The translations under genes and the position numbers were made by a program. From positions 44,402 through 108,401 of the forward strand of contig JANQJF010000119.1 in assembly GCA_028281765.1 (NCBI GenBank): a stretch of DNA of 64,000 nucleotides, read 5' to 3'. The notes under the pieces are model-generated. The model was not told where the DNA came from and did no database searches. It worked only from the letters and a program-made list of their open reading frames with translations. Origin of the DNA: Planctomycetota bacterium (GTDB lineage Bacteria > Planctomycetota > UBA1135 > UBA2386). This document shows, piece by piece, positions 1 through 64,000 of the stretch; position 1 is the first letter of the stretch, and every line of letters starts with the position of its first letter.

Positions 1-1571
1 ATCAGGTATGCCGACAGGCCATCGACGACGCGCACCAATCGGTCCAGCCAGTGACGCTTCGCCGGGTCGCTCGCGCACCCCGTGACGAACGCCCGGTCGA
101 CCTTGATCACGTCGGGCTCGAGCACGATCAACGCTTCGAGCGAGCTCCGACCGAACCCGACGTCGTCGAGCGCGACGAGCACGCCGACTTTCTGCAGCTC
201 GGCGACTCGCTCGCGCAGGCGACCGGGCTGACCGATGACCTGCTGCTCGCTGAGCTCGACGCAGAACTGCCGGCGACTCCCGAACCGACCGCAGAACAAC
301 TCGACCCAACGATCGAGATCCACGCTCTCGAGCGTCGACGGGTAGAGATTGACGTGGATGCGACCCTCGAGATCCGGACGAGCTTCGACCGCGTCGAGAC
401 AGTTCTCGACGCAGCTGAGATCGACCGAGCGAAGCAGATCCCGCTCCACGGCCGCACGGAACAGGTGCTCGGGGTTTTCGAGCTCGTCACCGCTCGGCCC
501 ACGGCTCAGGAGCTCCATGCCGACGGGGCGATCGTCGGACAACGCGCGGATCGACTGTGCGACGACGCGCAGCCCCTTGCCCTCGAGCAGTAGCGCGTCT
601 TGGCTCGACCCTTCCACGGCCGAGAGCGCCGTCGCGACACGGTTCTTCCCGCCGCGCTTGCCGCGCTTCAACGCGAGCTGCAGCTGCGTCAGCAGCTCCT
701 TCGTCGTCGCGGCATCCACCGCGACGTCGGAGACTCCGATGCTGACCGTCGCGTCGAATCGACTGGTCCCCGCCTCGACCGGATGCGCCGCGACCGCGTC
801 GCGCACGCGCTCGGCGACGCGGAACGCTTCCGCGATCCGCGTGTCGGGCAGGAGCGCGATGAACTCGTCCCCGCCGACGCGCGCCAAGACGTCCGTCGGG
901 CGCAGCGCGCGCGTCAATCGGCGAGAGACTTCCTGTAGGACTGCATCGCCGAACGCATGACCGAACTGATCGTTCGCAGTCTTGAAGTCATCGCAGTCGA
1001 CGAGCAATGCAGCGAGCCGCGCTCCGCTCCGTCGCACGCGCGCCGCTTCCTGCGCGAGCGCACGTTCGAGCCCGCGACGGTTGATGAGATCCGTGAGCGG
1101 ATCCCGGATTGCGATCTCTTGCAGCACGCGCGCCGCGTCGCGCAACGCGTCCTCATTGCGTCGCAGCGCCGTGATGTCCTCGGCGACACCGGCGAAGCTC
1201 GTGACACGGCCGCTTTCATCCCGAATCGCAAAGCCGCGATCGCGGATCCAGCGAGTCTCTCCGTCGTCCCGCACGATGCGGTAGGTCACTTCGAACTCGG
1301 ACTCGTCGAGCTTTGCGTAGCACGCCTCCACCCGAGAGCGGTCCTCGGGATGCACGGCGCCGAGCCAATCGCCGGAGTCCTCGAGCAGCGCGTCGGGCGA
1401 CCGTTGCCAAACTCGCGCGTACGCATCGTTCACGTAGCGGACGCGCCGATCGTGGACGGAGCGATTCCAAAGCACCTGATTGATGTTCCCGGCGATCTGC
1501 CGGAACACTTCCTCGTCCGCGCGTCGGTCCTCGCCCGGCTCGCGCGGAGCCGACGGAATGTCATCTCCCAT
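1..1571 (-). CDS. PAS-GGDEF-EAL signalling protein (C-terminus runs off window start)
   Basis: Read on the minus strand from ATG at 1571: MGDDIPSAPREPGED...WNRSVHDRRVRYVNDAYARVW (PAS), RDPLTDLINRRGLERAL...ARVGGDEFIALLPDTRI (GGDEF), VALDDVGFGRSSLEALIVLEPDVIKVDRAFV (EAL). Absent from the ORF track because no stop lies inside the window. Confidence 0.9.
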   Translation of the reverse strand, partial: MGDDIPSAPREPGEDRRADEEVFRQIAGNINQVLWNRSVHDRRVRYVNDAYARVWQRSPDALLEDSGDWLGAVHPEDRSRVEACYAKLDESEFEVTYRIVRDDGETRWIRDRGFAIRDESGRVTSFAGVAEDITALRRNEDALRDAARVLQEIAIRDPLTDLINRRGLERALAQEAARVRRSGARLAALLVDCDDFKTANDQFGHAFGDAVLQEVSRRLTRALRPTDVLARVGGDEFIALLPDTRIAEAFRVAERVRDAVAAHPVEAGTSRFDATVSIGVSDVAVDAATTKELLTQLQLALKRGKRGGKNRVATALSAVEGSSQDALLLEGKGLRVVAQSIRALSDDRPVGMELLSRGPSGDELENPEHLFRAAVERDLLRSVDLSCVENCLDAVEARPDLEGRIHVNLYPSTLESVDLDRWVELFCGRFGSRRQFCVELSEQQVIGQPGRLRERVAELQKVGVLVALDDVGFGRSSLEALIVLEPDVIKVDRAFVTGCASDPAKRHWLDRLVRVVDGLSAYL

Positions 1572-1931
1572 GTCGCCTCACGTCGCTCGGAAACCCCGAA
1601 CCATGCCGAAGGCCCCGCGACCCGGACATCGTAGGCCAAGGCACTCCGCCAAGGAAGCATCCAGACGCTCGACCGCAATTCGCGAGCCAGGCTTCGACAC
1701 GATCCGACGCAACCCGATTTCCTCGCGGGACCTGGAACGATCGCGTCGCCGTGCTCGTCCCCCCGCCGCCGCACGATCTCGCGTGGATCCAAATTTCGAG
1801 CAGCACCTCGACGTACTTTCATGGCCACGACGAACGCACGGCGACAACTCTCTCCGGACCGAGGCTTGACCGATCGGGCGACGCGGCCCGAGGCCGGCTT
1901 CGGCAGCTGATCTCTTCGAAGCAGACCGACC

Positions 1932-4900
1932 ATGCGTATGCGTTCTCCCTCGATCTCCGCCAGCGTCCTCGCAGCGCTCGCGGTCGCGCCCCTCGCGTTC
2001 GCGCAGAGTATTCCAACGACACCGGGGCACATGCCGCCACCCGGCGACCTCTCGTTCGTCACCAACGCCGGTCAGTGGGGTGCGGGCATCGCCGCCCGCG
2101 CGCGCACCGGCAACGGCACCGCCTGGTTCCACGACCGCGGCGTCGTCTTCACGATTCAGAAGCAGGAGATGCGCACGTCCGGCCGCGGCCCACTCCAGGG
2201 TCCGCCCCGGCCCCACACGGTCGACGAGACCAAGCTCGGTCTGCGCTTCGTCGGCGCGCGCGCAACCGAGCCGACGGCGCTCGGCGCGCACGGCACCCGC
2301 ACCTTCGTTCATGGCTCGCACGAACCGTGGAACGCGAGCACCCACGACTCACTCCGCTACGAGCAGCTCTATCCGGGCATCGACGCGGCGTTCCGCACCG
2401 ACGGCCAACAGCTGGTCTACGACTTCCATCTCGCGCCGCACAGCTCACACACGACGATCGAGATCGCCTGCGACGGCGCCGCGTCGCTCGCGCTGCGTGA
2501 CGACGGCTCACTCGTCATGCGCACCGGAATCGGCGATGTCGTGCAGAGCGCACCGCAGAGCTTCGAGCTCCTCGCGGACGGCACCAAGATCCCGGTCCCG
2601 AGTCGCTTCGTGCTGCGCGGACCGGATCGATACGGCTTCGATGTCGAACGCGACGACCCGTCGCGCCCGCTCTGGATCGACCCCGGTGTCGACTGGACGA
2701 CCTACTTCGGGACCTCCGGCGTCGACTACTTCTTCGGCGCGGCACAGATCCTCGACGAGTACCACGTGTTCCTCGGTGGAAGTGACTCGCCGTCGATCCC
2801 CGCCCCGTGGTCTTCGAACACTCAGGGCCCCGCGGGCACGTTCGACGTCGTCGTCAGCTTGATGATCCCGACCGACCCGGCCGCGACCGCACCGGTCATC
2901 ACGACGGTGATCGGCGGCAGCGGCTTCGACCACGCGCTCGACGTCGCGTTCGACCCTACGACGCAGCTGATCACGATCGTCGGCGTGACGTGGTCGTCGG
3001 ACTTCCCGGTGACGCCGGATGCCAACCAGCCGACCACCGGTGGCGGCATCGACGGCTTCCTCACCCAGGTCGACGTCGCGGGCCAAATCGTCTACTCGAC
3101 GTACTTCGGTGGGAACGGCGACGACCGCCTCACGGACGTCGTCATGCAGAACGGCGTCGCGACGATCGCCGGCTACACCGACGACCCGACGCTCCCCGTC
3201 AGCCCCAGCGCCTACCAGCCGACGCTCGCCGGCGGGCTCGACCTCGTGATCGGCCGGCTCGATCCCGGCCTCGCGCCGGGATCGCAGCTGACGGCCTCGA
3301 CGTTCCTCGGCTCGAGCGCGGACGAAGGCGTCGTGATCGAAGACACGGACGACTTCTTCCTCAACTGGGACCTCGCCGAGCTCGACGTCGCGGACAACGG
3401 GGACGTCACGGTCTCCGTCTTCTCGCAGGGCGCCGGCTTCCCGACTTCGAACTTCTCGTTCGCCGGGGCCACGGATTTCCTGATCGCGCGCCTCGACGCG
3501 ACGCTCGGACAGCTCCTCTATTCGACCTACCTGGGCGGCCCGGGAGTCGAGATCTCCGCCGCGATGACCGTCGACGACAACGGCGCGATCACGGTCGCCG
3601 GGATCTCGCAGACACCGGGCGCGCCAGTCACCGCCGGCGCGATCCAAGCCAACCACGCGGGCAGCAACGACGGCTACCTCGCGCGCATCGATCCGTCGCT
3701 CTCACAGGCCCAGCAGCTCGTCTACGGAACCTACGTCGGCGACACCGGGGACGACGAGCTGATCGGCATGGCGCTGGAGCCGGACTCGACCCACGTCGTC
3801 GTGACCGGCTGGTCCGAGAACGGCTCGCTGCCGACGACCCCGGACGCGTTCCAAACCGACAGCGCCGGGCCGAACGCGAGCTACGTGATCCGCCTCGACG
3901 CGGACGCGAGCTCGCAGCATCCGGTGCACTACTTCTCGTATCTGAGCGCGCCCGGCTCGACAGGCTTCGGCACGCGTATGTTCAACGGCACGCGCCTCGA
4001 CGACGGACGGTGGGTCCTGTACGGCGCGGTCGAGACCGCGTTCCCGGTCGGTGCGAACGGTCCGCAGGCTTCCCCAGCGGGCGCCCTCGACGGGGCGGTA
4101 CTCGTCATGGATCTCCTGCCGACGGGCGTCGAGCGCTTCGGCTCCGGCACCGCCGCGTGCGATCGACCGATCCTGGCCGGCGTGCGCTTCTCGCCGCGGT
4201 TCGACAACGAGGCGTTCGCGATCTACACGACCGGCGCACCGCCGGCGACGAACGGCGTGGTGTTGTTCGGCGATCCGCTGCCGACGCCGCTGGCCGCCTT
4301 CAACATCGACTTGCTCCTCTGGAACATCGCGACCGCGGAACCGGTGACGACGGACGGCCTCGGCTTCTCGATGCTGCCGCTACCGATCGGCGTGAGCTCG
4401 CTCCCCGGCGTCTCGCTGAGTGCGCAGAGCGTGTTCTTGACGAACGCGACGTGTCCGGGATCGGGCCCGTTCGCGGCGAGTGATCGCCTCGACCTTACGA
4501 TCACCGCCGGTCCGCCGCCGCTGATCGGCGCGATCACGCCTCCGAGCGCGCCCTCGGGGACGACGATCACGATCGCCGGCTCGAACTTCTCGGCGGCCGC
4601 GACGATCACGGTCGCCGGCGTGCCAACGACCCCGAGTCTCCTGACGGAGAACAGCATCCAGTTCCCGTATCCGCCCGGTCTCCCGTGCGACAGCGCCGTC
4701 GTGGTCACGAACCCGGACGGCGCATCGTCGACCGGCACGCTGAACCCGACTCCGAACGTCACCAACGCGATCTCGCCTCAGGGTCCGGCAGCCGGCGGCG
4801 CGCTGTTCACGATGGTCGGCTCGGGCTTCTCGCCGAACACGACCGTCACGATCGGCGGCGCTCCAGCGACCGTGATTCTGTCCGTGTCCGGCCTGCTCCG

Positions 4901-4994
4901 CGTGACGACCCCACCCGGCACGCCCGGGCCGGCGGAAGTCTTGATCACGACGGACGGTGGCTGCTCGACGACGACGACCTACACGTATCTCTAG
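1932..4994 (+). CDS. Secreted SBBP beta-propeller repeat protein with C-terminal IPT/TIG domains
   Basis: Signal peptide; repeated YSTYFGG..GDD..TDV / VAGYT..P..P.T..A.Q blocks; GAITPPSAPSGTTITIAGSNFS and ISPQGPAAGGALFTMVGSGFSPNTTVTIGG are IPT/TIG repeats. Confidence 0.85.
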   Translation: MRMRSPSISASVLAALAVAPLAFAQSIPTTPGHMPPPGDLSFVTNAGQWGAGIAARARTGNGTAWFHDRGVVFTIQKQEMRTSGRGPLQGPPRPHTVDETKLGLRFVGARATEPTALGAHGTRTFVHGSHEPWNASTHDSLRYEQLYPGIDAAFRTDGQQLVYDFHLAPHSSHTTIEIACDGAASLALRDDGSLVMRTGIGDVVQSAPQSFELLADGTKIPVPSRFVLRGPDRYGFDVERDDPSRPLWIDPGVDWTTYFGTSGVDYFFGAAQILDEYHVFLGGSDSPSIPAPWSSNTQGPAGTFDVVVSLMIPTDPAATAPVITTVIGGSGFDHALDVAFDPTTQLITIVGVTWSSDFPVTPDANQPTTGGGIDGFLTQVDVAGQIVYSTYFGGNGDDRLTDVVMQNGVATIAGYTDDPTLPVSPSAYQPTLAGGLDLVIGRLDPGLAPGSQLTASTFLGSSADEGVVIEDTDDFFLNWDLAELDVADNGDVTVSVFSQGAGFPTSNFSFAGATDFLIARLDATLGQLLYSTYLGGPGVEISAAMTVDDNGAITVAGISQTPGAPVTAGAIQANHAGSNDGYLARIDPSLSQAQQLVYGTYVGDTGDDELIGMALEPDSTHVVVTGWSENGSLPTTPDAFQTDSAGPNASYVIRLDADASSQHPVHYFSYLSAPGSTGFGTRMFNGTRLDDGRWVLYGAVETAFPVGANGPQASPAGALDGAVLVMDLLPTGVERFGSGTAACDRPILAGVRFSPRFDNEAFAIYTTGAPPATNGVVLFGDPLPTPLAAFNIDLLLWNIATAEPVTTDGLGFSMLPLPIGVSSLPGVSLSAQSVFLTNATCPGSGPFAASDRLDLTITAGPPPLIGAITPPSAPSGTTITIAGSNFSAAATITVAGVPTTPSLLTENSIQFPYPPGLPCDSAVVVTNPDGASSTGTLNPTPNVTNAISPQGPAAGGALFTMVGSGFSPNTTVTIGGAPATVILSVSGLLRVTTPPGTPGPAEVLITTDGGCSTTTTYTYL

Positions 4995-5008
4995 AGCTCT
5001 ACGAATCT

Positions 5009-5779
5009 CTACAACACCAGCAGCGACACGCTCGCGAGCGTCGTCAGCACGAGGATCGCGTTGCGGAACGCTTCCTGCGGAATCCACGCGAGGAAGCGCC
5101 GCCCGATCACCGCACCGACGATCACGAGCGGGAAAAGCAGCACGAACGCCTCGAGGTACGGCAGCTGGATCATGTCGAGGTAGGCGAACGCGGGGATCTT
5201 CGACACGTTGACGACAAGGAAGAACACCGCGGTCGTCCCCATGAACCGCGCCTTCTCGAGGCCCGCCGACAGGAAGTAGATCCCCATGATCGGACCGGCG
5301 GCGTTCGCGAGCGTCGTCGCCGTGCCCGCCGACGCGCCGACGAAGAATCGGAACAGCGGATGCCGCACGTTCATCGACGCTGCGCGCCGCATGCGCACGA
5401 CCTCGAGCAGCACGAGTGACAACACGAGCGCGCCGATCGTCACGCGCAGCACGCGGTCGTCGACGGCGCCGAGGATCAGCACGCCGACGACGAGCCCGCA
5501 CACGACCGGCGGCACGAGCTTGACGAGTTCGCTCCACTCCGCGGTGCGCCGATAGAACACGACCGCGAGGATGTCGCCGACGACGAGGTAGAGCAGCAGC
5601 GTGCCGACCGACGTCTTGGTCGGGAACGTCAACGCCATGACGACCGGAATCAGGATGCCGAGCGGCGGCAGACCGGTCTTGACGAACCCGACGAGCAGCG
5701 CGACGCACGCGAGGCCGAGGTAGGCGGCGGCGGAGAGGCCGGGGTCGCCGTTCAGCAGCATGGCCGGGCCTTCATCCAA
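5009..5779 (-). CDS. TauE/SafE-family membrane transporter
   Basis: Multiple TM segments, GFVKTGLPPLGILIPVVMALTFPTKTSVGTLL pattern and duplicated topology. Confidence 0.75.
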   Translation of the reverse strand: MDEGPAMLLNGDPGLSAAAYLGLACVALLVGFVKTGLPPLGILIPVVMALTFPTKTSVGTLLLYLVVGDILAVVFYRRTAEWSELVKLVPPVVCGLVVGVLILGAVDDRVLRVTIGALVLSLVLLEVVRMRRAASMNVRHPLFRFFVGASAGTATTLANAAGPIMGIYFLSAGLEKARFMGTTAVFFLVVNVSKIPAFAYLDMIQLPYLEAFVLLFPLVIVGAVIGRRFLAWIPQEAFRNAILVLTTLASVSLLVL

Positions 5780-5934
5780 CGCGTGCGCATCACCACGTCG
5801 ATGGTGCCGCGGCTTCGAGCGAGCGACAAGGCAGCGCCGGGCACCGTCGCCCGCCGATCCGGCCGAATGTCGACGAAACGCGCTTGATCCGAACGCCCCC
5901 GCCCTCTAGCTTGCCCGGCCCTCGCAGGAGGCCC

Positions 5935-6010
5935 GGGCAGGTAGCTCAGTTGGTAGAGCACAGCATTGAAAATGCTGGGGTCGGCGGTTCAAATCCGCCC
6001 CTGCCCACCA
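5935..6010 (+). tRNA. tRNA-Phe(GAA), CCA encoded
   Basis: GGGCAGGTAGCTCAGTTGGTAGAGCACAGCATTGAAAATGCTGGGGTCGGCGGTTCAAATCCGCCCCTGCCCACCA; acceptor, D, anticodon and T stems all pair. Confidence 0.95.
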
Positions 6011-6063
6011 GTTTCAGGCCGTTTCGCTGTTTTGGGCTAACTCCTCGGGCTAACCTGGGAGTC

Positions 6064-7200
6064 ATGTCGGCTACCAAGAACCCCGCTCAGCGGAGGCGTC
6101 GCCGTCCTCCCAAGCCGAAGCGTCGCGCTTCGTACAGCAACATCTACCCGCGCTGGATGGCATCAGCGGATGCGTGGGGCTGGCGCCCCGCGATCAAGCA
6201 CGAGGGCTCACTCATCTGGGGGCCGACCGTTCGCACGCAGAAGGAAGCGTTCGAAGCAGCCCAGCAGATGCGCAGTGAACTGGCCACGATCGCCGAGCTT
6301 CCGGACGTGTCGATGACGATCAGCGAAGCGTTTGACGAGACGATTCAACGACTGCTCGACGGTGGAGGCTCACCCATCACCGCGAAGGGGTACCGCGCAC
6401 GGTTCGACATCTGGGAGGACTTCCTCGACCCTGAGGCACCCATCGCGCAGTTCACCGCTGATGACGTTCGCGCGTTGATTCGTAGGAGGCGAGAACGTGA
6501 CGGATTGCACGCAAATGGCGTGCGACAAGATCTTCGCGTCCTGCACCGCGTGCTCGCTGTTGGCGGTTTCCCTCCAGACAAGAACCCCGCGCGTAAGCGA
6601 ACGAAGGAGCTGCCCGGAGGTGTGGACTGGCCGGCGGAGAAGCAGCCTGATCGACCGTTCTTCACGATGGCGCAGGTAGCTGATATTGAGAGGCGAGTGC
6701 GAAAGTCTGCGACACCATCATCAACGTTCCACGCCGACCTCATCGTGTTTCTTGCCGTCACGGGGATTCGCAGTTTCGAACTCGAACGCCTGCGCGCCCA
6801 CGACGTCTCGTTCGACGACGAACAGGGTGGTGGCACCATCAAAGTTCACGGAAAACGCGGCGGTATCCGCCGCGTCGCGTTTCATGCAGGAGACAAGCCG
6901 ATCGTCCGCCGCCTTCTCGAGCATGCAGGCACCGGCCCTATCATCTCGCCGGTTGGCCTCTCGACAATCCTCAAGCGACTTGCGCGGCGCCTCGGCATAC
7001 CCGGTTTGAACGCGCGGGCGCTCAGACGAACGTTTGCCACTGACATGTCTGACGGCTCTGACTTGCGAACGATCCAGTCCCAGCTTGGTCACTCTCAGCT
7101 CTCGACCACACAGAAGTACCTTGGTGAGCGCATCGAGCTTGCACACGCGGCTGCCGAGCGGCGTCATCGACGACTTCGCGGGTCCGCGCAGGAACCCTGA
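6064..7200 (+). CDS. Tyrosine recombinase/integrase adjacent to tRNA-Phe
   Basis: TGIRSFELERL, GKRGGIRRV, ALRRTFATDM, LGHSQLSTTQKYL catalytic-region motifs; starts 54 bp after the tRNA 3' end. Confidence 0.9.
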   Translation: MSATKNPAQRRRRRPPKPKRRASYSNIYPRWMASADAWGWRPAIKHEGSLIWGPTVRTQKEAFEAAQQMRSELATIAELPDVSMTISEAFDETIQRLLDGGGSPITAKGYRARFDIWEDFLDPEAPIAQFTADDVRALIRRRRERDGLHANGVRQDLRVLHRVLAVGGFPPDKNPARKRTKELPGGVDWPAEKQPDRPFFTMAQVADIERRVRKSATPSSTFHADLIVFLAVTGIRSFELERLRAHDVSFDDEQGGGTIKVHGKRGGIRRVAFHAGDKPIVRRLLEHAGTGPIISPVGLSTILKRLARRLGIPGLNARALRRTFATDMSDGSDLRTIQSQLGHSQLSTTQKYLGERIELAHAAAERRHRRLRGSAQEP

Positions 7201-7211
7201 GAATTAGCATC

Positions 7212-7517
7212 TCATCGGCGCGTGCGCTTCCCGCGACTTCGTGCTGTCTTGTCTCGCACGGTTCGCCGGATGACTGTTCGTGCGACGGCCTTTTGGCGAG
7301 CGGTCGTCACTGCCTTCGACATGATGTAGGACACTGCTTCGCTGCGCGAGACCAGGTACAGTCCCGGCTTCAATCGGTACAGTTGGGGCGCCCCTACTTG
7401 CTTCAACCATAATCGCCGAAGCAGCACTGGATCAACGCCGAGTTCTTCCGCGAACTCGTCGAGCGGCACCAGATCCAGTGGTTCATCGGGAGGCGGTGTT
7501 TCTGTCGTGCGACTCAT
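7212..7517 (-). CDS. Small basic protein, possible HTH/excisionase-like
   Basis: 101 aa: LVPLDEFAEELGVDPVLLRRLWLK HTH-like segment, basic C-terminus; last gene of the minus-strand operon. Confidence 0.5.
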   Translation of the reverse strand: MSRTTETPPPDEPLDLVPLDEFAEELGVDPVLLRRLWLKQVGAPQLYRLKPGLYLVSRSEAVSYIMSKAVTTARQKAVARTVIRRTVRDKTARSRGKRTRR

Positions 7518-7582
7518 CGAACGTCACCGGCGCAACCTGTGCGCGCCCACGATGGTGAAGTAAGTGCCGTGTCGCCCGACGA

Positions 7583-8155
7583 TCACGGTTCTCTCCCGAG
7601 CGTCCGCTCATCCGTCGTTGCTCGCTTGATCGCGCCCGTCTGACGGGGCGTGTTCGCTGCTTGCTTCAAATCACGCACTGCCAGTTTCGATGTTGTGCGC
7701 GCTCGTCTGCGCGACGTGTCTTCTTCTTCATGTGTCGGTGCTATTTCCCAGTTCTCGTCTGAGTTGTCGCCCTGCCACTCGAGTTCCTTCGTGGTTCTGC
7801 CCACCTTCGGTGTGTTGATTCGTAGGGTGTCGTTGCACGTCGGTGGCGGCGTACTTCGGTACGTCGTGGTGTTTGTCGTCTTCCATTCGTGGGTGTTCTT
7901 CGTCACCGTGATGCGGATCCGTCCCATTCCTGCGACGAGTGTTGCGACGACGACTGCTATCGCGAATCCGAGCATCGGCAGAGCGAACACGCTGATGCCG
8001 ATAGCGCCGTAGGCGAGCACGGTGAGTCCTGCCACGGCACAGGCGATCGCGGCAGGCCCTGCCCCGGACGTCGCTGCTTCATCGTCATGCGTCCACCAGA
8101 GCACGGTGCCGAAGAGAAGCCCGCTGAGACCTGCGCCAGCATCAAGTGGTGTCAT
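7583..8155 (-). CDS. Membrane protein of unknown function
   Basis: 190 aa, N-terminal hydrophobic helices; overlaps the Hsp70 ORF by 4 nt. Confidence 0.6.
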   Translation of the reverse strand: MTPLDAGAGLSGLLFGTVLWWTHDDEAATSGAGPAAIACAVAGLTVLAYGAIGISVFALPMLGFAIAVVVATLVAGMGRIRITVTKNTHEWKTTNTTTYRSTPPPTCNDTLRINTPKVGRTTKELEWQGDNSDENWEIAPTHEEEDTSRRRARTTSKLAVRDLKQAANTPRQTGAIKRATTDERTLGREP

Positions 8156-9648
8156 GCGACCTCCTCTGCTACGTCGTAGCTAATCACCATCTTCCCGCGC
8201 TTGCCGCAGTGAGGATCCACTGCTTCTGCGCGGAGCATGCCGAGTTTGTCGATGGTCAGTCGTACTTCGATGCTGTGCGGTCGGTCACTGATTGCGGGTA
8301 GGTCGTCGAGTTCGATGACGCCGAGTTCGACGCATTCGCTCGCCGGAGCACCGTTTCGTCCTTGCAGGATCCGAATGCACGCCGCGGTTTGCCCTGGCTT
8401 CTCGAGCGTGAACGTCTCGACGTGATCTGAAGGGATCACTACTCCTTCGTCGAGAATGACTGAGTTGATGAGTTCCTTTGACTCGTTGATGACGGCAACA
8501 CCGAACGGGTACGGTGTTGTTTCACTCAGGGTGTGGCGGCTTCGCGGCAGGACTTTCCGCCCAACCGTGACTGGTTGACCGCGCGCTTCTTGTTCGATTC
8601 TCCCGATCTCGACCGCCCCGAGTGCTACGGCGTAGAACGGATCTACGTGCGAGCTGGGTGTGAGGTCGAATCGTTCTTTGAGCTGCTCCGCTACGAGCGG
8701 CACTTTTGCTCCGCCCCCTACCATCAGGAGTTCGTTGAGACTTCCTGGGGTGATGTCCTTTGCTCGAAGTGCTTCGTCGACGCAATCGAGGGCCTGGTCC
8801 ACGAGGTCGCTGACAGCTGCTTCGAACGCTGCACGCGTGACTTCTGTTGAGAGGACGTGCCCGTCGCACGTCCAGACGAGCTGTGTCGTGCTGCGCACCG
8901 ACAGATCAAGCTTCGCTGTCTCGATTCGTTGATCGAGTTCGAACAGTGCGATCGCGTGCGTTTCTGGGTTAGGTCGAAACCCGTATTCTGCTTCGAATCG
9001 CGACAGCACGATCTCAAGCAGTCGGTCGGAGAAGTCTTTTCCTCCCAGCGCGTTCACGCCGCGCGTGATGATCGTTGTGACGCTATTGCCGGAGACCTCG
9101 AGGATGGAGAAGTCGAAGGTTGCTGCTCCGAGGTCGCAGACTGCTGAAACCCCGTCTGCTCGTGAGTGCAGGCGGTTTCCGAATCCGGCTGCCGTTGGTT
9201 CCTTCGGCGTGCTGATGAGTTCGAGTCCTGCCTTCTTGCACGCAGCCCTGATGGACTCAATCTGTGGGTCGCTGTAGTTGGCAGGGACGGTGATGACGAC
9301 CTTCGTTGGGACCGTCCCGGTTGCTCGTTCAATATCCCGCTTCGCTGCTTCGATGCGAATGGCCTGCAAGTCCACAGCTCGGTGTTTCTTGCCGGTGTCA
9401 GGATGCACGAACAGCACTTCGTCCGTTCCCACGAAGCGCTTCTCGAAACGCACGTGACGCGGAGGATTCATCGCTCCCGCGTTCGCTGCTGCCATCCCGA
9501 CGAGCACACTTCCGTCTTCGTTGAAGTAGAGATCCGACGACGTCTCCAGTTGCCCGTATTCGTTTGGCACGAGAACCGACTTTCCTTCTCCTTCCAGAGT
9601 CGTCACGCGGGTCGCGGTCATCGACAAGTCCATTCCAAAGATGCTCAT
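8152..9648 (-). CDS. Hsp70-family protein
   Basis: DnaK-type actin-fold ATPase: DLSMTATRVTTLEG, VVITVPANYSD, PKEPTAAGFG, VCDLGAATFDFSILEV, LLMVGGGAKVPLVAEQL. Confidence 0.9.
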   Translation of the reverse strand: MSIFGMDLSMTATRVTTLEGEGKSVLVPNEYGQLETSSDLYFNEDGSVLVGMAAANAGAMNPPRHVRFEKRFVGTDEVLFVHPDTGKKHRAVDLQAIRIEAAKRDIERATGTVPTKVVITVPANYSDPQIESIRAACKKAGLELISTPKEPTAAGFGNRLHSRADGVSAVCDLGAATFDFSILEVSGNSVTTIITRGVNALGGKDFSDRLLEIVLSRFEAEYGFRPNPETHAIALFELDQRIETAKLDLSVRSTTQLVWTCDGHVLSTEVTRAAFEAAVSDLVDQALDCVDEALRAKDITPGSLNELLMVGGGAKVPLVAEQLKERFDLTPSSHVDPFYAVALGAVEIGRIEQEARGQPVTVGRKVLPRSRHTLSETTPYPFGVAVINESKELINSVILDEGVVIPSDHVETFTLEKPGQTAACIRILQGRNGAPASECVELGVIELDDLPAISDRPHSIEVRLTIDKLGMLRAEAVDPHCGKRGKMVISYDVAEEVA

Positions 9649-10226
9649 CGCGTCCCCTCCGCTTCATAGTGTGCGTCGTAGACGGCGACGTCTTGGGCGC
9701 GGATAAGTGCTCCTTCGAATCGGAAGCCTGGATGCAGGACCGCGGCTACCGTTCGATGGCATGATTCATCAGTTGTTACTGATCGTTGCCGGGGACACAT
9801 TGTTGTTGGGTCGAACGGATCTCCCGGTTCTGCTTCGAGCACCTCCACGCCGAGCAGTCGCAAGAGTGTCAGCACGCGCTGCCGCACCTCACCGATGATC
9901 TCTTCGAGTTCGCGACGGCTCAGCACAGACTCTTCAATACTGCGCGCAACGTCGATAATCGGCGTGAGCTGGCGTGTGACCATGCTGACGACGTCTCGCT
10001 TCGCGTGAGCACTACCGATTCGCTCGATCGCGCCGGTCAATCGCGCGGCGACTTGGTCGGGTACCGCGCCGAGTTCGTGTTCGAGTCGCTCATTCGATGC
10101 GCGAAGCTCTTCGATTTCTCGGTTCTGCGCTCGCTGCAACGCAGCGCATGCTTCGACTTCGTCCGGTAGTGCGGCGAATCGTTCAATCGCCGCGGACACG
10201 TGTTCTTCATGAGGAATAGTAGTCAT
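9645..10226 (-). CDS. GrpE-like nucleotide exchange factor
   Basis: Coiled coil followed by LLRLLGVEVLEAEPGDPFDPTTM...VAAVLHPGFRFEGALIRAQDVAVYD, resembling the GrpE C-terminal domain; 4-nt overlap with Hsp70. Confidence 0.75.
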   Translation of the reverse strand: MTTIPHEEHVSAAIERFAALPDEVEACAALQRAQNREIEELRASNERLEHELGAVPDQVAARLTGAIERIGSAHAKRDVVSMVTRQLTPIIDVARSIEESVLSRRELEEIIGEVRQRVLTLLRLLGVEVLEAEPGDPFDPTTMCPRQRSVTTDESCHRTVAAVLHPGFRFEGALIRAQDVAVYDAHYEAEGTR

Positions 10227-10266
10227 GGTCTTTTCGCTTCTTCAGTCGTTTCATTGAGTTTGAGAA

Positions 10267-10587
10267 TCACCCGCCTCGATGACGCTTCACGCGAAGTGCC
10301 ACGAGTACGAGCAGAATGATGATGAGCAGCTCGAGCGGTGTCGGTGCTGGAATGCCGAGCGCTGCCGTCAGGTCGGAAAACGCCTGTTGGAGTCGTTCGC
10401 GGTAGTTCACGAGCGCTGCTACCAGCACGCTGATGAGGACAACATCGATGAGCGGTGGTCGGCGTCGGTTTCGTTGGACGCCGAGCTGGTCTGGCTCGAT
10501 CGGTAGTGGTTGGTGCCGTGGTTTCGGTGGCGGAACGGGTCCTCCCATTCCGTGTTCGCGGAGTTGGTCGCCTGTGGTCATGACCAC
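10267..10587 (-). CDS. Small two-TM protein of unknown function
   Basis: 106 aa with two hydrophobic segments (PPLIDVVLISVLVAALVNY, LELLIIILLVLVALRV). Confidence 0.5.
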   Translation of the reverse strand: MVMTTGDQLREHGMGGPVPPPKPRHQPLPIEPDQLGVQRNRRRPPLIDVVLISVLVAALVNYRERLQQAFSDLTAALGIPAPTPLELLIIILLVLVALRVKRHRGG

Positions 10588-10966
10588 TCCCTCCCATTTC
10601 CACTCGTTCTTCCAGTTCCAATTCCGCCGCTTTCTTCTCCTCCTGTAACTGGAAACTGGCGTGCCATCCCCTGGCTGCCGCAGGCAGCGCCCCTTTGAAC
10701 TCCGTGAGCACCGCTCCCCGTACTCTTACCCCCCTTTCTATGAGTGCTGCTGCTGCAGCGCGCTTGCAAGCCGCGCGAACGAAGTGAGCGTGGCTCACAC
10801 ACAGGCAGACGCGTCCTGAAGCGGAGCGAAAGGTGCGCGACGCCGCCACACGGTTCGAGAACCGCAACCACGGTGAATCTCGAACGAAAGAAAACAACAC
10901 CAACGCCATCACGAACCAGGACTGCCGTGTCCACTTCCGCGACGCAGAACGGTGAGGATGAGCGTT

Positions 10967-11935
10967 TCACGATTCCCCCTCCCCATTCCCTTCCCCATTT
11001 CCTCCGCCTCCATCTGCTCCCGCTCCCTCCGCCTCCTCCTCTCTTTCCTGTTCTTCGTGTTCCGCTGCTGCGGTCACGACGTCGCCCAAGAACAGGAACG
11101 TCACCGTAGGAGACGAGGACTCAATCGCCGCTTGCAGGCGTGCTTTGAGCTTCTGCAAGAACTGACGACTATCGCTTGCGATGATAAGTTCGCTCAGACC
11201 ACGGACGCGCAGCGCTTTCTTCATTTGCTGCTCGTTCCATGAGAGTGATCCTGACAGGATGATCTCGACGCCGATGAAGGTGCCGTCTTCGTCGCGCCAT
11301 CCGGCATCGAAGCATTTGTCGCCAACCGTGCATTCGATCTTCGGACGAAGCCCCTGCCGTCGCGGCTCTCGCGTCACGGCGTGCGCGTAGAACCGATGGA
11401 CGAACTTGCCTTTCCCAGAAAACGTCATTGGTTCGGGCAAACCGCACGACACTAGGAATTTCGCCCCCTCTGCCAGCACTTCGAGGATCTGCGGTTGTCC
11501 GCCGGGGCCGCTTCTGACCAATCGGTGCGCGCGAACGAAGTTGACGCGTTCGAGCTCAAGGAACGCTCGCGTGGCTTTCCGAGGGCTCAATCCGAGACGG
11601 CGACTTACCGCTGTTTTGAACTGGTCTGGTTTGTTCGCTACTTCGACGAGTACGCGTTTCGCGTCATCCGACAACAACACCGCACCCTCACGTTCCTGAG
11701 TCGGCGGGCGTGGATCGCTCGTTTCGCTCCGGTTCGCGCTTCGTGCTGGCCCCTGCGATTCGGCTTGTTTCGCCCCGTTCGGCGTTTCCGTCGTTTCGTG
11801 CGTTTCGCCTGCTTCCATCATGACGTCGAGCGTCCCGATCAGCCGCTTCGCTCGTGTGTCGTAGACGTCGTCTTGCCGCTGCCTCCGTGTCATCAGCGCA
11901 CCTCGGGGAAACGTCCGAGGACGGGCTTCTTCCAT
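10967..11935 (-). CDS. Winged-helix protein with C-terminal PD-(D/E)XK-nuclease-like domain
   Basis: SDDAKRVLVEVANKPDQFKTAVSRRLGLSPRKATRAFLELERVNFV (wHTH) then CFDAGWRDEDGTFIGVEIILSGSLSWNEQQMKKAL (D...EXK-like); similar in layout to the C-terminus of the 44385..46472 protein. Confidence 0.5.
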   Translation of the reverse strand: MEEARPRTFPRGALMTRRQRQDDVYDTRAKRLIGTLDVMMEAGETHETTETPNGAKQAESQGPARSANRSETSDPRPPTQEREGAVLLSDDAKRVLVEVANKPDQFKTAVSRRLGLSPRKATRAFLELERVNFVRAHRLVRSGPGGQPQILEVLAEGAKFLVSCGLPEPMTFSGKGKFVHRFYAHAVTREPRRQGLRPKIECTVGDKCFDAGWRDEDGTFIGVEIILSGSLSWNEQQMKKALRVRGLSELIIASDSRQFLQKLKARLQAAIESSSPTVTFLFLGDVVTAAAEHEEQEREEEAEGAGADGGGGNGEGNGEGES

Positions 11936-13272
11936 GTTGCTCGTGAGAGCACGACTGCTTCTCCAGGCGTGAGTGTTGCCAGGCGTGCTGCTTGCGCGTC
12001 GGTGAGTAGCAAGTCGCGTCGGAGTTCTTCAACGTCTCCGCCGGAAGCGGAGCAGATTGCGATGAGGTCGCAGTTTGTTCGCAGCGCTGGACTGAGGAGC
12101 TCCCAGCTTTGTGAGGCTACGACGACGCCGAGTTTCTTGCTGCGAGCCCGCACACACAGGTCTGCCAGAGCATTCACTTCTTGCGCGTCGGTGTGGGCGG
12201 ATCCTCGTGCGTGGCTGAGCGCGTCGTCGAGGACGAAGAGCAGCTGCCGTGAACGCTCGATGTCGACGCGTGAGCGGTATTCGTAGGCCCACTGCAAACT
12301 GAGGCTGACCAGAAACTGGCTGACTTCATCACTCAGGCGGTCCGTTCGTATCACGATGCACTGCGCGTTTCGCTGCGCGTGGTGCCAGAAGTCGCTTCGA
12401 ACGCATTTCGCTGCGGCTGGTAGTTCTCGCTGTATCCCCTTCGCGACTGGTCCGACCGAGTCGCGGTGTTGCCAGTCCCGTGACCCGGGGCGCGCGTTCA
12501 GCCCTTCGAGTGTGCGTACGAGTTCGTTCCAACTCGGTGCTGTTCCCGGCGCGCGTGGTTGCTGCCAAAGCTTCTCGAGCACGCTGATCAGGAATCGTGT
12601 CGATGCAAAGAGTGAGAACGCCTTCTTGAGCACGCGCGCAAAGATGATGGTCCAGGCGTTGAACGGCACACCCGGCGGTGGCTCAAGAAGTGCCCACGGA
12701 ACCTCCTCGGCGTGAAGGACGACGAATGGTTGGTCGTCATGAGCGAACGTTTCGGAACTCCCAAACTCGCCGTGTTTCTGGTCCCAGATGCAGACACTCG
12801 CGCCGTGCCGCACGGCTGAAAGCACGACAAGACGCGTGAAGCTCGTTTTGCCGGAGCCCGTGGATCCGACTACCAGTGCGTTCCTGGCTAGGGCCGTGAG
12901 AGGCACCGAAAACACAGAACCGTTCGACAGTCGCACGAGCGGTATCAGCCCCGCTTCATCACTGAGGCGTGTTCCGGGTAGTGGTTCGTTCTCAAAGAAC
13001 GGGTTGTTCGCAAGAAGCCCGGCGTAGTGGTCTCGTGATAGCTCGCGCCCGAGATCCGTTTCTGCAGGGCTTGGCGTTCCGTTCTGTCGCGCAACCAAGC
13101 AGACCGCCGCTATCTGCCGCACTTCTGCCCGTCGTGCTTCGTCGTGCGCGATCGCCGCGAGTTCATCAACCGAGAACAAACGACCATTCCCCACGTACGC
13201 CGAGGCTTTCGCCCCGCTTCTTCCCCTCCCATGCCCATCGCGCCAATTCACGACGGCTCTCCTATCAGCCAC
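11893..13272 (-). CDS. HerA/FtsK-superfamily P-loop ATPase
   Basis: Walker A VVGSTGSGKTSFTRLVV; Walker B LLFVLDDALSHA; arginine/Q region VVVASQSWELLSPALRTNCD. Confidence 0.85.
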   Translation of the reverse strand: MADRRAVVNWRDGHGRGRSGAKASAYVGNGRLFSVDELAAIAHDEARRAEVRQIAAVCLVARQNGTPSPAETDLGRELSRDHYAGLLANNPFFENEPLPGTRLSDEAGLIPLVRLSNGSVFSVPLTALARNALVVGSTGSGKTSFTRLVVLSAVRHGASVCIWDQKHGEFGSSETFAHDDQPFVVLHAEEVPWALLEPPPGVPFNAWTIIFARVLKKAFSLFASTRFLISVLEKLWQQPRAPGTAPSWNELVRTLEGLNARPGSRDWQHRDSVGPVAKGIQRELPAAAKCVRSDFWHHAQRNAQCIVIRTDRLSDEVSQFLVSLSLQWAYEYRSRVDIERSRQLLFVLDDALSHARGSAHTDAQEVNALADLCVRARSKKLGVVVASQSWELLSPALRTNCDLIAICSASGGDVEELRRDLLLTDAQAARLATLTPGEAVVLSRATWKKPVLGRFPEVR

Positions 13273-13733
13273 TGCCAGAGCTTCTCAAACCATGATGGCT
13301 CCGGCGCGACGCATGAAGCGCAGAGGACGGCAACACTTCCGTCTTCTTGCCGGACGGCGGCGGTGTGTTGCGAGCAGCACGTCCGCCCGCATGCCTGGCA
13401 TGTCCACGAATGTGAACTGCACGAAATCCACGGGCATCCTTCGATCGCGCAGGCGTAGATGTCGCTCGTGCTTTCGGGGGTGCAGCCGCATAGCAGCTTT
13501 GGTTTGACGTGTACGACTTCGTTGAAGACCGTGCCGCTCTCGTCCACGCGGCTCGTCGTCACAACGCCCATTTCGATCACGTTCCCGTCCGCGAAAACGA
13601 CCCGATCGAGCTCGGTCGACACCGCGAGGGGTGGGCGTGCCGGTCCTCCCGTCCCGTTCCCACCATGAGCTGGTGGCTGTTGCGGTGCGTCGGCCGCTTC
13701 GAAGAACGCCGCAACATCGTCGGGGAGGCTCAC
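13248..13733 (-). CDS. Cys/His-rich zinc-finger protein
   Basis: LCGCTPESTSDIYACAIEGCPWISCSSHSWTCQACGRTCCSQHTAAV..LCASC: clustered CxxC/CxxH pairs (B-box/RING-like). Confidence 0.6.
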   Translation of the reverse strand: MSLPDDVAAFFEAADAPQQPPAHGGNGTGGPARPPLAVSTELDRVVFADGNVIEMGVVTTSRVDESGTVFNEVVHVKPKLLCGCTPESTSDIYACAIEGCPWISCSSHSWTCQACGRTCCSQHTAAVRQEDGSVAVLCASCVAPEPSWFEKLWQWLIGEPS

Positions 13734-13942
13734 GACGACTCCTCGGCAGTTGCAGGAAGATGTTGTTCGAGCACGCTGCCAAGTTCATCAGCGAACCGGC
13801 GCAGCGCTTCTCCTTTGAGGAGCTCGCCGACGGCTTTGACCGCTTGGTTCACCCGACGGCGCGCCTGCGCATCACCATCCCGCAGCCTCGAGAGGGCTGA
13901 GCGCGCGCGGTCGGCATCTGCTGGTGGCTGTGACTCATCCAT
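13730..13942 (-). CDS. Small conserved-looking protein, unknown
   Basis: 70 aa helical ORF overlapping both neighbours by 4-8 nt in the operon. Confidence 0.5.
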   Translation of the reverse strand: MDESQPPADADRARSALSRLRDGDAQARRRVNQAVKAVGELLKGEALRRFADELGSVLEQHLPATAEESS

Positions 13943-14495
13943 GATGCTCGACTCCTTCTGACGCCGTTCTCATTGGTGCTTCCGCGGGTGAAGCCTCGGG
14001 TTGCTTCGCGCGCAACGTCTTCGTCCCGTTCTGCGCTTCAGCCCGCTTGATCCAAGTGATTGCCATCGACTCAGCGGTCGCCCCGTTCGCTGCTGGTCCC
14101 TGCACGGTGACGCACCGCTTCGTCTCTGGGTCGAAGATGGCGGCGAAGTAGCTCGTCCCGTATGCGTGGTCGACTGGCCCCGTCGAGAAGACGTACGGTC
14201 CGTGTCGGCGTCCGTGACGAGTGTGAGGAAACGGGATTCGGTCCGTTCGGAAGGTCATCGTCGAGTCGTCCGGCATACGAATCTGACACCGTGCCGTGCT
14301 CGCCCTGTCTCTCTGTGCCGCCTGTGTGTTCGTGGGGTTGTTCATGTCGACGCTCCCTTGCCTCGTTGATGCGTGTTTAGGACTCGGGTTCGGCGTGCTT
14401 CGCACTACGCACGCGAACTCCCTGCCTTGGCCGCCGGTTAGGCGGCGACGCGCCGCACCTCGGAGGCTGCTGGGGTGGGGTACATGCTGTTCCAT
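13935..14495 (-). CDS. Unknown protein, first gene of the minus-strand operon
   Basis: ORF of 186 aa; likely start is internal (MNNPTNTQ...). CQIRMPDDSTMTFRTDRIPFPHTRHGRRHGPYVFSTGPVDHAYGTSYFAAIFDPETKRCVTVQG. Confidence 0.5.
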   Translation of the reverse strand: MEQHVPHPSSLRGAARRRLTGGQGREFACVVRSTPNPSPKHASTRQGSVDMNNPTNTQAAQRDRASTARCQIRMPDDSTMTFRTDRIPFPHTRHGRRHGPYVFSTGPVDHAYGTSYFAAIFDPETKRCVTVQGPAANGATAESMAITWIKRAEAQNGTKTLRAKQPEASPAEAPMRTASEGVEHHG

Positions 14496-14833
14496 GCACG
14501 CCTCAGTCGTCCGTGCCCACGCTCGGATCTACTGAGCCCGCACTACTTCTCGATGAGCACGGACTGCTGCTCCGCAGTTCCCGACACGGGGTGAGTCATT
14601 GCCGCAACACCCTGCGACTCCAAGCACTTCCCCACGATGCGCAGCTCTACCTCATGGCCTTCCGGTGAGATCGCACGCGAGTCAGCAGCCAAACGCCGTC
14701 GGTTCGCGACAGAGAAGCAGCGACGGCCCCAACGCGGATGCAGCCGCCTCCCCGGAAGTCCTCGTGTCGCAGCGCCCAAACGCAAGAGGCTAGGACAGAT
14801 GCTGACCGCTGGCTCTCGGGCGAATCATGGAAC

Positions 14834-14878
14834 GGTGGCGAGGGTAGGATTCGAACCTGCGACCTTCGGGTTATGAGC
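14834..14878 (-). tRNA. tRNA-Met(CAT) 3'-half fragment (not a complete tRNA)
   Basis: Reverse complement GCTCATAACCCGAAGGTCGCAGGTTCGAATCCTACCCTCGCCACC = anticodon loop, T arm and acceptor; no 5' half found upstream. Confidence 0.75.
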
Positions 14879-15225
14879 GGGATCAGGGGTGATCGCGCGT
14901 GGCTCTGTAGTGACAGGCGTTTACGTCGAAGTTGTTGTCGGGAGCGACGTTAACACGGAGATGACGTGATGTCCATGTTCGCCAGGTTGGCCAAATTCGG
15001 CACCAGTCGGGCACAGGTTGGGCACACACCCAAGCTCCAAGCAGCGGCACGTGCCAACGAGCGATCCACGACTGATCGCTCGAACCATTCGCAGACTCAC
15101 ACACTCGGTTGCGGCAACGACCACGCCTTCGCACTACTCACCGGAAGCCAACCACTCGCGCCACGGCGGCGGCGCATCGAAAAAGCTACACTGCCAACAA
15201 TAGCACTCCTCGATTCGAAACTCAC

Positions 15226-17277
15226 ATGCGCCCTTGCCTCTTCGCAGTCTCTGCACTCGCCCTCGCCACAACTCTGGCATCCCAGAATGTCCTCATTACC
15301 TCCGACCAGACCATCGGCCCAGCCGACACCTCGATCACTCCATCAGGCTCGAGCCAACCTGTGCCACTCACGTCAGCTCAGATCGTTGTGAATGGTGCAA
15401 CGCTGACGATCAACGGGCGACACACCGTCGCAAGTCTCAGCATCCAAGCAGGAGGCAACGTCACTCACGATCCGACGTTCTTCTGGAACTACTCGACCTT
15501 CGGGTCGGACATTGTCAACGGGCTATCTCTCACGGCTACTGGCAATGTCACTGTCGACGCAGGAGGCACGATCAACGTCAATGGTCGAGGCGACATCGCG
15601 GGCCAAGGGCTCGGTCAAGGAAGCAGCGGAGCCTGCGGCCTTGCGGGGGCTAACAGCGCATCGGGCGGAGGCTACGGCGGAGCCGGGGGAGCAAGCAACG
15701 TCGGTCTCTCCAACACCGGTGAGTGCTTCGACGGCGGTCACACTCACGGCTCATACGAGTTCCCCACAGACTTCGGCTCCGGTGGAGGCAATCCTTCCCA
15801 AGGTGGCGCTGGCGGCGGCGTCATCAAGATCGTGGCCGGAGGCAACCTCACGATAGACGGATCCATCACGTCCAACGGCGAAAGCGGCTCGCCAGCAAGC
15901 GCCGCTTCTGGCGGAGGTTCCGGCGGCAGCATTTGGCTGGAGGGGATCAGCATTGCCATCTCCGGAACGATCACTGCAACCGGCGGCCTCGGAACCGACG
16001 GTGCGCAGTCGAGCGGCGGATCCGGGGGCGGCGGCCGAATTCGCATCGTCACAAGTCAGCTCACCGTTGCCGGAAGCGTGTCTGCCGTCGGAGGCACCGA
16101 GAATCGTGCCGGCGGCGCAGGGACGGTGCTCCTCGTTGAGAATGGCCTCAAGACCTTGAACATCGACAACGCAGGCACGGCTGCCGGCACCACTGGCGTA
16201 GCAACCGGAGGCACCACCGACTTCGACGAACCGGTCTTCGTCGATTCCCTCAACATCTCCGGGGCAGCCCGAGTCTCGGCAAAGAGACTCACGCAATTGC
16301 GTCTCCGAGTGACGGGCGACATGTTCATCGAGCAGGGTGCGCTCGTATGGGTTTCCGGCCGGGGATATCTTGCCTCCCAGGGATCTGGAGGCGGCGACAC
16401 GGGACCGTGCGGTCTTCCCGGCGCGGTCGCTAGCGCTGGCGGGTCACACGGTGGAGAGGGAGGCCGTCCTTGCGGACTGTCGGCAGGAACCACCTACGGC
16501 TCTGACACAGCTCCAAGCGCCTTCGGCAGCGGTGGAGGCGGTTCTGGCTCCGCAACCTACCGCGGAGGCGAGGGTGGCGGCGCAGCCGAAGTCATCGTTG
16601 GAGGAACGCTCTTCGTAGACGGCTCCATTCACGCGTCCGGTATAAGTTCATTTCGTCGTGCGGGCGGCGCAGGCGGAAGCATCCTCCTCTCGGCATCCTC
16701 CGTCACCGGCGCCGGCCAGGTCCACGCGAGAGGTGGAAACGGCTACTCCAGCCTCGCGGCCACCGGCGGAGGCGGAGGCGGGGGCCGCATCGCGATCTAC
16801 GGCACGAACAACCTCACGGTCGTTCCAAGTGTCGCAGGAGGCGGCGTTGGTCCAGCGGGGCAAACCGGATCCTTCTTTCAGGACCCAACACCATTTGCGC
16901 TACCGCAACCCGCAGGAGGCGGGTGCGCTGGCTCGTTCGGCGTGCCCATTCTGTCAAGCTCGCCAACCTCGCCGACCTCATACGTCTACACCCTCTCCAA
17001 CATCGGAACGTACCCATTCGCTTTCCTCGCTTTTGGATTCGTAAACACAGCGCCGTATCCGATTGATTTGAGCCTAATCGGAATGTCGAACTGCCTGCTG
17101 CGCCACGACATCGTGGTCTCCGAGACCCTGATCGCATCAGGTGGGCAAGCGTCCTACACCCTCGCGGTGGACCCGAGCGCGATCGGTACGGTCTTCTCGA
17201 CAGGCCTGATCTCAGACATCCCAGGCAACCCGTTTGGTCTCGTGTTGTCTAACGCGGTGTCAGTGACCATCCAGTAG
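15226..17277 (+). CDS. Secreted Gly-rich beta-helix/adhesin-like protein
   Basis: Signal peptide MRPCLFAVSALALATTLASQ; Gly/Ser-rich repeated G-G-A-G-G segments with two similar halves (ASGGGYGGAGG... and ASAGGSHGGEGG...). Confidence 0.7.
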   Translation: MRPCLFAVSALALATTLASQNVLITSDQTIGPADTSITPSGSSQPVPLTSAQIVVNGATLTINGRHTVASLSIQAGGNVTHDPTFFWNYSTFGSDIVNGLSLTATGNVTVDAGGTINVNGRGDIAGQGLGQGSSGACGLAGANSASGGGYGGAGGASNVGLSNTGECFDGGHTHGSYEFPTDFGSGGGNPSQGGAGGGVIKIVAGGNLTIDGSITSNGESGSPASAASGGGSGGSIWLEGISIAISGTITATGGLGTDGAQSSGGSGGGGRIRIVTSQLTVAGSVSAVGGTENRAGGAGTVLLVENGLKTLNIDNAGTAAGTTGVATGGTTDFDEPVFVDSLNISGAARVSAKRLTQLRLRVTGDMFIEQGALVWVSGRGYLASQGSGGGDTGPCGLPGAVASAGGSHGGEGGRPCGLSAGTTYGSDTAPSAFGSGGGGSGSATYRGGEGGGAAEVIVGGTLFVDGSIHASGISSFRRAGGAGGSILLSASSVTGAGQVHARGGNGYSSLAATGGGGGGGRIAIYGTNNLTVVPSVAGGGVGPAGQTGSFFQDPTPFALPQPAGGGCAGSFGVPILSSSPTSPTSYVYTLSNIGTYPFAFLAFGFVNTAPYPIDLSLIGMSNCLLRHDIVVSETLIASGGQASYTLAVDPSAIGTVFSTGLISDIPGNPFGLVLSNAVSVTIQ

Positions 17278-17390
17278 TGTCCCTGGGATCCGCCGTCTGG
17301 CAGGCGTCGCGCCCTTGGCATGCCACGATGGCGCCAATCCCACAGAACCGATCTAATCAACCCACACCGCGACGCTGCGGGAGTGATCGA

Positions 17391-17680
17391 GTGACCGTTC
17401 AGTGGATCCACTATCCAAAGTCGACTGAGCCGCCGAGTCTTGTTCGAGACGTCGTGAGGGTGTTCGATACGACACACGAGTTCATCAACTCCGAAGACCA
17501 CACGCTCATCAGCAACGACGTGCTCGCGCACGTGGAGTCCGGGCTAACCGATCTCGGCTTCAGTGTCGAGACCGGGAAGAGAGCCGACCAAAAGGTTCGG
17601 GTCCCGGTGCTGTTCGGAATGAACGGCCAAGTCGAGAAGTTCTTCGAAGCAGACGCGCATCACCGAGAGCAGGAACCGAC
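17391..17680 (+). pseudogene. Truncated/frameshifted remnant of an uncharacterised nuclease-like family
   Basis: HEFINSEDHTLISNDVLAHVESGLTDLGFSVETGKRADQKVRVPVLFGMNGQVEKFFEADAHH then sense is lost. Confidence 0.35.
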
Positions 17681-17898
17681 TCAAGCTACCGCTCACCGGC
17701 GTAACAATCCTCGGATACTGAGGACAGACTGGCTCAGCAAACTCTCTAGCCAACTCGATCACGTCCCTGAAAACCGCGATCCCATTCACCTCGCTGCCGA
17801 ATCCCAAGAGCATCAAGGACTCTCTTCGGCACTACCTCAACACCTCAATTCGACCCGACCTAGGAACGACGCAAGCGCAAATTGCTGCGTAGCCGCCG

Positions 17899-18330
17899 TC
17901 ACACATCGCCACGTTCCACAGCGTCCTTTCCTAATCCCTTCGCTCTCTGAAGTGCTACGTTGGCCGCCTCGCGGATCTCCCGAGTGCTCGAAGCGCTTTC
18001 GGGCAATGCCGTAGCGAACCCGATCGACACGGTCGGATTCTGACCAAAGTTCTCCAGCCGGTAAGTAACCCGGGCAAGGCGCTCCTTCAAGTTCCAAGAG
18101 GAACTGCCGCACGTGCTCCGCGCTCATTTCCGGAAGAACCAACAAATACTCATCTCCGCCTTCGCGATAGGCGCGACCTCTCTCATAGACGTGCGCCTCA
18201 ATTGCTAGATGGAACTGAGGCAACAGGTCGATGTCGACCGTCGCGTGCCCGTGATCAGTGTTGAACTTTTGAAGTCGTCGATGTCCAAGAACACGAATCT
18301 CACCGGCAACTGCCGAAGCACGCACTCCGC
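17899..18330 (-). pseudogene. Disrupted GGDEF/cyclase-like domain
   Basis: Pieces in different frames: FLDIDDFK, NTDHGHATVDIDLLPQFHLAIEAHVYERGRAYREGGDEYLLVLPEMS, and RVTYRLENFGQNPTVSIGFATALPES..REAANVALQRAKGLGKDAV. Confidence 0.6.
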
Positions 18331-18367
18331 CCGGAAGTAATCGAAGTCCTCAGCGACTCAGTCCGGT

Positions 18368-18460
18368 GCCTCACCCCGTCCTTCCGCCACTCGGCGTACC
18401 ACATCCGGCCACCTGCGCGCCGGGAATCGAAACTCTCATCGGTTGGTCTTTTCCGGCCGC
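18368..18460 (-). pseudogene. Integrase N-terminal remnant
   Basis: RPTDESFDSRRAGGRMWYAEWRKDGVRHRTESL resembles the integrase arm-binding domain; no catalytic domain follows. Confidence 0.4.
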
Positions 18461-18567
18461 CGACCAGTCCGTGTGGGCACAGTTTGGCCACAGTCACCTG
18501 TGAGCCCGCGGCACAACAAACTGGACGAACAGCCATAACATGCCTGTCCGTCCAGAGTCACATCAGT

Positions 18568-18617
18568 TAGCGGAGGCAGGATTCGAACCTGCACCCTTTG
18601 GGCTAAGAGGCCGACGC
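18568..18617 (-). tRNA. tRNA 3'-half-like fragment (isotype unclear)
   Basis: Reverse complement ends GGGTGCAGGTTCGAATCCTGCCTCCGCTA: intact T arm plus acceptor strand; anticodon arm does not pair cleanly. Confidence 0.55.
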
Positions 18618-18633
18618 CCCTCCTCTGCACTCT

Positions 18634-19152
18634 TCAGTCTTGCGTGGCATGATGTGGAATGCCGGCAACCAACTCTGAGTTCCCGGAATCGTGGGAGAGC
18701 CGAATCCACGCCCAGTTCCAGTTCTTGGACACAATCCAGCGTCGGCGCCCCGGCAGCGCGATTAACACTCCGGACAGTACAGTCGCCGGGATGACTCGGC
18801 TGAGTCGTTGCCGGTAGGCGTGAACTGTTGATGCATCCACGACTTGGTCTCCTCCGTGCACCCTTCGGAGGAGGTCTTCGTGAAGGAGGGGCCGACCGAC
18901 CGAACGGAGTATCATCCACAGGAGGACACTCGCGGGCACGCCGAGTTTGTCTAGAGGATGCTGCACGCTTTCAGCGACGATGAGGCGTTCAAGCTCGTCC
19001 ACGACTACGGTGAATTGACCACTTTGATTTCGTGTTCGGGTAGCGGTGCTCGCTGTGCATGGACGAGTCGGAAGCAGTTGGCCGCCCTCGAATCGTTCAA
19101 AGTACCCGACCACCCGCTTCCGACCGTCACTCCCATTGCTGGTCCCGTTCAT
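18634..19152 (-). CDS. OmpR-type winged-helix DNA-binding protein
   Basis: LGVPASVLLWMILRSVGRPLLHEDLLRRVHGGDQVVDASTVHAYRQRLSRVI...LIALPGRRRWIV. Confidence 0.5.
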   Translation of the reverse strand: MNGTSNGSDGRKRVVGYFERFEGGQLLPTRPCTASTATRTRNQSGQFTVVVDELERLIVAESVQHPLDKLGVPASVLLWMILRSVGRPLLHEDLLRRVHGGDQVVDASTVHAYRQRLSRVIPATVLSGVLIALPGRRRWIVSKNWNWAWIRLSHDSGNSELVAGIPHHATQD

Positions 19153-19727
19153 GCCGCATCCAGGCCTAGCGTCTTGTGATACCAAGCGCGGAACGCCTCT
19201 CGAATGCTGACGGCTAACCAGAGGATCTCAGCAAAGCACGCCTCGAGAAGCTCTGAACAGGAGGATCCCAAGAACTCGTGAAGGTCTCGTCGCCCCGCGG
19301 ACGCGCACATGCTGGCGAGCTTCACCAGGTGAGGCTCGATCTGCTCGAGCTGCTTCACCTCCTTGACGCTTGGCGCTCGCAAGAAGGCTGCCGCTCCTAC
19401 GTCGCATGCTGTCTGATCCAGCGCTGGCAGCCCCACCGCCGTTCCTCTCGCAAGGTCCCCGTAGCCCTCTCGAAGCGCGGCTTGCGCTGCAAAAAAGGCA
19501 CAGTCGAACTCCATATGCAGCGCGTTCAGGACTTCCTCGGACTGAATACCCACGCGGCAGGTAAGGCGCCCGGTGTAGATCACACCACACCGCGGGTACA
19601 GATCAGACGCAACCAACGGGTCAGACGCCTGCACGGATTCCCGCTCTGACTCGCGAAGCTCCGAATCGCCGTAGATGGCGAACCCAGCCTGAGTCGCGAA
19701 TTTTGTCACCACAGAATCACCAGTCAT
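19149..19727 (-). CDS. Hypothetical protein
   Basis: MTGDSVVTKFATQAGFAIYGDSELRE...; 4-nt overlap with the wHTH gene downstream. Confidence 0.5.
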   Translation of the reverse strand: MTGDSVVTKFATQAGFAIYGDSELRESERESVQASDPLVASDLYPRCGVIYTGRLTCRVGIQSEEVLNALHMEFDCAFFAAQAALREGYGDLARGTAVGLPALDQTACDVGAAAFLRAPSVKEVKQLEQIEPHLVKLASMCASAGRRDLHEFLGSSCSELLEACFAEILWLAVSIREAFRAWYHKTLGLDAA

Positions 19728-19895
19728 TTTCGACACCTCTTCACTAAGGAACCAGAAAGCGACAACGCCGACAATCGACGCTGCTTGCGCTCTATCGACG
19801 CACGCGCCCCGAACCCGAGTTCCGTCCTTACTCCGGTATTGGCAGCGAGATGGAGACGTGTCTTGGCGACATGTCTTCGCACTCGCAGTGAACGA

Positions 19896-19909
19896 CAAGA
19901 CATGTCTTG
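19896..19909. promoter_or_regulatory. Perfect 14-bp palindrome CAAGACATGTCTTG with half-site copies at 19857-19877
   Basis: Seen directly in the divergent intergenic region next to the wHTH gene pair. Confidence 0.5.
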
Positions 19910-19987
19910 CGAGTCGTGCGGGAGTGCCCCTACTTCCAAGTAGGGAATCTGTGCCGCAACGCCTAAGTACCCTGGACTCCATCAGTT

Positions 19988-20632
19988 TTGATGGCACACA
20001 TAACTCCGAAGGCTCGCGCCCCTCCTACACTGGTGTATTCACGACTTGAGAATCGAGACCACCGGGATTGGGACGCCGTGCTCGCCGACTGGCAGATACC
20101 TGAGTTCTTCCCCTGCGACACGACCCTGACTGAGTTCGTGCTCGCCTGCCTCGATCACCAAGGGCGAAAGAGTGACCCTGCGATTCACGCCTTCCCGCTC
20201 TCCACACCAACCGTCATAACCGCGTACGAGCACGACTCATGGCAGACGCTTGGAGACCTGCGCCCCGAGCGCATAGGGCAAGACCCTCCACGGGATGAGG
20301 GACTTCGCAATCCGGGAACTCGCTACTTGCACGCCGACTACCTTCTGTTCGCTCCTCCTTACGGACAGCTCTCACTCGACGCCACGATCCACCTTGGAAT
20401 CAGCATGGAATCGGTTGAAGCGGAAGACATCAGCGTACACCTCCTCACTCCCAAGCGTCCAGATCAGTGCCTCCGCCGAATCGAGTCCTGCATTCCCTTC
20501 CTCGAACAAACGGACCAGCACAACGTTTACCAACGTTCCTGGCCAAGATACCGACAGGGAAGTGGATGGCCGCGGAGCGACGCAGGCCTTGTCTACAAAC
20601 GCTTCGTCAAGAAGGATCGCGATGACATCTAG
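19988..20632 (+). CDS. Hypothetical protein
   Basis: 214 aa ORF; overlaps the next ORF start (ATG 20622). Confidence 0.55.
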   Translation: MMAHITPKARAPPTLVYSRLENRDHRDWDAVLADWQIPEFFPCDTTLTEFVLACLDHQGRKSDPAIHAFPLSTPTVITAYEHDSWQTLGDLRPERIGQDPPRDEGLRNPGTRYLHADYLLFAPPYGQLSLDATIHLGISMESVEAEDISVHLLTPKRPDQCLRRIESCIPFLEQTDQHNVYQRSWPRYRQGSGWPRSDAGLVYKRFVKKDRDDI

Positions 20633-22397
20633 CAGAACTATTCCAGAGATCACCAGAGTGTTCTTGCACGCGAGTCGCGACCGCATCGATATCGAAACTC
20701 CCGCAGGGACTTTTAAAGCCTGGCCGACGGGTCTAGCGTTCACACGTGTGTTCAACGTAATGGCGTGCAGCATCGTCGCCCGCGGCAACCACGAGGATCC
20801 TGAGAGTCCATTCGGCGGCGTAACTCTGGACGACATGCGCCGATTCGGCTACCCGATCGACGCCCTTCCGAGAAACTTCCACGAGAACTGGCAGGACACG
20901 TCACGGCGAGTCAAAGAAGACGGATCTCGAAGAGTCTGGAAGATCATAGACAAAAACGGAAATCTGACCGACTTGAGTGAACAGGCAGAGTTCGGCAAAG
21001 TCATGCTCCTCGCAAATCACAAGCACGGAAGCGATGTAACGCGATACGCAGTGAACCCGAAGGTCAATCCAGAGCTGGAAGATTCACTACGAACACAGAT
21101 CGAGTCCACGATGCAGCGCACTACGGAGCGCCGAACCACGACCGCATTATCGCCGGAACGGCCCTCGCCGGACACTACAATCACCCAGCAGGAAACCTCC
21201 GTCGCCCAAGGTATTTCATCCTTCAGCTCCCTATCGGACGCTTGTGATAGTTCGCCTCGTCTTATTGCTCGTGGCGCTCTTGATAATACGCTTGCTCAGT
21301 CTGCGTATGGGTGGTTTGTGAATCCTGACAGCGATGTTCTTGATCACCGCGCTGCTTCCTCTTTTCGAACGTTCGTGGACGCGTATCTTTCGGTGTCTGA
21401 GCGCTTCTATCCGCTTCCTGGTGACACGCCGACAGATGACGACGTTTATGAGCCGTTAATTTCGTTGTGGCAAGAAGGTGCGCAGAAAATGAAATTCGCC
21501 GCGCGCGCTAAGTCCGAACGTGCTTCTGACGATATTTGGGATGCCTTTCGCGTCTCGGTGTCTGACGATACTCACCAGTGGGCTTCTTGGATTCGGTTTC
21601 AGTGGACGCCTGAAATCGCCCCCGCATTCAAGGTCCGCGCCGGAGACTGGAGGACCCGACTCTCTCAAGCCCTTGAACGCGTCACCCCCGCGTTGAGCGC
21701 GGCTGACGTTGGCCTTGTCAGCCTAGCTCGCCACCTTCGAGCTGAACCGCACAAGTTGCACGTGGATCCTGCGTACCGGGGGTTTGGAGACGATCGAGGC
21801 TACGATCCCGCCGTCATCGCGTGCGCGTATGCGTGGAGCTGGCACGCGCGCGGGGCGAGTTACGCACAAACCGGGATCTTTACACGCGTCCACGAATTGC
21901 GAAACTCCGCGGTTTCGCGCCGCACTGACAAGAGTCGCGACTATCGAACGATTGACCCGGTCATCGATTGGTCACGCATAGTCAGCGACTGGCTTGTCAA
22001 TGGCGTCGTTGATCGGGACCCATCACGATTCTGCGACATACTTCGCCGCATGCGCAACGCCTGCCAGGAGGGTCAAGAGTACCACAACACCATCCAAGAG
22101 ATACAGGATTCTGTGACACCTGACGAACGAGTACGACATATGGAACGCGCTATTTCCCGTGTCGTCGATCACGCAGACATGCCGAATCCGTCAGGTGACC
22201 GGACCTGGAGCAAGAACCTACGTACCCACGCCGCGGTCACTGCCGCCACCAGACCAAGCCGCTACATCCTGCTGGAAGTAATCGAGCCGGATGGAACACT
22301 ACGCGCAGCAGACCTGGAAGACTGGTACCGCCAACGCCGATTGCGCGAAAGGGCATGGAAGACGCTTCAGACCGCGAACAATCAACCGACCAAGTAG
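20622..22397 (+). CDS. Hypothetical protein, 592 aa
   Basis: Long ORF, MTSSRTIPEITRVFLHASRDRIDIETPAGTFKAWPTG...; no recognised domain. Confidence 0.65.
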   Translation: MTSSRTIPEITRVFLHASRDRIDIETPAGTFKAWPTGLAFTRVFNVMACSIVARGNHEDPESPFGGVTLDDMRRFGYPIDALPRNFHENWQDTSRRVKEDGSRRVWKIIDKNGNLTDLSEQAEFGKVMLLANHKHGSDVTRYAVNPKVNPELEDSLRTQIESTMQRTTERRTTTALSPERPSPDTTITQQETSVAQGISSFSSLSDACDSSPRLIARGALDNTLAQSAYGWFVNPDSDVLDHRAASSFRTFVDAYLSVSERFYPLPGDTPTDDDVYEPLISLWQEGAQKMKFAARAKSERASDDIWDAFRVSVSDDTHQWASWIRFQWTPEIAPAFKVRAGDWRTRLSQALERVTPALSAADVGLVSLARHLRAEPHKLHVDPAYRGFGDDRGYDPAVIACAYAWSWHARGASYAQTGIFTRVHELRNSAVSRRTDKSRDYRTIDPVIDWSRIVSDWLVNGVVDRDPSRFCDILRRMRNACQEGQEYHNTIQEIQDSVTPDERVRHMERAISRVVDHADMPNPSGDRTWSKNLRTHAAVTAATRPSRYILLEVIEPDGTLRAADLEDWYRQRRLRERAWKTLQTANNQPTK

Positions 22398-22646
22398 ACG
22401 AGCCCAGAGCTCGTCCGACCCGACCCCTCCTTCTGTCTCGTTCTCTCCGCGGGCTGAGTTTTCGCCTGACATCCCCGCGGCTTGGCGGCTGCCGCCTCGC
22501 CCGGGTTCGTGTCCTGCCCCATCAGCCATCGACGCAGCTCGGTCTCGCTTGCTCCATTCGATTCCCTGGCGCCACCTCAGGCTTCCTCGTGGGATATCGC
22601 TGCACTTCTTCGTCACGTTTTGTTCGTGTCGTTCCACTACGAGGTC

Positions 22647-23297
22647 ATGGGTTCGCATGATCTTCGGTTTGTGCTTCGTGGCGTTGCGAACAACACCTCT
22701 GTTGAGATTCTCGGGATTGGCTCTTTCGATGAGAAGCTTCGCCGTTTCGTTCTGGACTGTTCGTCTTCGGCGGCGTCGCTGCATTGGGATGCGTCACTTT
22801 TCGTCGTTGGGAGTCTTGATCCCGTCATCGTGGCAGCTCAGGTGTCGCCGCGGGTGCTCGCTGCTGTTCATCGCGGTCTTCCCGTGGTTTCTCGTGCACT
22901 TGCGTTGTTCGAGGATGAGGACGAACGTGTCGTCGGGCGTGTGGAGTGTTCAGCCGTCTTGCAGGGGGCGAGCGATCTGCTTTGCGTGGAGTCCCAACTC
23001 CTTCGCGCGCGCACCGAGCTTGAAGCGGGTGAACGCATTGCCGGCACGGATGGGTTGCTCGCTGGTGTTCTCAGTCCCGTGACGAACTCCTCCCTTCTCT
23101 TCTCCGCGACGCTTCCCCTTCGCTCTGATCGTGGGGCGCGCTACCGGGGACTCTGGACGTCTCGCGTGACTTGCTCCGATGACCACGACGTTGAACGACC
23201 GTGTCCGCTCGAGATGACCGTGATGTTGGAACGCTCGGTGACCGAGCAGGCCGGTGATGCTGACGATCTTCACGTCGTGATCACGCCCGTCAGTTGA
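22647..23297 (+). CDS. Hypothetical protein
   Basis: MGSHDLRFVLRGVANNTSVEILGIGSFDEKLRRF...VTCSDDHDVERPCPLEMTVMLE. Confidence 0.5.
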   Translation: MGSHDLRFVLRGVANNTSVEILGIGSFDEKLRRFVLDCSSSAASLHWDASLFVVGSLDPVIVAAQVSPRVLAAVHRGLPVVSRALALFEDEDERVVGRVECSAVLQGASDLLCVESQLLRARTELEAGERIAGTDGLLAGVLSPVTNSSLLFSATLPLRSDRGARYRGLWTSRVTCSDDHDVERPCPLEMTVMLERSVTEQAGDADDLHVVITPVS

Positions 23298-23418
23298 CGA
23301 ACGCGCACTGGCTGTCGCGGCCCGGCTGGCTTGGAATTGTTGAGCAGGTGAGTCTGAGCGGTGGAATGGCACATCCACGAACCGAAAGGTTGAAATACTT
23401 CGACGTCTTCGCTCGCGC

Positions 23419-23817
23419 ATGGACGTTGCGAAGAACTGGTTTCGGCAGGCAAGAGAGGATCTTGATACAGCGCGAGCACTGCTTGATTCGAGCGGGTTCT
23501 ACGCGGTCGCGCAGTTCTGTCATCAAGCAGTCGAGAAGGGGTTGAAGGCAGTCCACATGCATCGGACGGGAGCGCTTGCTCCTCGTGGTCACAGCCTTAC
23601 AAAGCTGGCGGATCTTGTGGCATTGCCGGGTGACTTCCGGCCTGCTGTGCTTGCTATCAATCCGACCTATGCGTTGAGCAAGTACCCTGATGCTGCGCGC
23701 GGTGTGCCTGCCGATCTCTTTGATCGAGAGCAGGTCGAACTCATGATCAACAACGCGAAGGAGGTGCTCTCATGGGGGATATCACAGATGCCCGGCAGTC
23801 GCTTGCAGCCTTCTTGA
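23419..23817 (+). CDS. HEPN-domain protein (HEPN/MNT pair)
   Basis: WFRQAREDLDTARALLDSSGFYAVAQFCHQAVEKGLKAVHMHRTG...HSLTKL. Confidence 0.85.
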   Translation: MDVAKNWFRQAREDLDTARALLDSSGFYAVAQFCHQAVEKGLKAVHMHRTGALAPRGHSLTKLADLVALPGDFRPAVLAINPTYALSKYPDAARGVPADLFDREQVELMINNAKEVLSWGISQMPGSRLQPS

Positions 23818-24098
23818 AGCGTGTTCGCTCCGCGTACAAGGATGTCCGCGTCATTCTCTTCGGATCTCGAGCTCGCGGCGATGCGCGTGAGTGGAGTGAC
23901 TACGACGTCCTCCTGATCTCTCCCTCGTTTAGGACGATGAAGTTCTATGATCGGCTCGTCGACGCTGGAAGGCACATGTGGGGTACCGGCCTTGATATCG
24001 ACATGATCTGCCTCACACCCGATGAGTTCGAGAAGCGCAGAAACGAAGTCTCCATCATCGGTGTGGCCGCTCGCGAGGGTGTCGAACTTACCGCCTAA
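23772..24098 (+). CDS. MNT-type minimal nucleotidyltransferase
   Basis: VRVILFGSRARGDAREWSDYDVLLIS (GSxxxG...SDxD); overlaps the HEPN ORF. Confidence 0.9.
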   Translation: MGDITDARQSLAAFLKRVRSAYKDVRVILFGSRARGDAREWSDYDVLLISPSFRTMKFYDRLVDAGRHMWGTGLDIDMICLTPDEFEKRRNEVSIIGVAAREGVELTA

Positions 24099-24204
24099 CC
24101 GAGCATCACCGCGGACCTGCCTAGCTCATTCAGTACTCGTATTCCGGAGCTTCCCTCAGGACCGTTTTCGTTGTCGAACGCACTCTGTGGTTGTTCTGTG
24201 ACGT

Positions 24205-24453
24205 CTAGCGTCCGGCCGCCTTCTCTGCTGCTCGAAGGAGTGCGCTTGGCGTGGTCCCAAGAGCTTTCGCAAGCAGGAGGATGGAGCGCACCGTCGGGTT
24301 CCTGACCCCTCGTTCAACCCCGCTGATGTAGGTGCGGTCCAGCTCGGCTTCGAGTCCGACGTCTTCTTGCGACGAACCGATTCGTTCTCGCGCTGCTCGC
24401 ACGGCTTCACCGAATGCGCGCAGGAACCGGTCCACATCGTCTTCACTCGTCAC
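24205..24453 (-). CDS. XRE-family HTH regulator
   Basis: AVRAARERIGSSQEDVGLEAELDRTYISGVERGVRNPTVRSILLLAKALG; GTG start. Confidence 0.85.
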   Translation of the reverse strand: MTSEDDVDRFLRAFGEAVRAARERIGSSQEDVGLEAELDRTYISGVERGVRNPTVRSILLLAKALGTTPSALLRAAEKAAGR

Positions 24454-24473
24454 GAACGCAAAGTGTTCGCGCC

Positions 24474-24504
24474 GTGACGTTTACGTCTACGGACTATACG
24501 TCAC
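24474..24504. promoter_or_regulatory. Inverted repeat GTGACGT-N17-ACGTCAC upstream of XRE gene
   Basis: Seen directly; fits an autoregulatory operator. Confidence 0.4.
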
Positions 24505-24618
24505 ATCCGCCCTCGTTGCCAGAACGTGACTCATAGTCTACATTCCTCAGCATTCGCTTTCTCGCCTGCGGGCAATCCCCCTCTCTTCACACGCACGTGT
24601 TCGCCAGGAGACGCCACG

Positions 24619-26643
24619 ATGACGACCACCCCGCCCTCTCGCCTGTTCTGCGCCATTCTCAGCCTTCCCTGCGCTGTTCTGGGAAGCTGCAGCCGTGGAA
24701 GCAGCAGCGGCTCTGATGCTGCCAGCCTTCGCTCCGCTCCTCAGATCACGAGCACACCCACAACGACGGTCGTGGTTGGTGAGCCCTGGTCGTACACGCC
24801 GACCGCCGCGGGGACGCCGACGCCGACGATTTCCATGGACGCCTTCCCGACGTGGGTCTCCGTGCAGAACGGAACGCTCACCGGAACACCCGCAGCATCG
24901 AACGCGGCGTCGCACACGGTTTCGATCAGTGCTGCGAACGGTGTTGCGCCTCAGGCTGTTCAGACGTTCGAGCTCGTCGTGTCGGAATCGTCGTCGCGCG
25001 CGCCTGAGTTCACGAGCGCACCGCCCGTTTCTGCGCAGGTTGGCGTGTTGTGGTCGTACATCCCCACGGTTTCGGGAACACCCGCGCCGGGTCTTTCGTT
25101 GGAGTCCGCGCCTTCGTGGCTCGTCTTCGCTGACGGAGCGGTTGCCGGCACGCCCGTGGAGGGCGATGAGGGACTGACGAGTGTCGTTCTTGTCGCGTCG
25201 AATGGCGTGAGTCCTGATGCGCGGCATGCGTTCTCCCTCATGGTGCGGGATCGGTGGGAGTCGAACGATGTTTGGCAGGAGGCAACGTCGATCACCCCTG
25301 AGGTAGAGCAGCGCCATGTCTTTTACGAAGCAGGCGACACGGACTGGTTGACGTTCAACCTCTCCGCTGCTGCTGACGTATCCGTCGTGACGAATGGTGA
25401 AGCGGGCGGCGCGACGATGCTTGAACTCTTCGGTCCGAGCGCGCTCGTGAGTATTGCTTCTGCTGGCGCGGGCTCAGGATTTGCCAGCCTTCCCGCTACA
25501 CCGCTGCAGCCGGGCGTGTACTGGGTTCGGATCACTGACCCGCTCGGATCGAGTATTGCTCCTTCGTATACCGTCCTCGTCTCAGCTTCTGAGTTGTCAT
25601 GGATGGAGCTTCCGAGCGGTGTTCCGAACGTTCCCCAACCGCGGTTTGAGCACACTGCTGTCTGGACGGGATCAGAGATGGTCGTGTGGGGTGGGCGCTC
25701 AGGCGCCGCTGCCGCTACTCATTTCGACACGGGCGGTGTGTACGATCCGGTGACGAACACGTGGCGTCGTACGTCGATGAACGGTGCCCCCGCCCCTCGA
25801 GCGCGGCACACTGCTGTGTGGACCGGGACTGAAATGCTCGTGTGGGGCGGATTCCCTGACACGCTCGGCCCTTCTCATGGCGGTCGGTATCACCCTGCTT
25901 CTGACTCGTGGCTACCGATTCCTTCTGCTCCCGGTGCGCTTGGTGATTGGCATACCGCCGTGTGGACGGGAACGGAGATGCTCGTCTTCGGCGGGTTCGG
26001 AACACCCACCGGCTACCGCTACAACCCGCAAACGAACGAATGGTCGACGATGTCGACGAACGGGAACGGTGGCAGCCGCTACGCGCACACAGCGACCTGG
26101 CTCCCGCTCACGAACGCGATGCTCGTGCTTGGTGGATACCATTCCTCGACTGAAATCGCGGAGCCGCGCCTGTACTATCCCGCAACGGACCAGTGGGTGC
26201 CGGCTGCTTCGTACCCGCCGGGCTACCCGGGAGCGCGTTGGGCAACGGCGTTACTGATAGGAAACGATGTGCTTCCCTGGGGCGGATGCCATCCGCAGCT
26301 CAACCAGCTCAACACCGGCGCGACGTATCATCCACCAGCGCCTGATTGGTGGTCTCGGATTCCGCCTGCTCCCATCCAAGCGCGTGAGTCGCACACCGCT
26401 GTTTGGACGGGGACTGACATGATCATCTTCGGTGGGTGGAACGGCTCGAACGCGATCGCTGATGGCGGCATCTACAATCCCGTGACGGATTCTTGGGTCA
26501 TGATGAACGCCGCGGACGGTCCTTCACCACGCCACAATCACACCGCGGTCTGGGATGACGCGGGAGGTCGCATGATCATCTGGGGAGGACACCAAACCGG
26601 CATCGGAGCGCTCGGAGACGGCGGCATCTACTACCCGCAGTGA
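24619..26643 (+). CDS. Secreted lipoprotein with Ig-like and Kelch repeats
   Basis: Lipobox-like LGSCSRG; PTISMDAFPTWVSVQNGTLTGTP (putative Ig); repeated HTAVWTGTEMLVWGG Kelch blades. Confidence 0.85.
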   Translation: MTTTPPSRLFCAILSLPCAVLGSCSRGSSSGSDAASLRSAPQITSTPTTTVVVGEPWSYTPTAAGTPTPTISMDAFPTWVSVQNGTLTGTPAASNAASHTVSISAANGVAPQAVQTFELVVSESSSRAPEFTSAPPVSAQVGVLWSYIPTVSGTPAPGLSLESAPSWLVFADGAVAGTPVEGDEGLTSVVLVASNGVSPDARHAFSLMVRDRWESNDVWQEATSITPEVEQRHVFYEAGDTDWLTFNLSAAADVSVVTNGEAGGATMLELFGPSALVSIASAGAGSGFASLPATPLQPGVYWVRITDPLGSSIAPSYTVLVSASELSWMELPSGVPNVPQPRFEHTAVWTGSEMVVWGGRSGAAAATHFDTGGVYDPVTNTWRRTSMNGAPAPRARHTAVWTGTEMLVWGGFPDTLGPSHGGRYHPASDSWLPIPSAPGALGDWHTAVWTGTEMLVFGGFGTPTGYRYNPQTNEWSTMSTNGNGGSRYAHTATWLPLTNAMLVLGGYHSSTEIAEPRLYYPATDQWVPAASYPPGYPGARWATALLIGNDVLPWGGCHPQLNQLNTGATYHPPAPDWWSRIPPAPIQARESHTAVWTGTDMIIFGGWNGSNAIADGGIYNPVTDSWVMMNAADGPSPRHNHTAVWDDAGGRMIIWGGHQTGIGALGDGGIYYPQ

Positions 26644-26829
26644 GCCCTGTCGGCGGCCTCCCCGTTGCAAGAAGCGCTCCTTTCCGTTCGCCGTGAGCAG
26701 CGCTTGGAACAGTTCGTCTGAGCTCGCAGCGTACGAGATCAACCCTTGCGCGAGTACTTGGTCTCTCATTTGCCGCACCCGCCGCTTGGGTCCAGGACGT
26801 CCTCTCGCCTCGTTCCTGCTTGGTAAGCC

Positions 26830-26857
26830 AAAAAAGGGGACGCCCTTTCGGGCGTCC
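26830..26857 (-). terminator. Rho-independent terminator (minus strand)
   Basis: GGACGCCC-TTTC-GGGCGTCC preceded on + by A6, i.e. a U tract on the minus strand. Confidence 0.75.
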
Positions 26858-26913
26858 GTTGTCAATCAGTGCATGCTTCTTCGAATTTTACCCAGTCGAA
26901 TCGAGGGTTGCTC

Positions 26914-27189
26914 TTACTGCATGCTGCTCCAACCGTTCTTACCATTTGTTCTTTGGTTGCTTGGTCGTTGACTTCTCGTATCGCTTCCGCGAGTTGTTTG
27001 AAGTCTTGTCGCGTCATCATCGTTTTTTGTTGGCCTGAAGAACGCTGAGACTTTTGATCGTCGGTCGTACACTTTGATGTATGGACCGTTGTCGTCTTCG
27101 TTGAGCCAGAGCGCGAATCCTGCAGGACTCGTGTAGTCTGGTCCTCGCGTGTCTTCTGACGTCGCAAGCGCTGTTTGTTTTTGTGCCAT
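26914..27189 (-). CDS. Small phage/plasmid-like protein
   Basis: GGAGGTG SD then MAQKQTALATSEDTRGPDYTSPAGFALWLNEDDNGPYIKVYDRR; the 3' part overlaps a second reading frame (MMTRQDFKQLAEAIREVNDQ...SNPRFDWVKFEEACTD). Confidence 0.5.
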   Translation of the reverse strand: MAQKQTALATSEDTRGPDYTSPAGFALWLNEDDNGPYIKVYDRRSKVSAFFRPTKNDDDATRLQTTRGSDTRSQRPSNQRTNGKNGWSSMQ

Positions 27190-27196
27190 TTCACAC

Positions 27197-27232
27197 CTCC
27201 ACGTTTAGTTGCTTGAACTAATAAACGTGGAG
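27197..27232. promoter_or_regulatory. Long inverted repeat CTCCACGTTTAGTT-gcttg-AACTA(at)AACGTGGAG
   Basis: Seen directly immediately upstream of the 27189 start. Confidence 0.6.
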
Positions 27233-27417
27233 CGCTCCCTTCTAAGCAGGGGGCGGAGTGCTGAACCTTCCCTTACGCTTTCGAGTAGCACGTCAAAGCC
27301 TAAGATGGAAGCGTGAAAGCAGCGTCCTGCGAGCCTTCAAACGAGAAAAGCCACCTCAATCCGCGCATGCTTCACCATACCGTGAGGTTTATTACCTTTG
27401 TCGTCGTTTTCTCGCGC

Positions 27418-27624
27418 ATGGGTTCGAAGACGACGATTGCTGTTTCGTTGCGTGTTCATCGCATGCTGTGTTCGTTCATGCGCGCAAGTTCGGATCCTCA
27501 GCAGAGTCTTGATTCTGTGCTTCGCTCCGTTCTTGCAGAGGAATTGAAAAAGCGTCGTCCTCGTGTTCCGCGATCGCTTGCTGGTCGCTTTCCCGCGTTC
27601 GCTGAGGCGTCGAAGGAGTCGTGA
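27418..27624 (+). CDS. Small protein, possible antitoxin-like
   Basis: MGSKTTIAVSLRVHRMLCSFMRASSDPQQSLDSVLRSVLAEELKKRR. Confidence 0.4.
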   Translation: MGSKTTIAVSLRVHRMLCSFMRASSDPQQSLDSVLRSVLAEELKKRRPRVPRSLAGRFPAFAEASKES

Positions 27625-27770
27625 GCAGCCTTCAAACGTTAAGGCGTGGTTTCACCCCGCGGATGCTTCACCACACGCTTCCACGTGTGCCCGCTTACGA
27701 TCCCAGCGCCGCTTCACGGCTGAGAGCGTTGCTCCCATAGCTTTATATAGTGGTAAGACATTCTTACTTC

Positions 27771-28022
27771 ATGGATATCACGAAGTTGAGCACGAAGGGT
27801 CAGGTTGTCATTCCTGAGCGCGTGCGGCGGGGACTTCAGTCTGGAACGCCTTTTCTCGTGTCTCGGCGCGGGAGGCTGATCGTACTCAAACAAGTAGCGG
27901 ATCTTACGAAGCGTGAAGAGCGTGAGTTGTGCGAACTCTCAGCTATCTGGGATGAGGTTGACAGCGGTGCCGGTAAAACGTACGCCGCCGGTGATTTCGT
28001 TGCGGCGATGAAGGAATGGTGA
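27771..28022 (+). CDS. AbrB/SpoVT-type antitoxin
   Basis: MDITKLSTKGQVVIPERVRRGLQSGTPFLVSRRGRLIVLKQ. Confidence 0.9.
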   Translation: MDITKLSTKGQVVIPERVRRGLQSGTPFLVSRRGRLIVLKQVADLTKREERELCELSAIWDEVDSGAGKTYAAGDFVAAMKEW

Positions 28023-28261
28023 GCATCACCGTGAGCGCGACGTTCAAGAAGCAGGTGAGACGACTCGACAAGTCCGACCGTGACAAGCTTGAAAAGCAGG
28101 TTCGCAAAATCATCGTGAACCCACAAGTCGGCAAGCCCCTTCGGTACGGGCGGGGTGAGCGATCCCTCTACGTCAAGCCCTTCCGCTTGGTTTACGCCAT
28201 GCGCGATGACAACATCATCCTCTTGAAGTTCGACCACCGAAAACGCGTGTACCGCACATAG
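28016..28261 (+). CDS. RelE/ParE-family toxin
   Basis: FKKQVRRLDKSDRDKLEKQVRKIIVNPQVGKPLRYGRGERSLYVKPFRLVYAMRDDNIILLKFDHRKRVY; overlaps the antitoxin. Confidence 0.9.
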   Translation: MVSITVSATFKKQVRRLDKSDRDKLEKQVRKIIVNPQVGKPLRYGRGERSLYVKPFRLVYAMRDDNIILLKFDHRKRVYRT

Positions 28262-28268
28262 CGGTTCC

Positions 28269-28673
28269 TCATACCGCGCTGTCTATCAAGTCGCGTATCT
28301 TGGTGAGCGTTGTGACGGCTCGGTCGCGTTCTTGTTCTACAGCTTTGATCATCGCTGAGATGTCGCCGAGTGCTGATGCGCTCGCCGTCTTTCGTGGGCG
28401 TCCGGGTCCACGCGTGCTGGGCGCGTTCTTCGCTCCTCGCCTGCCCGCCTTCTTTTTGCTCGGTGTAATCCCGACGATTTCTCGCGCTGATCCCACTGCT
28501 CGTCCGGCGACTTTCACGCCTGTCTTCTCACTGAGTTCGCGCCAGTCGTCCGGTGTCATGTTCTTGTTTTGTGTGAGCGCCCAGACCGCGAGTGCTACTG
28601 ATTCAGGTTTGGACTCGAGTGCGGGATGCTTCTCTACAATTGCGGAGTAGGCCTTGTCGTTCCAGGTGGGCAT
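28269..28673 (-). CDS. Hypothetical basic protein
   Basis: 134 aa; GRRGAKNAPSTRGPGRPRK AT-hook-like segment. Confidence 0.5.
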   Translation of the reverse strand: MPTWNDKAYSAIVEKHPALESKPESVALAVWALTQNKNMTPDDWRELSEKTGVKVAGRAVGSAREIVGITPSKKKAGRRGAKNAPSTRGPGRPRKTASASALGDISAMIKAVEQERDRAVTTLTKIRDLIDSAV

Positions 28674-29226
28674 GAGTGCTGACCCGTAGCTGATGGTTAT
28701 GTTGGGTGACTACTGAATCCATTTATTCCTGATTCGGCTTCGTTCCAGCGCAAAGCGGATCGTTACCAAAATTGCACATCTTGACCTCTGACTCCTTGAC
28801 TTCGCTCGACGGTGAGAGCAGGATAGCATCGGCGAGTTCCGGGTAGGTCGCTGGACGCCAGCTGCCTGCTCGGTTGCAATTGGTTGCACTGCTGGGGGGC
28901 TGTCCGTTCAGGACGTTACGCGCTGAGCCTCATTCTTCTGCGCTCCCCCCGGCAGTGCTTTATTGCACAGCGCTGATTTAGAAATGCTTGAGCGCGTCTG
29001 TTGATCGGTCGATCATCTCCAGGGGAGGTCCCCGGCTGGTTTCGCCCCAGCTCTTCTCTTCCGGGAGGAAGAGTCATTCTTGATGTCAACTCTGCCAGCC
29101 GAGACCCCCTCGTTTTTTGGCTTCGTTGCGTGTTCGACGCGCGCGAGTCGTGACTGATGGTGTGACGGTGCGTTTGTGGGTTCACCGAAACGCAAGCCGC
29201 GCGCGAGCTCGAAGGATGAGGTGGCG

Positions 29227-29337
29227 ATGCAAGACGAGCTGCAGGATTGGGCGCGGAGCGATCGCTGGATCGTTCTCGGAGCCGGCGTGTTCTTGCTCGT
29301 AGCTCTTGGCGTGACGGCGATCATCGTCCATTCGTAG
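29227..29337 (+). CDS. 36-aa single-TM small protein (below ORF-track cutoff)
   Basis: GAGGTGGCG then MQDELQDWARSDRWIVLGAGVFLLVALGVTAIIVHS*. Confidence 0.4.
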   Translation: MQDELQDWARSDRWIVLGAGVFLLVALGVTAIIVHS

Positions 29338-29742
29338 CCCTTCCGGTGACCGCGCTGACTTGTCCTGGTAATCTGGTGTCGTGACGGCACCGTTGCTCCG
29401 GCGCCGTCGTTCGACCGGCCCGTCTCGAAAAAGTCGGGGCGCGGTGTACCGGAGCCGGGAGGACGACCCGTCCCCGGGCCAGCTTTTTGGTGCGTTCGCA
29501 CCACGCCCTTGACACACCTGAGCCACTTACGAGGAAGGTCCTGATAACACGTTGCCGTCGCTCTCCTACCGGTGTTCGTGCCGTGCGCGTTCAGTATTGA
29601 TAGCTCGTCGCTTCGTCGGAGAACGTGCTCGATGACGACGGCACACCACCATGCTATACTGAATGAGTAGCGTTCGTTTTCGAGCAAGCGACGCCACACC
29701 TGGTATCGAGAGAGCAGGAAGTGCTTCTGCGTTTTGCTGCCT

Positions 29743-29777
29743 GGGGCTGGGAGACCGTTCTCAGCCCCGGGCCTTTT
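29743..29777 (+). terminator. Rho-independent terminator
   Basis: GGGGCTGGGAGA-ccgt-TCTCAGCCCC followed by GGGCCTTTTT. Confidence 0.6.
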
Positions 29778-29901
29778 TCCCTAAGCGCACCCATCTACGC
29801 TGCCGATGGCTCGCGGGCTGTCTTGTTTGCGTGATATCACTGTGAGCTTTCAAGGCGGGGCGAAGTTGGACCTAAGCCTGTCCACGTCTATCTCGAACGG
29901 A

Positions 29902-30228
29902 ATGACGTCAAGAACAAAGACATCGTGGTCGCGGTCGAAGCGGATCACTGCGATGATCCTCCTCGTGTATGCCGTGCAGCTCCTGGCTTGCGTGTACACC
30001 CGGCTCGTACCCGTGCAGGAGGGCCGGGTTGGGAATTACGAGGTCTCGCTACATCGCGGCTACGGTAGCTGGTCAGACTTCATTCCCCTGATGGTGATAC
30101 CGTACCTGCCGGGCGGACCTGCGTACGCGATCAAGCGCACCATGAGCAACCCAGTCGAGGTCGTGGTGGAGCGCTGGGAGCGGCTGAGTGACGCTGAGTG
30201 TGTGTACTTCTTCGAAGAGGACCGCTGA
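29902..30228 (+). CDS. Membrane-anchored hypothetical protein
   Basis: MTSRTKTSWSRSKRITAMILLVYAVQLLACVYTRLVPVQEGRVG. Confidence 0.5.
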   Translation: MTSRTKTSWSRSKRITAMILLVYAVQLLACVYTRLVPVQEGRVGNYEVSLHRGYGSWSDFIPLMVIPYLPGGPAYAIKRTMSNPVEVVVERWERLSDAECVYFFEEDR

Positions 30229-30261
30229 GCGTCTGAGCAAGCGCGCCGCGAGCCTTCGACA

Positions 30262-31500
30262 TCAGCATCCCGGGTGGGTTCGTTCACACTCGGGGCAGAT
30301 CACTTCGCTGCGCATTGTCGGCAGTCGCGTGAGCCAGCATCTGACGAGCACCCACTCCCGTCTGGTCGCGGACCAGCAACGAAGGCAGATCGCGCACTGC
30401 TCAACCTTCCCGTTGCGACCGCCGAAGTGCGACGCGTCGACCACCGCATCAGGTTCGTGGCGAGAGGACGACAAGAGCGCGTGACGGCACAGCAGGCAGC
30501 TGTCAGGACCGCTTGATACGGAGAGTAGCATCCGGTTCACGTGAGTCTCAGTGGGACATGAGTACTCGTGAAACCACGATGCCGAAGACTCGAGACACTT
30601 CCGCAGGCGCTCGACGAACCAGCTCCGAAGGATAGGTGGCAACGATGTGATGAGGTTCGAACCAACACCACTGTGCTGAGCGCTTGAATCGTCACGCATT
30701 CGCCACGCAGAGTTCGTCCAAACGATGTCGAAGTGGTGGTCGAGTACGTAGGCTGGTTGCTCATCATGTTCGAGTCGAACGAGGGCGTCACCAAACGCCT
30801 CCCACTCCGGTGGCGCCTGGCTTGGTCGCAGCGCTGAATCGAGGGGAGGTGCGCCGAGAAGTCCTTCGGGCTCCGCTGGTCGAGCGTTTGGGTTACGCCA
30901 CCGATGCGCGGTCAGCATGCTGAGTTCGTGCCGGAGCCGTTCCGCCCGGTGATAGAGCGAGATGACGTGGTACGGAGACGACGAACCGGTCTTCTTGAGA
31001 ATCGCGCGCCGATGGTCATCAACGGTTCGTCGGCTGATGTGCAACTTCTGTGCTATCGAATCGCTTTGCTCGCCCGCGCACACGAGTTCGAGCACTTCCG
31101 CCTCTCGTTTCGATACCTGAGAGAGCCGATCATCGCAGCTGTCGAGATCCTCTTGAGTCTGCAGGATGTGAAGGCGGAGGTGATGAAGCTCCTGCATCGC
31201 CGCCCGGAGCGCATCGTGTGTTGCGGGCCACTCGAGAAACAAGACCGACTGGTGCTCGCCAATGCGGAGTGCCTCGACGGCGAGGCCGGGTGTGTACAAA
31301 AAGAGGATCGGACAGCTCGAATCGAGCTCGGACACGGTCCGAATCAGGTTTGTGCACTCGTCTGCGTGCTCGGTGAAGGACACCAACACCACGCCTGGAT
31401 CATCGAGAACCGCTTGCCGCACCGCAGCGGATCCTTCGAGTTCCGCTATCTGCAGGTCCGAGCCGAGCGCGACTAGCAGCCCGCGCAGGGTGGAGGTCAT
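30262..31500 (-). CDS. LuxR-type HTH regulator with N-terminal receiver-like region and C-terminal sensor-like domain
   Basis: LSQVSKREAEVLELVCAGEQSDSIAQKLHISRRTVDDHRRAILKKTG. Confidence 0.75.
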   Translation of the reverse strand: MTSTLRGLLVALGSDLQIAELEGSAAVRQAVLDDPGVVLVSFTEHADECTNLIRTVSELDSSCPILFLYTPGLAVEALRIGEHQSVLFLEWPATHDALRAAMQELHHLRLHILQTQEDLDSCDDRLSQVSKREAEVLELVCAGEQSDSIAQKLHISRRTVDDHRRAILKKTGSSSPYHVISLYHRAERLRHELSMLTAHRWRNPNARPAEPEGLLGAPPLDSALRPSQAPPEWEAFGDALVRLEHDEQPAYVLDHHFDIVWTNSAWRMRDDSSAQHSGVGSNLITSLPPILRSWFVERLRKCLESSASWFHEYSCPTETHVNRMLLSVSSGPDSCLLCRHALLSSSRHEPDAVVDASHFGGRNGKVEQCAICLRCWSATRREWVLVRCWLTRLPTMRSEVICPECERTHPGC

Positions 31501-31511
31501 CGCTGAGCCCG

Positions 31512-31572
31512 CAACGAGTCCCGCCACGAGGCTCGGTGAATTCCCGGGGATTGACGCACCCATCACCGACCA
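31512..31572. repeat. Imperfect direct repeat copy 1 (approx. 55 bp)
   Basis: GAGTCCCGCCACGAGGCTCGGTGAATTCCCGGGGATTGACGCACCCATCACCGACCA; matches copy 2 with scattered substitutions. Confidence 0.75.
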
Positions 31573-31732
31573 CCCTCTCTTCTGCGGACGGAACCACTCC
31601 TCGCCCGCACCGCGTATTCTAGGCATTTCGCGCAGCAATTCAAGGTGGCGCGCATCGAACGCTACGAACCCGGCACATCCGACCCCGTAGTGGCGGTGCT
31701 TCCGCGAATGCGATCGAACGGTGAGCGCAGCG

Positions 31733-31790
31733 AGTCCCGCTACCAGGCTCGGCGAGTTCCTGGCGTTGAAATCACCCATCACCGACCACT
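31733..31790. repeat. Imperfect direct repeat copy 2
   Basis: GAGTCCCGCTACCAGGCTCGGCGAGTTCCTGGCGTTGAAATCACCCATCACCGACCA. Confidence 0.75.
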
Positions 31791-31977
31791 CACTTCGCGA
31801 CCCAAGCCAAGCTCGCACGGCCATACTCAAGCAAGGAGTTCCAATCGGTGTGTCACGGTCACGTGCCGTCGAACCGCTGCGCTCCTTCCACTCTGTGGCT
31901 AGTGACAGACCACAGCCGCGTTACGTTCCTTGCGCTCTGACTGAAAACGACGCGTTCTCTGAGCCTCGACAAGGAGT

Positions 31978-32226
31978 ATGGTGCCTGTGATGGCCGATGT
32001 TTCCGCGACGCGCAACTTGCTCAGACTCGCCGCTCGTTTGGTAGATGAGAACGCACTGAAGAACGCTGCCTCTGTACTCGAGAACGTCGACGCCGACATG
32101 TCCGTTGCACAACGCATCCTCGACGCAATCCTTGACGATGACGAGGACGATCCCACTGCTCGAGAGTACGTCGCCGGACTTCTCAGAAGCGCCGCAGGCA
32201 CACTCGAGCACCTTGGCGGGCGGTGA
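31978..32226 (+). CDS. Small acidic hypothetical protein
   Basis: 82 aa helical ORF RNLLRLAARLVDENALKNAASVLENVDADMSVAQRILDAILDDDEDD. Confidence 0.45.
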   Translation: MVPVMADVSATRNLLRLAARLVDENALKNAASVLENVDADMSVAQRILDAILDDDEDDPTAREYVAGLLRSAAGTLEHLGGR

Positions 32227-32475
32227 GTCACTCGCGCGAACCATGTCGCGAGCTGCACCGCTGGACGAGACAAGATCGCGTATCTTCGTGGCCGCAGGGC
32301 GATCGGCGTTCTCGAGTCGCAGGTCCACGACTGATTGGTTCGTGTCGGGGTGCCGTCGCACCCGTGCAGCCAGCACGCCGTTGCGCGCGTTTCGGCCGGC
32401 TATTTCGTCTTTGGATAGACGTCATCGTACTGCGGGATTGCCGTCTGCGCGGCTTCGAGCATCGCCGTGTGTCCT

Positions 32476-33042
32476 TTATCCGTTGAGCGTTCTTGCCAGC
32501 TCTGAGCGTAGCTTGTTTCTTGCTCGGTAGAGTCGTTGGCGGATTGCGGTGGCGGCTACTTCGTCTCCTTCTCCTATCTTGGTGCATGGTTGCTGTTCGT
32601 AGTAGAAGTTGTTGATCGCGTTTCGCTCGTCCTGGCTCAGGTTTGTGATCGCTTCTCGCACGAGTTCATAGCGCTCGTTCTTCACGGCATCTTCGAGCGG
32701 GGTATACGCTTCGCTGCCGTACTGTTCTTCGTCGTAGTGTTCGTGACCGCGGCATCGCAGGTTCATTGATCGGGATGCGATTGCTCGCCCTATCGCGATG
32801 AGCCATCCAACGGGATGGCGGGGCGGCCCCCGACTTCTCACCGCGCCGTAGGCTTCCACGAACGTCTCTTGCACGATGTCGTCCAGGTCTGCTCGTTGCA
32901 CGTAGTGTCGTTTCGTGAGCGCGCGTCGCAGCGCTGATTCGTAGCGTGAGAGTTCACACGTGTCGTCGCGCGCTTCGCTGACGCCTTCGCGAGGGTCGTG
33001 TTCACAAGATGACATCCTCTGCGAGTCCGTGCAGTGGGTCAC
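32476..33042 (-). CDS. ECF-like sigma-70 family factor
   Basis: RADLDDIVQETFVEAYGAVRSR..HPVGWLIAIGRAIASRSMN (region 2) and LSQDERNAINNFYYEQQPCTKIGEGDEVAATAIRQRLYRARNKLRSEL (region 4). Confidence 0.85.
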   Translation of the reverse strand: MTHCTDSQRMSSCEHDPREGVSEARDDTCELSRYESALRRALTKRHYVQRADLDDIVQETFVEAYGAVRSRGPPRHPVGWLIAIGRAIASRSMNLRCRGHEHYDEEQYGSEAYTPLEDAVKNERYELVREAITNLSQDERNAINNFYYEQQPCTKIGEGDEVAATAIRQRLYRARNKLRSELARTLNG

Positions 33043-33537
33043 GTTGCTCCGCTGGCTTTCGACTCCGTACGGTTGCGAGGACTGCTTCGAGCAGTTCGCT
33101 CAGTGACGGCTCTTCACCACCCGCGGCTCGCTCGTCCTGTCTTGGTTCAGGGGACACGCGGCCTCATCGGCCGGCGCATACCAGCGCATTCGTTGTCGAA
33201 ATGCGCGCAGAAGCACTGCCAAGAGCAAAAGAGCTCAGGATCACACGTCACGACCGGACGTACCGGCCCTGAACGATGCACGGGCCCTCCCATCTCCGTG
33301 TCAAACACGACGATCACGCGCTCGCCGTACCCCAGCAGTCTCCCGCAACGATCACTCGAACAACGACTCTCACCACCATTTCCCATTCACGTCTCACCCC
33401 CTTCTGAATCATGCAGAGGCGAGGAATCCGCCACCTATGAACGAAGTCACCAACGGGTCGGGCGAAAATCCCGCGCCCCGGCGACAGCGGAAGTCGACGG
33501 GGTAGCCGAAACGGCCTTCCCATGGGAGAATCGAAGC

Positions 33538-34200
33538 GTGACCAGGTCAGATGCACGAGCTCCCCTAGGACTGGCGCTTTTCGTAGCCCTCCTCCTGACT
33601 CCCTCATGCGAAAGAGCGTTGCCGGGCGAACTCCTGCGCGCAAAAACAGACCAGGGGGACCTCGTACTCGTTTCCTCGAAGCGAGGGAAGGAACTTGTAC
33701 TCGACAACAGTTCGGTCTTTGACCAAGACAATCATGTCAGAATCGGCAACCTCAAAGACCTTCGCTCCCTCCGCATGTCGTCCGGGCTACCAGGACAAGA
33801 CATCGATCTCTGCCTCTCGCCCCGCCAAGGATCGTCTGGAGCCATCCACCTGACAGGTATCGATGCGACAGACCCCAAGTTTCAGCTATTGCGAAACGAG
33901 GTGGCGTCGTCAGTTCACGTAATTGACGACCTTCCTACTTGGGGTGGTCTCGCCCTCAAGTTCCTGGCTTGTGCCAACGGGCTCTCCTTGATCGCAACGC
34001 TCTGGTGGTCTTGCTATAGAGGACGCAGGCCGTTTGATCGACTGACCCTCTTCCTACCCCCGTGCTTCAGGTTCTCGATTCCGCTCAATCGACCTCTCCG
34101 AGCAGAACTGACATTCTCGCTCGCGATCATCGGAGCGCTTTCGCTTGAGACGGATCGCAACCTACTTCCCATCCGGCGGGCTGAGAATCAGGCCAGTTAG
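33538..34200 (+). CDS. Membrane/lipoprotein hypothetical
   Basis: GTG start MTRSDARAPLGLALFVALLLTPSCERA; C-terminal TM segments. Confidence 0.5.
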   Translation: MTRSDARAPLGLALFVALLLTPSCERALPGELLRAKTDQGDLVLVSSKRGKELVLDNSSVFDQDNHVRIGNLKDLRSLRMSSGLPGQDIDLCLSPRQGSSGAIHLTGIDATDPKFQLLRNEVASSVHVIDDLPTWGGLALKFLACANGLSLIATLWWSCYRGRRPFDRLTLFLPPCFRFSIPLNRPLRAELTFSLAIIGALSLETDRNLLPIRRAENQAS

Positions 34201-34470
34201 CCACTCACACCTTGGCAGGCGCTCGACGAGGCCGCACCTCTTCGCAGACTGGTCCGCCCATCTCCGTGTCGAAGACGGCAATCAGACGGCCACCGTACGC
34301 GAGCGAACAACCTGGTCATGATCGCTTTCGCGGGGGGAATCTGTCTACGCCACGGCGTGCTGCAGCCAAGCAGCGATCGACGCAGTGGTAGTTATCCAGT
34401 AGTCTCCAGGGTCGTTCTGGGCTGCCAAAACCCACACGCGTTCGATGTCTTCTCATCTGGAATCCCACAC

Positions 34471-35505
34471 ATGTCAGTCACTCCACTAGGAGCGCCCGAT
34501 CTACGTTCCGATTACTTCTGGGTGACGCGAGCTATCTCTTGGGCTTGCAGGCGCCTGCGCATAAGTAGTGCCGGCGCGCGGCTCCTAACATCCGTTCTCG
34601 CCTCCTCTGCCATTGCCTATGTACCAGCATTGGTTGTCGGGTGCATTGTAGGTGAGAACCTGTTCACGAGCTGGCAGTTGACGCTCTCTTTGTCCTGGCT
34701 GGCCGTTGGTCCAGTCGTGATCGATGCGTTCGAATTGGCGTTCGACACGTTTTCAAAGCAATTGGACGCCCGGCTCAGTGATGCCGCAGCCAAAGAGGAG
34801 TTGAGGGCCCTAAGAAAGGGGGTCTTTGACTCACGGGCATCGTTTATCTACGCGATCCCCCTGTTCCTGCTTCCCTTTTCCGTTATGTCATCAGTTTTTC
34901 GTGGTCACGGAGACGCAATGTTGGTGCTGTTGAATCTGACCCTGCTGTTGTCAGCACTTATGTGGGGGGTATTCCTGCAGGCCGTCATAGGTGCGTGCCT
35001 GTTCGTGCGTCGAGCATGCCGCTTGCCAGTGAACTTTGATGTTTTTCACGCTGACGGCCTTGGCGGATTGGCGGGAGTCGGTTCGCTTTCCCTGAGAACG
35101 GCAGCGCTGATATCGAGCGTCTCTGTCTACATTCCGGTGGCCGCTCTTCATGCGCGAAACTCCGAAAGCGAACTGGTTGTCGGGATCTCGTTATTCGGAA
35201 TCGCGGGGGTCATCGTTCTGATATTGCTGACATTTGGATGTATCGTCTATCCGGTATACACGCTCGCTCGGAAGTCGAAAATGAGCGTGTTGCACGGAAT
35301 CAACAAGGTGTTGCGCGCAAACCTTGACTCTGTCGTTGCAGGGCAGCACGTTGCCAATGCCGATTATCACAACGTCGTTATTCGTTACTACAAAGAGGTT
35401 CAGTCAGTCAGGGTCTGGCCGCTGAGGGTTGAGACAATCATAAATATTGTCGGCCTGATCGGCCTCCCAATAGCATTCTTTTTCCTAGATCGAGGCCTGA
35501 TGTAG
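34471..35505 (+). CDS. Multi-TM membrane protein, unknown
   Basis: Several hydrophobic helices; start chosen at MSVTPLGAPDL. Confidence 0.6.
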   Translation: MSVTPLGAPDLRSDYFWVTRAISWACRRLRISSAGARLLTSVLASSAIAYVPALVVGCIVGENLFTSWQLTLSLSWLAVGPVVIDAFELAFDTFSKQLDARLSDAAAKEELRALRKGVFDSRASFIYAIPLFLLPFSVMSSVFRGHGDAMLVLLNLTLLLSALMWGVFLQAVIGACLFVRRACRLPVNFDVFHADGLGGLAGVGSLSLRTAALISSVSVYIPVAALHARNSESELVVGISLFGIAGVIVLILLTFGCIVYPVYTLARKSKMSVLHGINKVLRANLDSVVAGQHVANADYHNVVIRYYKEVQSVRVWPLRVETIINIVGLIGLPIAFFFLDRGLM

Positions 35506-35581
35506 ATAGACGGAAAAAGAGAGGGTTAGCCCCCCCCGCAATTGCGCCGAGACTCTTCCGCGTCACCGGTAATGTTAAGTA

Positions 35582-36457
35582 GTGTGTGTGCTTTCAGTTG
35601 CAATGAGGAAGAGCTCAATACCTAGACTGATAACGGGTGCGCCATTGATATGGTCGGTGACAGGGGCATCCATCATTGCCACCTCGATCTACCTGGCGTT
35701 CTCCGGGCGCGCGTTCTACTTTCTCCTGCTTCTCGGCTTGACCCTAGTTCTCGGCAGCGCCCACTCTGTGATCACTCGACAGAGGGTATTGCTCAGCCGG
35801 CAAGGCCTTCTCGTCTATGTGGCCTTCGCTGCGGCCGGGATCTTGTTTGATTTGCTATTTGGTGTCTGGTTGACTGGACTATGGAGCTATCCAAATTACG
35901 GGGTCAAGGACTATATATGGCTGTACATCGCCGTCTATCCTCTGGGGGGATTCGTGATGATCTACACTCTGCTAGTGGGACAGACTTGTTGGGGGCACCG
36001 AATCGGCAACGTGATGGATGGAAATGTAGCCCCACAACCAGTCGTCGCGCCAGTCCTGCTTACCGGCGCGTCAATTACCGCCGTTGGCGTGGCTGTGTTG
36101 ACCGGGCCTTGGAGACCGGTCTTGCTCCTCACGACCCTCGTGCTCGGGGCCCTCCTTCTTTCTGTTGCGATAGCAAGAGCGCTTGGAGGCGGATTGGTTC
36201 TTGATCGGATTGCATTGCGCCCCTGGCCCCTGTCGATGATAGTGGTTTCCGGCTCGCTTGTTCAGGGCCTGGTACACGAGATCCCAAATGTCTGGGCATC
36301 CGAATGGATCTATCAGGGCTGGCCGTTGGGGCACGTGCAGATCTTTGGAGTCCCCCTACTGGTGCTGATTCTCGGATGGCCAGCATTGATGTTAGTGCCC
36401 GCAGTGATTTGGGATCTCATTGCACTCATGCGGCCCCACAGACATCCTCGGACTTGA
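35582..36457 (+). CDS. Multi-TM membrane protein, unknown
   Basis: 291 aa, about 8 hydrophobic stretches. Confidence 0.65.
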   Translation: MCVLSVAMRKSSIPRLITGAPLIWSVTGASIIATSIYLAFSGRAFYFLLLLGLTLVLGSAHSVITRQRVLLSRQGLLVYVAFAAAGILFDLLFGVWLTGLWSYPNYGVKDYIWLYIAVYPLGGFVMIYTLLVGQTCWGHRIGNVMDGNVAPQPVVAPVLLTGASITAVGVAVLTGPWRPVLLLTTLVLGALLLSVAIARALGGGLVLDRIALRPWPLSMIVVSGSLVQGLVHEIPNVWASEWIYQGWPLGHVQIFGVPLLVLILGWPALMLVPAVIWDLIALMRPHRHPRT

Positions 36458-36751
36458 TTCTTGCATGTCCCGCGAGACCATTGACCGACGATACTAGATG
36501 TTCCGGCAACGACGGACAACGTGACGAGTCGACAACCTGTCGGCCCCCGGATTCGTCACGGATGTCGTCCGGCCCGACAAACACATGAGGAGCGAGGCGC
36601 GCTTCGCCTGCCAACAATCACTTGCGGCCAGCAACGCAACCGCCGTCTAGCGGTCGCACTCTGCGGACAGATGACGCGACCGTTGACCCCACGAAGGAAC
36701 GGCGAAAACCACGCTGGAAGTTGGTCGGACCTCCACCATCGCCTATCCTGA

Positions 36752-37894
36752 TTGGGGACGCAACCTCGCCGAGTCGCACGTCGACCGGCGACCCAGAACT
36801 CACGAGAACCCAACGCGAGCAAGGACCAAGGCGTGCAAGAGGACCACTCCGAAACAGTGCCAACGGAGAGCGTGTTCGCTCGCCAAAGCAATCCTGCGGT
36901 CTTCGTCCGGCGCACCGCACCAACGCCACGCAACGCGTTCTCCACCTTCTGGAAGTTCGCCGCTGAACGCCAACAAGTCTATCTCAAGCGAGTTGCGGGG
37001 GAGCAGCCCCCATGGACTGAGGACACGATTCTGCGTACGTTCAAATTCACGAACGTCTACAGGGCGGCGGACCGAGTCAGTCAGTTCCTTATCAACGACG
37101 TGCAGCCGGCCTGCGGAGAGGACCCCGAGACCCTATTCCTCTCCACGATTCTGTTCAAGCTGTTCAATCGCATAGAAACGTGGAAGGCACTTATCCATTC
37201 GGACGGACCACCTGATCCTAGTGCGTTCACCCCCCACGTGTACGCGGAAATCCTGGAAGGAATCCGGGCGAAGCGTATGCCGATATATTCCGGGGCTTAC
37301 ATCATGCCGTCCGGCGGCCAATCTCGCCCGAAACACCTAATGCACCTTCAGCTACTGGTTTCTATGCTCAGAGATCGCCTGCCTTTCAAGGTCGCCGAAT
37401 CAGGCTCTCTCAGGGATTCCTACAATCTACTTCGCAGCTACCCATCCCTCGGCCCATTCCTTGCCTACCAATACGCAATCGACCTCAACTACTCAACCAT
37501 CACCTGTCACTCCGAAATGGAGTACATCGTACCCGGGCCAGGTGCCATCGACGGCATTTCGAAGTGCTTCGAATCCCTTGGCGACTACTCTCCCGCCGAC
37601 GCGATCCGCTGGACTACGGAGTCGCAGCGCACCAACTTCGAACGACAAGGATTAGAGTTCCCCGGTCTGTGGGGCAGACCATTGCAACTCATCGACGTGC
37701 AAAACCTGTTCTGTGAGGTCTCGAAGTACACTCGAGAAAGCCACCCCGATCTGCCCGGAACGTCACGCCGAACCCGAATAAAGCAGCGATTCAAGCCGAC
37801 CGGCCCACTACCGCTCCCTAGATTTCCTGCAGACTGGAATATCAACCATGCCGTCATGGCGCAGAATAGACCATCGAGCGCTGCTCCAGATTGA
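36752..37894 (+). CDS. Putative HMUDK/aGPT-Pplase-like helical protein (thymidine hypermodification family)
   Basis: FSTFWKFAAERQQVYLKRVAGEQPPWTEDTILRTFKFTNVYRAADRVSQFLINDV matches the remembered family pattern FwxFixERxxixxxRxxG.xxPWTxDxILxxyKFTNvYRxxDRxsqxLixxV. Start uncertain. Confidence 0.6.
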   Translation: MGTQPRRVARRPATQNSREPNASKDQGVQEDHSETVPTESVFARQSNPAVFVRRTAPTPRNAFSTFWKFAAERQQVYLKRVAGEQPPWTEDTILRTFKFTNVYRAADRVSQFLINDVQPACGEDPETLFLSTILFKLFNRIETWKALIHSDGPPDPSAFTPHVYAEILEGIRAKRMPIYSGAYIMPSGGQSRPKHLMHLQLLVSMLRDRLPFKVAESGSLRDSYNLLRSYPSLGPFLAYQYAIDLNYSTITCHSEMEYIVPGPGAIDGISKCFESLGDYSPADAIRWTTESQRTNFERQGLEFPGLWGRPLQLIDVQNLFCEVSKYTRESHPDLPGTSRRTRIKQRFKPTGPLPLPRFPADWNINHAVMAQNRPSSAAPD

Positions 37895-38924
37895 TGGTCA
37901 CGCGCCCCCCCTGGTTGGCTCTCAGCTTCCGAAACACGCTATACCCCGCCAGTATGGCCTCTTCCCACTGCCAGTGCGGGATGCTCGCTACTTCGTATCC
38001 GTCGACGAACTCCGAGATCATTTTGAGGAGATCGAAATCAACACGATCAAGTCCATCGAAGAAGCAGAGACGCTTCGCTCTCGCGTACACGATCGCAGAC
38101 ACAGCCTCCTCAATAATGATGGCGCGAGCACCATCCTCCGCCTCGTCTGCTCGAGGGTCGGACTTGCGTTTACACCGAACCAGAGCCCGAATCACTGGTG
38201 ACCATCCGAGATATGTGGCATGCGCCAGATGGAAAACATCGTGAAAGCGATAGAAGTCCGGATCTCGAATATTGTCGGTGAGACGATCCCCGAAATTCAG
38301 CCCATTGCACCGGAGCAACGTCGCTTTCCGATCGCCCTGGACAATTCCTACGAATTCTATCTCAAGTGTCCGAGGTAGCTGCTCGTACACACATAAGTCA
38401 TCGTCAAACAACGCGTGTGGACACTTTGTTTCCGGCCAACGACTCTTCGTCTTTCGTGTATTGAGTTCGGCGACATCCTCCAAAGACATCCCGCCTACGG
38501 CGGCAAGCTGCGCGATCGTGCGCCACAAGACCACGAGCACATCGGACCTGTCCTGAGCATGGTCGAGTCTCTGGATTAGATCTCCAACGGACGAGCCCAA
38601 GTGCAACGCGAGAGAAAGTAGATCGCTGCCGTCACACGGACCGCTCTCATCCAGGGAATGTGAATCTAGAAGCGACGGCGATGTAACATCTGACAGGCGA
38701 ACCAAGTACCAAAGGAAGTCACCGATCTCTTCCTTCATCTTGTTGCGATAGGCGGGGTAGGCCTGCTGCTCTCGCTGCTCCTTCTTGAATTCGGCCAGTA
38801 TGCCCCCTGCCTCGCCCATCAACCCCGCGGCGAGAAGCTCTACATGCCGAACGTGATTCTGTAGCCGGTCGGAGCCACCAGCTTTCTGACGAAAATCCTT
38901 CAACCATCGCGGACAGGTCATCAC
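37854..38924 (-). CDS. MazG-like nucleotide pyrophosphohydrolase with C-terminal extension
   Basis: GLMGEAGGILAEFKKEQ...KMKEEIGDFLWYLVRLSD (MazG ExxE/ExxD pattern). Confidence 0.75.
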   Translation of the reverse strand: MMTCPRWLKDFRQKAGGSDRLQNHVRHVELLAAGLMGEAGGILAEFKKEQREQQAYPAYRNKMKEEIGDFLWYLVRLSDVTSPSLLDSHSLDESGPCDGSDLLSLALHLGSSVGDLIQRLDHAQDRSDVLVVLWRTIAQLAAVGGMSLEDVAELNTRKTKSRWPETKCPHALFDDDLCVYEQLPRTLEIEFVGIVQGDRKATLLRCNGLNFGDRLTDNIRDPDFYRFHDVFHLAHATYLGWSPVIRALVRCKRKSDPRADEAEDGARAIIIEEAVSAIVYARAKRLCFFDGLDRVDFDLLKMISEFVDGYEVASIPHWQWEEAILAGYSVFRKLRANQGGRVTINLEQRSMVYSAP

Positions 38925-39679
38925 GCCATCTCCCTCAGATCTGCAACCAGCTCTTGCAGCCGCCTCTTTCCTCGCCCCGCGCTACAGAACGCGTATGTGG
39001 AGTGAACGACGAAGCTGCCAACACCAACGCCTACTTCGTGAGCTACACAAGCCTGCAGTCGTGCCAACCCCAGCATGTTACCGAGAACTTTGTATCGATA
39101 GTCATGACTGCGGTAGATTGCCGTCAAGTGCACCTGTTCTTGGAACAGCTTGAATGACAAGTGCGAAAGACATGGTCCGCCGCGCGTGAGCCTCCGATCA
39201 TTTGCGGTGTTGTAGAGTGGAAGGTCATACTCGCCCTCGGACACACCGAGTTCATAAGCTGACTTGAAGCCCCCATGACGGGAGGCCTCTCGCTTCATTT
39301 TCTTGATCAGCGTCTCCAGGGGATTGAACACACCCCCCTCCGCATCCCGTCGGCGAAGCAACCGGTGTGCGTAGGTACCCCATCTTGTAGCAATCGCGCC
39401 GTAGTCTTCGTCCGGATACTTTTCGAAGACACCTGAAAGGCCGCGCCGGGTGTATTCCCAACCCGGAAAGATCGTTTCGGCAACCGTATGCAGGGGAAAC
39501 TGATCTTCTTCGGCATAGAACTCGTCAACGCGATCCATCACATCCCTGGTCCGAGGACCATCAGACAGTGGCGAGTTTATCGCGAGAATGATATTGAGTT
39601 GAGTTTCGGCGTCTAAGAGGTATTCGGTCGCGTCCAACCAACCCTCAAGCCTCGTCTCCACTGAGAACAGTCTTGTCAC
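38921..39679 (-). CDS. Thymidylate-synthase-like protein
   Basis: GGPCLSHLSFKLFQEQVHLTAIYRSHDYRYKVLGNMLGLARLQACVAHEVGVGVGSFVVHSTYAF: TS-like PC nucleophile and RSxD segment. Confidence 0.7.
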   Translation of the reverse strand: MTRLFSVETRLEGWLDATEYLLDAETQLNIILAINSPLSDGPRTRDVMDRVDEFYAEEDQFPLHTVAETIFPGWEYTRRGLSGVFEKYPDEDYGAIATRWGTYAHRLLRRRDAEGGVFNPLETLIKKMKREASRHGGFKSAYELGVSEGEYDLPLYNTANDRRLTRGGPCLSHLSFKLFQEQVHLTAIYRSHDYRYKVLGNMLGLARLQACVAHEVGVGVGSFVVHSTYAFCSAGRGKRRLQELVADLREMA

Positions 39680-40308
39680 GGCGCAACCTCATGAGTCAAG
39701 ACCATCGCTTCGCGAAGATGCGCTCCCAAGAACGAATCGTCCAGCCACGCGTGCCCCGCGTCACCCCACAACGTGCCCCAACTGTTGCGGATGAGGAACA
39801 AGCGCCGCGCCTTTTCTGAACCCAGCCCAACTGCAACGACGGCATGAAGCCCCCGAACAGGACCGCTCGCAGACACAATCCAAGGCGATCTCACGTCGAA
39901 GAATGGATCCGGAATCGCTATGCCAAGCACAACCGTCGAGCCACTACGCAGCAAACCTTCGACCTCGTCGGGCTCTGCAGGCTTCGGCTCCGACGCGCGA
40001 TGGTAGGTGGCTACGGTGCTGTCGGGCGCCCAGCTCGGCACCGGCGTGACGACGTGATATGGGCAATCGGCCTCCAACGGCTGGCCTTGCTCATCAAGCG
40101 CTTTCGCAGTCGCCGCGAAGGACGCATCGTTGCCTGGGGCGCACCCTGTCGAGAAGAAGTGGAGATACTCTGGAGACAACTCGTCAGTTTCAACCCTCGC
40201 ACCCTGATGCGCGGTCGTGGCTGCGTGAGCCAAACAAGTCGGACGCTCTCTTTGGTCTCTCACGCACCCTACTCGACTTCGATGATCGACGGTGAGTACG
40301 ATGCTCAT
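39676..40308 (-). CDS. Papain-like (C1 family) cysteine peptidase
   Basis: VRDQRERPTCLAHAATTAHQ (Q...C), GPVRGLHAVVAVGLG (H), FLIRNSWGTLWGDAGHAWL (N). Confidence 0.85.
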   Translation of the reverse strand: MSIVLTVDHRSRVGCVRDQRERPTCLAHAATTAHQGARVETDELSPEYLHFFSTGCAPGNDASFAATAKALDEQGQPLEADCPYHVVTPVPSWAPDSTVATYHRASEPKPAEPDEVEGLLRSGSTVVLGIAIPDPFFDVRSPWIVSASGPVRGLHAVVAVGLGSEKARRLFLIRNSWGTLWGDAGHAWLDDSFLGAHLREAMVLTHEVAP

Positions 40309-41300
40309 GCCTCTGCCAGGGCTGCTTCTCGAAGACGACGAGGGAAGCCCCCGCGCTCCTTGCCATGGTTGTCGACCTTGATCCGGATCTCCTCGAGACG
40401 CTCCTGACTCCAACGTCGACGATGCAGAAAAAGAAGCTGGTGGACCCCGGCACTTTGAATTCTCAAGAACACCGTACGCCTCTGCAAACCTCCGTACGTA
40501 GCCTGCGCCTTGATCGATGCTGAAACCTCGGACACGATTTCTACGGACTCGCCCGCATCGACAAGCTCCCAAAGATAGCCTCCAGAAGCATTGTCCTGCA
40601 CCTGAACCGCGAAGAGGTCATCCGGGCCCGCCTCGAGACACGTGCCCGTGTCATTCTCGGTGAGGCTCCATACGGCGGCCCAGGGATTGGTTATGAGATC
40701 CTCGGGGGCGAGTAAACGCTTTAGATCCTTGACCTTCGCCTTCTGCAGACCTTTCGCCGAGTTGCTCGAAATCGCATTCTGCGCGACCAGGGCCCAAAGC
40801 GTTGCAACAAAACTCGTGCCTAGCCGAAGCGACAATTGATAGACAGTCTCGGGCTGCATCAACGCCTCCTTCGTCCAACCGTGCCGCCTAGCCGCCGCTA
40901 CGAGCAACTCCTTCGGTGCGAGCAACTCGGACGCGAAAGTGTCCGCTGCCAGTTCTTCCAACGGCCGGGACTTGGGTCCGTATCGACCCGAGAATCCGAT
41001 CGACTCGCTCGGATCAAAGCTTGTGCGGTGACCAAGAAGGACGTGACCAAGTTCGTGGGCCAACGTAAATCGCTGGATCGGCAAGTCCAGTTTGGTGGTA
41101 ACGAGGATTCCTCGTAGCTGATCGTCCACAGTTATGGATGCCCCCCAGAGACCGCCTAGAGGGGCGAATCGAAACGGAATCTCAAGCGCAAGGACCGCAC
41201 CGACGACATCGAAACTAGTACGCCGCGGATCCCGGAAACGCCGGGTTATGGTCGCTGCCTCAGCCACGGCGCGGAGGATCTCCTCACTTCGGCTTCTCAT
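40305..41300 (-). CDS. ImmA/IrrE-family metallopeptidase
   Basis: LPIQRFTLAHELGHVLLGH (HExxH) and ELAADTFASELLAP. Confidence 0.9.
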   Translation of the reverse strand: MRSRSEEILRAVAEAATITRRFRDPRRTSFDVVGAVLALEIPFRFAPLGGLWGASITVDDQLRGILVTTKLDLPIQRFTLAHELGHVLLGHRTSFDPSESIGFSGRYGPKSRPLEELAADTFASELLAPKELLVAAARRHGWTKEALMQPETVYQLSLRLGTSFVATLWALVAQNAISSNSAKGLQKAKVKDLKRLLAPEDLITNPWAAVWSLTENDTGTCLEAGPDDLFAVQVQDNASGGYLWELVDAGESVEIVSEVSASIKAQATYGGLQRRTVFLRIQSAGVHQLLFLHRRRWSQERLEEIRIKVDNHGKERGGFPRRLREAALAEA

Positions 41301-41644
41301 TCGTCCTGTCCAGCAGACCGTTGCCTCAGGAACTGAGCAAATCGAAGCACTTCCGATCGGTCCTCAGGAGAGAGCTTCGCAGCTGCCCGGGCAACCATGC
41401 TAATAGACTCCGACTCGAGAGGATCGGCGTCCTTGCTGGTCAAGTCGTCCATGTTTCGCTGGTATAGCCTAGACAGTTTCTGCAACTCCAGCGCGTCCAG
41501 CCGCCGCGATCCACTCTCTATCAGAGATATCGCAGATCGCGGGGTACCCAGAAACGAAGCCACGTCTTCTTGTGAGTACCCTGCGTACTCACGCGCTTCT
41601 CGCAACCGAGCGCCGAGAGCGCGACGATCAGCTTCCTCGGTCAC
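41297..41644 (-). CDS. XRE-family HTH regulator
   Basis: ARLREAREYAGYSQEDVASFLGTPRSAISLIESGSRRLDALELQKLSRLY. Confidence 0.9.
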   Translation of the reverse strand: MTEEADRRALGARLREAREYAGYSQEDVASFLGTPRSAISLIESGSRRLDALELQKLSRLYQRNMDDLTSKDADPLESESISMVARAAAKLSPEDRSEVLRFAQFLRQRSAGQDE

Positions 41645-42042
41645 GGCTCCTCCTTTCTACTCTGACGTTCAAGGGCGACCTGGACCATGCTCGGAACCAA
41701 GTCGCTTATCATGTCGTCGACATCGAAGTAGCCTCCCGCGCGAATCAGTCGCACGTCTAGCTTGATGCCAAGATGCTGCTCAAACACCGGAGAACTGCGC
41801 GCTACCGCTTTGGAGTCGAGCACAGGCATCGTGTCCCACAGGTCGGAGCCACCGGGAAGTCCTTCCGGCCCGCCCTCCACCAGCGCATCCCAGTCCGCCG
41901 ACTCCAGCTCAACCCAGGCACGAAGGTCTCGCTCGAGAGCATCTTCTAAGCCTTTTTGCGACAGGAGGTTGAGTTGCGTGAACATTCTGATGACGTCTGA
42001 ATATCGAACATGATACCCCTTCCGTGTTCGAAAGTCAAACAC
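41641..42042 (-). CDS. Unknown 133-aa protein
   Basis: Overlaps XRE by 4 nt and PPTase by 8 nt. Confidence 0.6.
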   Translation of the reverse strand: MFDFRTRKGYHVRYSDVIRMFTQLNLLSQKGLEDALERDLRAWVELESADWDALVEGGPEGLPGGSDLWDTMPVLDSKAVARSSPVFEQHLGIKLDVRLIRAGGYFDVDDMISDLVPSMVQVALERQSRKEEP

Positions 42043-42700
42043 CTCCAGGAGCGATGATCTCCGCCGAACTGCAGATCCACGGCAGTGGGACCGAACACCT
42101 GACCGGGATGACTAGCCCGCCGGGAACCTCTGCCGTTGCGGCGCGAGCCCCGTTGGACGGCCGCTCCCACGTCAATCTCACATCTTTGAACGCCAGACGC
42201 TGTCCACGGAGCGGATAGCAAGCCTTGAACACCGCCTCTTTGGCCGCAAGAGTCATCAGATGTGCCACGTTCTCCTCCGGCGGATCGAATGGAGCCTCTT
42301 CGTCTTCGGCAAACACCAATCCGTCGAGCTGACAACCATCGTCGGAACAGAACTCGACATCGATTCCGAGTGACAGCAGATTGCTGCGCGGAGCCACCGC
42401 GACGATGACTACCGTTCCCTTGTGCGTCACACTTCCCACGTACCCGTCAGGCCACAAGCGGTGACCTTCCTCAGAACGAGCCGGCACGTCGTCCGCTGGC
42501 GCACCCGCCCCTTCAAGCGCCGCAATCAACGTGCGGCGGACAGCGGCAGCCTTCGCCTCCGAAAAGACGCGACGTCGATCGACTCCTTGCACCGCCTGCG
42601 GTTTGGGTAACCAAGAGGCAAACGAACCTCCCGCAACGCAGGCACTCGGAAGAAGTGCACGCATCGACACAGCCGCCGGATGAGTATCGTCTATTCGCAT
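42035..42700 (-). CDS. 4'-phosphopantetheinyl transferase superfamily protein
   Basis: GYVGSVTHKGTVVIVAVAPRSNLLSLGIDVE ... MTLAAKEAVFKACYPLRGQRLAFKDVRLTW. Confidence 0.85.
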   Translation of the reverse strand: MRIDDTHPAAVSMRALLPSACVAGGSFASWLPKPQAVQGVDRRRVFSEAKAAAVRRTLIAALEGAGAPADDVPARSEEGHRLWPDGYVGSVTHKGTVVIVAVAPRSNLLSLGIDVEFCSDDGCQLDGLVFAEDEEAPFDPPEENVAHLMTLAAKEAVFKACYPLRGQRLAFKDVRLTWERPSNGARAATAEVPGGLVIPVRCSVPLPWICSSAEIIAPGGV

Positions 42701-42952
42701 GACTGCACCACTCTCCCCGCCGAGACTTGGAAAACCTCCGATTCGGGCCCGGCTCTGATACAAGCTGATGCACCAACTCATTGCAAGCAACGGTCGCCGG
42801 ATCGCGAAGTTGGCGACCAAGAAACCTGCGACCTGCACTTCCGAAGCGGCCAACCCCGACTACAGAGCTCGAGTCATCGACGGGTGAGCCGTGTCCGATG
42901 CCCTGACAGGACATTCACGGCTACGCGCCTTGCGCGATCCTGTTGCCGGTCG

Positions 42953-44227
42953 TTAGGAACGAGTGAACTCGCTGCACGCGACAATATTGAAGGCCTCCAC
43001 GGACATGTCGCCGCCGACAACATCATAACAAAGTGCGTGAGTCAGCTTCCCCGACCGCGGCCTGCTCCAAAGATCTACGACGACTTGGAAGGGCGGCTGC
43101 ACCCCCTCTATCCACTCGAACAATCGACCCCAACCCAGTCCGTCGAGCGAAGGCACGCAAGGCTCCCTAATGCCAAGTACGGTTGGGTGCAGCCTGGAGT
43201 TGTGGTATGCAACTCGAATGCCCAGGTCGAGAGCGACACGATCGAGCTCGCCGCCAGACAGACTCTGGAGCGGAAGGAACGGAGACCGAGGCCCAACACG
43301 CACTTTGAGATCGCCGCCGCCGAGTTCGTAGCAAAACCCAAAGAGAGACCCGTCGCCGGGCACTCCCTCGAGACAGGCCACGAGCTCCTCACCCGAAAGC
43401 GCGAAGCAGCGCATCAGACCATCGATAGCACCCCGCTCGAAACTCTCGGCCTGAAGCCGAGGGATCTCCACCAAGTCTATGGACGGAGAGAAGACAGGAG
43501 TGCGCACATCGTCGACCCACATCTCTGCACGGCCTCGATTGCAAACCACCGCAATACTACTGCCATCCGAGCGACGGAGAATCAGCTCACCACGCGGCGC
43601 AAACGTTCGGTCAGACGCATGAACAACCAACTGGATTCCGTGGCCGGATTGCCCACTTTCAGGATCGCGACAGCCCTCATCAGTGATTGGCTGGCGACAT
43701 ACCAAGAAGGCATCTCGATCGCTGAAGACGCGCAACATGTCGCTGAGGCCACAGCTGAGCTTGCTTGTTCCAGCACACACGGTCAACGCACCGAACCGAA
43801 CACAAGCTCGACCCTGCACTCCACCAAAGTCAACGATGCTGAGCTCAAGAACGGGTCGTTCTGACTTGTCAGAAGGAGTCGCATGGTCGGTCCCGGGCGT
43901 CGACTCGGACTGCTCTTTCCATGATCTGAGCAATTCGGGCGGGAAAGCAGCCACATTCTCAGGCTTGTCCACACGATCTGCGCAGATCGCACACAGCCAA
44001 ATCCCGTTACTCGGCGCCGAGCGATCTTGAGGGGACAGAGAATCATCGTATCGGGGCCCCAGGCTTGAAGCCGCTGTGATGTGACATGCCTTTCCCGTGC
44101 GACTGGATTTCTCTGCGACCGCGTCCGACGGACCAACCGTGGAACGACCACACTCTGGGCGCGCACAGCGGTATCCCGCGCGTTCAGCCAACGCCCGTTT
44201 GGTGGCCAGTGTGAATTCGTGACGCAT
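42953..44227 (-). CDS. HNH-like nuclease fused to degenerate ABC/SMC-like ATPase
   Basis: GYRCARPECGRSTVGPS...CHITAASSLGPRYDDSLSPQDRSAPSNGIWLCAICADRVD..LLRSWK (HNH family) then LQSLSGGELDRVALDLG (ABC signature) with eroded Walker A/B. Confidence 0.7.
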   Translation of the reverse strand: MRHEFTLATKRALAERAGYRCARPECGRSTVGPSDAVAEKSSRTGKACHITAASSLGPRYDDSLSPQDRSAPSNGIWLCAICADRVDKPENVAAFPPELLRSWKEQSESTPGTDHATPSDKSERPVLELSIVDFGGVQGRACVRFGALTVCAGTSKLSCGLSDMLRVFSDRDAFLVCRQPITDEGCRDPESGQSGHGIQLVVHASDRTFAPRGELILRRSDGSSIAVVCNRGRAEMWVDDVRTPVFSPSIDLVEIPRLQAESFERGAIDGLMRCFALSGEELVACLEGVPGDGSLFGFCYELGGGDLKVRVGPRSPFLPLQSLSGGELDRVALDLGIRVAYHNSRLHPTVLGIREPCVPSLDGLGWGRLFEWIEGVQPPFQVVVDLWSRPRSGKLTHALCYDVVGGDMSVEAFNIVACSEFTRS

Positions 44228-44384
44228 GTATTTGGAACTCTCGAACCTTGGGCAAACGCGAACCGGGCCATCAAGCTACCACCAAACGCCATGTGGTCAT
44301 CACTGAACTCGCCGCCACCCTTGTCCGCGACTGCAAAGTACTTGATGCGAAGTACCTACTCCACTCCGCGCATTGTGATCTAGC

Positions 44385-46472
44385 TCAACACGACGTGATG
44401 CCCTCATCTCGCAGCATCACACTCACGTGTTGCCCCTCCAGCAAACCCGCCTCTGCGAGCTTCTTCTCGACCCTCCTTCGTGCCTTCTCGTTCGTCGCGA
44501 CCACGTTCACCCGGTTTCCTGACTCCAGCGCTTTCTGCACGTTCGAGACCACGTCAGATTTCCCGGATTCGACTTCAACACCCACTCGCTTGCCCCCTCG
44601 CTCTGCCAGCACGTCAACCCAACCCCCGACTCGCGGCGCTTCAACCATCACCTTCCAGCCGTCCTTCCGCAGCCGTTCTGCCCAGGCCAGCTTCCAGTAC
44701 TCGTGCTCAACGGATTCTTGCCCGCTCGAACGCTTCCTCTCGTGGCCCGCGACCGCGCCACCCTCACCGCTCGCGCCTCGAGTCCCGGACCGAATGGTCG
44801 GCAGCAGCACGCGCTTACGCGAGCGCCCGATCTCGACCATCCCTGTTCGCAACATCCCTGCCGCGACAGCATCATGCTTGACGCGCTCGCCCTTGCTTGC
44901 TCCCCATTCAAGTCGCTCGTACCGTGCGGCGACCCCGTCAGTGGGATGCTCCGTGCAGTCTCGCACGAGTGCTAGAACCTCCGCTGACGGACCATCTGAT
45001 GGCGGAAAGTGTCCGAAAGTGCCGGATCCTGACTCCCCAGCCCTTCTCGAGCCGGAAAGTGACGTATTCCGCCGTGGCAGGGTTTTTCGCGCGATGTAGT
45101 CGCGCAGCTTCTCGTCTGTCATCGCCCCTTTCTTCACGGGGACGTGGTCGAACTGCACGAGGAACGGCTCCTTCCACCGATCCGCGAGTTTCACGATGCC
45201 TTGTCCGACCGGGAGCCGCGAGAGATGTCGCCTATCTTCATCCTGGAGTCCTGAGAGCACCTGTCCGCGCGCGATGTCTGAAGGTTCCCGCAGGCTGAAC
45301 GTCACGGTCGCGTAGAGGTTACCGAGCGCCGCCTGGCTGATCAGGCTCGGGTGCTGGTCTACCACGACGAATCCGATCCCGAGTTCGCGTCCTTGCCGGA
45401 GCATCTGCCCCATCACGGACTCACTCGCCCGCCCGGATTTCTTGAAGAGCAAGTGATGTGCTTCTTCCACGATCACGACGAGCCGCAGTTGCTCGCGTTT
45501 CTCTTGGTTCAGTTGGGCGAAGAACAGCCACTGCATGAGTATCGGGACCAAGAACTGCTTCGCGTTGTCGCTGAGCGTGTCGAGTTCGATCACCGTGCTT
45601 TGCCTCAAGAGCCGTCGCGTCATCTCCTGTTGGTCGCGCACGGTCACGGCGTGGCTTGGCAGACTGAACGATAGGCTCTGCAGTGCCCGAACCGCGGTCA
45701 CCTTCCATGATGCGGCCCGGCCCGTCACTTCTCGTGCATCCAACGCTTCCACGACATCGTCGATCACTGGCCACAACTTCGCGCCACACCGCTCGTAGAG
45801 CTCGCTGAGCACCTGCTGCAGGAGGCTCTTGGCGCCATCGCCGAGCGTGTAGGCAGCAGCGAGTGCGTCTACAAATCGCAGGATGTGCGCTCGTGTCTCC
45901 AGCCCTGGCGGCGGGATGAGCGGGTTGAACACGAACGGCGACAGCGAGCGTCCTGGCGTGTAGACGTTGATCTGTCGCGCAAGCAGTGGCAGCAGATGCC
46001 GGGCGGTTCGCTTCCAATCAAGAAACAGAAAGGGGATACCTCGCGCGGAGAGTTCTTGGACGAGTCGCAGGCACGCATTCGTCTTCCCAGCCCCGCTCCT
46101 GCCGAACAGCCCGAGCCCTTGCAGAAGTTCTCCCCGACTCAAACCGAATCGGTAGGTATACCGCGGGTATACCACGCGCCCGAGACTCAGCGGGCCTTTG
46201 CCGATTGTTGCCGGTGGTGGTGGGAGCAGGAGTTGATGCTCCCAACCGGCCCCGAAGACGCATCGCGCCCGTTCTTGAATGTGTTTCTCGAGCAGGGAAC
46301 GGCGGTGCTCAGAAAGAAGCGGCAAAGATGCCCGCCACTGCTGCACCTCCCGCGGCATGAGCGGCGCGAGCCTACGCAGCGCTCGCTCGACCGTCATCGC
46401 CTCCTCCGAGTGCGTCCCAGTCCGCGAGGTGTTCAGCGAGTGCGCGTTGCAGTTGTGAAACCGCGTCTTCAT
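44385..46472 (-). CDS. HerA/VirB4-like ATPase with C-terminal PD-(D/E)XK-like nuclease domain
   Basis: GLFGRSGAGKTNACLRLV, LRLVVIVEEAHHLLF; C-term SVEHEYWKLAWAERLRKDGWKVMVEAPRVGGWVDVLAERGGKRVGVEVESGKSDVVSNVQKAL. Confidence 0.85.
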   Translation of the reverse strand: MKTRFHNCNAHSLNTSRTGTHSEEAMTVERALRRLAPLMPREVQQWRASLPLLSEHRRSLLEKHIQERARCVFGAGWEHQLLLPPPPATIGKGPLSLGRVVYPRYTYRFGLSRGELLQGLGLFGRSGAGKTNACLRLVQELSARGIPFLFLDWKRTARHLLPLLARQINVYTPGRSLSPFVFNPLIPPPGLETRAHILRFVDALAAAYTLGDGAKSLLQQVLSELYERCGAKLWPVIDDVVEALDAREVTGRAASWKVTAVRALQSLSFSLPSHAVTVRDQQEMTRRLLRQSTVIELDTLSDNAKQFLVPILMQWLFFAQLNQEKREQLRLVVIVEEAHHLLFKKSGRASESVMGQMLRQGRELGIGFVVVDQHPSLISQAALGNLYATVTFSLREPSDIARGQVLSGLQDEDRRHLSRLPVGQGIVKLADRWKEPFLVQFDHVPVKKGAMTDEKLRDYIARKTLPRRNTSLSGSRRAGESGSGTFGHFPPSDGPSAEVLALVRDCTEHPTDGVAARYERLEWGASKGERVKHDAVAAGMLRTGMVEIGRSRKRVLLPTIRSGTRGASGEGGAVAGHERKRSSGQESVEHEYWKLAWAERLRKDGWKVMVEAPRVGGWVDVLAERGGKRVGVEVESGKSDVVSNVQKALESGNRVNVVATNEKARRRVEKKLAEAGLLEGQHVSVMLRDEGITSC

Positions 46473-46782
46473 AGGCTTGGAGTAGTCGTCGTTCTTCGGT
46501 TTGCAGCTCTCCGAGTCGTCGGTGGATGCGGTCTCTGCCTGCTCCTCTGACGTCGTAGATGCGCGGCTCGTACAGGAGCGTTCGTCTCAGACGTGTCGCG
46601 ACACCGCTCCGCTCGCGTTGAAGCGAACTGAACTGTCGGCGGAACGACCGCCGGGTCGATCGAAGTCGCTCGAGAGAGAGCGCGAGCTCGGTGAGAATGC
46701 CGCGCTCAGTAGATGTTGCCACGCGCCGGCGCGACTTCACCAACCGCCGCGCACGCTCCTCGAGATCCAATCCCGCTGCCAT
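46372..46782 (-). CDS. Coiled-coil protein
   Basis: MAAGLDLEERARRLVKSRRRVATSTERGILTELALSLERLRSTRRSFRR...; overlaps the HerA ORF N-terminus. Confidence 0.5.
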   Translation of the reverse strand: MAAGLDLEERARRLVKSRRRVATSTERGILTELALSLERLRSTRRSFRRQFSSLQRERSGVATRLRRTLLYEPRIYDVRGAGRDRIHRRLGELQTEERRLLQAYEDAVSQLQRALAEHLADWDALGGGDDGRASAA

Positions 46783-46922
46783 GAAAAATGCAGTGAGACT
46801 GGGCTGAAGAGCAACGTCACCGATGGGTCGGGCGACACCGAGAAACCCACCTACAGCCGATGCCACGGCGGGAACTAGTCCACAATCGCGCGCACGACCG
46901 AGTTGAGGCGATATCAACCCTC

Positions 46923-48365
46923 ATGGAGCTAACCGCTGAGACAATCGCCGCTATCCTCGGCCTGGCAACCGCAGCGCTTTCGACAACCATAGTATTCCTG
47001 CTCGTCCGAGGTCACCGACTTCGCCGCCAGTACGGGAAGATCATCGATGTCGATCGAGAAGTCGCGGTCCGCCGCAAGGAAACCGACCGCATCGAGTCCC
47101 GCTGTCGGAAGCTGGCTCAACAGGAGGAGCTTCTCCGTGAGTCGCTCGAGGAGAAGCGGCAGAAGTGGGAGCACCAAGCGCAAGCACGACAGAAGGCGCT
47201 GCAAGCCGACTACGCGGGGAAGCGCACCCTGTACGACGAGCTCCTTCGAAGCATCGCTTCAGCAGAACAGTCCCTCGACCTCCAGAGTTACGGGGTGTAC
47301 GAGCCGTACTTCGACTTCGACACGCCGCAGGATTACAAGGAACGGCTCGGAGGGGTTCGGCAGCTTCAGAAACAGATGGTGCGCGAAAAGACTGCCGCGA
47401 CCTGCTCAACCACGTGGTCCGTGGACGGCAGCAAGCGAGAGGGCCAGAAGATGACGAATCGGACCATCAAGATGATGTTGCGCGCATTTCATGGCGAGTG
47501 TGACGCAGCGATCAGCCGTGTTCGCTGGAACAACGCTGTGAGCCTCGAAGACCGGATCACTCGCTCCTTCCATGCGATCAACAAGATGGGTGAACCTCAC
47601 CACGCCGAGATATCACCTGAATACCTCGAGCTGAAGATCGATGAGCTGCATCTGGCGCACGAGTACGCGGAGAAGCGCCAGCTCGAGAAGGAAGAACAAC
47701 GAGAACTCCGCGAGCAGATGCGCGAAGAAGAATGCGCGAGAAAGGAACTGGAGAAGGCGATCACCACCGCTCAAGCAGAGGAAGACAGATACGAGCGAGC
47801 TCTTGAGAAGGCACGCCAAGAAGTCGGAGAGCAAGCATCGGCAGAACTGCAGCGCCTACAGCAACTTCTCGACGAAGCTCACGAACGCCGGGAACGAGCA
47901 ATCGCACGCGCCCAACTCACCCGGTCAGGACACGTATACGTAATCTCGAACATCGGATCATTCGGCGAAGACGTCTACAAGATCGGAATGACACGCCGAT
48001 TGGAGCCCATGGACCGAGTCAGGGAGTTGGGCGACGCATCGGTACCCTTCCCCTTCGACGTGCACGCGATGATGTTCTCCGAAGACGCCCCAGGGCTCGA
48101 GAAAGCGATCCACCGAGCCCTCCAAGACCAGCAGGTGAACCGAGTCAACTCGCGCAAAGAGTTCTTCCGCGTCACCCTGGACGACATCCAACGTGCCGCT
48201 GTTGAGCACGGATCCACAGCGGAATTCACCAGAGTAGCCGAGGCAAGGCAGTTCCGAGAGTCGGCTGCGCTGCAAGCTCGTGACCAAGAGATCGATCGCC
48301 AACAGCAACAGAGCGCACACGAGTTCCCGGCGAGCCTGGAGATGGCAGTCAACACCGCCCCTTAG
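46923..48365 (+). CDS. TM + coiled coil + DUF4041-like + GIY-YIG (T5orf172/Mug113-type) protein
   Basis: N-terminal TM; YGVYEPYFDFDTPQDYKERLGGVRQLQKQMV; SGHVYVISNIGSFGEDVYKIGMTRRLEPMDRVRELGDASVPFPFDVHAMMFSEDAPGLEKAIHRAL. Confidence 0.85.
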   Translation: MELTAETIAAILGLATAALSTTIVFLLVRGHRLRRQYGKIIDVDREVAVRRKETDRIESRCRKLAQQEELLRESLEEKRQKWEHQAQARQKALQADYAGKRTLYDELLRSIASAEQSLDLQSYGVYEPYFDFDTPQDYKERLGGVRQLQKQMVREKTAATCSTTWSVDGSKREGQKMTNRTIKMMLRAFHGECDAAISRVRWNNAVSLEDRITRSFHAINKMGEPHHAEISPEYLELKIDELHLAHEYAEKRQLEKEEQRELREQMREEECARKELEKAITTAQAEEDRYERALEKARQEVGEQASAELQRLQQLLDEAHERRERAIARAQLTRSGHVYVISNIGSFGEDVYKIGMTRRLEPMDRVRELGDASVPFPFDVHAMMFSEDAPGLEKAIHRALQDQQVNRVNSRKEFFRVTLDDIQRAAVEHGSTAEFTRVAEARQFRESAALQARDQEIDRQQQQSAHEFPASLEMAVNTAP

Positions 48366-48499
48366 GATCCAGCATCCGCGGCCTGAGGATGTGGAATCAC
48401 GGAAAGTCCGCGAAGCTCCTGCAACGTGCAACCATCGACTCTCTTTCATCGTCGTCGATCTTCTCAGCACGCTTCGTGCTCGTTCTTCGATCCTTCCTC

Positions 48500-49051
48500 C
48501 TACTGCCATGCGTCCTCCCACGCGTGGTTTCGTGCATGCTCGAGGAGTTGCTTCATCGTGAGCCCGATTCCTGTCAGCACGTAGTGTGGGAGTCGTCGCT
48601 TTCTGACCTTTACCGCGCGTACCAGTTCGTGCTCGCGAAGGAAGAGCATGGCGCGGTGTGCGTTCGAACTGCACATCCGCACGTTTGCGTCTCGGTGAAT
48701 CGCGCGCTTTCTGATCCGCGCTGTCTGACGCGCGTCCTCGGCATCCGTGTTGAGAATCATGGTTGCGCGGTGGCTGGTGCACACTGCGCCGTAGAGGTCC
48801 CAGTCGATTCGAGGCGTAAAGTGGGTCGACACTTCTTGGTCCTCGTCGTCTGCGATGAGCTGTTGAGCCGCGCAGCCGTGCCGTGTCAGCCAGTAGATGC
48901 GTGCTGAGCGTCGTTTCGGCGTCAAGCAGCGCACGAATCGCTCTCGTCGTAGGAATCTGATGATTTCCCAGACGCGTGCAGGGTTGCCCCGCACGCGCCT
49001 GGCAAGTTGGGTGGCAGTCATTGGTTGCGTGAACGCTCTGATGAGAAGCAC
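48500..49051 (-). CDS. Winged-helix regulator with two wHTH-like units
   Basis: MTATQLARRVRGNPARVWEIIRFLRRERFVRCLTP and SSNAHRAMLFLREHELVRAVKVRKRRLPHYVLTGIGL; GTG start. Confidence 0.55.
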   Translation of the reverse strand: MLLIRAFTQPMTATQLARRVRGNPARVWEIIRFLRRERFVRCLTPKRRSARIYWLTRHGCAAQQLIADDEDQEVSTHFTPRIDWDLYGAVCTSHRATMILNTDAEDARQTARIRKRAIHRDANVRMCSSNAHRAMLFLREHELVRAVKVRKRRLPHYVLTGIGLTMKQLLEHARNHAWEDAWQ

Positions 49052-49289
49052 GGCTCCGACACACCGTTTCAGCCCTCGAACAGAGCTCCCGCTACGATCA
49101 ACAGTTTCGACCTTACCACCTCCTCAGAGACGCCGCGGCGTCTTTCGCCCACTCCCTAGTAACGGACAGTCGGAATAGGAACCAGTCAAATATAATAAAC
49201 GTCACCAATCAATCGGGATAACGTGTGACCAAACTCCGATGAGGCAGTGAAGACGCAATGTTTATAAGCGCAGTCGACGATTCCGGAGC

Positions 49290-49601
49290 ATGGACTCAGG
49301 AACGAAAGGCGTGCTCACCGAGCTTCGGAAACGACTCGATGCCTCAGGTCGCGCACTTGAGAAGATCGCTACACGAGAGGATCTGATCGAGGAGTTCATG
49401 CTGCTGGACAAGCGGCTGGCGTCGTGTGACAAGATCGCTCGCTACGCCGACAATCTCGCAAGCAAGCACCCAACAGACGAACGAGCGCAGGCTGACGCTG
49501 CGTTCCTGGCAACAGAAGTCGAAGTGCTTCGCGAATCCGTCGATGACGCGATCAAAGCAGTCATCACCGCAGACAACGAATCACAGAACCGAAAACTATA
49601 A
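49290..49601 (+). CDS. Small coiled-coil protein
   Basis: 103 aa, MDSGTKGVLTELRKRLDASGRALEKIATREDLIEEFMLLDKRL. Confidence 0.55.
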   Translation: MDSGTKGVLTELRKRLDASGRALEKIATREDLIEEFMLLDKRLASCDKIARYADNLASKHPTDERAQADAAFLATEVEVLRESVDDAIKAVITADNESQNRKL

Positions 49602-49791
49602 ATAGGTGCGCCACTTCAGGCTGCTGCAAGAGCAATGAGCTTGCCATCATCGCATCGAACTAGCAAGCGGAACACCTTGCCTTCGTCTTCAATGCGCAAT
49701 GCGGGGAGGGTCGGCGCTGCCAAGCTGTTTCACCCCATCCCAACCGAATGATGGCGACGCTTATCAATGCTCTGTGACTCCACGGATCAGC

Positions 49792-51114
49792 ATGGCACGA
49801 GACGATATATATGGAAACAGGTCGAAGTACGAGCGGCGCATGGACCGACTCGACAGCCTGCTGCTACCACCTGGATCGCCTGGGGTCTCTCCACAAAGAA
49901 AGTACTACTGCCGGAACCCTGCGAACCTGCAGTATTTCGGGATGCTCGCCCGGATTCTTGCCGCGAACGGTAACAGCTACATCAACCGCCTTCGGCGCAT
50001 GGACACACTTCTCTTTATTGTATCTCACACAGACAAAGACCTGAGAGAGTGCCGCCGGGATGACATCGACGAGATCGTGGCGTGCGCGCACGCGGTTTTC
50101 GATTCACCGAAGACCAAGCGGTGCTTCTTTCGCTCGATGAAGCAGACGTGGCGCCAGCTCTTCCCGGAACGCGACGAGCACGAACGCGTTGACGATACAA
50201 TCGTGCCTTACGTAGTTCGCCATGTCTCCTGCCATGTGGATAGGAGCCAGGACCGACTGCGCGATGACAAGCTCACGGTTGAAGAGTTCTTGCGCATCGT
50301 CAATTTCTTCTCCGCGGACCTGCAGACTCAGGCATACATCACGCTGGCACTCGAGTCCTTGGGGCGACCGCAGGAGCTCTGCTACCGCACCATCGGTGAT
50401 GTGGAGCTACACGACGGCTACGCGAAAGTCTGGGTGAGCTCGCACGGCAAGGAAGGAACAAGATACCTGCAATGTGTCGATTCCTACCCCTACCTCATTC
50501 GCTGGTTCGAGCTGCATCCCTGCAAGACCGACAAGAGCGCGCCCCTCTTCTTCTCTGGTGGCGATCCACATCGCCAGATGACGCCACACGTCATCAACAA
50601 GCGACTTCGGCGGGCATGCAGAGTCCTCCGGATCGACAAGCAGGTAACGGGATACTCTCTCAAGCGCGTCGGTGTCACGTTTCGACGATTGCGCGGTGAG
50701 TCAGACGTCGAAATCCAGCATGCGGCAGGGTGGACCAGCACACAGCAGCTCAAGACCTACGACCTCTCCAACGCCGACGACGCCTTCCAACGCAAGCTCT
50801 CACGGCGTGGACTTGCCGGATCTCAACAAGCAGACGCAGACCAGGCGCTGAAGACAAGACCGTGTGTCTGCGGCGGCATGATCGGATTCGCTGATGCCAT
50901 CTGTCGGCGATGCAAGCGCCCAACGAACCCACGAAACGAACTGCGAAGGGACGAGGAAACAAAGGAGCAAGACACGAAAGCGCGCCAACTGCTCACAGCC
51001 GCTCTCGAGGAGCCTCGACTAGCCAAGATCTTGGAAGAGGTTCTTAGATCGAGTCGACAGCGCGACGATCGAGACGAAGGCACAGCAACTCCTCCAGCCG
51101 TGAAGAAGCCCTGA
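49792..51114 (+). CDS. Tyrosine recombinase with C-terminal zinc-ribbon-like motif
   Basis: LESLGRPQELCYRTIGDV, VTGYSLKRVGVTFRRLRGESDVEIQHAAGWTSTQQLKTYDL; PCVCGGMIGFADAICRRCKRP. Confidence 0.8.
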   Translation: MARDDIYGNRSKYERRMDRLDSLLLPPGSPGVSPQRKYYCRNPANLQYFGMLARILAANGNSYINRLRRMDTLLFIVSHTDKDLRECRRDDIDEIVACAHAVFDSPKTKRCFFRSMKQTWRQLFPERDEHERVDDTIVPYVVRHVSCHVDRSQDRLRDDKLTVEEFLRIVNFFSADLQTQAYITLALESLGRPQELCYRTIGDVELHDGYAKVWVSSHGKEGTRYLQCVDSYPYLIRWFELHPCKTDKSAPLFFSGGDPHRQMTPHVINKRLRRACRVLRIDKQVTGYSLKRVGVTFRRLRGESDVEIQHAAGWTSTQQLKTYDLSNADDAFQRKLSRRGLAGSQQADADQALKTRPCVCGGMIGFADAICRRCKRPTNPRNELRRDEETKEQDTKARQLLTAALEEPRLAKILEEVLRSSRQRDDRDEGTATPPAVKKP

Positions 51115-51256
51115 TCAGAACGCCGACGAGAGAATGCAGACCGCCCCGTCCGGCCGAACGCGTTCGGGAGCTGGACCCCAAGGCGAGTCGACTTGCCGAG
51201 CTGAAGCCCGAAAAAAAATCGCGGCCAGACTCCAACTCGCGTATTCTCTACACTTA

Positions 51257-51841
51257 ATGCGCTCTGCTCGATCAAGACTGCTCGGAGATAGGCCCGACGC
51301 ACTTGACCCCGACACGATCTACGCTGGCTTCGGCCGGAGAGCGTATAGCCTGGTCATCGACGTCACACTGGTCGTTGCAGCGAACGTCACGGCAATCGAA
51401 TACATCTACGCTCAACCCAAGACGATCGCAGGCCTCTACATCGGAGCGCTTTGGGCCGCAACAGTCCTGTATCCCGTGTTTTTCCACGCCCATTGGGGCC
51501 GAACAATCGGGAAGATGGCGGCGGGTATCCGTGTCCGGAGACTGGACGCCTCACGCATTCGCTACCGAGACGCTATACTCAGGAGTGTCGTAGACATAAT
51601 TCTTGTGCTCGGCAGTATTGTAAGCCTACACCTCACGCTGGACACATTGACGGGTTCGACCTGGGACTCACTCGGGACCATTGAGAAAATAAGACTTCTA
51701 AACGAGCGAGACGCGACAAACAAGTTCTTTGAAATGGCCCACAACACATGGTATTGGAGCGAACTTCTCTGCCTTTTATTGAGCGAAAAGCGTCGTGCAA
51801 TCCACGACTTCATCGCCGGAACCGTTGTCGTTGTCGAGTAG
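51257..51841 (+). CDS. RDD-family membrane protein
   Basis: GFGRRAYSLVIDVTLVVAANV...GRTIGKMAAGIRVRRLDASRIRYRDAILRSVVDI...EKRRAIHDFIAGTVVV. Confidence 0.8.
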   Translation: MRSARSRLLGDRPDALDPDTIYAGFGRRAYSLVIDVTLVVAANVTAIEYIYAQPKTIAGLYIGALWAATVLYPVFFHAHWGRTIGKMAAGIRVRRLDASRIRYRDAILRSVVDIILVLGSIVSLHLTLDTLTGSTWDSLGTIEKIRLLNERDATNKFFEMAHNTWYWSELLCLLLSEKRRAIHDFIAGTVVVVE

Positions 51842-52649
51842 AATCGCTAGCTTGTATCCGACGCCACCATTCCCCCATCACTTCCTTTGAGTCCGCGCGC
51901 TGAGCGCACCTCAAGAGCTTTTCGTAGATTTCGAAGTTGCTGCCTTCGATCTCCAAGATTTGTGCAGCGACTCGATCAGCCCACTTTCGTTTTTCTAGCC
52001 CCAGACACGCCTCGTAGACTGGTAACAGCTCCCCGGATCTCACAATGCTCTGAAGCGCCCTTCGTCCGTTGTTGGGAGCACGTGCAACGGCGCCCAAATC
52101 TAAGGACGAAAGTTCCAGGATATCGGCGTAGCGCTTGTCTACCAACAGCAGGTCCTCCAAATACGGCAAAATCAACGCTCCGATCAACGAGCGCTGCTCC
52201 TCGCCGCCCCGAGAGAGGCTGTCGAAGAACTCCAGCGTGCGACGGGATTCGCCGAGAACCTGGTTCAAGGCCGCGAAGTCGGCCACAGCATCTAGATCCT
52301 GGACGATGCTTTGACCCTCTAATGCCAGCATCCGCCGCCGCAGCGCAGTCTTTGCGGGCACTCCCCTAGAGTCAAGTGCCATGATATCCGAAAGCAAGAA
52401 GGTGCGACGCACCCCTGTAAATGAAATATCTCCCTTCCCATTGTCCCAGCACCACAAGTAGTGACTAAGCGCCTCTGCAACATCTCCAGACTGAGCCAAC
52501 CTAACCGCATGGTCCATTCTCAATCTCGGAGTACGCGGCAGCCTGCCGCTCTCCGCTGAGTTCTGCGCGTCGCTCGCATCACTCGAACAGCCAAAGAGTA
52601 AAAGGGCGGCGGCCAGAATCTGGCTTCTTTGGCCTAGAACCACGGCCAC
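51810..52649 (-). CDS. Lipoprotein of unknown function
   Basis: ILAAALLLFGCSSDASD lipobox; helical body. Confidence 0.6.
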   Translation of the reverse strand: MAVVLGQRSQILAAALLLFGCSSDASDAQNSAESGRLPRTPRLRMDHAVRLAQSGDVAEALSHYLWCWDNGKGDISFTGVRRTFLLSDIMALDSRGVPAKTALRRRMLALEGQSIVQDLDAVADFAALNQVLGESRRTLEFFDSLSRGGEEQRSLIGALILPYLEDLLLVDKRYADILELSSLDLGAVARAPNNGRRALQSIVRSGELLPVYEACLGLEKRKWADRVAAQILEIEGSNFEIYEKLLRCAQRADSKEVMGEWWRRIQASDSTRQRQRFRR

Positions 52650-53656
52650 CCTATCGCCTCATTGAGCTTGCAGCTTGCATAGGCATAGAAGCACCCGGAT
52701 TGACAAACACCTTGAGCTACGGTACACAGGGTCATACAGGTGGTTGGGTTTATTACTGTTCGCGGCACAGACGGAACGCCGGCGCATGCCGAGCGACACA
52801 TAGCTCCAACGGTCTCACAGCCACGCAAGCACCGCTCCAGCTCGGCCTCACAGTCTCGGCCGCCACTGGGAGGTGGTTCCCATGCGAGCCCACACTTGCA
52901 TCCACAGACCTTCTCGCGCTCACCCGTCTCGAGGACGTAGATGGTCTCTTCGTATGGGTGGCAAGCCGCCGCTCGCCCCGAGTGCGGAAAGCAAGGATAG
53001 CTTGGTCGACTACACCTCACCACTTCTCCGTCGACCGAGAGGGTGCTGCAGCCTGGGTCATCGACGATTCTGTCGCAGCTACTGTGAGCAATAGCGCCCT
53101 TGTCCGCGCATTCGCATCTGCAGATTGGCATTCCATCGCGCACGAAGTCATGGCGGAGGCACTCTTTGTCGTAACCGCTGCAAGCGAAGGTCTCATGAAA
53201 ACACCCCGTCTGAGAGGAATCCGGGAAGCATCCACCTTCTCCCTCGAGAACGCATGTGACCCCGAAGCCACCATTACTTTCGGAACCTACCCAGTCACCG
53301 GGAGGACTGCTTCGATGGTTGTCCTGACGGGAGTCGACCCAACCTGCTGCGGTCGATGCGTTCGAGTCGATTCCAAGCGCGACGGAGAAGCCGTGAGGCG
53401 TCGCGTCCAGGCCATTGAGGTCCGACGAGCAGGCTCCGCAACATCCCGGACTCTCGGTGTTTGTCCCTCCGCAGCAGCCGGTTTGAGCACCTTCGAACCG
53501 GTCCATGGCGGGGTACGATCCGTCTGCTCCTGTTTCGTACCGTTCTTCGTCGGCCCAACCGAATTGTCCCGTGCTACCGTCCTCCGGCCCGGTCATCACC
53601 GCGGCTGATCCGAACGTTGCCGCCCAAGACCCTAAATCTGGTTCGCCTGGGACCAT
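52634..53656 (-). CDS. Cys-rich protein of unknown function
   Basis: 340 aa with many cysteines (CCGGTNTESPGCCGACSSD; CRCECADKG; CGCKCG). Confidence 0.55.
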   Translation of the reverse strand: MVPGEPDLGSWAATFGSAAVMTGPEDGSTGQFGWADEERYETGADGSYPAMDRFEGAQTGCCGGTNTESPGCCGACSSDLNGLDATPHGFSVALGIDSNASTAAGWVDSRQDNHRSSPPGDWVGSESNGGFGVTCVLEGEGGCFPDSSQTGCFHETFACSGYDKECLRHDFVRDGMPICRCECADKGAIAHSSCDRIVDDPGCSTLSVDGEVVRCSRPSYPCFPHSGRAAACHPYEETIYVLETGEREKVCGCKCGLAWEPPPSGGRDCEAELERCLRGCETVGAMCRSACAGVPSVPRTVINPTTCMTLCTVAQGVCQSGCFYAYASCKLNEAIGWPWF

Positions 53657-53680
53657 CGGTGCTCTCCTCGGTCGAACGGA

Positions 53681-54031
53681 CTAGACCTTCGCGGTCGCGT
53701 ACCACACGGGATTCATGAAACGGTAGCGGTACACGCCGCCTTTTGCGCCGCTGGTGAACGACATCTTCATCCGGACCAGGTCACTCACGTTAGTCACCGA
53801 GGCCTGGAAGATGCCCGTTGTGCTCAATTGAGCAAACGTCCCGATCGACGATCCAGGTTCAGCCCCTGCTTCCTCAGCGCGCTTTGTGAAAACGGTCACA
53901 GTTGGAGTGACGTTGGTGCCGTTCTCAATCTCCTCGTAGGTGAGGATCACGTTGTCAGCCGAGCGGGGAAACCACGGCGTGTAGATCACTTCGTCTCCGG
54001 TCGAGAGAACCACAAGTTGCCCGATGAACAT
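53681..54031 (-). CDS. Small beta-rich protein A
   Basis: 116 aa; resembles the adjacent 129-aa protein in layout. Confidence 0.55.
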   Translation of the reverse strand: MFIGQLVVLSTGDEVIYTPWFPRSADNVILTYEEIENGTNVTPTVTVFTKRAEEAGAEPGSSIGTFAQLSTTGIFQASVTNVSDLVRMKMSFTSGAKGGVYRYRFMNPVWYATAKV

Positions 54032-54046
54032 GGTCGCGACTCCTTC

Positions 54047-54436
54047 CTACTTTGCGTTGTCGAAGAAGACGAAGGGCAGAATCCGAACGACTCCGTTGTC
54101 GCTCGCATTCCCGCCCACCTGAACGGCAGACACCTTGACGCGCACCTCCGCCTTCGATCCTGCTGTGGCAGTCGCTTTGTAGATGCCGGTCTCAACACCT
54201 TCGCTCGAGATCGTCAGGGTCGTAGTCCCCGAGCCTGTCACGTGGGTAGCTGTTACATCGCTCACGGCATCACCGGGCTCCTCACGGGTCTGCACGATGA
54301 ACTCGATTTCCGGCGTACTTTGCGCCTCGATCATCTCCACTCGCATGATCATGCTGTCCCCGCCCCTCCTGATCCAGCTCGTGTAGAACTGGTCGTCCTT
54401 GAACACGCGCCTTCCCTGAATGACCTCAACTGGCAT
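54047..54436 (-). CDS. Small beta-rich protein B
   Basis: 129 aa; EIEFIVQTREEPGDAVSDVTATHVTGSGTTTLTISSEGVETGIYKATATAGSKAEVRVKV. Confidence 0.55.
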   Translation of the reverse strand: MPVEVIQGRRVFKDDQFYTSWIRRGGDSMIMRVEMIEAQSTPEIEFIVQTREEPGDAVSDVTATHVTGSGTTTLTISSEGVETGIYKATATAGSKAEVRVKVSAVQVGGNASDNGVVRILPFVFFDNAK

Positions 54437-55112
54437 GCTGCCTCCTCCTCAAGCTCTGGGGTTTCGAAGCTCGTCGCGTTCGAAACTCTGACTGGTTCTG
54501 AGACGCGATGAGCAAGTCTTCAGAGTAGCCAAGCGGTGCTTGCAGGTTTCGCGCAAAAGCGCATCACGCCATCGATAGGGGAATCTCGCCCTGGAACAAG
54601 ACCCGCTCACTCCTGATCCAACCCCCAGACATCATCAAGCCTCTTGGGGCATGGAGCAGCGACGCACTTCGCCTCGACGCCCGCAACGATGGACGACCAG
54701 GTTCTCACGAATCCCGCGACGAACTCAACGACCGGTTGATCTCGAGAATCGCGGCTCGGAGACTGAGTCGCACCGGCCCGAGCGAGGTTTTTCTACGCAC
54801 GCTGCCAAACTGCACGCCTCAAACAAGCATAATTCCCGCGCTCAAGCTGAGCGACGATCAAGCTTCTCCCAACGCCCCGCGCGGGCGTAGTCTGTCGGAA
54901 AAGCTGCCCGACGAGGATCGGCCGCTCGTCTCGTCTGAGATGAAGCACCGCGACGCGAGCAACCGTCCCCCGAGACTCCTCCAGCAGCTGATGCGCCGGC
55001 CGGACCAGACACAACAAGAACACGGCGAGTCGCTGAGTTAGCGTCGCCTTCGCGTCGGTGTTCTGTTCCGGCTAACATCAGCGAACACCTGGCGCGAGCA
55101 CGCGCACGTTCT

Positions 55113-55742
55113 CTATTGATTCCGCGGCTCTCGCACGCCACTTCCTGAGCCACGAGCTCCCTCTCGAAGCAACCGCTGTCTACTGACCACGATTTCGTCC
55201 ACTTGCTCCTCAAGGCCGCTGCTCTCGAGGTTATCGGGCAGCGACGCCGCTACATGAATCCACCACGCAAGCAAGCCAAGCGCGCAAGTGGGGGCCACGA
55301 TGTTCCACGGCGCGTCGCCTCTGAGGGTGAGATAGACACCAGCCAAGAAGCCTGGAACAAACGTCGCCCAGCTCAGCAGGAATCGGTTCACAAGGGCAAC
55401 TCGCTTCGCCGGCCCCCCATTCGGTCGATACGTCCAAGGCTGCTCGTTCATCACCTGAAACGCTATCCACGCACGTTCCTTCGTCGCGCGACAAGCGCAT
55501 AGATAGCTCCGAGTGTACCGACGATTCGCCTCGGCAAGGGATGCCACGATCAGCAACAGAGCCCAGCCGAGAACGGAGGCCTGGTCGGGCGATAAGCCAC
55601 GCACGGCCGCGCCTCCCGGACCCGGATTCGATACGATGCTGAGATCCGCGCCGAGTGCCGCGCCGGCGAACGCCAACGCGGCTATCCGCGTGTTGAACGC
55701 CTTCGTCGAGTAGTGGGCAATGAGATCTGTAGGGTCGGCCAT
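55113..55742 (-). CDS. Membrane protein, unknown
   Basis: 4 hydrophobic helices. Confidence 0.55.
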   Translation of the reverse strand: MADPTDLIAHYSTKAFNTRIAALAFAGAALGADLSIVSNPGPGGAAVRGLSPDQASVLGWALLLIVASLAEANRRYTRSYLCACRATKERAWIAFQVMNEQPWTYRPNGGPAKRVALVNRFLLSWATFVPGFLAGVYLTLRGDAPWNIVAPTCALGLLAWWIHVAASLPDNLESSGLEEQVDEIVVSRQRLLREGARGSGSGVREPRNQ

Positions 55743-55767
55743 GCGGTGCGAACTCCGTGCGCCATTG

Positions 55768-56508
55768 TCAGTGGACGAGAGCTACCCGAAGATGTATCGG
55801 TAGCTCGATGCGCGTGAGCCCTGCGGTGGTCCAAGCGGACGCAAGCGGCATACGGATCTTCGATGACGATAATTCCCCTGTCTGGCGAAAATGCGCCACA
55901 GAGGCTGTCCACGTCGAAAGAAAGTCGAGGAGACTGCCCGCGTCCCAGTCGCAAGGAAGAGCGAACTCTGGCGCAGCGATCTCATTCTGAAACGGGAACG
56001 GGAGCGTTTCGTAACGCCGCAAATAGAGATCAGACTCGGGCGGCCAGTACGGGCCGAGCACATCATCCCGATAGTGAGCCAAGACCTCATCGACTTCGCG
56101 AACGCCAGTCATTGGCCACGAGTACGTCCACACGGCGAGCACGCCGTTACTTCGCATGACACGCCGCGCCTCCCCATAGAAGGCGTCAAGATCAAACCAG
56201 TGCACGGCGCACGCCACGGTGATCAAATCGACCGACCTCGCGTGAAGCCCGCTTTCGTGGGCCGGCGCACATCTGTACGTGACGTTTGAGTGCGGACGAG
56301 CCTGGTCGAGCTGCGCTGCATCGATGTCGGTCGCAAGAATCGTATCGAAGTAGTCAGTCAATGCGACCGCAGCTTGGCCAGAACCAGTACCGGCATCCCA
56401 AGCCATTCGATGCTCAGAACAGACCGATGCCAGCCACGCGAACAGTTCTGGTGGATACGTGGGCCGGTGTTCTCGATACGGCTTTGGTTGATAGCGCGCC
56501 ACGTGCAC
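55768..56508 (-). CDS. Class I SAM-dependent methyltransferase
   Basis: GTG start; RMAWDAGTGSGQAAVALTDYFDTILATDIDAAQL, VDLITVACAVHWFDLDAFYGEARRVMRSNGVLAVWTY. Confidence 0.85.
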   Translation of the reverse strand: MHVARYQPKPYREHRPTYPPELFAWLASVCSEHRMAWDAGTGSGQAAVALTDYFDTILATDIDAAQLDQARPHSNVTYRCAPAHESGLHARSVDLITVACAVHWFDLDAFYGEARRVMRSNGVLAVWTYSWPMTGVREVDEVLAHYRDDVLGPYWPPESDLYLRRYETLPFPFQNEIAAPEFALPCDWDAGSLLDFLSTWTASVAHFRQTGELSSSKIRMPLASAWTTAGLTRIELPIHLRVALVH

Positions 56509-56530
56509 CCTCTCTTTCCGGCCCAACGCC

Positions 56531-57547
56531 TTACGACAGCTCCGATTCTTCTCCAAGTATTTCCGAGTTCGCAACATGTCTGTGAGGAAGCTGGTCCGCC
56601 TGCGGATTCGCGTCGAACCCAACCTCTTGAAGAGCTGAGGCCAACACCTCGGCACTCGCCTTGAGTCCTCGCGCCTCGTCCTCATCGAGCTTGGGGTGAA
56701 AGACGCGCTTCACCCCTCCTTGGCCAATCAGTGAAGGAAGCGAAAGGGTCACTCCGTACTGAGGCTGCCAAGTTCCGACCGGAGCCACAAGACCCTCATC
56801 GCTGAGGATCGCACTTGCGATCCGGCTGACCACGATTCCGATTGCGTGTTGACTGGCTTCGTTCCCCTCGATGATCTCGATGTTGGCGTACTTCACGGCC
56901 TCTTCGACTTCAGCGCGAAAGCGCTGTTGATCCCCATCGACCATGTCGAGAACCGGACAGAGCCCTACCCTCGCGCTTTCAAACGCATACACGGCCGACG
57001 TGCCATGTTCGCCGAGGACATGTGCATCCACTGCGGTGGCACGGCACTCAAGCTTCTTTGCGAGCTGATACCGAAAACGAAGTGAGTCCAAGAAGGTTCC
57101 CGAACTGATGATCGGATTCGTCCCGGTGTAGTGACGTGCTACGTCCGCTAGAGCATCCGGCGGGTCCGTGACCACGAGAATGGGTGCATCCGGAGCGACC
57201 GCCGCGACGCGAGGAACGATCTCCCCGTAGATCACGGCGTTGTCCGAGAGTAGTCCCAGCCGACCGCGCGGATCGTCACGGTCATCGGCACCTCCCGCGC
57301 GCTCGTTGATTCCCGCGGTGATCACGACCAGCGAAGCGTCGCGCAGGGCACCGTAGCTTCCGGACGAGACGTCAACTGCCGGCAGGAGCACAGACCCATG
57401 AGACAGGTCTTCAGCAACCGCACTTGCGCGGGCAGACACCTCGTCCAAGAGTACGATCTGTCGACACACCACTTGCAGCATCATCGCCTTGGCACACGCG
57501 GCGCCGACTCGGCCCGCACCGATGACGACGACTTTGTCGCCCGTCAT
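56531..57547 (-). CDS. Lactate/malate dehydrogenase-like protein
   Basis: KVVVIGAGRVGAACAKAM, VVITAGINERAG, ILVVTDPPDALADVARHYTG, SGTFLDSLRFRYQLAKKL, VLGEHGTSAV. Confidence 0.85.
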   Translation of the reverse strand: MTGDKVVVIGAGRVGAACAKAMMLQVVCRQIVLLDEVSARASAVAEDLSHGSVLLPAVDVSSGSYGALRDASLVVITAGINERAGGADDRDDPRGRLGLLSDNAVIYGEIVPRVAAVAPDAPILVVTDPPDALADVARHYTGTNPIISSGTFLDSLRFRYQLAKKLECRATAVDAHVLGEHGTSAVYAFESARVGLCPVLDMVDGDQQRFRAEVEEAVKYANIEIIEGNEASQHAIGIVVSRIASAILSDEGLVAPVGTWQPQYGVTLSLPSLIGQGGVKRVFHPKLDEDEARGLKASAEVLASALQEVGFDANPQADQLPHRHVANSEILGEESELS

Positions 57548-58524
57548 CGCACACCTCCCGCAGCCATCTCCACAGCTTCCCGCCGAGCGAGGAGTAATCG
57601 TGCAGTGCTTGCGTTGGTTGCGAAGCGCACGTTCCCGCTCTCGATCACGGCCTGCGCAAAGAGGCGGACGTCAACCTCGTGCGGCAGCGCGTCCAGAGGA
57701 TCCTCGAAGAAGATCACCGTACGGCAACGACCTTCCATCACAGCACGTGCAATCTGAACATCCCCGCCGTGAGGACCAGACTGGTATGGCTTGATCTTCG
57801 CAACCTCGGAGTCGGCGAATCCCATGGACTTCATGAACTTGCGCACCCAGTGCCCCGTTGTGCCCGTCGCCAAGATGCGATCGTGAGCCATGATCTGGTC
57901 AGCGTGCTCGACCACAAACTGGCAGAGATCGAGCTTCTTCCCATCATGGCTGATCACGGCGAGGCATCTGTCCTCTGAACTCCCCCAGCCACCTTGCGCC
58001 TCCAGCACTGGTTCGTCGCCACAAAAACGGTCAGCAAGCTCTCTCGCCGTCGCCAGGTCCAGAGCAATCGGGATATCGTGCACGTTTGCCTCACGACGAA
58101 GGACAAGACTCCCAGGCCTATTCGCAAGGTCCTCGGCGTCGTGGAAGTGAAAGACTCCATCGAGTCGCTTCTCGACCAGCTCGTTCGCGATACCGAGCAG
58201 TCCGATGGTCCCTACCTCGTACTTGGACAGACCCTTGAGAATGACGGATCGCCAGGCCGTGAGGTCCTCTTCCGTTCGGGGTTCAACGCCCAGATCGCGT
58301 GCGATGAACCGCAAAGCACCAGCCTCTCGAAGCTGCGGCAGGGAAAGGCCAACGATGCTCTCGATCTGCGAGTACGTGAGACCCGTCGAGACGACGTCGT
58401 ATCTGCGGGCCAGCAGGTAGAGGAACTCGAAGACAAACGCAGAGAGCTGGGCTAGGGATCGGTTCTTGAACTTCGGCGTGGCGACCAGGGCGAGTCGGCC
58501 ACTAGTGATGTTGCTTCGCGCCAT
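57544..58524 (-). CDS. Methylglyoxal synthase-like protein, two MGS-like units
   Basis: C-term RCLAVISHDGKKLDLCQFVVEHADQIMAHDRILATGTTGHWV..IKPYQSGPHGGDVQIARAVMEGRCRTVIFFEDPLDALPHEVDVRLFAQAV; N-terminal unit has a parallel layout. Confidence 0.85.
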   Translation of the reverse strand: MARSNITSGRLALVATPKFKNRSLAQLSAFVFEFLYLLARRYDVVSTGLTYSQIESIVGLSLPQLREAGALRFIARDLGVEPRTEEDLTAWRSVILKGLSKYEVGTIGLLGIANELVEKRLDGVFHFHDAEDLANRPGSLVLRREANVHDIPIALDLATARELADRFCGDEPVLEAQGGWGSSEDRCLAVISHDGKKLDLCQFVVEHADQIMAHDRILATGTTGHWVRKFMKSMGFADSEVAKIKPYQSGPHGGDVQIARAVMEGRCRTVIFFEDPLDALPHEVDVRLFAQAVIESGNVRFATNASTARLLLARREAVEMAAGGVR

Positions 58525-58592
58525 GTAGCATCCTTTGTTGCGTCGGGTAGGGGCACGCACGTTTACGTTCACTCGGCCGAAGAGGTACAAGT

Positions 58593-58623
58593 GCTTCCGT
58601 AGCTTCGTTAGTGCTACGGAAGC
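58593..58623. promoter_or_regulatory. 11-bp inverted repeat GCTTCCGTAGC-N9-GCTACGGAAGC
   Basis: Seen directly between the MGS-like gene and the upstream unknown gene. Confidence 0.6.
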
Positions 58624-58653
58624 TATCGACCAGCAAGATCGCGCTTTCGATCC

Positions 58654-59841
58654 CTATGACCGCACAGCTCGCTCGATCTCTTCGAGAATTGCCCTTCGAG
58701 ACTCCTCGCTGCAAGTCGGTGTCAGATCCGACCGCTCAAGCATGCGCGCGTAGATCTCAAGGAGAACGCCGACGATGAGGGGCTCGTCCCAGTAGGTCCA
58801 CCGGAACTTGTCTGATGGACCCTGATGCACCAGCGCCACGATCTGGCCTCGGTGCTTTCGGAGAAGAAAGCCAAAGCTGTCCTCAAGAGCATCAGCGAGA
58901 CCCGGGTGATCGCGGCAGAGGTCCCTGCGCGCCTGAATCGGCAGCACAAGAGGGGCAATCCCGGCCTCGACGTTCTCCAACTTCTGATGCTGGTCGATCG
59001 CACGCTCCACCTCGGTGGTGCGTTTTCCCTCCGAGTCCTCTGCGAAGATTCGGTAGTGGCGAAGCATCCCTTTGCGATCGAGTGTCCATCCTTCCGGGAC
59101 GCACTTTCGCACGCGCGCCAGGACTCGATCAAAGTAGTCCTTGGGCTTCGTGCCGCCGCACAGCGCGATGCACCAATCCCACGCGCAGTCGAGGAACTCC
59201 TCCACCCGGTTCACGAAGGGAACACGCTTCTCGCCTGCAAGCGCACCAATTTCTTCGGAGAACGCGGCGAATATCGCGTCTAAATGGCCCGCAACACGGT
59301 GGAACACCCAAGATGCGAACGCGGCCGGCTCCGCATGTAGCGTGTCGAGAGTATCCGCTACGTGACGTAGTCTCTGAACTGTCTCAGCGATCCGCTCTTG
59401 GTAGCTTCCGTGTGCAGCGTAGCCAATAAGTACGGGATCCTCAGCATCCAGCGGCACGTCAGGAGAGGCCTCCATGGCAAACTCGATCTGGTCGACGGCG
59501 CACCTCAGGTGGATGTGGGTGTCTCCGTCATCCATCCGCCTCTCCAGAAACTCTCGCCATGGCCTTCGGTTCTGGGGCACCGAGAGTTGTTTACCGAACC
59601 GCATTACGGTCTCGGCCGACCACCCTTCGGCGGTTGCGTCGAGGTACGGCTTCTTGTCCTTGACGTTGACCTTGAAGTAGGCCGCAGCGCGGGCGCATCG
59701 GCTGCCGACGCTTGTCCCGTCGCCACGAGCGATCTCGGTAGGCACCCCCCCTGCAATGAGCCTGACAGGTCCTTGATGTCCCTTGAGAAGTATCTTGTAC
59801 CTCGGCTGTGGCAACGGCCCAGACTGCGGTTCCATGTCCAT
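58654..59841 (-). CDS. Hypothetical protein, 395 aa
   Basis: Long ORF upstream of, and co-directional with, MGS and LDH genes. Confidence 0.6.
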   Translation of the reverse strand: MDMEPQSGPLPQPRYKILLKGHQGPVRLIAGGVPTEIARGDGTSVGSRCARAAAYFKVNVKDKKPYLDATAEGWSAETVMRFGKQLSVPQNRRPWREFLERRMDDGDTHIHLRCAVDQIEFAMEASPDVPLDAEDPVLIGYAAHGSYQERIAETVQRLRHVADTLDTLHAEPAAFASWVFHRVAGHLDAIFAAFSEEIGALAGEKRVPFVNRVEEFLDCAWDWCIALCGGTKPKDYFDRVLARVRKCVPEGWTLDRKGMLRHYRIFAEDSEGKRTTEVERAIDQHQKLENVEAGIAPLVLPIQARRDLCRDHPGLADALEDSFGFLLRKHRGQIVALVHQGPSDKFRWTYWDEPLIVGVLLEIYARMLERSDLTPTCSEESRRAILEEIERAVRS

Positions 59842-60374
59842 GTAGCGCCCCGGTCTCGTGCTTGAAAGTTCTGCATGACCGTAGCCTTGTCGAACACGAC
59901 CTGCCCCGTGCTATCGGAGCTTTCGCGCACGGTCTGGTTCCGCTCAGGTTCCAGCGAATCGGTGCCTCCCCTGCGGGGTCGACTTCCGGGTTTCTCTCGC
60001 CGCGATTCGCGGTTTCGGCCGGGTTGAACCGCCCCGGAGATTCCAGGAGACGGGCGGTACCTCCACGGTAACTCGGACCGGGAATTCGGCATGGTTCTCG
60101 GCGTCCCTGCCCGGCTCGCCGGAGCATCCCAAAGCTTTACATCACTTGTTGATAGGTGCCGACAGCCAGCGCAAGGAGTCTGGCAGCACCCTCATCTTCG
60201 GCCCACCTTCCCAAGCTGAATGTCGTGGGTTCGAAAGTCGCCCACGACCCCGATTTCCCACGAATGCCGAGACAGTCGCCATGCCTCGAGTGCACCGACT
60301 CTGACCGCGTCGTCGACTTGGCATCCGCGCCCAGATCACCAACACGCGACGGCCTGGGCGACGCGGTCGCTTCT

Positions 60375-61511
60375 TCATCCCAGCTCTTTCGCGAATACCT
60401 CACCGAGCGGCTCCAACGCCTCGTCCACGAGTCCCCGGTAGAACGTGTACTCCTTGCCGATGTAGTGTGACGCACTCACTCTGAGCGTGCTGGTTCGTGA
60501 GCTGTGTCCGAGTAGTCGGTCGATGATCAGCGCGTCTACTCCTCCGGCTTGCAGCAGTGTCGCGTAGGTTCGTCGCAGTCGCCGAAACGAGAACCCTGGC
60601 ACTCGGCCGGAGACCCTCCTTCCAAGCGTCTTCATCTGGTTCAGGCTCGCTCTCACCCCACTCTGTGTCGGGAACATCGGTCCCGATTCGCGCTGCCGAC
60701 GTGTGAACTCTGGCAGGAGCACTGCCGGGATCGGCTGCGGTCGCAGTGACTGACTGTTCTTCGTCTTCGTGATGTGCACGAATCGCTCTTCTTGGTCGAA
60801 GTCCTCCCAGTTGAGCCCTTCCAGCTCCATCACCCTCAGCCCGAGCCCGAGGAATCCGTGGAGCATCCAGATGACGTAGTCGCGCTCACCGCGATGCGCG
60901 CTGTCTCTGATCACCTTCACCAGTGAGCAAAGCTCCTTGATCGAGTAGACCTCGATCGGCGTGCTCTTGTCCTGTGGCAGCGTGAAGTTCACGAAGGGAG
61001 AGCGACTGATCCATCCTTCACGCACCGCGTAGTTGAAGAAGGTGCTGACGTAGCGCAGGTAGCGTGCGATCGAAGTCGGGTGAAGCGCGCGTTCTTCATC
61101 ACCGAGTGTTCGCTCGAAGTCGCCGATGTCCTGCTTCGTGATGTCCCGAAGATCTCGGTCTCCAACCAGTTCGCGGAACTCACTGAGAACGCGCTTCTTG
61201 TCCTTCAGGTAGGCGGGCGTGTTTCGCTGAAAACGCAGATAGTCAGAAATCGCCTCACCGAGAAGAACGCCCGACCCAGTCGGAACGACCTGCAGCGCGC
61301 ATGCCTGCTCAAGCGTTGACTGATACCGATCTCTGAGTCTCGTGACATCGGAGCGCGTGATCGGGCCCGTTCTTGCGAGTGGAACGGCGAGTTCTTGGAA
61401 CCGCGCTCGTGTTGCCGTGAGCTGTTTCCACTTGCCCGATGCCGGGTCCTTGATCGCGAACTTCCAGCCCTTGCCGTGCTGGTAGATGCCTGTCGTTCTT
61501 CGTCGTGCCAT
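60375..61511 (-). CDS. Tyrosine recombinase/integrase
   Basis: MARRRTTGIYQHGKGWKFAIKDPASGKWK; HGFLGLGLRVMELEGLNWEDF, FSFRRLRRTYATLLQAGGVDALIIDRLLGHSS. The longer ORF to 61805 runs through the tRNA fragment. Confidence 0.9.
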   Translation of the reverse strand: MARRRTTGIYQHGKGWKFAIKDPASGKWKQLTATRARFQELAVPLARTGPITRSDVTRLRDRYQSTLEQACALQVVPTGSGVLLGEAISDYLRFQRNTPAYLKDKKRVLSEFRELVGDRDLRDITKQDIGDFERTLGDEERALHPTSIARYLRYVSTFFNYAVREGWISRSPFVNFTLPQDKSTPIEVYSIKELCSLVKVIRDSAHRGERDYVIWMLHGFLGLGLRVMELEGLNWEDFDQEERFVHITKTKNSQSLRPQPIPAVLLPEFTRRQRESGPMFPTQSGVRASLNQMKTLGRRVSGRVPGFSFRRLRRTYATLLQAGGVDALIIDRLLGHSSRTSTLRVSASHYIGKEYTFYRGLVDEALEPLGEVFAKELG

Positions 61512-61679
61512 GTCAGAAACCAGGTGGTCCGCGCGCGGCCTTGCGTGACGCAACAGCCGCGGTTTTCTGACATTTCTTCTGACACGAGGGTGCCGAACAC
61601 CATCCACGGGTTCGACGCCAACCTCGATCAGCCGACGCAACTCATGACGCTTCAGCGACATGTGCGTACAGAAAAGTAT

Positions 61680-61725
61680 CGGAGCGAGAGGATTTGAACC
61701 TCCGACCCCCTGCGTGCCATGCAAG
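61680..61725 (-). tRNA. tRNA 3'-half fragment, Ala(GGC)-like anticodon loop
   Basis: Reverse complement CTTGC-ATGGCAC-GCAGG-GGGTC-GGAGGTTCAAATCCTCTCGCTCCG; no 5' half adjacent. Confidence 0.7.
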
Positions 61726-61858
61726 TGATTGCTTGTAGCATCCCGTGCAGGGAGCGACCACCGTGCTATTCGTGACGGGCGAGAAGCTGGACAACCAGAG
61801 GGCAACTGCCGTCACAAAAACGAACTTGATCATGAGTTTTCCTTTCCGACTCGACACA

Positions 61859-62149
61859 CTACTCGTCGAGAATGAGCCGAACGGCTTCTAAGCGAGCCAA
61901 GCTCACGGCTCTCTCACGCTCTCGGACTTGATCGAAGTCTAAATTCTCGCCAGGAAAAATCCGAATGACCCGAACAAGGTCTCTTCCCCCATCCGGATTG
62001 GCTTCGTATCCATAGGTTATGAACTCTCCCATCGATGCTCTAGCATCGGGGAGCCGTTGATCAGGTCTAAATACCTCGAACTGGCCTGCAGCCTGTCGCT
62101 GCTTCGAGATCTCGCCAGTGAGGTCACTCCGGAGCTGCACGATTTCGAC
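61859..62149 (-). pseudogene. 3' part of a gene interrupted by IS630
   Basis: VEIVQLRSDLTGEISKQRQAAGQFEVFRPDQRLPDARAS...; in frame with 63356..63721 after removing the IS and one TA. Confidence 0.85.
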
Positions 62150-62151
62150 TA

Positions 62152-63355
62152 GTGTGATGTACGAGAAGTTTCGTCTCAAAGTTTGAGCCACCCGACTCAG
62201 TGCTTTCGTACCTCCGACAGGAGGTGATGATGAAAGCGATGGGACGCCCCGTACCGAGCCTCACGCTCAGCGACGCCGAGAGAGCCGAGTTGCAGAGACT
62301 GGCACGAAGTCGATCGGGCCAGGCCGCCGCATACCGTCGTGCGCGGATCATTCTGAAGTGCGCAAGCGGCCTCAACGACATCGAGGTCGCAGAGGAACTC
62401 GACACGACCAGAGAGACGGTTGGAAGGTGGCGGCGACGCTTTCTCGTAGACCGACTCGATGGGTTGTGCGACGAGCCGCGATCGGGAGCGCCACGAAAGA
62501 TCACGGACGACGTTGTCGAAGCCGTGATCGATGTCACGCTGAATCAGAAGCCTCGGAAGGCGTCGCAGTGGAGCACTCGGTTGCTCGCGAAACAGACCGG
62601 GCTGTCTCACTCGTCGATCCGCGAGATCTGGCGAGCGTTCGGGCTTCGCCCACATCGGTCGGAGACCTTCTCACTTTCCACCGATCCCCAGTTCGTTGCG
62701 AAGGTGCGAGACGTCGTCGGGCTCTACATGAACCCGCCGGCAAACGCATTGGTGCTGTGCGTTGACGAGAAGTCACAGATCCAAGCGCTCGATCGGTCGC
62801 AGCCGATCTTGCCGATGCGGCCCACGACGCCTCATCGCGTTACTCACAACTACGTGCGACATGGAACGACGTCGCTGTTCGCCGCGCTCGACATCGCGAC
62901 CGGCAATGTCATCGGCAAGTGCTTTCGTCGACACCGCACCGACGAGTTCCTCAAGTTCCTCAACGTCGTCAAGAAGAACGTGCCCGACGATCTCGACGTC
63001 CACTTCGTGATGGACAACTACACGACGCACAAGACCGAGCGGGTGAAGCGCTGGCTACTTCGTAATCCGCGATTCCACATCCACTTCACGCCGACTCACG
63101 CGTCGTGGTTGAACATGGTCGAAGGCTGGTTCTCGTTGCTCTCAAGGCGGAAGCTCAAGCGTGCCGTGCACTGCAGCACGCGGGCTCTCGAGCGAGACAT
63201 CCACGACTTCATCGACGCGCACAACGAAAGCCCGACGCCTTTCGTCTGGACCAAGAGCGCCGACGAAATGCTGGACAGCCTCACGCGATACTGCGAAGCC
63301 GTGAAACCGTGAGAATCGCCCAAAACATTGAGAGCGAACTTCTCGTACATCACAC
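62152..63355 (+). mobile_element. IS630-family insertion sequence with terminal inverted repeats and TA target duplication
   Basis: Ends GTGTGATGTACGAGAAGTT... and ...AACTTCTCGTACATCACAC, flanked by TA at 62150-62151 and 63356-63357. Confidence 0.92.
62227..63312 (+). CDS. IS630-family transposase
   Basis: N-terminal HTH (LNDIEVAEELDTTRETVGRWRRRF) and DDE motifs LCVDEKSQIQALDR, HFVMDNYTTHKT, HFTPTHASWLNMVEGWFSLL. The longer ORF start is 62200. Confidence 0.92.
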   Translation: MMKAMGRPVPSLTLSDAERAELQRLARSRSGQAAAYRRARIILKCASGLNDIEVAEELDTTRETVGRWRRRFLVDRLDGLCDEPRSGAPRKITDDVVEAVIDVTLNQKPRKASQWSTRLLAKQTGLSHSSIREIWRAFGLRPHRSETFSLSTDPQFVAKVRDVVGLYMNPPANALVLCVDEKSQIQALDRSQPILPMRPTTPHRVTHNYVRHGTTSLFAALDIATGNVIGKCFRRHRTDEFLKFLNVVKKNVPDDLDVHFVMDNYTTHKTERVKRWLLRNPRFHIHFTPTHASWLNMVEGWFSLLSRRKLKRAVHCSTRALERDIHDFIDAHNESPTPFVWTKSADEMLDSLTRYCEAVKP

Positions 63356-63721
63356 TAGATCAGCCGAATACTTGCCCCACGCGTCACGCAGTTGTTTGGC
63401 GAGGTCTGGTGAGCGCCTTATCCTTAAAACCTGCTGCTCTGTTAGATTACACTGGCTCTTCGCATGCTTCAGCCAATCGGGAACGGGCTGTAGAACCGGC
63501 TCTTTTTGCCCAACCTCTTCTGCCCTCAGTTCTTCGGCACTAATCCTCACCGGCACCCGAACGGCCGGGCTCTCAGGAGTTCCGCGCCCCACATCACTCT
63601 CGGTCACATTACTCGCAGAAGCCCTCGAAGCTGGACGCGATTGTGTACCCAAATCCAGACTTAGCACCAACCAAAGGCAGCCTACTCCAGCTGCCAGCGT
63701 GACCAGGATAGATGTTCGCAT
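63356..63721 (-). pseudogene. 5' part of IS630-interrupted gene
   Basis: MRTSILVTLAAGVGCLWLVLSLDLG...LRDAWGKYSAD-L stopped by the IS end. Confidence 0.85.
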
Positions 63722-64000
63722 GCGTCAGCACTCCATGTCGGTTGCGAGGTTACTCTGGGGAGCGGCGCTCCGCAAGATGCCCTTCGAGACCTGGAGCAAC
63801 CGCTTGATTCGTCCTCGATGGGCTTGCTGTCCGTATTCGCCTGGATCTGTACGCTCGCCCGCTCTCGCTCGCCCCATGCCGTTAACCCCCAGCGCGCCGT
63901 AAGCAAGGCCAAGGCTGAGTACCTCGCTGTCGAACAACGAAGTCCGGCGTATGCGAAGCATCTCGGCGAAGCAGCACGTCTTCTTGGGTTGCCGATCACG

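What the first reader, a model, noticed from the sequence alone, without database searches (positions are those of the whole stretch)
36752..42700. Candidate new system: TS-like + MazG-like + hypermodification-family helical protein coupled to two peptidases, XRE and a PPTase
Seven minus-strand genes at 37854..42700 overlap successively by 8 or 4 nt (PPTase, 133-aa unknown, XRE, ImmA/IrrE, C1 peptidase, TS-like, MazG-like), implying one translationally coupled operon. The convergent + gene at 36752..37894 overlaps the MazG-like gene by about 41 bp and reads like the 5-hmdU DNA kinase / alpha-glutamyl-putrescinyl-thymine pyrophosphorylase helical family. TS/dUMP-hydroxymethylase homologues, MazG-type proteins and this family are known partners in phage thymidine hypermodification. 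Their link to a papain-like peptidase, a Zn-peptidase/XRE switch and a PPTase is unfamiliar to me. It could be a chromosomal base-modification pathway, a nucleotide-pool sensor/effector, or an anti-phage system with proteolytic activation.
Basis: partly seen in the sequence, partly recalled or inferred. Interest (0 to 1): 0.88.

Follow-up and report, generated by a model that had tools for sequence, protein, structure and literature searches.

The report
Protease-switch operon with pyrimidine-modifying enzymes
A mobile gene cluster found in many bacteria and some archaea pairs a set of DNA-building-block enzymes with a papain-like protease and its built-in inhibitor; it looks like a previously unnamed, probably anti-virus, self-destruct or base-attack system, but its function has not been tested.

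Summary
Seven minus-strand genes are coupled by 4-8 nt overlaps and face a convergent HMUDK_hel gene. (1) The 133-aa 'unknown' is an acyl carrier protein (ACP) with an invariant phosphopantetheine serine, which explains the PPTase. (2) The ImmA/IrrE protein carries a C-terminal chagasin (I42) domain, the classic inhibitor of papain-like C1 peptidases; the next gene is a prodomain-less C1 peptidase. (3) The order ACP-XRE-M78·chagasin-C1-TS-like is conserved: of 66 loci with enough flank, 61-63 keep each member beside TS-like, in several bacterial phyla and two archaeal lineages. Chagasin and C1 are both present (61) or both absent (5), never one alone; an independent search gives 7 and 2. The fifth neighbour is HMUDK_hel or a uracil-DNA-glycosylase, mutually exclusive (36/29/0 both) and swapped at least five times. 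TS fold confirmed; HMUDK_hel folds confidently without a significant PDB match. Best reading: a mobile, probably antiviral operon coupling pyrimidine/base chemistry to a CapH/CapP-like switch that releases a papain-like executioner. Function is inferred, not shown. The nearest published work validated TS and 5-hmdU-kinase domains in E. coli defence; I found no description of the protease/chagasin/ACP module.

The parts
36872..37894 (+).
   Evidence: PF18723 E=5e-92; AF2 model pLDDT 94.5; Walker A absent in 46 of 48 relatives and in the window protein
37854..38924 (-). MazG + MazG_C domain protein (predicted metal-dependent nucleotide hydrolase)
   Evidence: PF18722 7e-76, PF03819 3e-7; HDxxH, D and EE residues invariant in 60 relatives
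38921..39679 (-). Thymidylate-synthase-fold protein with invariant nucleophile Cys170, Arg190, Asn201
   Evidence: AF2 pLDDT 89.1, 392 PDB hits E<=1e-3, those listed being TS-superfamily enzymes
39676..40308 (-). Papain-like C1 peptidase, 210 aa, no prodomain
   Evidence: cathepsins E=3e-23; Gln53, Cys59, His189, Asn209 invariant; catalytic Cys typically about 19-28 codons after the M78 stop
40305..41300 (-). M78 (ImmA/IrrE/CapP-like) Zn-peptidase with HELGH, fused to C-terminal chagasin I42 inhibitor domain
   Evidence: PDB amoebiasin-2 1e-12, chagasin 1e-6, CapP 5e-7; three inhibitor loops visible
41297..41644 (-). XRE-family regulator, CapH-like
   Evidence: HTH_3 7e-12; PADLOC capH 3e-13
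41641..42042 (-).
   Evidence: profile hits PDB ACPs from E=7e-5
42035..42700 (-). Sfp/AcpS-type 4'-phosphopantetheinyl transferase
   Evidence: PF17837 2e-6, PF01648 1e-4

Best explanation
A mobile, probably anti-phage operon with three arms. (1) Switch: an XRE repressor and an M78 metallopeptidase, working like CapH/CapP; a trigger activates M78, which cuts XRE and de-represses the operon. (2) Execution: a prodomain-less papain-like peptidase held off in trans by the chagasin domain fused to M78; when M78 is activated the inhibitor is cut or displaced, the peptidase is freed and growth stops. (3) Pyrimidine arm: a TS-fold C5-pyrimidine enzyme, MazG-MazG_C (with or without dCTP deaminase and dTMP kinase) and a DNA-base-acting protein that is either HMUDK_hel or a uracil-DNA-glycosylase. 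This arm makes, removes or senses an abnormal uracil/thymine derivative, most likely one produced during infection by phages with altered pyrimidines. The ACP (pantetheinylated by the PPTase) probably carries an acyl or aminoacyl group for this arm. Shown by computation: domains, active-site residues, coupling, conservation, chagasin-C1 pairing, HMUDK/UDG exclusivity. Inferred: trigger, order of events, antiviral role, ACP role.
For: Chagasin and C1 both present in 61 and both absent in 5 of 66 loci, and 7 and 2 in an independent M78-profile search of 777 genomes, with TS-like adjacent in all 9. No room for a C1 prodomain in nearly all loci measured. Catalytic residues invariant in C1 and M78. 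C1 and M78-I42 distances correlate r=0.85. XRE and M78 match capH and capP, and M78 matches CapP in the PDB. HMUDK_hel and UDG never together (36/29/0) and exchanged at least 5 times. MazG_C beside C1-free TIR or SIR2 genes on other plasmids. The window has PD-Lambda-1, an HNH gene, integrases and a tRNA-Phe nearby. TS and 5-hmdU-kinase domains were validated in E. coli phage defence and MazG, MazG-C and aGPT-PPlase predicted (PMC13092281).
Against: No phage-challenge or biochemical data. Flank enrichment for defence genes is only suggestive. HMUDK_hel is not demonstrably a glycosylase: Foldseek finds only non-significant HhH glycosylase resemblance and hhalign none. The ACP role is unexplained. 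Loci without C1/chagasin keep TS, HMUDK_hel and mostly XRE-M78, so proteolytic execution is not essential to every version.
Confidence: 0.5

Rival explanations
1. Chromosomal base-modification (self-marking) pathway: TS-like makes a 5-substituted dUMP, HMUDK_hel and the ACP help elaborate it in host DNA, and the proteases only regulate expression or punish unmodified DNA.
For: HMUDK_hel is 28-38% identical to proteins of phages, some annotated aGPT-PPlase; TS fold resembles pyrimidine hydroxymethylase MilA; ACP/PPTase could deliver acyl or amino groups (inference).
Against: HMUDK_hel is replaced by UDG in about half of loci, which would attack rather than decorate such bases; no P-loop kinase in the window protein; TS-like and MazG_C are absent from phage records.
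Confidence: 0.2
2. Addiction (toxin-antitoxin) module that stabilises plasmids and islands: C1 is the toxin, M78-chagasin the antitoxin, XRE the autoregulator.
For: Strict chagasin-C1 pairing; many copies on conjugative plasmids.
Against: Does not explain the conserved TS-like, ACP, MazG_C and HMUDK/UDG genes, nor loci that keep these without the C1 pair.
Confidence: 0.13
3. Nucleotide-pool or DNA-repair stress response that corrects uracil or aberrant thymine in DNA, with M78 activated by damage.
For: UDG, dCTP deaminase, MazG and dTMP kinase partners; CapP-like M78 proteins respond to DNA damage (own knowledge).
Against: Patchy, mobile, plasmid-borne distribution (about 1-2% of genomes); an unprotected papain-like peptidase is not a repair enzyme.
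Confidence: 0.1
4. Small nucleoside natural-product pathway (TS-like plus ACP plus PPTase).
For: TS-fold MilA makes a nucleoside antibiotic intermediate (pathway role from own knowledge); ACP with dedicated PPTase.
Against: No ketosynthase, adenylation, transport or resistance gene was seen to recur in the annotated neighbourhoods I read; conserved XRE-M78-C1 proteases do not fit.
Confidence: 0.04

Closest known systems
DefensePredictor validated/predicted systems with thymidylate synthase, 5-hmdU kinase, dNMP kinase, NMAD; MazG, MazG-C, aGPT-PPlase predicted (PMC13092281, Science 2026)
   Same: Same nucleotide-enzyme families: TS, HMUDK-type, MazG-C, with UDG listed among the domains of the predicted systems.
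   Different: The main text mentions no chagasin or C1 peptidase and I found no ACP or XRE-M78 module there; MazG-C and aGPT-PPlase were predicted only. Supplements were not readable here.
CapH/CapP (XRE + M78 metallopeptidase of CBASS)
   Same: XRE-M78 gene pair; profile hits to capH 3e-13 and capP 8e-16, PDB CapP 5e-7.
   Different: M78 is fused to a chagasin domain and paired with a C1 peptidase; no CD-NTase among the module genes.
Chagasin/amoebiasin (I42) inhibitors with papain-like C1 peptidases
   Same: I42 fold and three loops (GYxW, GG, RPW-like), adjacent C1 enzyme.
   Different: Classical ones are free inhibitors, the known C1 enzymes have prodomains and many are secreted (own knowledge); here the inhibitor is fused to a metallopeptidase and the C1 lacks a prodomain.
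Brig1/Brig3 DNA-glycosylase defence (PMC11078745, PMC13160076)
   Same: UDG-superfamily protein used against phages with modified pyrimidines; the UDG variant of this system has invariant UDG-like motifs.
   Different: Brig1 acts alone (Brig3 with BapA); here the UDG sits in a multi-gene arrangement and is replaceable by HMUDK_hel; the window copy has no UDG.
Phage thymidine hypermodification (dUMP hydroxymethylase, 5-HMUDK, aGPT-PPlase)
   Same: HMUDK_hel family (486 phage records) and a TS-fold enzyme.
   Different: Not phage-encoded, no kinase domain in the window protein, TS-like and MazG_C not found in 50,697 phage records.

Membership tests
Papain family C1 peptidase | Gln-Cys-His-Asn catalytic set | tested here: met
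   Q53, C59, H189, N209 invariant in 38 sequences; cathepsins 3e-23
Papain family C1 peptidase | N-terminal inhibitory prodomain (typical of the family, not strictly defining) | tested here: not met
   catalytic Cys is a median 69 nt after the upstream stop in 75 loci
Chagasin I42 inhibitor | I42 domain with three active-site loops | tested here: met
   amoebiasin-2 1e-12; G241, W244, G270, W297 invariant; loops shown
M78/ImmA-IrrE peptidase | HExxH zinc site | tested here: met
   HELGH plus E116 invariant in 36 sequences
CapH-CapP regulatory pair | adjacent XRE and M78 genes in one operon | tested here: met
   63 of 66 loci have each within 7 kb of TS-like; XRE-M78 gap within 20 nt in 87 of 87
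CapH-CapP regulatory pair | M78 cleaves the XRE on DNA damage or ssDNA | not testable with these tools
   needs biochemistry
CBASS | CD-NTase and cap effector | tested here: not met
   no CD-NTase hit among the window operon and adjacent proteins scanned
Thymidylate synthase superfamily | TS fold with nucleophilic Cys and uracil-binding Asn | tested here: met
   Cys170 and Asn201 invariant; fold match
Canonical ThyA | full dUMP phosphate-binding RSxD set | tested here: not met
   Arg190 invariant but Ser/Asp vary (RSHD, RNHF, RSHY)
5-hmdU DNA kinase | HMUDK helical domain | tested here: met
   PF18723 5e-92
5-hmdU DNA kinase | P-loop kinase domain | tested here: not met
   no Walker A in the window protein; 2 of 48 relatives have one
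DNA glycosylase (for HMUDK_hel) | HhH-GPD or UDG homology | tested here: inconclusive
   best coherent but non-significant folds are OGG glycosylases, TM 0.48-0.49; hhalign to HhH-GPD not better than controls
Acyl carrier protein | phosphopantetheine Ser in DS motif and ACP homology | tested here: met
   Ser77 invariant; PDB ACPs E 7e-5
Brig-type glycosylase defence | UDG-superfamily glycosylase | tested here: not met
   absent from the window operon; present in the UDG variant of the system
Anti-phage defence system (general) | reduces phage plating | not testable with these tools
   no experiment; genomic context only

The most novel reading that the evidence does not exclude
A new class of immune system, shared by bacteria and archaea, in which one protein is both the signal-activated protease and the inhibitor of the executioner (M78 fused to chagasin), releasing a prodomain-less cathepsin-like peptidase. 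It is triggered or armed by an ACP-assisted modification of uracil nucleotides that is read out in DNA by HMUDK_hel or, interchangeably, a uracil-DNA-glycosylase.
Probability: 0.25. Interest if true: 0.95.

Novelty: categorically new. Interest (0 to 1): 0.82.

Why it matters
If right, cathepsin-like proteases controlled by chagasin-type inhibitors, so far best known from eukaryotes and parasites, have a parallel as a genetically linked execution switch in prokaryotic conflict systems. It would also give the large, mostly untested family of HMUDK_hel/aGPT-PPlase, MazG_C and TS-like proteins in bacterial genomes a testable function, because HMUDK_hel can be swapped for a uracil-DNA-glycosylase. 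ACP/PPTase use in such a system would be a new chemistry. Each prediction (C1 inhibition by chagasin, XRE cleavage by M78, base excised or modified) is a simple test.

Tried and rejected
Viral contigs (IMG/VR) scanned with MazG_C: no relative. Phage records with MazG_C and TS-like: none. E. coli genomes by DNA: none. The TS profile from 42 sequences gave no PDB sequence hit, although the 10-sequence profile did; the fold search settled it. HMUDK_hel as an HhH-GPD glycosylase: profile-profile comparison gave no support above unrelated controls, so I do not claim it. A UDG relative against the PDB by sequence: none. Flank enrichment with PADLOC: the first ORF set was contaminated by antisense ORFs in GC-rich DNA. 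Redone with GC3-selected ORFs, restriction-modification, SIR2 and HerA hits appear in flanks and not in same-genome controls, but total counts per set are not resolvable from the output, so it is suggestive only. Rfam: nothing in the operon. Promoter scan: no better than shuffles.
Full report
Observation. Six-frame ORFs and junction sequences confirm a minus-strand operon PPTase-ACP-XRE-M78-C1-TS-MazG_C at 42700-37854. Overlaps are 8 nt at the first junction and 4 nt at the five others. A convergent plus-strand gene overlaps MazG_C by 41 bp. The C1 peptidase is 210 aa from ATG 40308.

Identity of the parts. Pfam assigns HMUDK_hel, MazG plus MazG_C, TS, C1, M78, HTH_3 and PPTase. A 36-sequence profile matches amoebiasin-2 at 1e-12 and chagasin over that region, and CapP and IrrE over the N-terminal region. 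HELGH, and the Gly, Trp, Gly and Trp residues of the three inhibitor loops, are invariant. The next gene is a complete papain-like peptidase with invariant Gln, Cys, His and Asn. Its catalytic Cys is a median 69 nt downstream of the M78 stop in 75 measured loci, so there is no room for the usual prodomain. The small 'unknown' has an invariant Ser in a near-invariant Asp-Ser motif and its profile hits acyl carrier proteins in the PDB. The TS-like protein folds as a TS (pLDDT 89; 392 PDB matches at E<=1e-3, those listed being TS, MilA and phage dCMP hydroxylase-type enzymes) and keeps the nucleophile and the uracil Asn but not the full canonical phosphate-binding set.

Conservation. A TS-like profile scan of GTDB genomes found 361 relatives; the 80 best were fetched with flanks and combined with plasmid loci. 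Among 66 loci with at least 5 kb on each side, ACP is near TS in 62, XRE in 63, M78 in 63, I42 in 61 and C1 in 61, nearly always in the same order. Hosts include Pseudomonadota, Acidobacteriota, Myxococcota, Planctomycetota, Verrucomicrobiota, Nitrospinota, Bdellovibrionota, a Thermoplasmata MAG and a complete plasmid of the isolate Haloarcula marina. Start codons lie within 20 nt of the previous stop in 79/84, 87/87, 85/86 and 77/87 junctions. Distance matrices of the members correlate at 0.68-0.85, permutation p 0.001. Because the fetched set was chosen by TS similarity, I repeated the test from other directions. Independent plasmid-wide searches with three members return almost the same records. 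An M78 profile run over 777 genomes found nine loci, window included, all with TS-like adjacent.

Two rules. First, chagasin and C1 go together: both in 61 and neither in 5 of 66 loci, then both in 7 and neither in 2 in the M78-profile set (which re-finds the window and two other loci); no discordant locus. This is the signature of an inhibitor-enzyme pair. Second, the DNA-base partner is HMUDK_hel (36) or UDG (29), never both; the one locus with neither inside 7 kb (L044) has HMUDK_hel just outside. The TS tree needs 7 exchanges and starred branches force at least 5. Two unrelated families that replace one another in the same neighbourhood probably do related jobs. The UDG copies keep invariant UDG-like motifs. 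HMUDK_hel lacks a Walker A motif in 46 of 48 copies, so the database name 'kinase' is misleading here. Its confident model (pLDDT 94.5) has no significant PDB match; the only listed hits above TM 0.3 are HhH 8-oxoguanine glycosylases, with E-values above 1, and profile comparison does not support them. PPTase accompanies the HMUDK version (30/36) and rarely the UDG version (3/29), which would have to rely on a host PPTase.

Context. The window copy lies in a lower-GC region beside tRNA-Phe, with integrases, a PD-Lambda-1 defence gene (5e-165), an HNH-type gene and a HerA-like gene. Related MazG_C-UDG pairs without the protease module sit among TIR, SIR2 and CBASS-type genes on plasmids. Prevalence is about 1-2% of genomes. 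These features fit a defence or conflict system but do not prove one.

Mechanism. See Best explanation. By analogy with CapH/CapP (inference), M78 activation removes XRE and raises expression; because the inhibitor is on the same chain as M78, the event that activates M78 can also free C1. The pyrimidine arm either produces the trigger or attacks phage DNA. The exchange of HMUDK_hel with a uracil-DNA-glycosylase, and the validation of TS and 5-hmdU-kinase domains in E. coli defence (PMC13092281), favour action on abnormal uracil/thymine in phage DNA or pools over self-modification. The ACP is the least understood part.

Novelty. Of the operon, PADLOC models recognise only XRE (capH and other XRE models) and M78 (capP and other M78 models). 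Literature searches found no paper joining chagasin or ACP with phage defence in this way. Two likely relevant older papers and the DefensePredictor supplements were not readable, so an earlier passing mention of part of the nucleotide half is possible; the protease/chagasin/ACP half I could not find anywhere. I call the system categorically new in architecture, made of known parts, with function untested.

Noticed in passing
window 46860-48365 (+): PD-Lambda-1 defence gene (DUF4041 + T5orf172/MUG113), E=5e-165, a few kb from the operon.
   Followed up: partly
window 42953-44227 (-): HNH-type N-terminal domain (PDC-M68A, SAVED-HNH-like) with an unannotated C-terminal half, same strand just upstream of the PPTase; possible separate defence gene.
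   Followed up: no
window 44385-46472 (-) and 11893-13272 (-): HerA-like ATPase with extra C-terminal region; a second, partial HerA-like copy (about 270 aa match, E=3e-122) lies 30 kb away in the same window.
   Followed up: no
window 5935-6010, 49699-51114, 60375-61805: tRNA-Phe at the GC drop and two tyrosine integrases: likely one or more integrated islands.
   Followed up: partly
window 8152-9648 (-): Hsp70-like protein inside the island.
   Followed up: no
L009, L010, L016: MazG_C + UDG pair without ACP-XRE-M78-C1-TS, surrounded by TIR genes (plus SIR2 and a CBASS phospholipase in L010): the pair may serve other effectors.
   Followed up: partly
L020, L021, L133, L134: Versions lacking both chagasin and C1 (XRE-M78-TS-HMUDK_hel, with MazG_C or dCTP deaminase); in L020/L021 MazG_C lacks most of the MazG half.
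   Followed up: partly
L053:10696-12612, L090:6959-8776: HMUDK_hel in one ORF with a Walker A (P-loop) region; dTMP-kinase-like genes elsewhere in related neighbourhoods suggest a kinase partner.
   Followed up: no
L135: Rearranged module (TS-AcpS-XRE-M78/I42-C1-MazG_C then convergent HMUDK_hel) with a divergent chagasin domain.
   Followed up: no
L041: Record labelled Arthrobacter carries a module nearly identical to Sphingomonas copies; label or contamination is doubtful.
   Followed up: no
L011:3416-4375: A separate thymidylate synthase (Pfam 3e-17) near the operon on the Rhizobium plasmid, besides a TS-like gene that appears broken.
   Followed up: no
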